Assembly: GCA_914767715.1 (NCBI GenBank)
Contig: OU612068.1
Location: 29,326,001-29,390,000 of the forward strand
Source of the DNA: Membranipora membranacea
Taxonomy: Eukaryota; Bryozoa; Gymnolaemata; Cheilostomatida; Membraniporidae
Direction of reading: 5' to 3'
DNA: 64,000 nucleotides
A program made the translations under genes and the position numbers. The notes below the pieces were generated by a model. That model was not told where the DNA came from, did no database searches, and saw nothing but the letters and a program-made list of their open reading frames with translations. Shown one piece after another: positions 1-64,000 of the stretch (its first letter is position 1; every line of letters begins with the position of its first letter).

Positions 1-1671
1 TCTATTGCCATCGATCTCCATCTCACATATTTTTCTGATGTCTTCCTGACTATCTCGTCTTTGAACATGTCCAAACCACTGCATTCTCTTTCTTCTCATC
101 AGGTCTTTAATTGGCACCACTTTTGCTTCTTGTAAAATATCTTCGTTCCTCCTATGTTCCTCCAGGCTGATCTCAAGACAGTACCGGACCATGCGCATTT
201 CGCATGAGGCCATCTTATCTGACAGATGTCCCGTTATTGGCCATGTTTCGTTGCCATAGAGAAGGGTTGGTCGTATTGATGTTTTGTAGATTTAGAACTT
301 TCAGTTTGCATGGCATCTTTTTGTCACATAATACCCCAGTGAGCTCTCTCCATTTGTTCCATGCCTTCGATATCCTCAGCTCCACTTCCTTGCGGCATCC
401 TCCCTCTTGATGAATAGTGGTCCCCAAGTATTTAAATTGAGAACACTTTGGCAATGGAACCCTCTCCTCACTGTCATACTTCTTCAAATAGATGTCTCCT
501 TGGTTTCCTTCAGGTTGTAGGTACTCTGTCTTCTTTCTGCTTAGCTTGAGTCCGACACTCTCCATTTTCTCCCTCCAGATCTCTAACCTCCTCTCTAAGC
601 TCCCTCTATCTTCATCGCATAGAACCAGATCGTCGGCAAATAGCATTGCCCACGGTGAGTCCTCGTCAATGTCCTCCGTTATCACGTCCATGATTATTAT
701 GAAGAGCAACGGGCTCAGCGCAGATCCTTGGTGTAGTCCGACTTCTATGTGGATTCTTTCTGTATTGCCAGAGTTAGTTTTTACTTCAGTCGTACAGTTT
801 TCGTACATGTCCATTATGATTTTTTTATAGGACTCTGGAACTTGTCGCTTTCTCAAGCAGAACCAAATCAGCTCCCTCGGGATAGTGTCGTATGCTTTTT
901 CAAATCTACGAACACCATGTGCAGGTCTCTGTTTCGTTCTCTGAATTTTTCTTGGAGAATTCTGAGGCAGAACATTGGCTCTGTTGTAGACTTGCCTTTC
1001 TGAAAACCATACTGATTTTCCTTGATTTTTACCAGTCCTCTTATTCTTTGCTCTATAGTCCTCTCAAGAAGCTTCAAACAGTGGCTCAGAAGCTTTATAC
1101 CGCGATAGTTTCCGCATTCCAAGGGGTCTCCTTTTTCTTTGTATATAGGTGTTATCACACTTTCTCTCCATTCTTGTGGTATCCTGTCTGAAATGATGTT
1201 ATTCAAACATGCTGTCATCCATGATATCCCTCTCTCTTTGAGCAGTTTCACAACCTCTATTGGTAGTTGGTCGGGTCCTGTGGCTTTGTGTGCTTTCATC
1301 TTCTCCAGCTGGATCTTGACTTCTGTTTCACTGATTTCATTTATGGGACCTTCTACTGGCAGCATTACTGGTAACTCCTTTTTCTTGTTTTCGCTGTACA
1401 GCAAGTAGTCGAAATAATCTTTCCATCTCTTCTTGATGTCATCATCTTCATTCAGGATCTTCCCATTGTTATCTTTTACAAATGGTATTCTGTCAATGTC
1501 CTTAGATCTTCTGTGCCTAGATTTGGCCAAGCGATGAATAATCTTTGGACCACTGTGCTCCAGTTCTTGGTATAAGTTTTCTGCCGCTGCTGCTTTGGTG
1601 ATGGCCACCTTCTCCTTGCTTATCTTATTGAGTCTGATGATTACCAATCGACCAAATAACACGGGCCCCAA
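1..1671 (-). mobile_element. RTE-like non-LTR retrotransposon fragment (reverse transcriptase)
   Basis: Two overlapping minus-strand frames (1671-868 and 856-215) give one reverse transcriptase broken by a frameshift near 860-880. The first holds the RT finger and palm blocks (ATGPDQLPIEVVKLL, YKEKGDPLECGNYRGIKLL, QYGFQKGKSTTEPMF). The second holds GLHQGSALSPLLF and the catalytic FADD box, followed by the thumb. A third frame from about 214 to base 1 continues with the usual C-terminal motif MQWFGHVQRRDS, so the element runs off the window edge and has at least two frame breaks. No apurinic endonuclease domain is visible upstream of 1671, so it is 5'-truncated. Clade assignment (RTE-like) rests on motif resemblance only. 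It is a dead copy. Confidence 0.85.
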
Positions 1672-2375
1672 GAGAGGTATATTCGGTCCACTTAGAAAAA
1701 GTAGTATGATTGTTGAATATGGTATTATTGGTACCAGATGGACACATTGGATACGTCTCTGCGAGGTACATGAGTGAGTCCGAAGGCTTGTGCGGGAATA
1801 ATATCACCAGAGGACGAGGAGGAGAACAATCAATCAAGAATACTCCACCAATGGGACTTGACATTCTGATTGAAAGACCCCCCCCCCCTCTGTATCCTAC
1901 AAGAGAGAAACTTCATTACCACATCTACAGTACATGATCAGCAAGCTAACACCTTCTCTAGGAATGTTCTATATGACCTCAGTAGTTTATGATGCACTGG
2001 TCCATGATAAATAAGGACCTTCTGGTATTGTACTACAATAGCATTACATGCCATGAATCAGGACAGTAAGTGAGAAAAAGTGGTGGGGAGGCAATAATCC
2101 TGGAGGGCACGAAGTAACATCAGGAGGAGTACTGTAAGATTCTGGGTTCTGGCCCCAAACTCAAAAATGTTCTAAGGTATATAAATACCAGTTGGAGATC
2201 ACAAGTGAGCTGATTATGACATGAATTATTCTACTATAGTTTTTAAGGGCCACTTTATTTACTACCTACTCTAGAGTGATTTTATTTCCACTGCAAGAAT
2301 GTGGTACAGAAAAGGCTCAATGATTAAAAGGAAATCTTTAACTGTAAAAAAAAAATTCTGTCGTCTAACCGTTCT

Positions 2376-2415
2376 AACCATAAACATATAAATATATATT
2401 TATATGTTTATGGTT
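2376..2415. repeat. Perfect 40-bp palindrome, CCATAAACATATAA family
   Basis: AACCATAAACATATAAATAT is followed immediately by its reverse complement. A relative with the same ends and a longer loop is at 3899-3957. It is probably a minimal MITE or foldback remnant. Confidence 0.8.
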
Positions 2416-3195
2416 CTCACTGTGCTATTGAGTTTGAGAAGGTGATAACATCAGCATACATCGTCACATCGATGTCACTGGGTTTATATTATAAGTTGAT
2501 GCAGGCAAGCCAATGCGATGGACCCACAAGTGTTCCCTGTAGAACGCCAACAGTAGATGGGATATTGGCAGATGATGTTGTATTCACCTTTATACTCTGA
2601 CACCCTGTCATCGAGTAAATCTAAGCATAGCTTGGTTAGGGCTTCATGTACTGTAAGGCTATTGAGTAAAGTTGATTGGCAATCCTCCAGATTCTGCCTG
2701 AGTTGCTGATATATATGTGGGTCATATGGATGTAATAAAGCAAAATACATAATTGTCATCGTACACAGTGAAGAAATTTAATAATTATGAATACGGAAAG
2801 GTGAGTTAATTTTCAACTTCATGAAATTTATCTATTTTATTTATTTAGATATGTATATCACTTTATCGAAAGTCCCCTGCAATAACAATATTCTTTGGTA
2901 AATTAAGGCGAAATAAGGATATTCAGTTATTTATTAAATTATCATCATTAATTACTTTTTCAGGTATTTTTAGACATTCCCTTACAGGCTTACGAAACAA
3001 CGGTTTATCAAAATACCTTCATGTGTGAGAACTTTGTTTAATGAGGCTACAAGAATGCTCCCTTTGACAGCTTGTTCAAGTTTTGTGAAAATACGGTTGC
3101 CTTTGATGGTCTAGGTTGTTGAGATTATATGGGTTATGTCGTTGAAAACGGATTTGTCAAGAAACATTGATACTATATCTCTGAACTGTCACAAG

Positions 3196-3225
3196 CATAG
3201 ACTTAATAATATTATTAAGTCTATG
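3196..3225. repeat. Perfect 30-bp palindrome, CATAGACTTAAT family
   Basis: CATAGACTTAATAAT is followed by its reverse complement. Looser relatives with the same CATAGACTTAAT or AAGTCTATG ends lie near 33956, 39226-39280 and 39403-39430. Confidence 0.75.
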
Positions 3226-3419
3226 GTCACAAGTCATTGCTGAGCACATTTTTTCATCAAATTATTAAAATCCTTTTTTTTTGTAACTGTTGTGTTTGTC
3301 GTAGAAGGTCAAATTAGACTCATCGGTATTATTCTAAACAAAACATTAATTATTATACATTATAATGAACTCAAATTCTATGAATGAACTTCACCTGTTT
3401 TAAAACCTTTTGCAATAAA

Positions 3420-3835
3420 TTTGACTAATGGCTGGTGCACATTGTCCCAGACGACCATCCCAGATAGCCATCCCAGTCAATGTGAACATGAAAATGACAC
3501 AATCCCAGACTGTTTGGGTCCGTCTGGGATAGTATCTGGAAAGTTCGTAAGCGTCAAACTTCCCCGATGCTGTCCCAGACGAACCCTGACTCATTTTGCA
3601 TCTGGGTGCTATGTGAACCAGACATTAGGATGATCTGGGATCATCTGGGTCGATCTGGGACTATCTGGGACGATCCTAAACAATGTGAACATCATCCCAG
3701 CACTATCCCAGACAAAAACCTAACTGCTAGTCTGGGATGAATTTTTTAATGTGAACATAAGACTGGGACCATCAGGGATGAGCATCTGGGAGAGATGTTC
3801 ACATGTAGCTGCTAGGTGTACGGAAAACTAATATT
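3420..3835. mobile_element. CATCTGGGA-rich MITE, copy 1
   Basis: About 410 bp built from alternating TCCCAGA and TCTGGGA words. The left part reads mostly as the reverse complement of the right part, so it can fold back. Related copies are at 31540-31885 and 62035-62500. It has no coding capacity. Confidence 0.7.
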
Positions 3836-4233
3836 TTTTTCTGCCCCCCCAAATTATTTTTTTTAAATCAGTTTTATCTAGAAAAGAATTAGATCCAGCC
3901 ATAAACATATAAATAACATGTAAACATATAAAAAGAGTGCTTATATGTTTATGGATCCAGCAGATGAAGCTAATGGTAATTCTCACTGTGTGTGACCAGT
4001 GGCTAATATATTTTATATACTATCTATGTGACCAATGTTGATTATATCGGCTTTGTGACAAGTGGTAACAATGTATAAGAGATGTCAGTGGGGCTGTTTG
4101 ACCCATCCTCTAATGTTGAGCCCTGGATCAGCATATGGTAGAAATGGCTGTTCTGTTGTTATGACACGCAAAAGATAATAAAACTCAAGAAGAGGAAGAT
4201 ATCAGTAAGCATTTACTGAACGTAGGCGACACC

Positions 4234-6267
4234 ATGTTTCTCGTGCTGATTCTAGGCTGCTCTGCTCTACAGATGCAAATTGTCTATTCAGCATCTTCTG
4301 GGGTGAGTCAATCCTACTCAATATGCATTTTTATGTGCCTTTATATTGTGCCCTTGATATCTACCTTCTGTATTGCCCATAAGTATGGGCATACAGTGCC
4401 GTGCTGATTTAATGGACATTTTGCAGTTGAGCTCTTACGCTCATGCAGCATGACCAATTCTTTTACGTCTTAAAAAAGATATTCAGGAAATGATTAAAAA
4501 GATCTACCTATAGGCACACCAGGCTGATAACTCCTAAAGCTGATACACATTATTTAAAAGTAGGTTTGGTCCAACCTATAAACACATGGGTTTATGAGCG
4601 CAACATTAACATACAAATCATCTGTTCAAATAATATTACTGTAGTCAGTTTTCTGAGCTCTGATTTGGGCCTCAATTCGGAGTTGTCCTCTCTCCAGTTT
4701 AGTACTTTTAACCCACGCCGCATAGGAAAAACGTGCTGAAAAGAGGGTTATCTTGGACACAGCTTATGTTAGGATAAAAATGATTTTCGATTCAAAACTG
4801 CACCATTGAAAACTGATAGGGACATAGTTTGGGAAATAATTTTGGTATTCGGATAGTCAATTATATCAATTTCTGTCTGTTTTGCGGACAAATTTGATGG
4901 AATTTTTCATGGATTTTGTCACTAAAATTAAGATTTATCAACTTTCAAACCCCCAATGATTTGAAAACCCTGTCTCACAGGTTGCAGATTCTGAATCAAA
5001 AATCATTTGTATCCTAACATAAGCGGTTTTCAAGAAAACCCTCTTTCAGCACGTTTTTTCTATGCGGCGTGGGTTAAAAGTACCAAACTGGAGAGAGGAC
5101 AACTCCTCAAATTAGAGCTCAGAAACCTGTCTATTGGTAACAAGTTCAAGTAATTTTAACAGTAATTATTAGAGTAGTTATAATAGTAATGGTAATGGTA
5201 ATAGTAATAATATAAATAATTGTGTTCATCCTTTAGGTTTGTACAAATCAAACGGAGGTGGAGCCTGATGTTGAACTTCCTCGGACATGTTTAGACTTGT
5301 TATGTCAGGGTCATAGATTGAGTGGAGTATATTATGTATACCCAGATGGCAGATATAACTACTATATAGAGGTCTACTGTGATCAGAAAACTGACGGGGG
5401 AGGCTGGACGGTATGTTTGGTTATCAGCTACTAAAATAAACCATAAGAATAAAATGATAATAATAAGATAATACAATGATTGACGAGCTTTCCCGCATTT
5501 TTTTATCAGCTTATACATCAGTTGGAATTTAATTTTTCTATTTACTTTTTTTTTCAGGTATTTCAGAGGCGTATAGACGGTCGAACAGACTTCTTTCGTA
5601 ACTGGCAGAACTACAAGCTCGGTTTTGGTTACTCATATGAAGAGTTTTGGCTTGGTTTAGATAAAATACACAACTTTCTCAGTTTGTACAAAGAGAATGA
5701 ACTGTCAGTATACCTTGAGTCCTTTGGTAATCTGGCAGTCCTGGCTAACTATGGACAATTCAACATCGGGGATGAGATGAGCGGATATAAGTTATCTATA
5801 GGAAAGTTTACTGGCTCCACACCACCAGGTTAAGTAGACACACAAATCAATTTACAAAAGCTTCTTCATTTCCTTATTATTTGCAACTCAATTGTGTTTT
5901 TTGTGTGATCGTTACGTTCAAAGAACCACCTACCTCCACAGAAACAACAAATAGTAATAAATACCATTACAGACTTTAGTTATATCTTCATAACCAGTAG
6001 ATGATATATTTTGTAGGAGACAGTTTACTCTTCCACAATAACGCGAAGTTCTCTACTTTTGACCGAGATCAAGACACTTCACCTAATAACTGCGCTGAGA
6101 AATTCCAGGGCGCCTGGTGGTACAAGTCTTGTCATAAGTCTAACCTCAACGGACTATATCACGAAGGAAAGCATGATTCTTTCGCTGATGGTATAAACTG
6201 GAAATCATTTTTGGGCTGTCATGAATCTATGAAAACCTCTATTATGATGTTCAGAGGTAAATTATAA
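4234..6267 (+). CDS. Secreted fibrinogen-related (FReD) protein, 254 aa
   Basis: Four exons join in phase: 4234-4302, 5237-5410, 5558-5828 and 6017-6267. The product starts with a hydrophobic signal peptide ([19 protein letters not shown]) and is otherwise one fibrinogen C-terminal domain. Visible hallmarks are the first cysteine and core ([23 protein letters not shown]), then [16 protein letters not shown], then the calcium-site-like [21 protein letters not shown] and the closing GLYHEG region. Each exon ends at a good GT donor and starts after an AG acceptor. Ficolin, angiopoietin and tenascin-like proteins share this domain. Here there is no collagen or coiled-coil region, so it resembles simple invertebrate FReD lectins. 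Lectin or immune function is inferred, not shown. Intron 1 (934 bp) carries a foldback MITE. Confidence 0.9.
4650..5140. mobile_element. Foldback MITE, AGACAGTTTTCTGAGCTC family, copy A
   Basis: About 490 bp in intron 1 of the FReD gene. The ends are long imperfect inverted repeats (left CAGTTTTCTGAGCTCTGATT, right as its reverse complement). Each arm holds CCCACGCCGCATAGGAAAAA and a CTCTCTCC/GGAGAGAG block. A second copy sits at 54611-55125. There is no coding capacity. Confidence 0.85.
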
Positions 6268-8490
6268 TCCATTCACCAAAGTGACGAGCCACCTCCCAAT
6301 TATGTTTTTTACAAAATTAATTTTGGTGAATAATAATGTCTTTCCATTTGTACCAGTTTGTTAATTTTCCAAGATTCATGAGGGAACTGAATCAGCTTAT
6401 CGATGTTCATGTTCCTATCTTCTGTGTTAGGCCATCAAATGCCACAATTAATATCCTCGAAAATATTCTTTAGTTCAATCAATGGAATGCATGTTAACAA
6501 CTTAACTCATTTCAAATTATTTGAGCTCATGTTTTTGGCAGGTTCAGCTACAAAAATTTCAAAGTGTTAAGCCGAAATTCATTAAACGCAGCAGTTATAA
6601 TCTAGAATAGATAATACTCTAGCTGTTCATTATGTTGAAATCTAAGTGAACTGTCAGATTTCTGAATTTCTCATTTTAGAGTGATAATATTATATAAAAT
6701 TAGTGAGATTAACGGCTTGAAACCTGTGATACCTAGGGTTTTAAAACTAAATAAATTCATGATGAAAAAATTTCAATTTGAGACTAGGTCTATGGTATAG
6801 TACCTAGATCTTGAGGTTTTCCAATATTATTTAACCGAGAGTGAACTGTTGTCCCATAACAAGAAGAAACAGTATAAACTTTAGTGCAAAGGTGCATAAA
6901 AGGAAAAGTCACAAAACCTTCCCTGTCACAAATTTGTCGGTAACATGTAAATAATGACATACATTGCAAAAAAAAACATATTTAAATATTATGCATTATA
7001 GGCCATTATAGACATACGTGACGAAATCATAGCAAAAACTTATTTAAGTGACAATAATTTAAAAGTGGCCAACAAATGCAAAAAATAAATGCCAAAACAC
7101 ACCGTTAGCGGAATGATTGCATTCCAGTTAGCATATAGGTCGTGGCTAGTCCGCTGACTTTCAAAGTGTTTGATTCATCTTTTACCTACGGCATTTATAT
7201 TTCCACATGGCCAGGATTGTTCTGCATGAGGGTCAGAAATGGCCTCACAGCTGTTGTGGAAAGCACTTTTAAAACTTGGAAGATAGGGCAACTGAACATA
7301 CAAAAATATTAGATGATGCTGTGTCACTTTCTGTTCTGGTAACTTATATGAAGACTTTGAAGAGTAGTTTGTTGAAGTGTCTGCCGTTGCTCACGTTTAG
7401 TGGAGATGAGAAAATTAATCTCAGAAGGATGGTATGTGAGAGTTACATATCATGCTCTCCTCATAGACAATAGTGGTGTATGGTGTTTATAGTAGGGATT
7501 TGGAAAGCGAAGAGTTAATTTATTATACACAAAAGCATTATGATTACCCATCGACGGAATGCCTACCTATGTTTCACCAGGGAGTTTCCCTGGTTTCACT
7601 GTCATCACTGATATGGATTTGTCTTTTCTTGTAAGTTATAAAACTATTTATTCGCAAATTGAAGAGGGAATGCAATCTCTAAATAGTACAATGTCTCCTC
7701 ACATTGATATTCAATTTAGTTGATGCGATAGAGGGACAAACCAAAATATACCACTCTAGTGTAAACAGGGTGGCAAAAGGAGGGTGACAAAAGGAGTGTG
7801 GGAGGAAACAAAGCCGGTTTGGACCTGCTATTTATGATAACAGTTCTTCAATGTTTTCAATCTATTCTGCAAGCATTACAAAGCTGTTAGGTTCTCCTTA
7901 TTAAAACAAAGTTACAGCTGGGTACCTATCTTATCCTGGTATGAGTGTCCATGACACAACAATTCTTTAGAGGTGCAGTGTCTCCAAACCAGGCACTGGC
8001 AAGCAAAAAGATTCTCATTTTATTCATTTAGATTATCTTTAATCTTCATCATTTTAGGCAGTTGGCAGGAGATTTTAGAGTTGGCAATCAAACTCCCATT
8101 GTGACATTGAAATAATAAGTGTGACCAATATTCCTGGGCAGATAAATACTCACAGCATGCCCTTCAATTTCAGCTACTATAGCAATTTAATGGGAAATGA
8201 ACAGAACTTTATCATGATAAAATATTTTATTATAGAGGATGTATGACCAGCATACCAACAAAAAGCGCCACCTCCGTTAAACTCAGGCTTATCAAAATAA
8301 TTTTGATTATAATCATGATAATACTGATTGTAAGAACCAGATTTTGCCAACATTTGGCAATAAAGGAGAAAGTGCAAGTCATAATGACACTGTCTAGGGA
8401 GCCATCATCAGAGATTAACTGCACCAATTTGAAATGTTTGAAACTCAAGTCGCTTATAGTTGCAGTCTTAGGCAAGGATAACTTGAACAG
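6268..8490. other. Intergenic region, nothing recognised
   Basis: Lies between two converging genes: the FReD gene (+) ends at 6267 and the VWC gene (-) ends at 8491. Only short frames without domain similarity are present. No RNA gene or long repeat was seen. Confidence 0.5.
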
Positions 8491-11400
8491 CTAACTAAAG
8501 CTGGAGCGATGTTTCATGTCTACATGTAACTGTTTAATCCTCTTCTGCCTTCTTAGTCTAGCGGCCAGTCTTTCCGGTTTAGAAGCAGCTATTTCCTTTA
8601 GCTGTTCCTCAGACAGACCAACTGCTGTATCAGCTTCATCATTACAGTCTACAAAACCGTACTGAGTAAGTGTCACACTGTCACTTCTCCTACTGTCACT
8701 GTGACCAGCTCTTAAATCTCGCCTCATCACTGTTGGTGAGTTCCCGGCACTCAGTGATACTCGTATACGATCTCCCTGTGACAGGATGTCAGGATGTGAG
8801 AGAATATCTGGATGTGACAGGACAACCGGATGTGACACACTCGGTGTAGTTGTAGAAGAAGAGCAGACAGATAGTCTATCACCGTGTAACGATGACTCGC
8901 CACCAACCGGTTCCTGTCGTACAGGTAGATGTCTGTCATGCTTGTCGGCATATACTGAAAGGTCTAGTGTCGATAAACTGTCATATGATACAGCTGTCTC
9001 TAAGTCAGAGTATGAGTGACTGATCTGAGGGCCCAGAGCACATGCCTGGGTACCCAGTGAGATACGACCTGATGATTGCGTCGCCAGTTCGTCACAGTCT
9101 AACGATTGGCTACAAGTAGTTATTTGTGATGAGTCCTGGCAAGAGCTGAGAGGAATGTCTGTTTGCGGGGACTGAGAGCTCATATCAACAGTTAAGGAGA
9201 GCTGGGGGTTCGATGCTCCCACCCCACTTGTCCTGATAGGATCACCAGTTCTAAGATTATTTGAAACAAAGCTTTGCTGTAAACTGAAGTCATAAGTGCT
9301 ATTTGGTGGGGTGGTTTGACATCCTGCATTTACAACTCCTGTGCTGTTGATGCCTGAAAAGAAAAAAATATGAATATCCTGACAAAATATAGCTACACTT
9401 ATCATTATCTTTCACCTGGCTACATTCATTATGTCCATCACTTCAAACTGTCAAGCCTCCTTGTGCTGTCGCTTCCCGTTACGACAATAAATACATTTTT
9501 TATTAACTGCTCGAGGCAAAGATCTCCTTAATTGTATTTGCTCAATCGATTATTGTCATGAATAGGCACTCATCTATTGATGAAATACTGGAGTAGTTGG
9601 GATCGAATTGTCAGAGTGGTAATTATTGTCTATGCGCTCAGTTATAGAAACATCTCAACTCATTTTGATGCAATATGTATCATCATGTAAGAAAAACCCA
9701 TCACCAATACAATCAGTCATGTATGGCTTATAAAGGAAGCTCATAGAAGGACATCACTCCTAAATAAAACTATCCTCATATATTAACACAGACTCAAGCG
9801 CATAAAAAAGAAATGTACTAATATGAACACTTTGTCTATTATCTTGTCACAGCGACAGCAGAATTCTGATGTACATTGACATTTCGACCAAGGGTTTCAG
9901 AAGGTCCCATATGGTGAATTATTTATGGTTTATGTAAGTGAAAAAAAGTTATTTATAGAAATTGAACAATAATCTCCTACTACGCCCGCTCATATTGTAT
10001 GATAACCTTGCAGCGTTTCTCTAACTGAAGCGTATAAGAAGGGCCAAAATTATCTCACTTCTAATATACCTCACCTGACATTCTGGGATATAGGGTATAT
10101 AACAGTATCATATGTGTTTTAGAAAGGGCTGGAAGGGCAGGAGGCTATTCGTTTTATATCCGAATATTTAAAGCGACAGTGTGTTGACCGGGTAATTAAT
10201 TATCTTTTTCCAATTTTCAGAATCTGTATCAAGTATCAGGATCAAGTAATGAAATGTGCCGAAAAAAGGGGAAAAAAGTAAACTAATCAGTACAGGTTTT
10301 TTGTTAATATCTCAACTTTATGATGAGACTGTTCTAATTTAGAAGCGAGTATTGGGTACATACCAAGAGGTAAACTTGCTATTTTCTTAGTGTGAAATGA
10401 ATAGCTATATTTACTAAATATACTGACCTGTATTTGGTGGAGGACTGGGCTGAGTTATAGTAGAGTAAGCAGGAGGTGAGTCATCGTCACATGTTAGAGT
10501 ATAAGGTGGAGGGGCACCTGCCGGTATGGCTAATCTCTCATATGAGATACCGATATCTACACCATCATAGGCTGTCGAATACATGACAGATGTCTCATCT
10601 ACTCTACCCCGTCCACCTCGTGAGATTCCTGTAATCAAGAGCTCGGAGTGACGAGCGACAACTTCGATATGATATGAAGGGAGAGACATCAGTAGAGATC
10701 TTATTTATAGATGGCTGTATTCACAAACAGTTGGTGAAGTTTCCTCACAGTTTTTAAAAATTTCAATCTTGTTTTTGTGTTAAATAGGTTAAAAAGCCAG
10801 AGAGTTGATCATATCGGGAAAAAGGAAGACTAAAATATTAAAAGCGTTTATATATCACTGACCTTGTCTAATATTGAGTAGAAGCCTGTGTCGTCTGAAT
10901 TTGTGCATAATAAATAGTATAATCATAACAATGATGACACATATAGCAATACTAGCAGCAAGCCTGATCCCTGCTACACTCAGAGCATCATCTACAAATA
11001 TAAACAGTGCAAGTGTCACTACAATGTGTGATAATACAACTTTCACATCACATTTAAAAGAATGTCATATTGTTCTGATTCACCAGAAGTAATACTTATC
11101 GCAGTGGTACCTTTAGGCTGTGGGTAATGCTGATTGAGACCAGCTATATAGTTGCGCTGAGCCAGCCATTGTGTATTATTATACTCTCTTTCAGTCTGAG
11201 TGTGCAGGGAATACTCCACTTTGTGACTCCCCATATTAATAATCCTGCACTGTCAGATTAACAAGTGCTCCGCTTATGTCTCAGCCTATCACTAGTGTCA
11301 CCTCCGAGCAGGTGCTTGCTGTACTCCCTTAATACTATTGCTAACTACTGTCAGTGTAATTAATACAAACCATCCTTATAACTCATAATCTGCTAATGTA

Positions 11401-13308
11401 TCCAATATTGTAGAGAATCTATTCTCATGCAATCCATAAATTATATCCACTGCATATGTTGTATAATTATATGGGTCCATGCTGACTCAATAGGAGATAC
11501 TCACAAGCTAGGAACGCATCAATAATAGTTATCAACTGCAAAGTAGATTATTATAATGTAACTGTAGTAATGCCTGACCTAATTATTCAATTAAATTTTA
11601 CAGTTTCACCTAAGCGTATACTGCAGTTTTAAGTTACACAGTATGAAGTCACTGTTTATTGGGCGAAAGGGTGGATATTCACCTGCAACATAGGACCAAA
11701 TTTCGAAAACAACTAGTGTATATACTTATTATATGGGTATTATTTAGTTTAGTGGCATAACAAATGTTGGGCCTTAAAGCATTCATGAAATAAACCTTTA
11801 AATAATCGGAGGAACTGCAACAGCTTATAAGCTTCAAAATGAGCCTAAGAGCAGCTCAATTGGTCAATTAGGACTGAAGTTATGACTTATCAAAGTAAGG
11901 CCTCGCTGAGGCTTGCTCGCTCACTTATCAGTAGCATATATGGCTGTATGTTTGTAATCGATGTAATACAGCTTCTAGTATTTATCTGTCATATAATGAA
12001 GTGTCGTGTAATTATGAGGTGTCTAATGGCTGTCCATATTTTTGGATAATGGGTAGATATAACATTTAACACTTGGAGTCCTGCGAGTTGGTGATTCATT
12101 AGAGGCTAAAGTGTTGTCTCCTTACGGGTTTTATCATTTTGATCAGACAACTCCCTTGTTGTGAAAACTAACCATTCGCGCATTAGCGACGTAAGCATAT
12201 AATACTAATACATGTTTCTAAACACAAAATAAAACTATGAGAGAGATGTCAGAGAGGCTGGTAGAAAAGTGTTCAATGTTTACATGAGATGTGCTATAAG
12301 AATCACAGTCCATGGTTTGACATGTCAACAATCACATAAATATTTTTTATATGTTTGTGGATATGTTGATCAGAAAATAAAGAGCTATATCTTGAAAATG
12401 ACGTAAACTGACACGGCAATATATCACACGCTTCACAAACCTTCTGCTCTCGATGTGTTATCTATGATGAACACTTTGGGTACTTGATTCATGCCGCATA
12501 CTCCTATCTCAGGAATAAAATCGTAAAACATGAAACATCTCCACAAGAATTCCTAACTCATGAAATCATATTTTCATGAATACAATTTAATTCATTACAA
12601 TTATACAATGTTCAAAAAGCACAGCGGCGATAATCTTACCACTAGGAGATGATGCTGGGGTTACTTCTGTCTGACAAACATAGCTACAACATGTCCTCTC
12701 TATTTTAACATAATTCTCACATTGTGTTGGCGCCCTACAAAAATAGTATGGAGTCACAACACTTGGTATCGATGACTGATTTTATTTCTGCGTCCAATAA
12801 CATGGCGGTGATCGAAACTAATGCTTATCATGATGGCTAAGAAGACAAGAGTTTGGGCAGAGATCATTGGCACAGTCACATCAATGTGGAATATAAACCT
12901 CGGTTATAGCAGGGTTCACACTTTCTCTTATTTGCTGTTAGCTTTAAGTCTACTTAGCCACAGTTAGAAAGTCAAACTATAAGTGATTTGGCAGACAAGT
13001 GTTTTTCCCACACACAGATATTTCAAAGTTGACAGTCACATTGACAATGCCAAGATAACACACACCTCATTGAGGGTGTGAATGCCTGTATGGGAACCTA
13101 CATGATAATGTACTAAAGTCTCTAACGAACAGCTATATAAACTCACGCGCATGCAGCAGATAGGCACATCTGCTGTGTTCCATTACTACAGTGACAGTTA
13201 TAACAGTAATCTCCAGATCTTGGATAGAACCATTGTCCGTGAGCCACAGAATTACCCTCACCATCCAAACAGCCATCTGTCATACTGCCCATCTTTCATT
13301 GCCTGTCT
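8491..13308 (-). CDS. VWC-domain single-pass membrane protein with PPxY tail (N-terminus incomplete)
   Basis: Minus-strand exons: 13308-13147 (open from about 13290), 12734-12640, 11244-11084, 10991-10863, 10628-10428 and 9353-8491 (stop). The first two encode a von Willebrand factor C module with the C..CxC pattern CYNCHC, then MCLSAAC, then the diagnostic CCSYVC. The fourth exon encodes one membrane helix (IRLAASIAICVIIVMIILFIM) followed by KFRRHR, so the tail is cytoplasmic. Exon five carries PPPYT and PPAYST, candidate WW-domain ligands. The 287-residue last exon is Ser/Thr-rich and low in structure. Phases agree from 11084 to the stop. Joining 12640 to 11244 does not keep phase with the obvious sites, so a small exon or another acceptor is missing there. 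No signal peptide exon was identified upstream of 13308. VWC modules often bind BMP-type ligands, but a function here is inference. Confidence 0.75.
13147..13308 (-). CDS. VWC module exon (first recognised exon of the VWC membrane protein)
   Basis: On the minus strand the frame reads DGCLDGEGNSVAHGQWFYPR and then CYNCHC and MCLSAAC. It ends at donor GCATGCGC|GTGAGT and joins the CC..C exon at 12734 in phase. A good acceptor lies at 13309, but an in-frame TGA sits between it and the domain. So either translation starts within the exon (ATG GGC AGT ATG ACA) or an internal acceptor is used. A start here would leave the ectodomain without a signal peptide. Confidence 0.8.
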
Positions 13309-13558
13309 CTGCAGGAAACAGAACTATCAAATTATGAGGGTTCTATGACACAACAGCCATATTTGACTCGATTGCACTACTACGCAAAATTTAAATGCCA
13401 TAGATACTCCATCATAGAACCGTCAATTGAGTTTTATGGGATATAAATATTACTCCCGAGTCTTAGATAAATTTTTCAGTTTCTGTATGGACAATTGAGG
13501 TTCCAGTGGCAGCCTTTCCATAAAGACGCATTGGGTGCACAACAGCCTTCACTATAGG

Positions 13559-13595
13559 AGTCTGGACGAGTGAGTGGCACTCACTCGTCCAGACT
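13559..13595. repeat. Perfect hairpin, 16-bp arms
   Basis: AGTCTGGACGAGTGAG and its reverse complement are separated by 5 bases (TGGCA). No T-run follows. It is probably a mobile-element remnant. Confidence 0.75.
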
Positions 13596-14654
13596 GTCCC
13601 TCTTTTAAACCTGAGAGCAACTCTGGTAGCGGGAGTTACTTTTGTATTGATTGGGCAAAGTGGTCACTGCTTCCAAAGTAGGTACAAGTAGACACTCGCT
13701 TACTGGCACACGGGTGCCTATTATACCGGTATATCTTATACATAAATTCAGAACAATAACAATTGATCAACAACAAACAACAAACAACAAACTACCTCTA
13801 ATAATTATAAAAGACAATCAAGGAGCAAGTTACTCCTTGAGACAATAATGTATCCATTCTTCTGGTATTAACTAATAATAATAAACCTCTAACTATAATA
13901 TCTATACACTGGAACAATTAACTCCCTCAGAGGTTCATTCTTGACTGGACTGAGGATTCGACTAGTCTAGTGGTCTAGTGTATCACTCACAGACAGTACT
14001 ACTACTACTATAACTATCTATTAGTATTATCTAGTCACTACCTCTCTTATTCCTCACTGTCTTTGTCTGAACCAAGTCCTTACCTACCTTCAGTCTATTG
14101 TATAGCCAGTTTTGGCAATATTATCGACACAGGTTAGACAGCAAACTGATCACAACTGAGACCTGAACTGAATTATTTTTTTATGACAATAGTTCAATAT
14201 AATGAATAATGCTTGTCATCTTTCCCACTCCTTTCCAAAACATCTACTTCTGAGAAACTGACAAGACAATTTGATTGGTCAATACTGACATCCTTCTTTT
14301 ACTGATTCAAGCAGTCTCATCTTCAAACCTTTGTTTTGAGGGGACAACTCTCATGCAGATCATCTCATATCGAGGATTTATTCCTTTTACTCATTGATGA
14401 TGTTATATATATATATATATACCAAGGAGTTTGTACCTCCCTGTATATACAAGAAAGACTTGTCCTAGTGCATGAAGAAGGCAGCAAAGAGGTGTTAGTG
14501 TCCAACTCCAAGATTTGATAGATAATGAGAGTCTAACTACAAAAACTGTTCTGAAAATTTTCACATCCACATACCAAGTCGGCAGTCGCCACGCCCACAT
14601 CTACGCCCCCTGATTATTTTTTATTTTCGAAAAATTATCATTTGGACGCTCCTC

Positions 14655-14692
14655 GTCTCGATACTAACCTGCATGCAGGTTAGTATTGAGAC
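14655..14692. repeat. 38-bp palindrome
   Basis: GTCTCGATACTAACCTGCA is followed by its reverse complement with a single mismatched pair. Confidence 0.75.
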
Positions 14693-16625
14693 ATAGACAT
14701 TGTACTAGTATTGGTGTATTAGATTTGTGGCTACAGTGACATGTGGGTGAGTTTGATTTCACATCAATTTATTTATGCCCTGGAATAAAAGCAAAGTGAT
14801 CAGTGATAAAACAAAGATGCAAAATTGTATGGTATTACATTGATGTACCATTGAATGACATAAATTATAGTTTCAATATAGCATATGATAATTCTCAAAG
14901 TCATACGCTGTGAAGCATCTATTATAAATCCAGGGAATTAAATGAATGACAAAATGACAAGTGCAAAACTGTTTGATAGTGAACTTACAAATATTAGGAG
15001 GATAAATCCACCAATACGTAGAGCTGAGTAAATACTGATAGGTTATCTAAGACTGCCCGATTATCTAAATAGAATAGTAGCCTAATTAATTATCAAGTAT
15101 ATGGTAATGTCCGTCAAAAATGATAATTACATCAAATTGTGTATCGGCATATGGAATACAAAAGAAACACAGAATGTGAATTATTAAAAAGCAAAACACA
15201 TCGTCAGACTTACATCTTAACTATGCTCTGCGAATAATCAGAGTAGACGCTAATCATTACGATATCAGAGGTGACGACTAGCCGAGTGCGTTGGTGACGT
15301 TAGAGGGCTACTGGCATCCTATAACAAACGTGCTTTGGTAAGTGAATGTATAATAAAACTCGGAAGATTCGCATTACATACAATCGACGAATCAATGAAT
15401 ATCATAGTAAATTTACAGCTGGAATAATTTCAACCTAGCACATTAAATACATGGAGTAAAATACAGAGAGATGACTTACTATGCATATAGATGTTTCTCG
15501 CCTAATAGTGCTGTCATAATATGTTGGACGTTATAAAATATCCATGAATAAAGTTGGATGTAAATAATAAAGTGCCACAGAAATGGCTCAGCACTGGTGC
15601 CCTGCACAACGACTAGCGAAGAGCTTAGTCATGTTACAAGTTTTAGCTATTTTCTGTATTACCACATGAAAAGAAAGCTGAGTGATTACATCTAGGATCA
15701 TGTGGGGATGATTATAATGCTAGGTTATTATGGTTGAACAATAATCCATCCCAAAACAGACATGCCACTACAGCTAGCACCCATGGCAATGGGGTTGCTT
15801 CCATCAAGACTGGTAAATCCAAATCTTCCACATTAGTTCAAGGTTTTGAGATATTGGTGTTCCGTTGTGGTTATCTGCTGTGTATTAAGTGTGTCATAAT
15901 TTTCTCCTCTATATGACAACTGTTAGTGCAGGTATGATATGACAATTCATAGTAGAATTATATAAACCAATATCAAATGCTATATCAGGTAATATTTTGT
16001 CATGGGCTCAGTATTCGCAGAGAGTTACATCACATCATACCCTAAAACAAGTTTGTCTCTGTATTGGGGGAGTGATATTGAAAAACTTCACTACGTCTAC
16101 ACTGGGAAAAGTTATGGTCATGCGGCACAGAAAATAAGATAGTTAAGTGTGGCTACTAAAATTTAAAGATCTCCAGTTCTCACAGCTCACAGTCTGGAGA
16201 TTTTTACGAGATAAAGTGAGGCGGTGAGGAAAGGAGATGAGTCATGATAAACTGACCTTTTGATGGAAGCAGAGATGTACAACAGATAGCAACATCCACT
16301 TTACTCACACTCTTGATGAATAACCATCATCGTTTAATCTCCTTGAACTTGTGAAATTGTAACTTTAAAAGGCTCTTTACCATTTTATGTTTTATTAGAT
16401 TATTTAGATTGAGCGATCGATAAGCGAAATCCAATCTCTCTTTTTTCATGGGGAATCAAGAGTTTTTAGCATTTTATGATTTTTTTTTTAACTTTATTGG
16501 CATAATTTTCATTTGATGAGAATGTTTTACAAAATCAGCCTTCCAAGAAAACAAAAAAAGAGAAAAAAAACCAAAATCTTTCAATCAAGATGACGAAAAA
16601 GATAATCAGGAAAATTGAGTTTGAA

Positions 16626-17791
16626 TCATTTATAATTGATTATTGAACATAGATTATATGGAATATTGTTCAAAGTAGATGCTATGATATTATCTAGAAA
16701 GTTATTTGAAGTTGGGTGTAGTAGCTTGAACATGTCTCTCAGTTTGAAATTGCGTGAAAAATTAAAATGTTCTAACAAAAGTGTTGGAAATTTCTTGTAC
16801 ATTAATTGAAGTCCAGTAATGCTAGTAAAATATATGTTGAGCACTGGCAAAGGTAAAAGGTGTAAAGACCTTGATAATTTGTTACTTGGTACCAGGTGAT
16901 TAGGGATCTTTTGTATATTACATATCAACCTGCAGGCTCTCTTCTGGAGTAAAAATAAGTCTTTTAGTATATAGTTTGGTGATAGATTGTAGTAAATATT
17001 GATACCACTTATGATGTGGCAAAAAATAAAACGATGGTAAAATATAATAGCTGTTTTGTTGTTTTGTTTTGATTGATGGGCAAACGCAATTGAGGTCCAC
17101 GCCTGCCCTAAAAACCAAGGCTGGGCAGTTTTTTTGGAGAGCCCTCAGGAGCATATCACCCTGTACTATTTTGGAGCATATCACACTCCATTTTTTGGAG
17201 CAATCCCAACTTTTTGGAGTTGTCACATTCTATTCTTTTGCACTGGACACTTTGACGGTATGATATAACTTGCTTTATTTTTTGCGATGACTGTTTAAAT
17301 TTAAATTTTCTATTCATAAAAATTTAAAGAGTCTGATTTGAATGTCTAAATTTTTCGCAATAGATACAATAATCAAGCTCACCTCTAGGATTGACAGAGA
17401 ATCTGGGAGATTTATTGAGCAATTTTAGACACTGATGGTATATGATTGTTATATAGAGTTGGAGGTCACATTTTATCTAGAATAGGCAGATTACTTACAT
17501 AATAAATAATTACCGTTCAACTTGGATGGGAAGTTCAGTTGGGTGCATTGGACAATTTCTATTTGAGCTGAAAAAAGGAAGCTTACAAAAATTAAAATTG
17601 TGTGAAATACTACAGCTCCTTGGTGTCCAAACTTGTTGACAGGGGTCATAAAAAGCGTCATTGAGGTTTAGCACAGAATTGAACTCAGACAGCCTCGAAT
17701 TGACCAGTTCCAAAATAGGGAAAGCTCTGAATAGATACCACCGTACAAATCTATTATTCATATTGATAGCGATAGGGGTCCTGTAGGTCAT
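16626..17791 (-). pseudogene. Possible degraded non-LTR retrotransposon 3' part
   Basis: Three minus-strand frames (17791-17510, 17226-16918 and 16928-16626) follow each other with frame breaks. The residues from about 17050 to 16626 (KLYTKRLIFT, then RSLHLLPLPVLNIYFTSITG, then YKKFPTLLLEHFNFSRN) resemble the region after the RT domain in Jockey/CR1-type LINEs. No catalytic box is visible, so the call is weak. Confidence 0.35.
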
Positions 17792-18032
17792 TGGACGCTC
17801 AAAATGAGAGATAAAGGTTTACATAAATAGTCTGAGATACATGTAATACAATGTACATGACTTTAATGTTCTTATTTAATGAAAATGAACACAGCATACA
17901 TTTTTGAAACATAGCAACATAATTTAGCTGTGGAATAAGAACTCCAAAATTATAGTTGATGTTAGAGCCCAACCCGGCTGTTTGGGTGGTTAGAAATACA
18001 GGCTATGAGTCACTCTCTGTGACTTGTGGAGT

Positions 18033-21000
18033 TTATATATCTAGACTCATATCTGAGTGTCCATCAGTCACTGGGCGGTTCCCAAGACGGTCCAACGAGT
18101 GGTCTCCCGGGCGGGCCCCTGGAGGAGCTGGTTGTAAGTGTTGGACCCTGGTGGGTGTTTGTTGCGAGTATTGGACCCCTGTGGGTGTGGGTACTGGTTG
18201 TGGGTCTACTAGCCTCAGTTCCAGGGGCACTGGCTGGGAGCTGGTTGTTGCACTTGAAGTGTTTGCTGATTGAGGATACAGGTGAGGTTCTCCACCGCTG
18301 TGATAATTACCAGATTCCTCTGCTGAAAAGGAAATATTATGTTCATATCACAAAAATATCAAAAAAGTTTTCCATCCGATGAACTAGGCTTCATTTCGAT
18401 TTATTTAAGGTGTTTGATATGAGTGATTCCTATAATAAACAATCATCGATCGCTCCAAGTGCCTGACTTACCATTTGTTGTCTCAACAGATACTTGTTGA
18501 TGATACAGCTCAACTGGTTCTACAAATAGAGATGTAAGGAATGAAAAGACAACACCTAAATCACTCAGGATTATTTATTTTCCTTTTATTCATTTATGCT
18601 AATGCTATAAATTTAGTAGCTCAATGAAAACATTTGATACAATTAGATTACATTAGTTGAAAACACATGAAAACAAGTTCTCAGCTAAATAAGTTGCAGA
18701 ATGGCAACTTTCCTGATGACCACCCATGAAAAGTAGACCAACCAACCACTCCCACAGCCTGCCGGGCTACATGATAAGCACCAAGAGAGACTGAAATGCC
18801 AAAGCAAGAGTCATCGCAGTGCACAGACGCGCTGTGCAGACATGGGTTTGGTCTCAGATTAAGTTCAATTATTCAAAAGTTTCCTTCATTGTAAAAGTTT
18901 CACACCTGTGTAAAACAGAAACCTCCCATCCCGGTTGTTTTGTTGCTTTGTTGAGAATTGTCAGTAACTCATACCTGCATACATGTTCTCAGTGTCAATT
19001 TCAGCTCTATTCAGATGATTATACAGCAGGACAGAAGAGGGATCTCTATCAGCATCGGGATAAGTGCTTGCTCTGTGCTGACCAGACTCTCTGATTACTG
19101 GCAATGGATCAGGAGGTAGCAAATTGCTCTCATGGCCTTGGTTAAGAACTTTTCTGGTCCCCTGAGGGTTTTCCTACAAATAGAAACAAAATGATATCGT
19201 GATCTCCATATATGAGGAGCCCAAGACAATAAATCCTTATTTGGTCAAATACCGACCAAGTTAGCTGTTACTCCACTGTAAAACTTAAACCAGTGAGCTG
19301 CTCATCTCCATCTCATCTCATACTGACTGATTCTGGTGGATGCAACGATCAAGATGCTTTCACTAAACAGATAGGGATCCTAATAAAACTAATGTTTGTG
19401 GCTAAACATAAGATTTAAAGAAGGGTTTTTCGAATAACTTCCACAAGTAGGGTAAACATTTGCTTAAAATATAAAGCTAATGTTGCTTTTACACTGCAGA
19501 TTTTGCAGACAGATTTCTCCGCCATTTTTCATCAGATTTTTTGTTAATATAAGCTACATTAGGAGCAACTAAAAGCCTGTATTTTGTGACACTGACAGGG
19601 AAATCTGTTTGAAAAATCTGCATTGTAAATGCAGCTTCATTGTACAACAAATATATTGAGTATATCAAATTTAAATGGCTGTTTTTTTATTTTTCAGATT
19701 TTGATTTACTTTGATAAAAATGATGACCATTTTTAAATTTGTCACTATGTGGTATTGGTGACAATATAGGGAGCCATAATTACACTATAAGCCCAGCAAG
19801 AAATCCTTGCGATCTGTGATTTTCTCGACTTCACTTCATCAAATCAAAAATTCAATCATTTTAATCATTCATAATCTACGCAATAACTTGATCCATGTAC
19901 CCCTTATCCTAAACAAGGCCATGCAGCCAATACACTGAAATGGCAAATTGTAACAGATTCTTTATAAAAAAAACTCCATCCATTGATTCCGTTACCTGCT
20001 CGCACACCATCAAACTACCATAGCATGCGTGAACAACATGACTACGACTGAGTCGTTGGTTAAAATCCCAATGGTTGGTCACTCACCACATCGTGGCGGC
20101 AAAATAGTGTGCTAATTTGCTCTCAGTTTGTAGGCAGGTCGGAGCACACCTGGGGGTCCAACAACTCCCAGTAGTCAGTGGACTGCAGTGGGATTCGAAC
20201 CCACGACTTTCAACACTTGCATGATGAAAGTCCGGCGCTCTAACCACCGAGCCACCTCCTACTCCTATGAGAGGAGGATATTGGTTCACATTCCAGTGAC
20301 CTACCTTGGGAGCATACCAGTAAGACATAGGTCTAGAATTATTATAGGGAGCTGGTTGTGGAGTCGTCTGGTCTCGGAGGTGATGATAGCGTTGTGTTTG
20401 GCCTGGCTGGCTAATGTCTGGTGATTGTCCAGATGATACTTGTGGCTGAGAGGTCGGACTAGGTAGAGGAGGTCGTTGTTGTGCTGCACTCGGCCTTTGA
20501 TGACGCTGGCGCTTATTACGGAGAGGCACTTTGTTTGCCGTTAGATTAGCTATAGTATCACTATCTGAAATAACATGAAATTGAAGTGTAAGCTTCAACA
20601 TTGAACAACATGCAACTTTTAATGATAAATTCTACCCAAATTGGTCAACTATGCATCGGAAATTTTGAGGATGTTGATTATACTTTATTATTATTTTGTG
20701 GGAGCAAATACAGATTTTTTATTTTTAGTAGAGGATGCAAGAACTTACACTCTTTTGCCAAACTAAGGTTCATATTAGATAACATATTAACACTAATAGA
20801 ACCTCACCTGATGGATGACTGGAAGGAGGATAGGTATCAGAGTCACCGGTTACTAGTATAGGCCTATTATGATTTATGTCCGCAACAGTAACAGGTGCCT
20901 GCTCTCTATCAGACACAACATTAGGCCCTATATGATGTAACTCATGTTCTTCTATCACTACAATCATTATAATATCAGATAATCACTAGTCTGGGATTAG

Positions 21001-23222
21001 GGCCAAACAGTGTTGTAAGGTGTGGCATGATGTCACAGCAAACCATCCTAAACAACGTGTTGTAAATTTTGTAATGTTTCAAACGATTGGCAGATTATAC
21101 AATGGGCACGTTTCACAGCAGTACAGCATTAGAACAAGTTTGTTCCCTCTGTGATTGCGGAGGGATTTTGCAAATGTTTGGAATCGCCTCGCCACGCCTC
21201 GATACCAAACATTTGCAATATCTCTCCGCAACCACAGAGGGAACAAATTTACCCTTTACAAACCCTCACCTGCAATTATATAATAACATCACATGATGTA
21301 AGTGTATGATATCCATGCTTTCTCAGTAGGGTGGTTTCTCAAAGTCTTTCAAGTTTTACATTGCAGTCAATCTATTGATTCAAGAAAGTTCCACGCCCCT
21401 ACGGCATATGGTTTATTGTCATTTCGATCTCATCAGTATTTTCAATTGATTTTCAAGATGGTGTTCCACCGACTTGGAATCTTTTTGGAGGGTTTTCAGC
21501 AAAAACTAACTACCTCATTTATTGACTGCTGCTTTTTGCATTTTATATTGCCATATTATTATAGTAAGTTTTATTTCAGCGCATTACAGTTGTGAAGGGT
21601 TTATAGTAATAGTTATCATGGCAGGAAATAGAGGTCTGTATGAAGGTTTCTGTATGGAGGTTTCTGTAAGGAGATACCAGCAGAAAACCCTTGAATGATC
21701 GATACTTGTAAAAAATTTTCTAACTTGCTAACTGGCCACCTGAAGAGCAGACCAAAAATAATGACGAATATTTATAAAAGGGACTATGCAGACATCGGGT
21801 ATAAGGGGACTTAGTATCGTTTGTTTTTCATTTTTGATCACTGATGCTGAAAAACAAAAAGCAACTTGTTTTTCGTTTCTTTGTTCCAAAACAACAAATC
21901 ATTAAATGAAAATCGAGTCAATTTTTGTTTTTTGATTTTCTTATTGATGAAAACAAAAATATTGATATGATTTCATATTTCAACTTTGAATCACAGAAAA
22001 AAAAATTGAAAAAAGAATTGATTTTTGTTTTTCATTTTTGATGCTGCAAAACAAAACGAAAATCCAATTCCATATTTTGTTTTTCATTTTTTGTGTTGAA
22101 AGTCAAAAAACAAAAATCAAACATTGCAAATGTAGCCTTAATTGTTATTTTCCTCATGGGGATATACTGGGGTTTGCATTTCTTGCCGCTACCGGACGCT
22201 GCTGCCAAAACTGGGATGTCTGCCTGAGACTGGTATGCTGAGCTAATTTTGTCACGTCAAGTCAGCTTCTTTAAGGGGCTACTGCATGGCTTGTTTGCAT
22301 TGAGGGCCACACAATGTTACAGTGCTTGGGATGAAAGGTGTTCGGTGCAGGTGCTTAGTAGTGAATGTTGCTGATGCTGTTTGGCTGCTGCCTGGCGGCT
22401 GCCGCTTGTTTGATGCCGATTGTACGTTAAAGGGAAAACCAGGGTTTCAAACAACTTCTCATTGATTAATAGCAAATTGCACCTTCTGCATGGGGAAAAA
22501 GACAAAATCTAATTCGGATGAGTATTCAGCCAGGATTCTTGTGAAATATTTCATCCATCAGGTACTCAAACTCAGCTAAAATAGAATACCACAGAGCAGT
22601 TTCCTGTTCCTGTTATTATTTGGCCTTTGCTCTATCATCATTACATCAATGTCTTGCAACCTCCCCTGAACTGAAGTGTTACCCAGCTTAGAGTCAGCAA
22701 CTACTTTGAGTTTTGCATTGCGTAATGCACAAAGCTGATGCTGCCTAGCACATTATTCACTACTCCATAATGCATTGATGTGAAACCTTGGTTGCCCTAT
22801 AAGCTTGCTTGCCGTCTCTCAACACAAAAAATGAAAAACAAACTATTGAATTGGATTTTCGTTTTTCTTTTGCAGCATCAAAAATTAAAAACAAAAATCA
22901 ATCCATTTTTCAATTTTTGTTTTGTGATTCAAAGTTGAAAAATGAAAATAGGATTCATATCAATATTTCAGTTTTCGTCAATAAGAAAATCAAAAAACCA
23001 AAATTGACTCGATTTTCATATTTTGATTTGTTGTTTCGGAACAAAATACGGAAAACAAGTTGTTTTTTGTTTTTTTAACATCAATGCGCAGAAATGAAAA
23101 ACGATACTAAGTCCCCTTATAATCGGGGATGAGGAACATCTCGAACAAACATTGCAAAGAGGACACTCATATCATACCTGACTGAACTTTTCTTCTACCT
23201 GTGTTTCCGATTTGATATCCCA
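18033..23222 (-). CDS. Receptor exons 11-16: cytoplasmic tail
   Basis: Six exons include a 24-base microexon (23222-23199, GYQIGNT). Exons 11, 12 and 15 are phase 1-1 and could be alternative cassettes. The tail is Pro-, Gln- and Ser-rich with no folded domain. Candidate docking sites are RPPLPSP (SH3-type), QPAPYNN, MSYWYAPK, YNHL (tyrosine sorting type) and C-terminal MSLDI (class II PDZ-type). All of these are motif matches only. Confidence 0.75.
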
Positions 23223-26200
23223 CTAAAGAATAAGAATGGTATGATATACACAAAAGATTCAACCACAATCCTGCTATTGCAGCTGCATATATTATTTGGG
23301 GTATTGGGATGGCCCTCACTTGACTGAGAACGCCCAGATCTAACCAAAGGTTCTAATTTTGAGCTCAATTCAGGCACCGGACACTGCTAATGGTCAGATA
23401 GCTTCCAGCAAGGAATTAGAACCATCTAATAGTTTACAGATATTATGCTTTTACAATAACCATTGAGATGGAGGTCATCATAATTTTGAAGAAGTGAAAG
23501 CAGTAAACACCGAAAATCTTGGTAGGGATCACAGACAATAGACAACAAAAACTCACATAGACACACATAGAGAACACAAAACGTGCGGTTATGACATAAC
23601 GTCTACCCAGCACCAATACTCACTCTACTAAACATGAAACCTCCCATAGCCCCACAATCAATTAATATTTCAAACTAGATCATAATAGATAAAATTGCTA
23701 CATTAGTTAAAATCGGTACCGTATCATATCAGATCCTGCCCGCCCTGGAATATTGAAGAATATAAACATCCTTGAGTAGAATGGTATTGTAGGTGAGTTT
23801 ATACTAAGAAGTTTTTGGGTGTTTTTTAGCAAGAAGTAACTGAATCTGGATGATACTTTAATAATTATTAAAGTATCATCCAGATTCAGTTACTTCTTGC
23901 TAAAAAACACCCAAAAACTTGTGCTGACTCACCTTTCATACGATTTTCATGTTGAGAGCCAGGGAAGCATTTAAGCTTGATAAAGAAAGCAACTCCAATG
24001 ACAATAACAACGAAAAAAACTGCCACCAATGCAATGAGAATTATAGTCTGGGTACCCAATAACTCATCATCTTCTCCTCCGTCTGATGGCTTTTCTGAAC
24101 CGTCTTCTGTTGATGGTTGGACAGTTGCGATCTCAGAACACAGTGAACTGATTCCGCTGACAGCCGCATCATTGCGATAGAAGGTAGGTGAATTATGCTG
24201 GTTGATATTACGATCACTGTACTGGTATATAATGAGTCTTAAGTTTTCGGAGTTCATCTGAGTGACAGTGTAGTTCGGAAAACCTTGGTGAGATTTAGGG
24301 TTGAAGAGCGAGAATTTATCTGATGAATGCAGGTTTTTTTGGACCTGACAATTAAGCAGTTTATTTAAAAGTTCAGCTTTATCGGAGAGCAAATTCTCCA
24401 GATTGTGATGTGCAGTATTGTGAATCACTGTTGCCACAGCTTCCCAGGCTAGATAAATGTATTTGGCTACGATATAATCACTGTCTGATACACTAAGAGG
24501 AGGAATTCGACAATCTACTGCTGAAGATTTCAGACATTTGGGATTGCAAGGGACATGTTGTCTCGGCTCCCTGTGTGATGTATTTGGTAGGTAGCAGCTT
24601 TTCTGTTGCTGCCAGTAAAATGAGTAATACCGATTTATGAGAGATGTGTGATTATTGAATGTGTTGAGATATCTGGAGAATTCATCTTCTATATCATCCT
24701 TATTGCGCTCACCCCAATTAAAGTCCAATCGTTCATCGAGAGACAAGCTTCCTTTGAATTGCCTGACAAATTTTTTCTCTGATTCATCATCATTAATGGG
24801 CAGCCCGTGTACCATGAGAAACACCCGCCCCTCTCGACGCCAGTACACATCGACATCACAAATCTCTGAGAGGATAGGCCTTTTTATTTCTTCATCTATG
24901 AATGCGAGAACAGCTAGAGGCAGGTTTTCTGTTGTTGCTAGGATGCTGGCAGCACTCCGAGCTGATTCTAATGTATTGTCTACCTTGATAGATCGCTCAA
25001 CACAAACGTTGTGTGAGTCAGCGATCTCAGATATGATCTGCCATGCAGATTGCCCGTACGGACTGTTTGAGTATATCACTATGATTTTATTCAGGTGCAG
25101 ACTGTGTAAGACATCTAATGCTGCCGGTACTAGTTCAGTATTAGATGCTGACATACGAGCGATGGTTGTATACTGCTGGACGTTATCCATCCAGTGACTA
25201 AATGAACCAGGAGCTATTATAGGTATACTATACTTCGATAGATACCACTCCAATATCATTGTCTTACTGCTCTCTAAATCCCCTATAGCTACTATAATCT
25301 TTTCAATAGGAACTGTATGTTTATGGCCAAATACGTCGGTTAATTCAGCATTGTCTCCACCTGGGAAGATATTATCTAGAGTTCGAGACAGTTTGCGATC
25401 CGAGCCACAGTGTGGAATCAGTAAGGTACTCACATTTAGTCCCGTGATGTTTAAAAAATGTTCATAACCAAAGAAGAATGCCTGCATAGCCTGATATCCA
25501 TGTGTGGAAATGTTTGTTGTGCAGGTCAGGGAAGTGTCAGAGTCATACACAGAGTGGGTGCCTACAGTAAGAAATAAATAGAAAAGAGTGAAAGCTAAAA
25601 ATCATTCAATTGTACTTTCACTTCACTGTCTTCGTACTCTCTAGTGGACAATTTTGAATATATAAACCTTTCTGATATAATACTTATTCCAATAAATGTA
25701 TATATAAATAAATGTAATGGTCATTTTTGTTTCTGATGGTTGATAAAATCTTAGCCCCATTACAGAAAAGTCTAGTTCTGTACAGGCAACACCTGGATGT
25801 TGTGAGATGTGTGGCTGGGGCTGTATAGGACACTTCTTACAGCGCTCATCCGGCCCCTACAGCACCAGCAGCAAAACTGTATAGGCATTGACTGCTGTTA
25901 GACATGTCCCCTACAGCACCCGCCACATGTCCTACAACACCCGTCGCCAGCGCCAGTTTAGAACAGCATAAATTTTGGTAATAGCTCTCATTGATGCTTC
26001 AGTTTTCGGTTTGTCAGTTGTCAAGATTTTATTATTGTATTTTATAATTGATGTTCTACAATTTTTTTTCTTTCTTATTTTAAACTGTCACTGCGCTCAT
26101 TATGACATATCTAATAACATAGGTTTCTGTAACCAAAATTTTTCAATGATGTACACCAATGTCTGGTAATCCTGGTAACTTTGAGCATTTGTTTAACTTG

Positions 26201-29200
26201 GAAGCAGATTGTATAATCTACCACTGACCTATTATGACGTACTGATCAGAGCCAGGAGTGTACATGTATTCAGGTAAGTCATCCACAGTATCAGAGTAAC
26301 AATGACTGCAATCTACCTCACATCTTGAGTTTGTATCCACAGTAAAATTAACTTCAGTTGTCACTAACTTATTCTCACCATTCATATACGCTACCTGTAT
26401 ATACATGAAGATTTAAATAAAATAATGATATAGATGAATTGATTGAAACGTATATAGCAGATAAATGATACAAAGACCTTCTGAAGACCAAGAAAATAAA
26501 TGCATCTGATATACCTACAACTTCACAGATCATTGCCCTGCTGATCGCCCAATCGATAACTGTCATAGACACAAAAAACTCTTTTTTTTACACATAGTGT
26601 TCCCTGGAGAATCATATCAAAGTATATTGTTCATGGAGATCAACACATGACAATTATCTTAGTTTGAAAACCTTATGAAAAGTCTAACTCTTTCTTCAAC
26701 TACTAAATAACGGCAGATAGCTGTCAGATATATGACAGGTATATGACAGGTATATGGCAGGTATATCGCAGGTATATGGTAGGTATATGACAGGTATATG
26801 CAGGTATATGGCAGATATACGGCAGGTATATGACAGGTATATGACAGGTATATGACAAGTATATGACAAGTATGACAAGTATATGGTGGGGTCTCACCTG
26901 ATGTAGGCTGTGTTCTCCAGCACTTAGCTGATTTATACCGATAAGTTTCCTGTCCTCAGCCCTGTTTGATGTGTGAGCGAACATGGTGCTGTTGTCTGCA
27001 AGGCTGGAAAGAAGCCTGGTTGTAGCATCAGATATGCGCTGTATGGAATCAGAATATACATGCTCAACATCTTCACACGCACACACACACACAGATGTTA
27101 ATCTTTCCATCACATAAATGGGGAGGAGCTCAGTATGTTGGGAGGATGTTCTGATGAGATCTTTGATGTGGGAGCAGATAGATTGTGTGGTGTTGTGTGA
27201 TCCTGGCAGTCGCTCAATCCATATGATCTTAAGCTCAAGACTGTCAGCTTGTCTTGCCATAAGACCTTTTATCTTTCTCAAACTCCTAACCTCGGATGCT
27301 AGAATCAGGCTCTTGGACAATCCTGTCAGTGACGGCTCTTGTATGAAGGCATCCACAAACCAATATGCTAAAATGGATATGGCAAAAATCTAACACACTA
27401 CACACACTTCTATATCTATAATGTAAGCAAAAGAGTTAGCCGGTCCTGGCAGGCTTAAACGGCGGGGCTGAAAAAGGGGGTGCTCCAGTGATGTTATCTT
27501 GGCTAAAAATTCGCAGATTTAGGTATCAATACAGCTAGTCTTTTAATGACATATTATGAAAAAGTTTTAAATCCTTCAAATCACTGAAAAGTTAAAAACA
27601 TTTCATAGATTTATCTTCTCATTTCTTGGGATGGCATTACTCCTATACAGTAATCTGTCTAACCAAAGCTCCCAGGTCCTCACTCTTATGATCGTGTATG
27701 TCCTTGTCAATTATTGAACTATCATATGCACATTGACAAGTGTATAAAAGAAACAAAAAACACAGATATGTATATGTATACCTACACTGGACTACATATA
27801 TACCGTACTACCATACTGACTCTCGTGATCTGACTGGGCATGTAGATCACTGATAAACTAGGCTATCATTACCACAAAGTAGGTGTCGTAAGGCTAATTA
27901 TGCATCATGCGTGACTTGAATTTGCGCGTGTGCAAGAACAATGAGTTTAGTTTGGGTTCTGATTGCAATTTTGGTCTGGGGAAAAGGGATATCCCCTGCA
28001 TAAACTGCCAATCAAATTTAGCTAATGGTGACAATAGAAGATAACTCTTTCTAACAATTTCGCACGCATTTGGGAGTGTGCCACCAGAGCAGGTAGCCAA
28101 TCAGATGGCTTCGGAATTCCGAGATTCAATTTTGCAGAGATCAGTTCATGCCCAGAGCTGAGCATACGCAGAATGCCGTACTACAAATAATATACCAGAC
28201 TACATATAAACCATTCTACATATATACCAGCCTACATATATACCGGGATACATATATACTGTACTACAAATATACCGTTCTACATATATACCAGACTATA
28301 TAAATATATACCGGACTACATATATACCGGAATACATATATACCAGAATACATATATACTGTACTACAAATATACCGTTCTACATATATACCAGACTATA
28401 TATACCAGCCTACATATATACCGGACTACATATATACCAGACTATGTATATACTGGATGGAATATATATATATATATATATACACATTTGTGCAATAAAG
28501 TGTCATATATTATATATCCCACTATTGTCCCTTAAAAACCCAGGACAATGAGTGATTCATATATGTATATATATATATAAATAGTGGCTATCAGTGTGTA
28601 GGGGATATCTTTGCATTGGAGTTGTCCGACCATGTCAGGCTATTTTATCTACCATTAATTACTATTGGGTTAAGGATGCCCAACATGATTATTCAAGAGG
28701 ATTTAAGACATGATATTTTTGTGGGTCATAGAAAATGACTCCTTATTTTTGAGTGACACTTAGTTGGGGCCAAATACACACAGATGACACTTAAAAGCAC
28801 AGATTTGAATCTACATATTATATATACCGAACTATGTATATACCAGACTAAGTATATACTGGAATATATATATATATACCGGACTACATACATACCGTGC
28901 TGAGCATTGCCGAAGAATATAATCCCTGTAGCATCATTCTGTTTGACATCTGTGGCCAGATTTGAGTAGACCCTCCGATAGTAAGCTTCTGTCTCATTGA
29001 TCGGAATAGACTTATTTAGCCCAACACAGACACCTCCAATCTAAAATACCACAATATATAGATGAAGATGAATTATTTACCTGGTGTACATCCTGATGCC
29101 TGTAGCTTCACTGTACTTGCATTGTGAGGATGTGTAGGTAATTGATCATTGGTAGCTATTTTATTTATCGTAGTTTTTCTCTTACATGCGACACTGCTAT

Positions 29201-32200
29201 TTATTGGAGGTTTGGATGTTTTGTGATTGAGGCTGTCATATAACCAGTGCAGGCTGTCGGGGTGGGTGGGTGGGTGGGGGAGGCTGGTAGGCTAATGGTT
29301 TGACCTTCAACTAGGACCTACGAGTGGGAGCTGGTGATATGTTGAGCAGGTAGTTTCGCACAGTATTTGTTCACATAAAGTAAGCCTAATGGCTGAGATG
29401 AGGAAGTAAAAAACAGATGTGTCGCGTACTCCCCAAATGATGAAATAGGTTGAATTAATAAGAGCAAGCTATGACATCGGTACATATGACATATCAGCTG
29501 ATAGCTCACCTGTAACTGCTCAGCCATATAAGAAGCCATTCTCTGACTATCATCGATGTAAATCATTATCACATATCTCCAGTCAAACTTATCCTTTATC
29601 AGACTCATAAGAAGCTGTAATAATCCAAAATCAGTCATGGAACCATTCCATGACAAGCCAAGGGAAGGGAAACTAAAATTTCCAAGTTATTCCAAGTGTG
29701 GTTAAATCCTGTTGAAACAACCATTTACTCAGCTTTATATTTACTCAGCCACACTGGTATTGTAATCAAAATTGCCGGAGTGGTTATTGCTGCTTTTGAA
29801 AAGAAATGGGGAAGTTTAAAATCCCCCTTTTGTGTCGCAATCAATGGTCATTATAGTTCAAAGCTGTTGGTATGCGGCTTAACCTGATGTTGATTTTTTA
29901 ATATATTGGATTGAAGTCATGGTATGTGGTAGGTTGGTAATATAGATATTATATATATATATATATAAAATAGTACTTGTATAGGCATTTTTAAGAAATA
30001 TCTTTTTCATGCTGGGGACAATTTAGAATAAGACTCATGATGTTAGTATACCGGAGTTTATAAGAAAGAAAGTGATTATACGACACTTGATTGTTATACA
30101 TTGACACAAGATGGTGACACAGTCCTCATGATTTGAGTCTGCTATTTCTGCACATAATGAGATGATGGTTTCAATATTATAACTTACATCTATCTCTGCC
30201 TCGTCAGAGGTCTTATATGATAAGAAGTTATCAGATCTGCTCGACTCATAAGTCTGACTATGTTCAGAGGAGAGGATGGGAATATGTGTACCAGATAAAA
30301 CTGAGTTCAGCAACGCAGGATCATACGTCTCAAAACTCCCCAAGATTCCTAAAAACAACACAGCCAGAATCAAACTCAGATTGGTTAAACAACTCGTCCA
30401 TAACTGCACAAGTAACTGCATCTTGTTTCACCATTCACCCCATAAAATGAATAACTATTATATTCAACAATTTGGTTAAAATTTTATTTTATTTTTCAAT
30501 AGCGGCAGGCAGCCGGCAGATCAAAAGACCGACTCACCGATGGTAGATGAGCTGTTGCAGTTGTCTGTCCATGAGCATAGAGGTATGTGATCCACTATGT
30601 GCTTCACTGCTAAACTCTCGGTGTTACAGCTGTACTCAACAATCAGATCTATAACACAAATATCTACCCTATACCCTGGACTTGAGGGGATGCGGGAAGC
30701 TGGTAACTTGGTCATCAGTTTTGGAACAGAGACAGAGTTTATTGAGTATATAGGATTTTATCAAGAAAAAACGCCATCACGGTTTTGTCAGTGTAAAACT
30801 TAAAAACACATGCAGCATAATCTGCTTCAAAAGATAACTAACTAAAGATAACATACCTTAGCTTCAGATAATACCTAACTAGATCTATATGGAAACTTAT
30901 TTCAATATTCATCTGAGTGAGCATGAGCTTTTACATTTACGTAATAATACCTTTACCTGCGTGGTTTAACATTCTCAGGCTACAGTTCAGGCGTCTCCAA
31001 TCTGACATTACCTCAAAAGACAGAAATTGCTTCTGTGAGGTTCATTTGGAAATATTCAATCGAGGACTTACCTACTTGACTGGTGTTTGTATTTTCGTTA
31101 TGCCTGAGGACTAAATATTGAGCAGTAAGAACCTGTACAGCTTGCTCGGCAAGGTAAGATATAAGGGTATTACCATCCCGCTCCATTGACTCACAAAGCT
31201 CAGATATGTATACAACTCTCAGTCTATTCTGCTGTTGCGAGTGGAGGACCTCAGGTTGAGGCGTTGAGCTATTAACATCTGGGATCACAGAAATATCATC
31301 AGTAAAATTATTCTGTGAATCTAATAAAATAAAATTTATAACTGAATATTAGCAATCATCGGGTTTCGATTTCATCTTCAGTATCAGCCCATTAGGCCTT
31401 CAGTTGTTTTTGGGAAAAGCAGAGCTTGTATAAAAAACACGATATCCATAACAATATAAGAATCTAGCCTGGGCAGGCTGTCGTGTCAACAGCCTGCCCA
31501 GGCTAATTAGAATCTCTGTTTTGGTAAAATTGCAGGTAAAGCGAGTAATGGCTGGTCACATTGTCCCAGACGACCATCCCAGTCTATGTGAACATAACAC
31601 AATCCCAGTCTGTCTGAGTCTGTCTGGGACAGTAGCTAGAAAGCGTCAAACTATGCTATGTGAACCACACATTGGGATGATCTGGGATGATCTGGGACTT
31701 TCTGGGACGATCCTAAACAATGTGAACATTATCCCAGCACTTTCCCAGACAGAAACATTATTGCTAGTCTGGGATGAATTTTACAATGTGAACATATGAC
31801 TGGGACCATCTGGGATAAGCATCTGGGATAAGCATCTGGGATGGCATCCAAATGTCATCTGGGACAATATGAACCACGCTCAAGTGTGCGAACTCCAAAC
31901 AATGAACGGTGTTTATAATTCTCATACTGTAAAGGGAAGTTGGTTTATCTAACTAAAGTGGCGTCAGCAATATTTTTCTAACACTCAAAACATACAAGTA
32001 GTTTACAGCTTAGAACACTTGGAACACATTATCGCATGTTTTGGGAGATAAGGGTGATGATATACTTTACCATTCTCACTTGAAAATGACAACTGTTCAG
32101 TCCAACCTGTACATTCACTCTATTCATACAATTAATTATTTCTTTCACAATATTATATATCATATTATGCAATAACTCATTATTAGGCTCATAGTGGTCG

Positions 32201-34124
32201 GGGATTGTTTTCATTTTGCAACCTATAACCACTGATTCAATAGGGTTACCCTACCAAGACAAACAGCCCAAAAGTTTTGTGCAGTAAGCTGGTGAAGACC
32301 CACATTTGGGCATCCCAATGTTTAAATTACACCGAGATTGTAAACCGCTGTACCTCCTGCCTAAATTCAGAAGTATCTTCTAAACTTATATTCACAAATA
32401 AACTTGAAATTCATAAATATTGTTCTCCGGGAATATTGTTCTCCGGTGATATATCGCCTTTTCAGTTTCTCAGGAACTACTTGTCCCATTTCAAAAATTC
32501 CTTCACTGACACGTTGCTAGTAGTCTGACTTGTGTTTAATATCACAAATTTTTTCAAACCGCATGTTCCTAACTTGATTAATTGTACATTAACTAAAATA
32601 CATTGAATACATATAGGCAGCAATGGGCAAAATGATGCAATAAATTACGTTATGCAGTATTACATGCAAAGCACATTGTGTACAACAATGGATCACCTTT
32701 TTTGGGTGATTGCTTAGCATGGAAAGAGAAATGTTTATGCTCATAACTTCTCTACTACTGAATTTATCATCAAACGCCACGATTGAAACCTTGGAAATGC
32801 TCTCTAGTTTAATGGAAGCTAGTGTGTATAACATGTTGTTTAACCTATTTTCAGTTTTTTGGCTGGAAAAAAGTGCATGTTTTGGACCAAATAAAGCTGG
32901 TTCAGCCACAAAAATCCAAATATCTCAAGATATAAAGCCATAATCAACAATCGCTTCGATCAAAACCTAGACAATCTCCTGTTGTTCATCATGCTGACAA
33001 CAAATTTGACTGACATCTTTCTGAATTTCTGATTTTTGGCTGGAAAATTTTGACCTAAATTGGTTAACATTTGGGTTATTATCTGTTACAGTTGTGACAA
33101 CCAGGATCTGTAAGCTGGTAAGATTATTGATTGAAGTGACAGTACAAGACCAAAATGGTATAATGAATCGGAAATATTAGTTTCTTCATTATTGGGGTCG
33201 CATGTAATGAGGGGTCAGAAATGGCCCTATTACCATTGCAAAAATCGATTTCAAGTCTCGAAGACAGGAGGCATAAAATCATAAAGTTTCACCAAAATAT
33301 CACTCCTCCAGTTAGCGCCATGCCTCCTCTATATGGTGAAAGCATAAACTAATCAAATTCCTCAAAAACAAGGCACAGAGAGCACAATTTAAAAAGGGCA
33401 CTTTTTGCCCCAAAATGAACTTCCAGAGGTCACTGCGACTCATCGTCAAATATTTGGGAGGTTTAAACTGTGAAAATAACTATTAGACATAATCACCAAT
33501 ACAATATTAAAAAGTTTTAAAAAGCGATTTATCATGTTCATGCCCAGAAGCAGTTTTTTCATATCCAATAAGCTTTTACTCAGCATTAATTAATATAAAC
33601 TCTGTCTTATATAATTATGCATTTGTGGAATCGGCCGTATAAGTCCTTTGGAGACCCCTTTATTCAGACACTGCCAGAGAGGCATCAAGTGTAAATTTGG
33701 TTGACCATACAATGAAGTTTAGAAAAAAATCTGAGCATAGAACACATTTTCTGCTGATAAAAGAACAATAAGATGGCCTCACCTAGTCGCTTTGTACGTG
33801 AAAAGATAAACAAAGAAGTATTTTTACAAAATGTCTTGTAGAAAACTGTCTAAGCCCCAGGAAGTATGGTAATTGGGATATCTTAGTCTTCCCGATACTA
33901 GTATTTTTTAGCACTGTATCTAGCATCAGAGATTTTCCTTTGAAAATAAAGCCCTATAGACTTAATATACTAAGTCTATGTATAGCCCTCATCAGTTCTA
34001 GTAAAACCCAAGAGCATCAGTGCAAAAGAAAAAAGAGATCAGTTTAATTAAATTAGCGCTTACCTGACAATACAAGAAAACTGAGTAGAACAGTACAGAT
34101 TACCAAAAACATCCTTCCAATCAT
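18033..34124 (-). CDS. Tandem Venus-flytrap single-pass receptor, 1387 aa
   Basis: Sixteen exons join with consistent phase: 34124-34064, 31320-31072, 31001-30957, 30699-30538, 30348-30188, 29614-29510, 29040-28896, 27367-26898, 26394-26229, 25561-23933, 23222-23199, 20957-20808, 20564-20305, 19173-18975, 18519-18472 and 18322-18033. Residues 1-20 are a signal peptide (MIGRMFLVICTVLLSFLVLS). Residues about 30-520 form a first ANF-receptor/class C-type Venus-flytrap (KTSDEAEI and FDWRYVIMIYIDDSQRM match the PSD..Q and F.W..V blocks). At about 515 the DQYVIIG-THSVYD join, followed by STHGYQAMQAFFFGYEHF, restarts a second Venus-flytrap (to about 1000). One helix (about 1027-1049) follows, then a 338-residue tail with RPPLPSP, many Tyr-containing motifs and C-terminus LDI. 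There is no 7TM, kinase or cyclase. A ligand (amino acid-like or peptide) and signalling partners are inference only. Confidence 0.85.
20085..20268 (-). mobile_element. tRNA-derived SINE, copy 1
   Basis: Read on the minus strand it begins GGTGGCTCGGTGGTTAGAGC (A-box-like) and has a perfect B box (GGGTTCGAATCCC). The body is ACTGACTACTGGG, then CCCAGGTGTGCTCCGACCTG and AAACTGAGAGCAA, shared with the copy at 38140-38340. It lies in the receptor intron between exons 13 and 14. Confidence 0.85.
21137..21251. repeat. Hairpin MITE, about 50-bp arms
   Basis: AAGTTTGTTCCCTCTGTGAT and GCAAATGTTTGG on the left match, inverted, CCAAACATTTGC and CCACAGAGGGAACAAATTT on the right, with a short GC-richer loop. 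It lies in the receptor intron between exons 11 and 12. Confidence 0.75.
21802..23119. mobile_element. 1.3-kb foldback element bounded by TA
   Basis: The left end TAAGGGGACTTAGTATCGTT is the exact reverse complement of the right end. Each arm is about 300 bp, rich in AAACAAAAAT and imperfect. The central 690 bp are unique. The flanking TA on both sides fits a Tc1/mariner-type target duplication. No transposase frame is seen, so it is non-autonomous. It sits in the receptor intron between exons 11 and 12, just past the microexon. Confidence 0.85.
23809..23920. repeat. Perfect 112-bp palindrome beside the membrane-exon donor
   Basis: Two 56-base arms with no spacer, centred between 23864 and 23865 (ATAATTAT). 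I paired the bases near the centre and both ends and found no mismatch. The outer edge is 13 bases from the splice donor of receptor exon 10. Confidence 0.95.
23933..25561 (-). CDS. Receptor exon 10: second Venus-flytrap module and membrane helix
   Basis: This one 1629-base exon contrasts with the eight small exons of module 1, so module 2 is not a recent copy of module 1. It encodes the LTCTTNISTHGYQAMQAFFF start, IPIIAPGS, HLNKIIVIYSNSPYGQSAW and FSLFNPKSHQGFPNYTV blocks, then an acidic GGEDDE linker and the membrane helix TIILIALVAVFFVVIVIGVA with KLK after it. The donor TATGAAAG|GTGAGT is only 13 bases before a perfect 112-bp palindrome. If the intron is kept, the frame adds 14 residues and stops at 23886. 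Confidence 0.9.
26229..31320 (-). CDS. Receptor exons 2-9: first Venus-flytrap module
   Basis: Eight exons encode the first ligand-binding module. Lobe 1 runs from RVVYISELCE to GSFETYDPALLNSVLS. The hinge-like KTSDEAEIDLLMSLIKDKFDW and IGGVCVGLNKSIPINETEAY lead into lobe 2, which closes with SLHQVAYMNGENKLVTTEV and a CEVDCSHC cysteine cluster. Exons 2, 3 and 4 start and end in phase 1 and could be skipped in frame. Exons 2-8 are duplicated at 57412-61814; exon 9 is not. Confidence 0.85.
26724..26885. repeat. 11-bp minisatellite (GACAGGTATAT), receptor copy
   Basis: About 14-15 imperfect units of GACAGGTATAT, with GGC and CGC variants and one shortened unit. It starts about 13 bases inside the intron after receptor exon 8. 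The copy at 57095-57395 is nearly twice as long. Confidence 0.9.
28195..28480. repeat. Degenerate ACTACATATATACCGG array
   Basis: About 15-16-bp units of the type CTACATATATACCGG, CAGACTATATATA and TACAAATATACCGTT, ending in an AT microsatellite. It lies in the receptor intron between exons 7 and 8. A shorter version is at 58690-58930. Confidence 0.8.
31465..31505. repeat. TAGCCTGGGCAGGCT hairpin
   Basis: TAGCCTGGGCAGGCTGT pairs with ACAGCCTGCCCAGGCTA around a 7-base loop. The duplicated copy is near 61959-61999, and a relative with a GGGAGAATTCTCCC insert is at 47037-47095. Confidence 0.75.
31540..31885. mobile_element. CATCTGGGA-rich MITE, copy 2
   Basis: Same family as 3420-3835, in receptor intron 1. 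It is about 114 bp shorter than its duplicated counterpart at 62035-62500, which carries a repeated head segment. Confidence 0.7.
34064..34124 (-). CDS. Receptor exon 1: start codon and signal peptide
   Basis: The ATG at 34124 opens MIGRMFLVICTVLLSFLVLS and the exon ends TTGTCAG|GTAAGC in phase 1, which matches exon 2 at 31320. The start lies about 500 bp downstream of the MOGS stop codon on the same strand. Intron 1 is 2.7 kb. Confidence 0.8.
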
Positions 34125-34624
34125 GATAAGCTACTTACAAAACTTACAAAACTAATAAACTGCTGCGATAACACAAAATCACAGGTTATCAGCTAAGGTT
34201 TCATACTGAACTAATAATTTTAAAGCGATCAACAGGTCCAACTTCCTCATCGGGGTATTTTAAGAAATCCCATTCATTGTCAGCTTTAAATATGAAACCA
34301 TATTCCTAGCGTAGATTGAGTTAACACAATCAAAAGTGGAATTTGTCCTTTCTTCCTGGGGGGGGGGGGGGGGGGTGAAGGACAAGCTCCTGTCTGAATA
34401 TTGGCACTTTGCCTGTAACAACATAGGAGTTGTTGTCCCCTCGATATATGATTGGGGTTGAATATTCTTCAGTTTTATTAGCTACTTTCAGCTGACTATT
34501 TAATTCATTGGCATAGATAGAACATTGCTGTGGCGCTACAATATAAGCAAAAGCAAAAAAGTTAAACTGTTAGACAATCTCGCACTGGATGATCATACAG
34601 ACAGAAGAAGGGTGAATTTAGTCT
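34125..34624. other. Short intergenic spacer with an 18-base G run
   Basis: The 500 bp between the MOGS stop and the receptor start (both on -) must hold the MOGS 3' end and the receptor promoter. A run of about 17-18 G lies near 34358-34375, which on the receptor strand is a C run about 235-250 bases upstream of the ATG. Confidence 0.6.
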
Positions 34625-37600
34625 CTAATATTTATCGGCCATCATGAGGGTTACTAAAGCTGACCATCCAGTAAAGGGATGACATCCCTTCCCCTGACCT
34701 GTCTTATCATCATACTGCTCCCAGATATACCCTGTGCGACGATATTCTCTCTCTATGTTATTTATGATATTATCTCTGAGCTCTACATGTAGTTTAGCAG
34801 CGAGTTCTCTGTGAGGCCCGTCTAGTATACTGTAGTGATATAGTGAGCGCACGGCCAGGTAGTTAATATTGATCCATATAGCACCTCTCCAGTACGGCGG
34901 GTCATGTTCTGTATTACGCTTCTGATAGAGTGGTGAGCTCCTGGCAAGCGATCTCAGCCCATAGTTAGTCCATATAAGCTTCTCATCCCTTAGCTGTGTG
35001 AGTACGTGTCCCAGCTGGGGGCTGTCTGAATCTAATATCTGGGTGAGTAACGGGAACAGACTCACATAGCCATAATATGAGGTGACAAGCTGTTCAGTAG
35101 GCTCACTATTCACCACCCGCTCCATGTCTCTGTGAGGTATGGGCTGACCTGGGGCTAAGTTTTGAGGTGGGGGAGGCCTCTTTAGTTTAGTAGAGTCGGT
35201 GTGTAGCCCATAGTCCGCGTATCTCTTATACTTCTCAGACCAGTGGAGCTCGTTTAGTATTGTATTATCAGATAGCTTCTCATATGTCCACTGATAGTCT
35301 TGCCAATTCTCATCTAGACTCTTTGCTATATCAGCCATCACCTGATAGAATAACAAGGTATATGCTAGCTACTGACCACTAATATGCTGATGGTAACATT
35401 CTATTCTCATACAATTATAATATCATGCAAACAAATGCTTGGTGCTCCAAAAATTATTTTTTATTTAATTCTATGGTTGGGTTGCAAACTTGTTAAGGTA
35501 ATGTCAAAGACCGATCCGAATATCAACATATCATATACCGTTGGAAAGCTGCCGAGCTACTGAAAATGAATACCTGAACAAAAACTTGATTCAATGACGT
35601 TGTGTCATTTTAGGGAGGAAATGAGGCAGAAAACGCTGTTTTTGTCAAAGCAGATGGAGGAGTCAAATTAAATGCAAGAAATTTCAAACCAGGTGGAATG
35701 CATACTTAGAGATTGCATTCATCGTAAAATTTGATTTTCTTTGATATATGACTAGTCTAAACTGACTTTTTACGTCACGCCATACAACGCAATTTTTTTT
35801 GTGAAGCCGTGAAAATATGTGAAGTTTCAATCATTTATTCAGAACAGATCATAGGCTCAAAACAAAATTAATTATGATTTTCCCTTAGAGTGCACTTCAA
35901 ATGTCATACCTATTAACTTTCAACAAATTAGCTTGCATATTGCGAAAACAGTAGACTCTCGAAAACAACTAATATTTTTTGCAACTTTTGCATAACATCA
36001 AATGTGCTGTCCAAATGACCATTATTGTGGCCAAACAAAGTTTTTTTGAAAGTTCTCACATACGAAGCCGCTTTCATTAGCCATGGTGCACACAGGAAAT
36101 GCCAAAAGATTTTTTCCCCTGCATCTTCGTTTTTCTTGAATTTAACGCAAAAGAATGGCCAAAAACACCTCAAAAGTCCCAAAAAATAGCTGTTTTTTGG
36201 CATTCTTTTGCGTTAAATTCAAGAAAAACGAAGATGCAGGGAAAAAATCTCTTGGCATTTCCTGCGTGCACCATGGGTAATAAAAGCGGCTTCGTATGTG
36301 AGAACTTTCAAAAAAATTTTGTTTGGCCACAATAATGGTCATTTGGACAGCACATTTGACGTTATCCAAAACCACTTACAGTGGCGTTGATCGTCACTTT
36401 CGGTTACAAATGCGTGAAGCGCACCATATTTTTTCCCCTATAATATGTTACATTATAAGAAAGAAAAAAATATCAGGTGTATTCGAGAGTCTACTGTTTT
36501 CGCAATATGCAAGCTAATTTGTTGAAAGTCAATATGTATGACATTTGAAGTGTACTCTAAGGGAAATCATAATTAATTTTGTTTCGAGCCTATGATCTGT
36601 TCTGAATAAATGATTGAAATTTCACATATTTTCAAGGCTTCACAAAAAAGAATGAGTTGTATGGCGTGACGTAAAAAGTCAGTTTAGACTAGTCATATAT
36701 CAAAGAAAATCAAATTTTACTATGAGCTCAATCTCTAAGTATACATTCCACCTGTTTTGAAATTTCTTGCAATTAATTTGACTCCTCCATCTGCTTTGAC
36801 AAAAACAGCGTTTTCTGCTTTCTTCCCTTTAATGACACAACGTCATTGAATCAAGTTTTTGTTCAGGTATTCATTTTCAGTAGCTCGGCAGCTTTCCAAC
36901 GGTATATGATATGTTGATATTCGGATCGGTCTTTGACATTACCTTAAACAACACTTTCAGTTATAGAATTTGTTGAACGAGGAGCGATTGTGAAGCTACG
37001 AATCCAGCTGCACCACTTATCACATTACATGGAGTAGAGTTGGTGGTGAGAGTTGTTACCTTAGAGGCGAGAGCCATCCAGCACCTGAGATCCAGGTGTC
37101 TCTCTATATCAGAAGGGTGCGAGGCTCTGGGATAATCATCTAATCCTGACGTCAGTGTCTTAGGGTTCAACTCTCTCACTGCTGAGTCATCTCTACCTCT
37201 CCACCTAAACAACAATCCATAAATATATATATATAAATATATCACTGGTGCAATAAGTTTGGGTTATGGGGGAGAGGTTACATGAGGCTATTTAACACAT
37301 ACATTTTCGTAGCTTATCATTGTTAAAATTGTGCGTCCCATGATTTGCTATTCCATTCAAGGGAAAAGCGAAGTTCAATGGACATGATAAGTTTAAATTT
37401 TGTGTTGAGGAAATTACAGCATCTCATTCGTAGTATAATCATTAACCAGCCATATTATTTACGGCAGTCCTGTTAAAATAACTAGCTAACTAAATAAATG
37501 GCCTTGTCAGTAGATCGTTGCTGATATCCAATGGATAAAAATGTATACAGTAAGAGACTTCTGACAGAAAATCAAGGTTTTAGTTGTACATTTCCACAAG

Positions 37601-40600
37601 TTTTACATGTTGAGAGTTATAGTTTCCTGTAGGTATGGAGTAAGTTACCAACAGGTATTTGGTATATTTACCTGTAGGTGTGGGATATAGGTCCAGCCTG
37701 AGTTTTATTGAACCAGTTGTACCAGGTTTTCAGTCTAGGATATAAGTTGCTCAGATACTCTTTTGAAGAGTTGGTATTCTGCTTTATTAGAGACTGGAAA
37801 ATAAGAAAAGGAAAACTAAAAAACATGCAAATATCATGAGCAATGATCAGTTCTCCTGTACTTAGATACACAAACGCATGCACATGTGCGAGTGTGTGTA
37901 CAAATATCATGAGCAATGATCCGTTCTTCTGTATATACAATATATATACATAAAAATGTGCCTGTGGGCAGACTCAAGCGCACACACACGTATAACATAA
38001 ATGATTTGAACAGCACGTAAAACTGATAATATATATACTCAGCCCACGATATACCCACAGACCTGATAATAATAGTATATAATAGTAATAATGATAATAT
38101 TAATAAAAATAAAGATAATAATATTAATCACTACCAAGGAGTAGGAAGTAACTCAGTTGGTTAGAGCGCCTGCCCTCAAATGCGCAAGCGCTGTAGGTCC
38201 TGGGTTCGAATCCCGCTGCGGTCTACTGACTACTGGGCTCATGACACATGACGCCCCAGGTGTGCTCCGACCTGCCTGCAAACTGAGAGCAACTTGGCGC
38301 CGAATACGGCGGCCGCGCCCTAAGGCACTGATATTTCTCAGTCCTTGGACAGAGACAACACTTGCAATTTTAACCCACAATGATGACGTTTATTAAACAT
38401 TCCAATATCACTAGGAGATAGTACGTGATAAAAATAATTAAAAAAAAAAAAAAACATTATTTACTGCTGTTAAAATGAGTCATCGAAAAATTATAAAAAA
38501 TAAAATTTTTCATGTTTCTGAGTGTTGGCTTTTGTTGGTCTAAAAATAGTGGCTTTTTGGCAAAGACACATTCTAGTTGCGTAAATGAGATTCTAAAGTT
38601 ATCAGTTCCTTGATCGATCCACAGTACTCAACAAATACAATTATCCAAAATCAATTCCCTTCATCAGGAAATGAGGAACAAATGGATCGTTGAGAAATGC
38701 AGTAGGAAAAATGAAAAGTAGACAAAATGTCCTGCTTTCCACATCTTGTTTGGCCTTAATCAAATCTTGATCGGAATTTCCTTTTTACAATAATAATCCT
38801 CATACATTTGTTTAAAATTTTCTGAAACTGTTATTTACTCCCATGTATGCAAAAAATGCTAATGCCAGTGAACTTTAAATTATCGCCAGCTGTCACTTAC
38901 TATAGAGATAATCAGATTGTGTTTGTCATAGTATAAGGGTTACATACATGGGAGTAAATAACAGTTTCAGAAAATTTCATACGAATCTATGAGGTATACT
39001 ATTGTAAAAGGGATATACAGTGTAAGCTAATTCCAATTTTATAATTCAAAACTCCTTTTAATTCAGACAATGAAAATTGGTCCCTTCAGCCAGATCTTAA
39101 TGCATTCCAATGTCCCTATGTCTATGTCCCAATTCAAACTCTGCTTGTTTAGGACAATTTTTTGAGGTTTGAATTAAGTGAACTGCACTGTACATCTTGT
39201 TGTGATGGTTTCATGGTATAGAACATAGATTTAATATATATACTAATATAATATAATATATAAATATTAGGTCTATGGTTAAGAATTAAAACTTAGCAGA
39301 CTTACAATTTTTTTAATCAAGACACCAAGTTGAGTTGAGCAAACCCTGGCTGATTAACATAAAGACCTGTAAGATAATAGCATCTCTCCCATCTACAGCA
39401 ACCATAGACTTAATAATAAATCTAGTCTATGATAACAACCTATCAGATAATCACACTTCCCCCATAAATAACAACCTGTCTCACCTGAATAATAGATTGT
39501 AGAGGTAAGAAGAACGTGGGCGGGTTGGCGTTCTCATTCCTCTGAACTACAAACTCGTCAGGTACTTTAGCCCTGGCCTCTCCTCCTAATATCTGCTCCC
39601 TGGGTATCCATCCCTCACTATTCATCAGATCCATCCAGTGACCGATAATATCCATACTGATCTGTTCATCCCACTGTGATATCAGCAGATTGTGGAATCC
39701 TTCATCCCAGAGGAATCCTCGGGGGAAGAACGAGCGCGACGGTACAGCGGTGAATAATGGTGACTCCCAGTAATCTACGGGCTTCTCATTATAACGAGAC
39801 TGAACACGAGATGATCCAAAGAAGTATCCGATACCACCTGTTATAATAAGATGGCGGATTATATATATTCACTACATACATACATGATGTGTGTTCAGTG
39901 CATATGTGAGACAAAAAAATGACAAAGGGTGGGAATTTTACATGAATCCCATGTTGTGTTGACTGATAAAAACTGCATTAAATTGTGACAGGGTTCTCTG
40001 TGCGATGTACATGGAAACTAACCAATGGCGGGAATCAAGCTCAACATAATTACTTACGACACATGCATCAACATCAACATCAACCACATCTCCTACACAG
40101 CAATTCTGCCAACGCTTTAATTCTATATAACCATATATCCATTTTCCCTTGAAGACATTTTTCCTCTTTTTAGAACATTATTATGTTGACAACAATGATT
40201 TTCTAATATTATCATTTAGCCTATGGTAAACAACGGTCCCATCTGAATGAGAGTGAGCTATAGAACGGTTTTCAAATAAATTGATTTCATATATATTCAG
40301 GAAGGAGGAGAAAGAGTAAGCAGACCACCTCACCAATCATGTTACTCATTGCAGCCTGAGCAAACAGAATATTATCTTTAGTATATCCCTTCTTCTTCAA
40401 TCCAAACTTCTCCTCGAATGTAATATCAAACTCGTCGGATCTCATCGCTAACTCTGAGCTCATCACAGGACCCTGTAAGCTGTCCTCTCTGTCAGTTAAA
40501 CTATCTGACTCGTAAACGACCTACAAGAGGATCGATAAGATGCTGTTAAATCTTCTACTGAAAGTGAGGTCACTTCACCTTACTGGCCAAACAAGACAAG

Positions 40601-43600
40601 AAAACAGGTACTGATTATAAGGCATATCAAAGTAGTCTGTTCTGCAGTTTCCTCGATATAAGAGAGAGTGAATCACTTTCGGTTTGGAGAATTTTTCAAA
40701 ATTTAATATCCAAGGCACACCGGCCAGAAGACAATATGTCAAAGTTAATAAAATGAACTAATCAATAATGAAATTGATTCTGAGTACTGTGATCGGGAAC
40801 TGAATCAAACTGATTTTGTCATATACATGAATCATACATAATACTATAAGGAGCCAGTGGTAAATGGTTCACTGAGAGGAGTCATCAATTATCACATTTG
40901 AATAAAGCAATATGATGGGACACTAATCTTTTTCTGAGTTATCTCCTTCTAAACATAACTAAGATAACTCCCACTTATTCCTAGAATATAATCATCATGG
41001 ATTCTTATTTCTATATATGCCCTCCAATACGAGAGTTCATAGAAAGACTTAATATATATCTCAATAGAATGTTGAAAATTGCACTCAAACCGAGATATAC
41101 TGAGATATAGAGTTTCAGATCAGTACATATAGCTGCAGTGCTGGACTGGAATTTGAGAGGTGACAGGGGTATATATTATAGACCGAGTGAGAGATAACAT
41201 TCTTACCTCCAAAGTCATAGGGAGCTGAGCAGACACCTGATACACATACATATTAGGTCCTGCTGCGTCATGTGGTACCAGTCGTCCTTTAAGTGCTAAA
41301 TGCTGACCTAAATTTAAAGTAGAACAAAGAGTATGTTTAATGAAACATCATACATGATAACAATTATTATATAAAACTAGAATATTCACAGGACATACTC
41401 TTCTTATTCCCCTCGGTCTCCAGAGAACATTGATGACTTTCATTAGGAATATACCCCACAGTTCTGTGCATATTCTTGTGTATGTGAAGTTCGCTAAGTA
41501 AAAGTGTTATGCAGACTGGGATGGGCGAGTGATAAGACATCCGATTTTAATCAACCTTTTTTTTAATCAACCTTCTAGACTAAAACAGTCTATACATCTG
41601 CAGAAGAGCAAAACAAACCATTCATAATAATATGAGTATCGTGGTGGGTGGGTGGGTATCGTGGTGGGTGGGTGAGTATCGTGGTGGGTGGGTGAGTATC
41701 GTGGTGGGTGGGTGGGTATCGTGGTGGGTGGGTGGGTATCGTGGTGGGTGGGTGAGTATTGTGGTGGGTGGGTGGGTATCGTGGTGGGTGGGTGGGTATC
41801 GTGGTGGGTTTATCTGTTGTTATAAACATAAATTTTCATGACTACTCTCACCTTCACTGATGTGCTTCATCTCAAATCCATAACCTAGGACTTTCTTTAT
41901 GTGCTCGTATCCAGTTGTATGTGTGATCATGTGATTGTAGGTCGGGTTACTGGCTGCAGCTGAGAATGACAATGTGAATCCTCCGAGTTCGGAGTCTTCT
42001 CCCCTTACTGATTTGAGATGATTGTAGTTACGATGATCTAGATTAGGAGTTATTGTACTCCCTCCATCAGTAGCTATGTAGTAGAGTAGTGAGTATCTCC
42101 GAGGTGGCTCACCTGCCTGAATAAGGAAATAAAGCAATCTTAATATAATAAAAGAATCCAACACATAAACATGCTTACGAGGCATTACCGCTCATTGATT
42201 AAGTATATGCAGAAAAGGGACAGTGTTAGTTTTTAGGTATAGTTGAAAAAGCTCAGATTTAGGTTCTGGGTGTGCGGTTGTCACATACCGGTTGGGTAGC
42301 TGTTATCCTGGCAGTCCAGTCTCCACCATGTTTACCACCAAGTCTCTTCACATATTCTGTACGTATGAGTACACCGTTATCGTGTAACTCCTGAACTCCA
42401 AAGTCATGACCATTGTGCTTCAACCAGCCATACTTACTCAGCTCATCTCCCTATAAATAGTGGTACAATGCTGAATACATCGACTTACAATCTGTGTGTT
42501 ATACACTTCTAATCTAATTATAAGGACATTTGAAGCAGGGGAATCCCTGTTTAGAGCGAGAGCTTAAACATCAAACAGTGCTAATGCGATGGAGAAGTTG
42601 AATATTCAGTCTAATCTAGTTTCCCCTATTTCCTATCTTGGCTGTATATAATGACCGCAATAGTGGTTAGGTACAATGCTATGGGAGTTTCAGTGTTGTC
42701 AATATTTGAGGCAGTTAATTACTGAGGGTGATTAGTGAAAGTGTGGTGGCCTGACAGACCAGAAATTGGGTAACCCAGCCTGTTGCTTACTTAGTGAGTT
42801 TTATTTACTGACATACCTGCTCACACCAGTGTCTTATGTTGGGCTGCTGCGGTAATCTCTGTTCAAACCACATGAGACCAGTAACAGGAGAGTTAGCACT
42901 CCTCGTCTTAGTACCGAAGTATACACCAGGCCTATAAGTACCCCAGAATCTACTCATATCCTGAGCTCTCTCATTAGTTATAACATGCAGCTCATTACTA
43001 GGCTTCTTAACTAACCCTCTCAATACCTCCTGGTAGTAATAATAACCTACAACAAGAAGACAACATTTGGTTGTGTGTACCAAATTATCTCATCAACCCG
43101 ATCAAATGGGGAGCTCATTGTACCAGTGAGTACCTGAGGGATAACAGATGAAGTATTGCAAATTGTTTGCAGTCCTTTTGTTTTCTATGATTGCTATAGA
43201 TAAACATACCTCGAGGAAGAAACTCTCTAAACACCGGTAGGAACAACAATGCTAAGTAAATGGGTGCTGCTCACTCAGACTGCTAATGACTTAGAAGATC
43301 AGGTGAAAATAAAAAATATTAAGACAAACGATTTAATATGACTTAGTACTCGCATTTTGTTACTGACAAGGTTTTCTCAGACCTTGTTGCACACAACATT
43401 TATTTAAATATATGAATATAATACAAGTATGAATATAAGTATGAGAAGTGCCAAAATACATTTTTCAATTTCGCAGTTCAAAATTTTATGGGAGAGCATT
43501 TTTTAAGCCAACCGTATTTTATAAATGTCTTTTCAACATTTCTCACGGTGGAAAATAAACTTATTATCATTATCATACATAGGCCTAAGCAAATTTTTCG

Positions 43601-44122
43601 AGGCTGGGAAACCACGGATTTATCTCTTAAATCGCGATTGGCATAAGCTGATAATATAGACCTTGAGACATATTGTACAGATGATACCAGCAACCTTACA
43701 CTGTACAATTGTACATGTTAACTATTATATATGTGGTAATGTACCAGGCTTTAGGGTTATGGCACCGCAGCAGCATAAAACCCGGCTATGGGGAGGTATT
43801 ATTCCTTCTATTTTTATTAGACTTCATACCTAGGTTTGACTCTTTTAAAACTACTGCCAGAAATTTTCCAATTGTCATCTAACAAGATAACCTGTTATCC
43901 TACTGAGATATACACTGGATTATAGTCACCGATGAGACAAGAGACTATAAGAGGCACAGCGATAAATAGAAACACAGCAAGCTTGTCCAGCTCATAGTTG
44001 CCAACTTCGTCACTGTCGGAACTATGACTCTGACGTCTTCCTCCTGGGCTCTTCACCTTCTTACTGACACTTGTAGTTGGAGATTTTTTATCATAATTTT
44101 TCGAAGGCTTCTTCTTGGCCAT
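34625..44122 (-). CDS. MOGS: Mannosyl-oligosaccharide glucosidase (glucosidase I), GH63, 824 aa
   Basis: Ten exons join in phase: 44122-43930, 43046-42817, 42450-42289, 42116-41852, 41307-41207, 40520-40334, 39837-39485, 37793-37672, 37204-37060 and 35341-34625. The enzyme removes the terminal alpha-1,2-glucose from Glc3Man9GlcNAc2 in the ER lumen. A short basic cytosolic N-terminus (MAKKKPSK) is followed by a signal anchor ([18 protein letters not shown], about 48-66), which gives type II topology. Diagnostic blocks are [20 protein letters not shown]-type [52 protein letters not shown] and [15 protein letters not shown], ending [20 protein letters not shown]. The length is close to the vertebrate enzyme. 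An acceptor 4 bases before the ATG indicates a 5' UTR intron. The gene looks intact. Confidence 0.95.
35493..36947. mobile_element. 1.45-kb near-continuous palindrome bounded by TTAA
   Basis: TTAAGGTAATGTCAAAGACC at the left is exactly mirrored by GGTCTTTGACATTACCTTAA at the right. The arms (about 690-760 bp) are inverted copies through to a centre near 36185-36200 with almost no spacer. TTAA at both ends fits a piggyBac-type target site, but no transposase is present. It lies in the last MOGS intron (between exons 9 and 10). Confidence 0.9.
38140..38340 (+). mobile_element. tRNA-derived SINE, copy 2
   Basis: The head is GTAACTCAGTTGGTTAGAGC with B box GGGTTCGAATCCC, then ACTGACTACTGGG, CCCAGGTGTGCTCCGACCTG and AACTGAGAGCAA as in the copy at 20085-20268. 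It is in a MOGS intron, in antisense to the gene. The tRNA-like head has a tail unlike a tRNA, so it is not a tRNA gene. Confidence 0.85.
38780..39012. mobile_element. 230-bp foldback MITE
   Basis: The left arm (CCTTTTTACAATAATAATCC, then TTTTCTGAAACTGTTATTTA, CTCCCATGTATG) and right arm (CATGGGAGTAAATAACAGTT, then GAGGTATACTATTGTAAAAG) are inverted repeats around a loop of about 90 bp. It is in a MOGS intron. Confidence 0.8.
41638..41810. repeat. 20-bp minisatellite (GTATCGTGGTGGGTGGGTGG)
   Basis: About nine tandem units of GTATCGTGGTGGGTGGGTGG or its GGTGA variant, with very low divergence. It lies in the MOGS intron between exons 4 and 5, and is G-rich on the plus strand. Confidence 0.9.
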
Positions 44123-47100
44123 TCTCCTGAAAAGAAGACAAATAGAATATAAGCGCCAGTGATAAAACAATGAACTCCCTCTCCCTAGCATCCTGCGTAG
44201 TCACATCAATGAAGGAAGTTCACTGGACATGTTACTGAAGCGTGTGGGAATGAGTGTTTCATACAGCCTTATCCATTGCATGTAATGTGGTGTAGAATAG
44301 ACCAAAACATCTAATAGTCAGGCATTCAATTCGGCTGATGTTTAGAACAATAAACTATATAATTAATTTTACAATGCTGCTCATGTTAGCTATTGCAGTC
44401 ACAGCATAGATGTGATAGAATGATGTTGAAAATGAGATGGAAGCTTGGAGCTCATCTCAATAGAATAGAAGACTGGAGAGGAGAGTATGAAAAGTGGAAC
44501 ATTTCTAATTACATGATATACTGAACACTTAATCATTGATTGAGTGTTTACTATATCCATATGTATTTATCCATGTAAATAGAAAAATAATCAATGAAAT
44601 TATTTCATTAATTTGAATAGTTAACAATTGAACTTTGAAGAAATGAGATTATAATTTAATATATATAATATATATATATATATGATAAGAATAGCAATAG
44701 AATGAAAAAGTAGTTTGAATGATGATTTAATTTGAAGTTACAAAGCATGCAATGAACTTCTTTGTTGCATGTGGAAAAATGACAAAGCAGACTTGTATAT
44801 GTGGATTATGCACTCGAATGACTTGCAAGCATGGGCACAATTTTGCAAAATATTACAGCAATGAAACTGAAAAAGGAAAAAAAATGCCCGGAAGTCAGTG
44901 GCTGGTGAAAATGACATAGTTTGACTCATGCATGGTCACGTGTGGGCGTGAAACATGTAGTCCGAAGTTATATGTCAAGTTTCGTTTTAATTAAATCCTC
45001 AATAGTTGTTAACTGTTTACCTGCACCCTGTAAGATATTGGCATTGTGGAAGTGAATTCTATTTTGGAAAGGAACTACTAACAAAAAGTTATATACACAA
45101 AATAGCAAGTATATGGGGACTGATAGATACTGCCTGCCTATATGCACATAGGAATTTGAAGCCAGCTTTCAGCCTGTTAGATTTTTGACTAGATACACCA
45201 AAAGTAATTTTCCCTAAGGCATGTGGGATGGGGTTGCAAAGTATTTATTAATTTACCAAACAAATCCATGTTGATTCACAGTCTTGAACCAAGGGGTACT
45301 CTTTGAATGATCTAAACCATGGTGTTTTAATTTATTAGTATAAACATCAATATGAGATGAATACTTAGATTGGATATAGTTCAGTGCTAACCATTATGTT
45401 TCATCTTATACTGTTTGCATACATCAGTTATTATGATGCTACTTGTAACAAGGGCATAGTTTAGGGGTAGGCAACGAGACTGATAGTACTGTCTTAGTCC
45501 TATTTCAATGTATTTTAAATGTCATAGATATTTTATGATATTACTTCGGAAATAATAGACTAGGTCTACATAGTCCTAGAAAACAATACAGACAAACATT
45601 ACTGGTGTTATCTTTTCCCTATCATGAGAAGAAATCAGACTATCAATCATTGTTTACAAAATCCTAGCAACTAGATGAGATGTTGGACAAATTAAATGTG
45701 GATGAGTCTCTCTCTCATGCAAACTGCATAGCAGATGGCATAAATCTGACAATTGTGTCCAAAACAGTAATAGGTCACCGACAGTCTAGGGATACATTTG
45801 GACCACTCAGTCACTAAAATATCCTCTTTTTTTTCTGTCCCAATGGTTGTACTCTTCTTGGTGGTACAAGCACAATGAGCTTCCTACCACTGCAATTAGT
45901 CCACTCATCCCTGAGACACATAATCAGAAGCCAATAATAATAAAGGGAAAATACCCACTAGGTCAACTTGTCAGTGCAGTCAGTAAGGAGTTACTCTTGG
46001 TTTTAGGTATCTAATGATTTTATAAATAGCATGAATAATGATGGTCTTCGATGTGTCTAGCAGTTCTATGTCTATGTCTATGTCAAATCTATGTCCTGGC
46101 CATATTCAACATGATACAATTTTCTTTTCTATTCGCAAACATTTATTATGCATATACAGTATATTATATATATATTCTTACTTCAACTCAGTGTTAAGTG
46201 TAGACATGGTGGTATGAATCAACCCAAGTCTAGTCAATCACATAGAATACATCATGATAATTTTACTTGAACAAGATGCAGATGCAATAAAGTTTCAGGA
46301 GTTTTTGGTTTATTGCAGAATTTTCTCAAAAGACAGCTAGTATCATCCCAGCTCATATGCAGGTAGATCACTTTTCAAGTTAACGAGTTTACATTTCCCT
46401 GTAAAGACGAAAGTTTTTTATTCCATGCATATGGACATAAAAACCGGTACATTTTATCAAGCCGACTCTTCTTCATTCTATGAGGAAGTTCAATATAAGA
46501 GAAGCTCATAACACAACATGTCAATGTGTCTTATTAGTAATCCTTTCAGTTTCCGTGTTTAACCATTCCATCGACTCTGTTTACGCTTTGTAAACCAGCC
46601 AACCATGTTGTGTTATCACCAACAGATTGTCACACTGCTCGCTTTCTGCTCTTTCCGACTGTGGAATAGGCACCCGCATAATTTCTTACTTGAATTGACT
46701 GACTTGTTATACAGGCTGGCTGACCTGTAAAATATAAATTATCACGTCATGATTTTCATTGAAATCCCTGTTCTGTTACACAATAAAACATAATATTGAA
46801 AGCAGTTTTATTGATCATTGATGGCTTCTGACATTAGTCAGGTCAAGATGTAATAATTGCTCAGACCAGGATGTTTGGACCTCCCAGATCAGACTGGGTT
46901 GTTTATTGACAACTTGTTCAACACTTTGGAGTTGTCCTCCCCATAATTCTGCAGTCAAAGAGCTTGCAACTCCCAAAAGTGTCCATATTGCCAAGTCATG
47001 TGAATACTGTACAACAGAAAAATAATGACCTGATTTAGCCTGAGCAGGGAGAATTCTCCCTGGCCTGAGCAGGCTAGGCTGCCCAGGCTAAACTTGATTG

Positions 47101-48681
47101 ACATTACAACAGCTCTGATGCAGATAGAGCTGCATGGCTTTTTGCAGATTTCGAATGCTGCATTATCATGATTGCCTGGTGTGCAGCTCTACTAGTAGCC
47201 CATACTTTTGTCAAGGAATATTGTACTTCAAAAATACCTGCTACATTCTATTGTCTTGGCAAGACAATTCTGTTTCTTTGATAAGCACACACAAGTCATG
47301 TGCTGCACCAGTAGCTAGAGGTAGTAGCTGTAAGAATCATTCCAGTGTCCTATAAAAGAAGAAAAGAGTCCTAGCTAGTAGCAAATTGACTACTAGAGTA
47401 TTTTGTAGAGGTAGACTAGGCAGGTTGTTTAGCTGAATGTTTCCCAGTAGAAGGCCCAAAGGACACAAAAATAACAGTATTATATCTCAGATACAGATAA
47501 TCGGGGTGATATATAGCATAGGAACACATATATGTGACACAACATCAAGCTAGTGTCACAGCACAGCTAACAAGAGGGTAATGGCAGTCAAGAGTTCAGA
47601 TTGTGAGGCGGAAAAGAGGTGTTGTCATCATAAGCCAGAATTAAAGAACCACATCAGCCTAAATCATAGGCAATGAGTGAAATCCAAGGCACAAACATGT
47701 GTAGAACAAATATTCAACATCACTTTTTGTGTTTACTAATTCATCAGGTGGCAGTTACATTGCATTTAAAAGATTAAAATTGAAATTTTCAGTAATATAA
47801 AATATCACATTTAAGCTACTATTGAAAGCAAAATCGGGCAGTGACAACATATCTTATTTACAAGAGGGAACAATGAAGATCTTATAAGAATTCAGAAGGG
47901 GTTTTTAGACCCAAATATTCAACAGCAACAAACTGAGTCATAATTTAAATTAAGTCAATTTTTAAAGCAAATATTCAGGATTTACCACCTCATCTTTAGC
48001 ATATCATTACGATGTGACCGCCATTTAATAGGCTCTTTTCATTGTGATATATCAAATCTACAGTCTTTCTTACCTCTGTTATGTCATTTTGTAGTGTTTC
48101 AATCCTTATCCAGTGGGAGAAATGTCATTGCATCAAGAAATGACATTTCAAAAAAAATTCAGCTCTTTGATCTTTATACGTAGTCTGAGACCGTTGCCAA
48201 CCCCTACCCTTGCTTGTAAACCCCTCATGATCATGCCTCACACCAGGAAAGAATTATCCCTGCTCACATTAAAAAATGTTATGAAATATAATAAATTGAC
48301 ACTAATCTTTTGATTTGATCCTGGGGCTTTGAAGCATAGGCATGGCATATCCTTGAGATACTCACTCTGCCCATTTTGGAGGTGGTTGACCATGGACATG
48401 GGAAAGAATCCATACCGGTAACACTTCAGATGTAAAATGTTTGTGGAAGTGATAGATCGTCGACATTAGCAAACTATAGTTGCAGGTTGTGATCCCTATG
48501 CATTTTTGCAACAGGGAGAATTCTCCCTGTTTGCAATCATAGGCATCACACTCACAGCATGTGAGATTCGAGTTGTCTAAACTGGCTTTTAAAGCTTCAG
48601 GCAGTTTGATCAATTGAACAGCTCAAATACACGCTAAACATCTGCTATGCTCATCATATTATTTTCCTTGACTTAGATAAG
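44123..48681. other. Divergent intergenic region between MOGS and the TBC1D2-like gene
   Basis: The two genes are head to head, so this 4.5 kb should hold both promoters and any 5' non-coding exons. It includes an AT microsatellite near 44660-44690, a GCCTGAGCAGG hairpin (47037-47095) and an AACAGGGAGAATTCTCCCTG hairpin near 48508-48533. No coding exon was recognised. Confidence 0.5.
47037..47095. repeat. Nested hairpin, TAGCCTG...CAGGCTA family
   Basis: Outer arms TTTAGCCTG and CAGGCTAAA enclose the inner palindrome CAGGGAGAATTCTCCCTGG. The inner part recurs near 48508-48533. Confidence 0.7.
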
Positions 48682-51600
48682 ATGGAGTCAGGAGATAGCA
48701 GCTCCCTGGACACATCTACAGATGATCTACTGATAGACACAAACTCCCCGAGTCACACATCAGGCGCTCAGCCTAAATCACGACCACCTCTCTGTGGCTA
48801 CCTGGCTATGCCTTCAAAAACCGGCCTCATGCGAGCTTACAAATCTAAATGGTTTATCTACAGGTAAGCATATTTGGTTTCTCTATTTAAAATTTGAGAT
48901 GATATAATTTCGATGCCCAATCTTGAATATGATTTTACTCCCTCGTCAATGCCTTGCGCGGGTAAAGTTGCTTAAGATAGTGATTGTAAATGAGTGTCAG
49001 ACATTGCTCTAAATCAGAAGTATAATCTGGTGGTATGTATAATGATTGTCAAAGCTAACAAGAATGGTAGAAGAGGCTGTTGGAGTGGATGCCAGCATTG
49101 GTACAGGATTTTGCATCAAGTATTCTTTCTAATGTCTGATCATTTTTCTATAGCATTGTTTTTTAATGTGTTGTAAGTTCACAAGTTATTAAATTATCAT
49201 ACACATTTAGGATGCACGCCTGAAACAAATTCCCCACATCTTGACACCCCTTGGTTCAGGTCTGCTTATGCTTTCTGTTGTATGAAGCGATGAAAGTGGT
49301 AAACTACTCTACTATAAGAACAAAGGGGAACTGGTTCCGGAGGGAGAGATAGTCATTACTCATGCTACATTCACATTCGATGCCAAACTTAAACCTGGAG
49401 TGTTTGAGATCAGGTATATTTCAGTACTGCGTCAGTTACAAACCAACTATTCTACTGGGTATATGAAAATTTATTGTATCTTATTAGCACAAATATGTGA
49501 TGGAGCCAACCATTATACATGAAACGCATTCCTCACATCCTGACAACCTCTGATTTTGGTTTTATTTCTTTCCCTCTGTGTTAACAGGATAGGAGATAGT
49601 ACAGTTGAGTTAGAAGCTTCAGGTCGTGAAGAAATGTTTACTTGGCTTCAAGAGTCACAGGCTAGGAGAAAGGATATAGTGAAACAGCACCGAGCTACAG
49701 CACGTGCGCAGGTAACTCATTCACTAGCTTATCATTATATTTACGGTCGTCACAAGCGAAAACGATCTATGTGCAGCATAAAAAATGTTTTGCTATAAAT
49801 CATAACACTTATGAGTTTGAAATATTTCTTTCCTCAGACTTTTATCATGCCTTTAATCCATATGAACAAATGCTGTTGCATTGCTTTTTCGTAACATGAG
49901 CTGTGAGCATTTTTGGAAGAGACTGAGAAGGAGGTTACAACAATTAAACTTACATATACTCAGTATTACCAGCACAAATTCACACTCAATCTGGCCCTCT
50001 GCTTTTACGTGGTGATGAATACTAAGTAGAATCAACAATATATATTAGTAAGAGATAAGGAAGCTTATCTTTATGTAAGCAACTCAATTGGGACTCATAA
50101 TAACAATGAAATGTTATCACTTGTCCCAATATGGAAGTTACACAAACGACAAGAATATACTCCTAGTAACATACAATTTATAATGCCTTACCTTATTTGA
50201 TATAAGAACATAGAGAGTTGTCACATACTGTGTCATAGGTAGAACAGATAATAACATCCAGTGAGAAAACTGACAGAACAATGAGAAGACAAAGTACGGA
50301 TGAAGAATTTGTCAAGGTAGAAGCTGGTGAGTATTCTTCTAATAGCATACATTCATATATATGTATGCATATATATACAGAAACTTTGCCCTGTCATCCG
50401 CACTGGTCACAAAATATCCGGCCATCTTGACCTATACATCCAAAATATTCTGGATCTCATTGTAAAACATGAATTCACTAGCCAAAGAAGCATGCTGGGC
50501 GTGGTGCTGGATGTTTTCTGGTTGGCACTGTCTGACATGAAGTTTCTTTTTGTACTTTAGATGAGATACCGAGGATAGTATATACCGGCGGAGGTAAGAC
50601 TGATCATGCCCATTCATCAGCAGCTATGAATAAGCTCTCTCACAATGTCAGCAAAGCTGCAGACTCGGCTAAAGAAAAACTAACATCATTATTCAACAGA
50701 AAATCTAATCCCATTGACATGTGTACAAGCTGTGAGAGTTGTAGAATGGTATGTATATCCGTAATATCTGTATATCTGTAAATGCTCCTAATAAGATGCT
50801 CGGTTTATCATCTGATGTTGTCAAACATTTTCTCCAACTTGCAGAGAAGATAGAGAAGCTCAATAACAAGTCTCAACACACTCCATCAATCCTTAAGCCT
50901 GAGTAGTTCGACTCGTGCGTACTGTGTAAAGTTTGTACAAAGTATGAGAATGTTTGAATCATATGCATCACTATGCTAGTGTACATATATATATATGTAT
51001 ATTATGAATATATGTATATGTTGATATATGGTGATATGTTTGATGAGCACATTGAGGGCTTGCTTTATTTGAACAGATGGAGGAGCAGGTTCAGTTATCA
51101 AGAGAAGATGCCAGGATGGCCAGTGAGGAATTATCAGCCAATCAGCACGTTCTCAAAATGCTTCATAATAAGATGGATCTGCTACTCCAGGAGATTCATA
51201 CACTGTATGTATGTGCCATGTAAATGTTTGGTAATCAGCCTGTATGTGTTGTGTGGCCGTTTGGTAGTCTGCAAGATGTGTTGTGTGGTTGTTTGGTACG
51301 CTGCACGTAAGTGTTGTTCGGAAATTGGGCCATAATCTTTAGCCAGGAGCTTTGAATATTTTCATTGTTTAAGCCTGGTATATTGTATTAAGAGGTACTG
51401 GCTTTCTCACTTGAGTGACCAGTTGATATGTTCAAACCCATATGAAAAACATCAAGATGATTGTAGATTGACAACAAAAGTTTATATCAGTTTAAAGAAA
51501 AAAGTATAATTTTGAGAAATATTTCGAGATATATTTAGTATTGATATTCTGTAGAGAAAACACCAAGAAGATATATGAAGATCCGAATACAGCTATGGGA

Positions 51601-54600
51601 GTAGAGCGAGAAAAAGAACATCAGAAACTTCTTCACATGGTGTCAGAAATAAAGAAAGAAAACGAGAAACTGGCTTCTCATAACAAGTAAGAGTTTCCTT
51701 TCAGTCTGGTACTAAGTTTATATCTGGGTGTCTCAAGTATAATTACACTGTAGACTGAATTGTTATTGGTACGGCCTGTCATAATTCACTTTTTTATGAA
51801 AGGTTTTAGGAGTTAGCTTATCAATGGATGTTACACACCCTTATATTATTATTGTGTTTGCATGTTTTTACTGAGGTTTCTATATAAGTGTTTACTAAAC
51901 AAGAGAAAATAATGAAGTAAAACCCAGTTTACCTAGGCTTTGTTTGTGTATGCATTGTCTATATGTCATTATGATGATGTGTTATGACAGAGATTTGTTG
52001 AAGGAGGTGGATGGTCTAAAAGAGCGTCAGACAATGTGTCAGGAGACAATACAAGCTAAGGATGCTGTAATAGTCTCACTCTCAGATCAGCTCGATAAAC
52101 TAACTACTGGAACATCTGTGGGCGACCCATCTGACCCCCCAACTAACCTCATCAACCTTGAGGAGTCATTCCATGAAAGTGTCAAGGTCAGTGGTTCTGC
52201 ACTTACAGAAATAACTGTCATATGCTTCTTGATTAAATAGTATTTTTTCGCTCTACAAATCTTGTCGAGCCCCTCAAGTTCTTCACGATATGTTTTAGGA
52301 TAAGTTGGAAGCATTTGAACTTCAGAACAAGTTTTTGAATAAAGAGATCCTGGAGCTTCACTTTGTCAGACTAGAAGATGAAAAGCAACAGCAGGAGTTA
52401 AACTTGTAAGTTGTAAACATATCCACAGTTAGTCTGAAACACTGAAACTCTCGTATAAGATTAACTAGCCGGTACCTGATCCTTTAATCATCTTCAGACA
52501 TAGAACCGTCAAGGATTTATAGTTAGCTAGCACTGAATTTTTGGCTAGCTGAGGTGAGAGTGGGTAAATGTTAGCCAGAATTAGATTTAGCTTTCTCGTG
52601 CATATGGGAAAAGGCAAACACTTCATCGTAAGATCACTTTACTTCTTAGGGGTAGCATAGGAAATGTGCTGTCTCACATCATGGTTCTTTCTAAGTCCCT
52701 GTTGAGTCCTGTTGATTATTTACAGAAAGTACGTAGAATTACAGGCGAGGAATTATCAGCTCCATAGTAAATATCTATTGGTACTCAATGAGATGAATAA
52801 GCCACAGATTGGTAAGTTCTTATATATTATACATCTTAGAGAACTTCTTAGACACTCTCATGTGGCGAAGAGAGGCTGTACTGGTCAGATGGTAGAATAG
52901 TGCACTTGCAATTCACTGCCAGGCAATGTCATACGCGTGTTCAGGGCTCTCAACCACTCGGATTTACCCCGAGTTATTCAGGTTGTTGGGTTCAACTCAG
53001 GTAACTCAGGGGATTTGAGAAAGAGAGCAAAAAACTCGGATTTTGCCTTACACTCAACTAAGAAATTTGTTGGGAGATTCCTTACAGTGAGGTTCTACGA
53101 ATTGTAAACAAACATCTGATGCTGTGAAATATGATACACACCTAAGTAATTTAGTATCTTAGGCTATGATACTCTTGTGTTCTATAAGATTCTCCTATTC
53201 TTTACTCGACCTCTCATTGCATTTTCTGAAGATCTCATTATTTAACAAAGACAAATGCTATGCAGCTAAATTTGGTAACAGCAGAATATTTTCATCAATC
53301 AGATTGCATGTACATAAAACCAAGAAGTAACATTGTTGCTCCTTGATACAACATACATTTATCCATCATGCCAATGAACTCATTGAACTCTATGATCATG
53401 CCATCTGAAACAGAATTAGACTACAACACACGTAATGACAAAGTAAAGCTAATTTCATCCAACACCTTGGTTAGTTAGTTAGTCCAGATCAGTGTCCCCA
53501 AGACCCAAACCAATGGAGCCAAGTCCAAGATCATAGGGCCATGGAGTATTCATAAAATCTAGGTTCAAAAGGGGCCTTATGTACTGTCCTGCAATAGGAA
53601 TAGCACAGCATAACTTTATCCTCTGGTACTAAGGAGCTGACAGTCATGTGGTATCAGCCTGCAGACCTTAGCTCAATCATCAGTGCTGAATGCTGAAATT
53701 GTTCTTGACCAATGGATATATGATTGTAATTAACCATTTGTGAATGCTACTGAACTGACCAGGTAATAAATCAGACTCTAAAGTTTGAGATTGTGTTTAG
53801 CTTTTATAACCTGGCTATTTGTATGTGTGGTGGACTCCTATTTTTTTATGTTTTTTGTTTCTGTCGATGGCGGTGACAATCTGGAAGTTTACAGCTATAT
53901 TCTTTTTTTTTATGATTTGCTGGGAACTTTAGACTTAAAATATCAAAACCCGTTGGAATTCATCTGTAGAGCCCTAAATTACTCTCTAGGCTTCTGCGGC
54001 CGAACCCGTGGGGGAGCTTCCAGCGCCCCCCAAACCCCCCAGCTGTTTGTGCTCGGGCGCTTCGCGTCCTCAAGGCGCCGCTCCGCGGCACAGTGTCGCC
54101 ATAACTCAGGTTTCTAAAACTCCCAGGTTGAGAGCCCTGCGTGTGTTCAAGTCCCACAGGCGAAGCATTTGGATTGGCTCGCCCCCCTCCCTAAAGTGCA
54201 TCTATTCCATACCTTGACTTTGTTGTTTACGTTGGGTTGTATCAGTACCAACTTGGTGAATCCCTGTAATTATGACTACTGTTTGGTATTTCAGATGAGA
54301 AGGGAGATGTACAGAGTCCTGATGATCTGATGAGTAAATTATTAGAAGAGGCCATGACAGGTCAAGGTCAAAGTGACCCGCAGCTCTCCGCCTCCTCCTC
54401 AGCTGTAGAGCTTAGAGAAAGTCTCAACTCATCATTCAGGTAAGAATAACATACCTACACAACTACTAATGTCAACAACTGGATACACATAATAATTCGA
54501 TATATCTTGAGTGCTTGTACATAGAAACATTGCAGTTTCCATTCTTGAGATTGAAATAAGCGATCATCTCTTCAATCTAAATGCTCAGCTGAGTAATAGT

Positions 54601-56796
54601 TGTTTTTATAGACAGTTTTCTGAGCTCTTATTTATGCCTCAATTCGGAGTTGTCCTCTCTCCCGTTTGGTTCTTTTAACCCACGCCGCATAGGAAAAACC
54701 TGTTGAAAGAGGGTTATATTGAAAACTGCTAATGCTAGGAAAAAAATGATTTATGATTAAGAGTCTGCACCATTGAAAACCCTGTGGGACAGGCTTCCAA
54801 ATCATTGGAGGCCGCTTGAATGTTGATAAATCTTAATTTTAGTGACGAAACTCATGAAAGATTCTGCCAAATTGTCCGCAAAACAGGCGGAAAATGCTAT
54901 AATTGACTATCCAAATACTAAAATTATTTCCCAAACTATGTCCATATGAGTTTTCAATGTTGCAGATTCTGAATCAAAAATAATCTTTTTCCCATTATAA
55001 GCGATTTTCAAGATAACACTCTTTTCAGCACGTTTTTCCTATGCGGTGTGGGTTAAAAGTACCAAACTGGAGAGAGGACAACTCGAAATTGAGGCCTAAA
55101 TCAGAGCTCAGAAAACTGTCTATTACTGTAGAGCTGCTAAGAAGTATGACTCATATGGGTTTGAGATAGAGGGATGGTCAGATGATGTACTCATTCAGGC
55201 AGCTAATCTACAGACTAAATCTGAACAAGTATTATCCAGTCTGCATGAGGTTAGTGACATGTACTATGTCTATGCGTGGATATATATACAAATAACTGGT
55301 TGATCTGTTTTCCACATACAAAGTGATATAATGCTATCTATGATGTTGATTTGCCAATTTGCCTGCAAATGGAGTTGCACCTTTCGAGCCAATAGAATGG
55401 GTATGACCCTGAGTGCTGGCAAATTGATCTCAATGTAGATACATGACTGGTGGTGATTTGACCCTCATAACCTGATGACTTTTACATTTGATATTACAGT
55501 CACCTGAGGCGATGTCCATGAGAGTGAAATGGCAGAATTTCTAAGCTGTTATTTCCAGTCAAGAGATATCGAGGAGTATCGAGTTCAAAAATCTCATCCG
55601 GGGAGGGATACCTAAGGATCACAGAGAGCGTGTTTGGAACATGTGTGTAAAATTAAATAGCATACATCTTCAGCTTTCACTTGACTCATTGTAGTCCAGA
55701 CCTTATTTTTCTGTATTTTGGGCTTCCCCTGAAACCGATTGGGTGTTTGTTCAGATTAAATTCAAATGCATAATATGAATGACCCAGGTAGCAACACTAC
55801 AAAATGCAGTCAGAATTAATCAAAGCTGATCAATGTTTGGTTTTTCTCTCCTCAGCCTCATCAATTTCCATGTGGGGAAATTCCGCACTACAGTCGGCCC
55901 ACAGTACTATGAGAAACTTCAGAAGAAACATTCCAGGATTAGACACAACCCTATGGCTAAGCAGGTATGATATCTAGGCAGTTTTGCCTGTCATTTTTTT
56001 ATCAATAATTTGCAGTCACTGACAAATCTGTATTGCACACTGATTTTTCACTGTGCCCTCCCTTTTCTCTATTCCTATATCTTTGATATCTTGCCCATCC
56101 TAACATCATAGCGAATGTTTTCTAATATTATATTTATTTGTTTGCAGATAGAGTTGGATCTACGTAGAACTTTACCAAATAATAAATACTTTGAAGAGGA
56201 AACTTCTGAGGGAATCCCCAAACTGAGGAGAATTCTCCTGGCTTACAGCTATCATAATCCTGTCATTGGTTACTGTCAGGTAAGTGTCATAATCCTGACA
56301 TAGGTAACTGTCAGGTATGTGTCATAATATACATACCTACTAACAACTAGCCTATCTAGCATTATAAGCAGGATTTAAATCACACATAGTGGGAGTATTG
56401 AGAAGGAGGTATTATAAATCTTTTTAATGTCGGCAGCTCAATTTCATATCAAAACTTGAAGATCTGAGATTTAATGTTTATTCGAAGGTCAACAGGCCTC
56501 AGCACATAATTTTCAGTTCAGTTACATGTGACCAAGCTCTAACTTTATTATACTGGCTAACCTCGGTTAACAACCAGTACTGCACTGCAGTTTGTAGAAA
56601 CAGATATCAGCCACTTCTGGCATATACTGACCACACTGTACCTCTCTCTTTACTCAAGGGTATGAACAGAGTAGCTGCATTTGCTCTTCTCTTCCTCAAA
56701 GAAGAAGATGCCTTTTGGTGTCTGGTTTGCATAATAGACTTTATAATGCCCCAGGATTACTTCAGTATTAGTATGGTGGCAGCTCAAGCTGATCAG
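48682..56796 (+). CDS. TBC1D2-like Rab GTPase-activating protein, 3' end missing, in-frame stop
   Basis: Sixteen exons join in phase: 48682-48863, 49288-49413, 49588-49711, 50239-50326, 50561-50748, 51077-51204, 51555-51686, 51991-52186, 52299-52405, 52726-52811, 54295-54439, 55132-55249, 55500-55642, 55856-55964, 56148-56279 and 56659-56796. Exons 1-3 encode a PH domain ([32 protein letters not shown]). Exons 6-10 are coiled coil. Exons 13-16 are the N-terminal half of a TBC domain: [16 protein letters not shown], the arginine-finger region IELDLRRT and the glutamine-finger YCQG. The order matches TBC1D2/Armus, which acts on Rab7-type GTPases. Exon 13 has an in-frame TAA at 55542. The C-terminal half of the TBC domain is absent before the duplication that begins at 57016. 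The gene may be broken, or its last exons may lie past the window. Confidence 0.85.
52942..54139. mobile_element. Non-autonomous hAT-like element, 1198 bp
   Basis: Terminal inverted repeats CAGGGCTCTCAACC and GGTTGAGAGCCCTG are flanked by 8-bp near-identical target duplications (CGCGTGTT at 52934-52941, CGTGTGTT at 54140-54147). CAG...CTG ends and an 8-bp duplication are typical of hAT transposons. No transposase frame is visible. The right 150 bp are strongly GC-rich (from about 53995), unlike the surroundings. It is in the intron between TBC exons 10 and 11. Confidence 0.8.
54611..55125. mobile_element. Foldback MITE, AGACAGTTTTCTGAGCTC family, copy B
   Basis: Same family as 4650-5140, with ends AGACAGTTTTCTGAGCTC and GAGCTCAGAAAACTGTCT and the CCCACGCCGCATAGG arm block. 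Its right end is only about 10 bases before the AG acceptor of TBC exon 12 at 55131. Confidence 0.85.
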
Positions 56797-57094
56797 GTAA
56801 TGCCTACTTACTATACCATCATTTCATCATCAGTCAACAGACAGTTCGGTCATGATAGGCATGGGCGTGATATCAATATAACCTGAAAATTAAAATAACG
56901 ATTTTCGGACAAGGCAAAGCCCTTGACAAAAAGAACAAGGATCTTACATTACATTCTCTACACACATATGCACTCCCAGCAAATGTGTCTGATTGATAGG
57001 GTGTCCCCCATGCACCATGACAATTATCTTAGTTTGAAAACCTAATGAAAAGTCTAACTCTTTCTTCAACTACTAAATAACGGCAGAAAGCTGT

Positions 57095-57395
57095 CAGATA
57101 TATGACAGGTATATGACAGGTATATGGCAGGTATATCGCAGGTATATGGTAGGTATATGACAGGTATATGACAGGTATATGGCAGATATACGGCAGGTAT
57201 ATGACAGGTATATGGCAGGTATATGGCAGGTACATGACAGGTATATGGAAGGAATATGGCAGGTATATGGCAGGTATATGACAGGTATATGGCAGGTATA
57301 TGACAGCTATATGACAGGTATATGACAGGTATATGACAGGTATATGACAGGTATATGACAGGTATATGACAAGTATATGACAAGTATGACAAGTA
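57095..57395. repeat. 11-bp minisatellite (GACAGGTATAT), duplicated copy
   Basis: About 27 units of GACAGGTATAT, against about 14-15 at 26724-26885. Its first units share the same variant order as copy 1 (ATGACAGG, ATGGCAGG, ATCGCAGG, ATGGTAGG), so the gain is internal. Confidence 0.9.
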
Positions 57396-57411
57396 TATGG
57401 TGGGTTCTCAC

Positions 57412-60400
57412 CTGATGTAGGCTGTGTTCTCCAGCACTTAGCTGATTTATACCGATAAGTTTCCTGTCCTCAGCCCTGTTTGATGTGTGAGCGAACATGG
57501 TGCTGTTGTCTGCAAGGCTGGAAAGAAGCCTGGTTGTAGCATCAGATATGCGCTGTATGGAATCAGAATATACATGCTCAACATCTTCACACACACACAC
57601 AGATGTTAATCTTTCCATCACATAACTGGGGAGGAGCTCAGTATGTTGAGAGGATGTTCTGATGAGATCTTTGATGTGGGAGCAGATAGATTGTGTGGTG
57701 TTGTGTGATCCTGGCAGTCGCTCAATCCATATGATCTTAAGCTCAAGACTGTCAGCTTGTCTTGCCATAAGACCTTTTATCTTTCTCAAACTCCTAACCT
57801 CGGATGCTAGAATCAGGCTCTTGGACAATCCTGTCAGTGACGGCTCTTGTATGAAGGCATCCACAAACCAATATGCTAAAATGGATATGGCAAAAATCTA
57901 ACACACTACACACACTTCTATATCTATAATGTCAGCAAAAGAGTTAGCCGGTCCTGGCAGGCTTAAACGGCGGGGCTGAAAAAGGGGGTGCTCCAGTGAT
58001 GTTATCTTGGCTAAAAATTCGCAGATTTAGGTATCAATACAGCTAGTCTTTTAATGACATATTATGAATAAGTTTTAAATCCTTCAAATCACTGAAAAGT
58101 TAAAAACATTTCATAGATTTATCTTCTCATTTCTTGGGATGGCATTACTCCTATACAGTAATCTGTCTAACCAAAGCTCCCAGGTCCTCACTCTTATGAT
58201 CGTGTATGTCCTTGTCAATTATTGAACTATCATGTGCACATTGACAAGTGCATAAAGGAAACAAAAAACACAGATATGTATATGTATACCTACACTGGAC
58301 TACATATATACCGTACTACCATACTGACTCTCGTGATCTGACTGGGCATGTAGATCACTGATAAACTAGGCTATCATTACCACAAAGTAGGTGTCGTAAG
58401 GCTAAGTATGCATCATGCGTGACTTGAATTTGCGCGTGTGCAAGAACAATGAGTTTAGTTTGGGTTCTGATTGCAATTTTGGTCTGGGGAAAAGGGATAT
58501 CCCCTGCATAAACTGCCAATCAAATTTAGCTAATGGTGACAATAGAAGATAACTCTTTCTAACAATTTCGCACGCATTTGGGAGTGTGCCACCAGAGCAG
58601 GTAGCCAATCAGATGGCTTCGGAATTCCGAGATTCAATTTTGCAGAGATCAGCTCATGCCCAGAGCTGAGCATACGCAGAATGCCGTACTACAAATAATA
58701 TACCGGACAACATGTAAACCATTCTACATATATACCAGCCTACATATATACCGGAATACATATATATACTGTACTACAAATATACCGTTCTACATATATA
58801 CCAGACTATATATATATACCGGACTACATATATACCGGAATACATATATACCAGAATACATATATACTGTACTACAAATATACCAGCCTATGTATATACT
58901 GGATGGAATATATATATATATATATATATACACATTTGTGCAATAAAGTGTCATATATTATATATCCCACTATTGTCCCCTTAAAAACCCTGGACAATGA
59001 GTGATTCATATATGTATATATATATATAAATAGTGGCTATCAGTGTGTAGGGGATATCTTTGCATTGGAGTTGTCCGACCATGTCAGGCTATTTTATCTA
59101 CCATTAATTACTATTGGGTTAAGGATGCCCAACATGATTATTTAAGAGGATTTAAGACATGATATTTTTGTGGGTCATATTAAATGACTCCTTATTTTTG
59201 AGTGACACTTAGTTGGGGCCAAATACACACAGATGACACTTAAAAGCACAGATTTGAATCTATATATTATATATACCGAACTATATATATACCAGACTAA
59301 GTATATACTGGAATATATATATATGTATATATATATATACCGGACTACATACATACCGTGCTGAGCATTGCCGAAGAATATAATCCCTGTAGCATCATTC
59401 TGTTTGACATCTGTGGCCAGATTTGAGTAGACCCTCCGATAGTAAGCCTCTGTCTCATTGATCGGAATAGACTTATTTAGCCCAACACAAACACCTCCAA
59501 TCTAAAATACCACAATATATAGATGAAGATGAATTATTTACCTGGTGTACATCCTGATGCCTGTAGCTTCACTGTATTTGCATTGAGAGGATGTGTAGGT
59601 AATTGATCATTGGTGGCTATTTTATTTATCGTAGTTTTTCTCTTACATGCGACACTGCTATTTATTGGAGGTTTGGATGTTTTGTGATTGAGGCTGTCAT
59701 ATAACCAGTGCAGGCTGTCGGGGTGGGTGGGTGGGTGGGGGAGGCTGGTAGGCTAATGGTTTGACCTTCAACTAGGACCTACGAGTGGGAGCTGGTGATA
59801 TGTTGAGCAGGTAGTTTCGCACAGTATTTGTTCACATGAAGTAAGCCTAATGGCTGAGATGAGGAAGTAAAAAACAGATGTGTCGCGTACTCCCCAAATG
59901 ATGAAATAGGTTGAATTAATAAGAGCTAGCTATGACATCGGTACATATGACATATCAGCAGATAGCTCACCTGTAACTGCTCAGCCATATAAGAAGCCAT
60001 TCTCTGACTATCATCGATGTAAATCATTATCACATATCTCCAGTCAAACTTATCCTTTATCAGACTCATAAGAAGCTGTAATAATCCAAAATCAGTCATG
60101 GAACCATTCCATGACAAGCCAAGGGAAACTAAAATTTCCAAGTTATTCCAAGTGTGGTTAAATCCTGTTGAAACAACCATTTACTCAGCTTTATATTTAC
60201 TCAGTCACACTGGTATTGTAATCAAAATTGCCGGAGTGGTTATTGCTGCTTTTGAAAAGAAATGGGGAAGTTTAAAATGCCCCTTTTGTATCGCAATCAA
60301 TGGTCATTATAGTTCAAGGCTGTTGGTATGCGGCTTAACCTGATGTTGATTTTTTAATATATTGGATTGAAGTCATGGTATGTGGTAGGTTGGTAATATA

Positions 60401-61814
60401 GATATTATATATATATATATACATATATATATATAAAATAGTACTTGTATAGGCATTTTTAAGAAATATCTTTTTCATGCTGGGGACAATTTAGTATAAG
60501 ACTCATGATGTTAGTATACCGGAGTTTATAAGAAAGAAAGTGATTATACGACACTTGATTGTTATACATTGACACAAGATGGTCACACAGTCCTCATGAT
60601 TTGAGTCTGCTATTTCTGCACATAATGAGATGATGGTTTCAATATTATAACTTACATCTATCTCTGCCTCGTCAGAGGTCTTATATGATAAGAAGTTATC
60701 AGATCTGCTCGACTCATAAGTCTGACTATGTTCAGAGGAGAGGATGGGAATATGTGTACCAGATAAAACTGAGTTCAGCAACGCAGGATCATACGTCTCA
60801 AAACTCCCCAAGATTCCTAAAAATAACACAGACAGAATCAAACTCAGATTGGTTAAACAACTCGTCCATAACTGCACAAGTAACTGCATCTTGTTTCACC
60901 ATTCACCCCATAAAATGAATAACTATTATATTCAACAATTTGGTTAAAATTTTATTTTATTTTTCAATAGCGGCAGGCAGCCGGCAGATCAAAAGACCGA
61001 CTCACCGATGGTAGATGAGCTGTTACAGTTGTCTGTCCATGAGCATAGAGGTATGTGATCCACTATGTGCTTCACTGCTAAACTCTCGGTGTTACAGCTG
61101 TACTCAACAATCAGATCTATAACACAAATATCTACCCTATACCCTGGACTCGAGGGGAGGGGGGAAGCTGGTAACTTGGTCATCAGTAAACAGGATAACA
61201 CACGATTCAATATTTTGGAACAGAGACAGAGTTTATTGAGTATATAGGATTTTATCAAGAAAAAACGCCATCACGGTTTTGTCAGTGTAAAACTTAAAAA
61301 CACATGCAGCATAATCTGCTTCAAAAGATAACTAACTAAAGATAACATACCTTAGCTTCAGATAATACCTTACTAGATCTATATGGAAACTTATTTCAAT
61401 ATTCATCTGAGTGAGCATGAGCTTTTACATTTACGTAATAATACCTTTACCTGCGTGGTTTAACATTCTCAGGCTACAGTTAAGGCGTCTCCAATCTGAC
61501 ATTACCTCAAAAGACAGAAATTGCTTCTGTGAGGTTCATATGGAAATATTCAATCGAGGACTTACCTACTTGACTGGTGTTTGTATTTTCGTTATGCCTG
61601 AGGACTAAATATTGAGCAGTAAGAACCTGTACAGCTTGCTCGGCAAGGTAAGATATAAGGGTATTACCATCCCGCTCCATTGACTCACAAAGCTCAGATA
61701 TGTATACAACTCTCAGTCTATTCTGCTGTTGCGAGTGGAGGACCTCAGGTTGAGGCGTTGAGCTATTAACATCTGGGATCACAGAAATATCATCAGTAAA
61801 ATTATTCTGTGAAT
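57412..61814 (-). pseudogene. Duplicated receptor exons 2-8 (partial Venus-flytrap module)
   Basis: Exon copies: 61814-61566, 61495-61451, 61167-61006, 60816-60656, 60075-59971, 59501-59357 and 57875-57412. All keep their acceptors, donors, phases and open frames. Changes include Arg-Ile to Pro-Leu at the start of exon 4, one Ile to Ser in exon 8, a silent change in exon 3 and a two-codon loss in the exon 8 CA repeat. Exon 9, the second module, the membrane helix and the tail are not present downstream. Exon 1 would lie past the window end. Called a pseudogene because it is a fragment, although nothing in the exons is broken. Confidence 0.75.
58690..58935. repeat. Degenerate ACTACATATATACCGG array, duplicated copy
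   Basis: Counterpart of 28195-28480 with fewer units and a longer terminal AT microsatellite. Confidence 0.8.
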
Positions 61815-62034
61815 CTAATAAAATAAAATTTATAACTGAATATTAGCAATCATCGGGTTTCGATTTCATCTTCAGTATCAGCCCATTAGGCCTTCAGTTG
61901 TTTTTGGGAAAAGCAGAGCTTGTATAAAAAACACGATATCCATAACAATATTAGAATCTAGCCTGGGCAGGCTGTCGTGTCAACAGCCTGCCCAGGCTAA
62001 TTAGAATCTCTGTTTTGGTAAAATTGCAGGTAAA

Positions 62035-62500
62035 GCGAGTAATGGCTGGTCATATTGTCTCAGACGACCATCCCAGTCTATGTGAACATAACACAATCCC
62101 AGTCTGTCTGAGTCTGTCTGGGACAGTATCTTGAAAGGTTGTAATGGCTGGTGCACAATACCAGACAACCATCCCAGATAGCCATCCCAGTCAATGTGAA
62201 CATGAAAATGACACAATCCCAGTCTGTCTGGGTCCGTCTGGGACAGTAGCTAGAAAGCGTCAAACTATGCTATGTGAACCACACATTGGGATGATCTGGG
62301 ATGATCTGGGACTTTCTGGGACGATCCTAAACAATGTGAACATTATCCCAGCACTTTCCCAGACAGAAACATTATTGCTAGTCTGGGATGAATTTTACAA
62401 TGTGAACATATGACTGGGACCATCTGGGATAAGCATCTGGGATAAGCATCTGGGATGGCATCCAAATGTCATCTGGGACAATATGAACCACGCTCAAGTG
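62035..62500. mobile_element. CATCTGGGA-rich MITE, copy 3, with a repeated head
   Basis: Counterpart of 31540-31885 plus about 114 bp. The extra piece (GTAATGGCTGGTGCACAATA onward) resembles the head of the copy at 3420 more than its own head, so it looks like a nested or retained second head. Confidence 0.7.
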
Positions 62501-64000
62501 TGCGAACTCCAAACAATGAACGGTGTTTATAATTCTCATACTGTAAAGGGAAGTTGGTTTATCTAACTAAAGTGGCGTCAGCAATATTTTTATAACACTC
62601 AAAACATACAAGTAGTTTACAGCTTAGAACACTTGGAACACATTATCGCATGTTTTGGGAGATAAGGGTGAAGATATACTTTACCATTCTCACTTGAAAA
62701 TGACAACTGTTCAGTCCAACCTGTACATTCACTCTATTCATACAATTAATTATTTCTTTCACAATATTATATATCATATTATGCAATAACTCATTATTAG
62801 GCTCATAGTGGTCGGGGATTGTTTTCATTTTGCAACCTATAACCACTGATTCAATAGGGTTACCCTACCAAGACAAACAGCCCAAAAGTTTTGTGCAGTA
62901 AGCTGGTGAAGACCCACATTTGGGCATCCCAATGTTTAAATTACACCGAGATTGTAAACCGCTGTACCTCCTGCCTAAATTCAGAAGTATCTTCTAAACT
63001 TATATTCACAAATAAACTTGAAATTCATAAATATTGTTCTCCGGGAATATTGTTCTCCGGTGATATATCGCCTTTTCAGTTTCTCAGGAACTACTTGTCC
63101 CATTTCAAAAATTCCTTCACTGACACGTTGCTAGTAGTCTGACTTGTGTTTAATATCACAAATTTTTTCAAACCGCATGTTCCTAACTTGATTAATTGTA
63201 CATTAACTAAAATACATTGAATACATATAGGCAGCAATGGGCAAAATGATGCAATAAATTACGTTATGCAAAAGCGTGATGAAAATCTAAGCAGTATTAC
63301 ATGCAAAGCACATTGTATACAACAATGGATCACCTTTTTTGGGTGATTGCTTAGCATGGAAAGAGAAATGTTTATGCTCATAACTTCTCTACTACTGAAT
63401 TTATCATCAAACGCCACGATCGAAACCTTGGAAATGCTCTCTAGTTTAATGGAAGCTAGTGTGTATAACATGTTGTTTAACCTATTTTCAGTTTTTTGGC
63501 TGGAAAAAAGTGCATGTTTTGGACCAAATAAAGCTGGTTCAGCCACAAAAATCCAAATATCTCAAGATATAAAGCCATAATCAACAATCGCTTCGATCAA
63601 AACCTAGACAATCTCCTGTTGTTCATCATGCTGACAACAAATTTGACTGACATCTTTCTGAATTTCTGATTTTTGGCTGGAAAATTTTGACCTAAATTAG
63701 TTAACATTTGGGTTATTATCTGTTACAGTTGTGACAACCAGGATCTGTAAGCTGGTAAGATTATTGATTGAAGTGACAGTACAAGACCAAAATGGTATAA
63801 TGAATCGGAAATATTAGTTTCTTCATTATTGGGGTCGCATGTAATGAGGGGTCAGAAATGGCCCTATTACCATTGCAAAAATCGATTTCAAGTCTCGAAG
63901 ACAGGAGGCCTAAAGTCATAAAGTTTCACCAAAATATCACTCCTCCAGTTAGCGCCATGCCTCCTCTATATGGTGAAAGCATAAACTAATCAAATTCCTC

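Follow-up and report, generated by a model that had tools for sequence, protein, structure and literature searches.

What does the minus strand of this bryozoan locus (positions 34124 to 18033 of the window, by which we mean the whole 64,000-nucleotide stretch of Membranipora membranacea contig OU612068.1 analyzed here) encode: one receptor with two flytrap modules on a single helix, or something more familiar? Flytrap modules are known to couple to 7TM regions, kinases, cyclases, and channels. Here, two such modules (VFT1 and VFT2) appear in tandem ahead of one helix. Our best explanation, to which we give a probability of roughly 0.55, is that one gene encodes a single-pass receptor comprising a signal peptide, a divergent VFT1, a Cys-containing linker, a VFT2 of the mGluR/CaSR/T1R type, a helix, and a tail, and that its output involves no enzyme of its own. 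It would probably be a non-enzymatic tandem-flytrap animal receptor, working via partners or ligand capture.

The gene model, rebuilt from the sequence and by script, contains 14 exons encoding 1356 amino acids (Table 1), arranged as a hydrophobic N-terminus, VFT1 (exons 2 to 8), VFT2 and the helix (exon 9), and a tail. We observe AG acceptors and GT donors where required, with matching phases across all 14 exons. The initial annotation had proposed a phase-consistent spliced gene of 16 exons and 1387 residues; the phase-consistent splicing holds, but the numbers we can support are 14 and 1356, and the junction it placed between exons 9 and 10 (26229 to 25561) corresponds to exons 8 and 9 of our model. 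The 31 additional residues of the longer version could be accounted for by two short tail exons in phase, and the 45-nt in-phase segment 23222-23178 is a candidate for one of them. Codon usage does not separate the proposed exons from random open frames, of which 0.16 to 0.37 score as well as exon 8 and the tail exons.

Table 1. Exons of the proposed receptor gene and of its partial second copy (positions within the window).
Feature	Position	Strand	Basis
Exon 1: start codon and hydrophobic, signal-peptide-like stretch MIGRMFLVICTVLLSFLVLS	34064..34124	-	GT donor, phase 1; putative signal function
Exon 2 (VFT1)	31072..31320	-	Spliced model; retained in copy at 61566-61814
Exon 3 (VFT1)	30538..30675	-	Spliced model, second copy; within Pfam match
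Exon 4 (VFT1)	30188..30348	-	Spliced model, second copy; within Pfam match
Exon 5 (VFT1)	29510..29614	-	Spliced model, second copy; within Pfam match
Exon 6 (VFT1)	28896..29040	-	Spliced model, second copy; within Pfam match
Exon 7 (VFT1, second half)	26898..27367	-	Spliced model, second copy (with in-frame 6-nt deletion); initial residues within Pfam match
Exon 8: proposed final VFT1 strands, Cys-containing linker, first VFT2 strand (DQYVIIG)	26229..26394	-	Spliced model; putative strands; outside duplicated block
Exon 9: VFT2 and transmembrane helix, one 1629-nt exon	23933..25561	-	Pfam 3.5e-16; relatives P0001-P0003
Transmembrane helix, about residues 999-1022	23988..24059	-	Hydropathy; helix 501-530 in exon-9 structure model
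Exon 10 (tail, provisional)	20808..20957	-	Spliced model; donor in one chain-search result, acceptor there 20905
Exon 11 (tail, provisional; may extend to 20087)	20305..20564	-	Acceptor in both chain-search results, which run to 20087
Exon 12 (tail, provisional)	18975..19173	-	Spliced model; absent from chain-search results
Exon 13 (tail, provisional)	18472..18519	-	Spliced model; absent from chain-search results
Exon 14 (tail, proposed stop, provisional)	18033..18322	-	Acceptor in one chain-search result, which splices at 18072 and ends at 17324
Second copy, exons 2-7	57412..61814	-	blastn and pairwise comparison of copies
Individual copy exons	61566-61814, 61006-61143, 60656-60816, 59971-60075, 59357-59501, 57412-57875	-	

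Several repeats accompany the gene. Beside the donor of the VFT2 exon, 12 nt into intron 9, lies a perfect 112-bp palindrome (23809-23920; two 56-nt arms with no spacer), and the same intron holds an inverted repeat pair of ~300 bp (21800-22102 and 22816-23121, 87% identical, ~700 bp apart). In addition, a dispersed repeat, which we take to be tRNA-derived and SINE-like, occurs at 20117-20266 and, in opposite orientation, at 38137-38292 (79% identity); ARAGORN called no tRNA within the 64-kb window.

The two modules are each recognized when searched separately against Pfam ANF_receptor: VFT1 at 1.1e-11 (44.9 bits, profile positions 25-199 of 353) and VFT2 at 3.5e-16 (59.6 bits, positions 51-257 of 353). 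The two scores exceed the curated cut-off of 25.4 bits, and the two hits are separate, as the initial annotation had predicted. On the product, the VFT1 match extends over about residues 112-296, across exons 3 to 7, and thus both relies on and supports four proposed splices. No Pfam or PDB match reaches exon 8, not even when exons 8 and 9 are aligned to the PDB together, and NCBIfam gave two weak matches, far under cut-off and neither of them relevant. Kyte-Doolittle hydropathy (19-residue windows) exceeds 1.5 at starts 997-1016, after VFT2, and elsewhere at starts 1-6, with one marginal start at 702; the sole strong hydrophobic segment beyond the N-terminus is in exon 9. The two flytraps and one helix of the earlier description fit the Pfam and hydropathy results, with the hydrophobic N-terminus a putative signal peptide. 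An AlphaFold2 model of exon 9, built from a four-row alignment, was poor (mean pLDDT 45, pTM 0.31), with a helix at 501-530 (block pLDDT 54, 76, and 66); the first rows of a Foldseek search with it are mGlu chains at a TM of about 0.2, which is only agreement in type and not proof of fold. When aligned to each other by hhalign, VFT1 and VFT2 reach a probability of 0.2%, which is not significant, and because of this weak alignment and their unlike intron structures, a recent internal duplication is an unlikely source of the two modules.

Searches with exon 9 at E<=10 returned exactly three proteins, P0001, P0002, and P0003 (98%, 52%, and 38% identity), each of which carries an ANF_receptor domain, and an alignment-profile search at the same threshold returned these three with none added. 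Together with exon 9 of the window they share 144 invariant columns out of 567, and in each of the four sequences the only hydrophobic segment lies near the end. P0001, encoded on another public contig, and P0002 continue beyond the exon-9 donor as KGE and KGM, as would be expected of an AAAG/GT donor at the same position; the end of P0003 differs there. P0001 terminates just beyond the donor, and the frame of the window continues to 23886. P0003 joins exon 9 at the same residue (GTD versus GTH), and the stretch preceding this point could be intron and acceptor. Judged by their sequences, these relatives point to conservation of the membrane-proximal half (VFT2 and helix), not of VFT1 alongside it. 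With the full-length product, 7990 candidates were scored and none reached E<=1e-3; the minimum length admitted in that search exceeds that of P0001-P0003, so that they could not have appeared there. Finally, tblastn against prokaryote genomes and viral contigs yielded no relatives (60 and 31 pattern matches only).

Only VFT2 can be assigned to the class C-type flytraps, as the best PDB match of VFT1 (T1R3, E 0.24-0.58) is not significant by itself. VFT2 gives 85 PDB matches at E<=1, and its profile 83 at E<=0.1; the best 60 of the 85 and the best 60 of the 83 are mGlu, T1R, and CaSR chains, led in the profile search by mGlu5 (E 1.7e-10, residues 62-348, with a common N..(W/Y)...WQ...C...C stretch). 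Kinship of VFT2 with NPR or GABA-B flytraps was also considered and set aside, neither chain type occurring in the best 60 of either search. In mGlu1 numbering, the alpha-amino-acid site consists of Ser165, Thr188, Asp208, Tyr236, and Asp318 (accessible text of PMC2680970). Mapped through one alignment of VFT2 with mGlu5, these positions read, in the window, P0001, P0002, and P0003, respectively, S,S,S,S for Ser; F,F,V,Y for Thr; N,N,N,Y for the first Asp; Y,Y,Y,E for Tyr; and G,G,G,D for the last Asp. The window itself thus retains Ser and Tyr, and since only one of the five positions is invariant, a plain alpha-amino acid is an unlikely VFT2 ligand.

Beyond the helix, the initial annotation had seen no recognized output domain, and our searches agree. 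Pfam detects no 7TM, tyrosine kinase, kinase-homology, guanylyl cyclase, or adenylate cyclase catalytic domain in exon 9, in the modelled tail, or in the three minus-strand frames of 10699-23933 (with stops written as X), a scan that is weak for intron-split domains; the NCD3G cysteine-rich domain, which mGluR-type receptors have between flytrap and membrane, finds no match at E<=1, and at this threshold the modelled tail and the three frames give no Pfam match of any kind. The same frame scan over 25562-34124 also missed the intron-split VFT1, and elsewhere it detected GH63N and RabGAP-TBC pieces. The tail itself is likely long and probably disordered; the final 338 residues of the model contain 12.7% P, 9.8% S, and 8.0% Q. 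Phase-consistent open exons are more abundant past exon 9 than chance would give: in an exon-chain search, the best chain scored above every one of 60 dinucleotide shuffles at both penalties used, with best chains that end at 17324 instead of 18033 and boundaries that are partly common with the 14-exon model. This search requires three of the four donor consensus bases and misses exon 12 because its gtatga donor fails that rule, and exon 13 because its 48 nt fall below the intron penalty. As the boundaries and end of the chains differ from the model, tail sequence and stop are provisional.

The initial annotation had thought it plausible that SH3-, Tyr-, and PDZ-type motifs recruit signalling partners, an idea that finds no support in the modelled tail. 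We count no strict SH3 consensus site and no WW, NPxY, or dileucine motif; YxxPhi occurs twice (shuffle mean, 2.19), YxN once (0.69), and 14-3-3-like sites twice (P 0.073), while the class-II PDZ-like C-terminus LDI (P=0.056) depends on the provisional stop. An SH3/Tyr/PDZ output code was discarded, motif counts being at shuffle level, and signalling via partners recruited to the tail is possible but unsupported. The strongest alternative, which overlaps one branch of our best explanation, is that the tail is signal-less and the protein a clearance or decoy receptor, which would bind ligand and take it away or, by forming a dimer with a class C GPCR, dim the latter. It draws on the lack of any enzyme found, on these motif counts, and on intron 9, the retention of which would stop the frame at 23886 and leave a receptor with almost no tail. 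However, the tail region is more open than shuffles (0 of 60 reach it) and so is probably long, and we hold this alternative to be a serious possibility that we do not favor.

We infer that VFT1 and VFT2 belong to a single transcript. Exon 8 runs into a GT donor (gtcagt) in the correct phase and contains neither a stop nor a helix. Upstream of exon 9, its frame meets a TGA (25604-25602) before any ATG, and the 40 nt from this TGA to the exon resemble an acceptor tract. In flytraps of the CaSR/T1R type, a Cys heads the first helix; exon 9 has only 13 residues ahead of this Cys, so that the first strand of the VFT2 core should derive from an upstream exon. By the anatomy of class C flytraps, the end of exon 8 looks like this strand, and its start like the final strands of VFT1. 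The first two of these features weigh against two adjacent genes, namely, a VFT1 gene, soluble or partial, and an independent single-pass receptor with one VFT that starts from exon 9, each of them ordinary by itself and NPR-C-like in its layout. Such an arrangement would agree with VFT1 being divided over exons 2 to 8 and VFT2 forming a single exon, with exons 2 to 7 standing alone as a copy at 57-62 kb, and with no database protein that joins VFT1 and VFT2 having been found. Given the open end of exon 8 and the missing start of exon 9, we consider it unlikely.

The copy of VFT1 exons deserves separate attention. The copied block (57016-64000, matching 26646-33363) reaches the end of the window and breaks in intron 7, where it adjoins the RabGAP-TBC match on the opposite strand; because it ends between exons 7 and 8, a rearrangement occurred beside the VFT1/VFT2 junction, which counts against the single-gene reading. 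For exons 8 to 14, blastn finds no similar copy within the 64-kb window. Over the copied exons, 5 of 1262 aligned bases differ (four synonymous changes and one nonsynonymous), in addition to one in-frame 6-nt deletion, giving a dN of 0.0010 and a dS of 0.0146, with reading frame and splice sites kept. Introns 2 to 6 differ at 38 of 3086 positions (Fisher P 0.0105 against the exons), a contrast that is weaker than its P value suggests because the part of intron 1 in the block (10/2043) differs about as little as the exons do. Few as the changes are, the second copy speaks for the VFT1 exon boundaries and for mild constraint. The break in intron 7, the uncopied exons 8 to 14, and the few substitutions between copies would also suit a decaying or misassembled locus, in which the copies are tandem-placed haplotypes or stem from a recent duplication, with a gene that may be broken. 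Since the main copy keeps an unbroken frame over 1356 codons, and a protein of another public contig matches exon 9 at 98% identity, we regard such a locus as quite improbable.

In both copies, the frame of exon 7 (26724-27389 and 57307-57897) stays open past the exon, through a ATATACCTGTC-like minisatellite whose reading is repetitive and hydrophobic (IYLSYTCHIPV...) and which is probably intronic.

We think it highly improbable that the gene encodes a class C GPCR or enzyme receptor with 7TM, kinase, or cyclase exons that escaped detection downstream or that lie in an alternative isoform. In favor of this reading, VFT2 is closest to mGluR/CaSR/T1R flytraps, which normally sit on a 7TM, the frame scan has little power for split domains, and the gene end is unsettled (18033 versus 17324). 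Against it, a single helix comes after VFT2 both in the window and in three of three relatives, neither NCD3G nor 7TM was detected, and the 13 kb downstream on the same strand give no Pfam match.

Other genes and gene fragments were observed in the window. Directly upstream of the receptor gene and on the same strand, Pfam matches mark a glycosyl hydrolase family 63 gene (34628-42489), presumably of the mannosyl-oligosaccharide glucosidase type. The plus strand carries a fibrinogen C-terminal domain (5480-6267, two open frames) and RabGAP-TBC pieces (56145-56781, two frames), the latter with an upstream PH-like match far under cut-off. The glycosyl hydrolase, fibrinogen, and RabGAP-TBC matches agree with an animal origin of the sequence. 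On the minus strand we find a reverse transcriptase match (RVT_1, 868-1803; 34.1 bits versus a cut-off of 29.6) and an open frame (10414-10704) with PPPY and PPAY motifs and no Pfam match.

How might a single-pass receptor with two flytraps work? Class C receptors, Venus kinase receptors (VKRs), and natriuretic peptide receptors are dimers whose flytraps close on ligand. The receptor proposed here would likewise dimerize via its flytraps, with two of them stacked per chain, and ligand would close VFT2, VFT1, or both, the ligand of VFT2 probably being no plain alpha-amino acid. As no enzyme was found, output would arise either through rearrangement of a partner receptor or, in a manner functionally like NPR-C, through the capture and uptake of ligand. 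From dimerization onward, we infer every step by analogy. We put at even odds the broader claim of a new animal receptor family, in which one helix carries a divergent flytrap in tandem with a class C-type flytrap and there is no enzyme, the class C flytrap has become detached from the 7TM, and its ligand site no longer serves plain amino acids. If true, the enzyme-less tandem flytrap would be an added receptor layout for animals, and would hint at how class C flytraps come to be reused away from the 7TM. It would also provide a natural two-site ligand sensor whose partner could be sought directly.

Among known systems, the class C GPCRs (mGluR, CaSR, and T1R) have flytraps that VFT2 matches, but they carry NCD3G and 7TM domains, neither of which was found by Pfam here, whereas the bryozoan model has an extra distal flytrap and a single helix. 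NPR-C has one flytrap, one helix, no enzyme, and a very short tail. Natriuretic peptide receptors are alike in joining a flytrap to one helix and, in the case of NPR-C, in having no enzyme, but the present model has two flytraps and a longer tail, and no NPR chain is among the best 60 of the 83 PDB matches to VFT2 at E<=0.1. The flytraps of the bacterial sensor kinases BvgS and EvgS are of the periplasmic SBP_bac_3 kind. In the accessible accounts of these kinases, tandem flytraps outside the cell membrane feed one protein, as they would here, with a histidine kinase as output; accessible text on CdgH provides a further bacterial precedent for tandem flytraps.

The VKRs are likewise invertebrate single-pass flytrap receptors, and their Ser165-like residue is kept here (accessible text of PMC2680970). 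According to the same text, they combine a GABA-B-like flytrap with a tyrosine kinase, and the other residues of their amino-acid site are chemically compatible with amino-acid binding; in contrast, VFT2 is mGluR-like, four of its five site residues vary, and no kinase was found. No animal protein with tandem flytraps on one helix appears in the titles and opening abstract lines listed by text searches of the open PMC literature, and such a receptor is not described in the accessible parts of a choanoflagellate GPCR survey (PMC12716839) or of an Amphimedon GPCR paper (PMC4302439). The initial annotation's view that the layout, with no enzyme, belongs to no standard animal family agrees with the literature searched. 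The receptor-type adenylate cyclases of Trypanosoma brucei have two flytraps and then a single helix, the layout proposed in our spliced model, to which we liken them by layout only and not by sequence (accessible text of PMC6027212). Like BvgS, EvgS, and CdgH, they end in an enzyme, here a cyclase, of a kind not detected in our model. Tandem flytraps on a single helix are thus already known in eukaryotes from the trypanosome cyclases, as the accessible text of PMC6027212 describes them.
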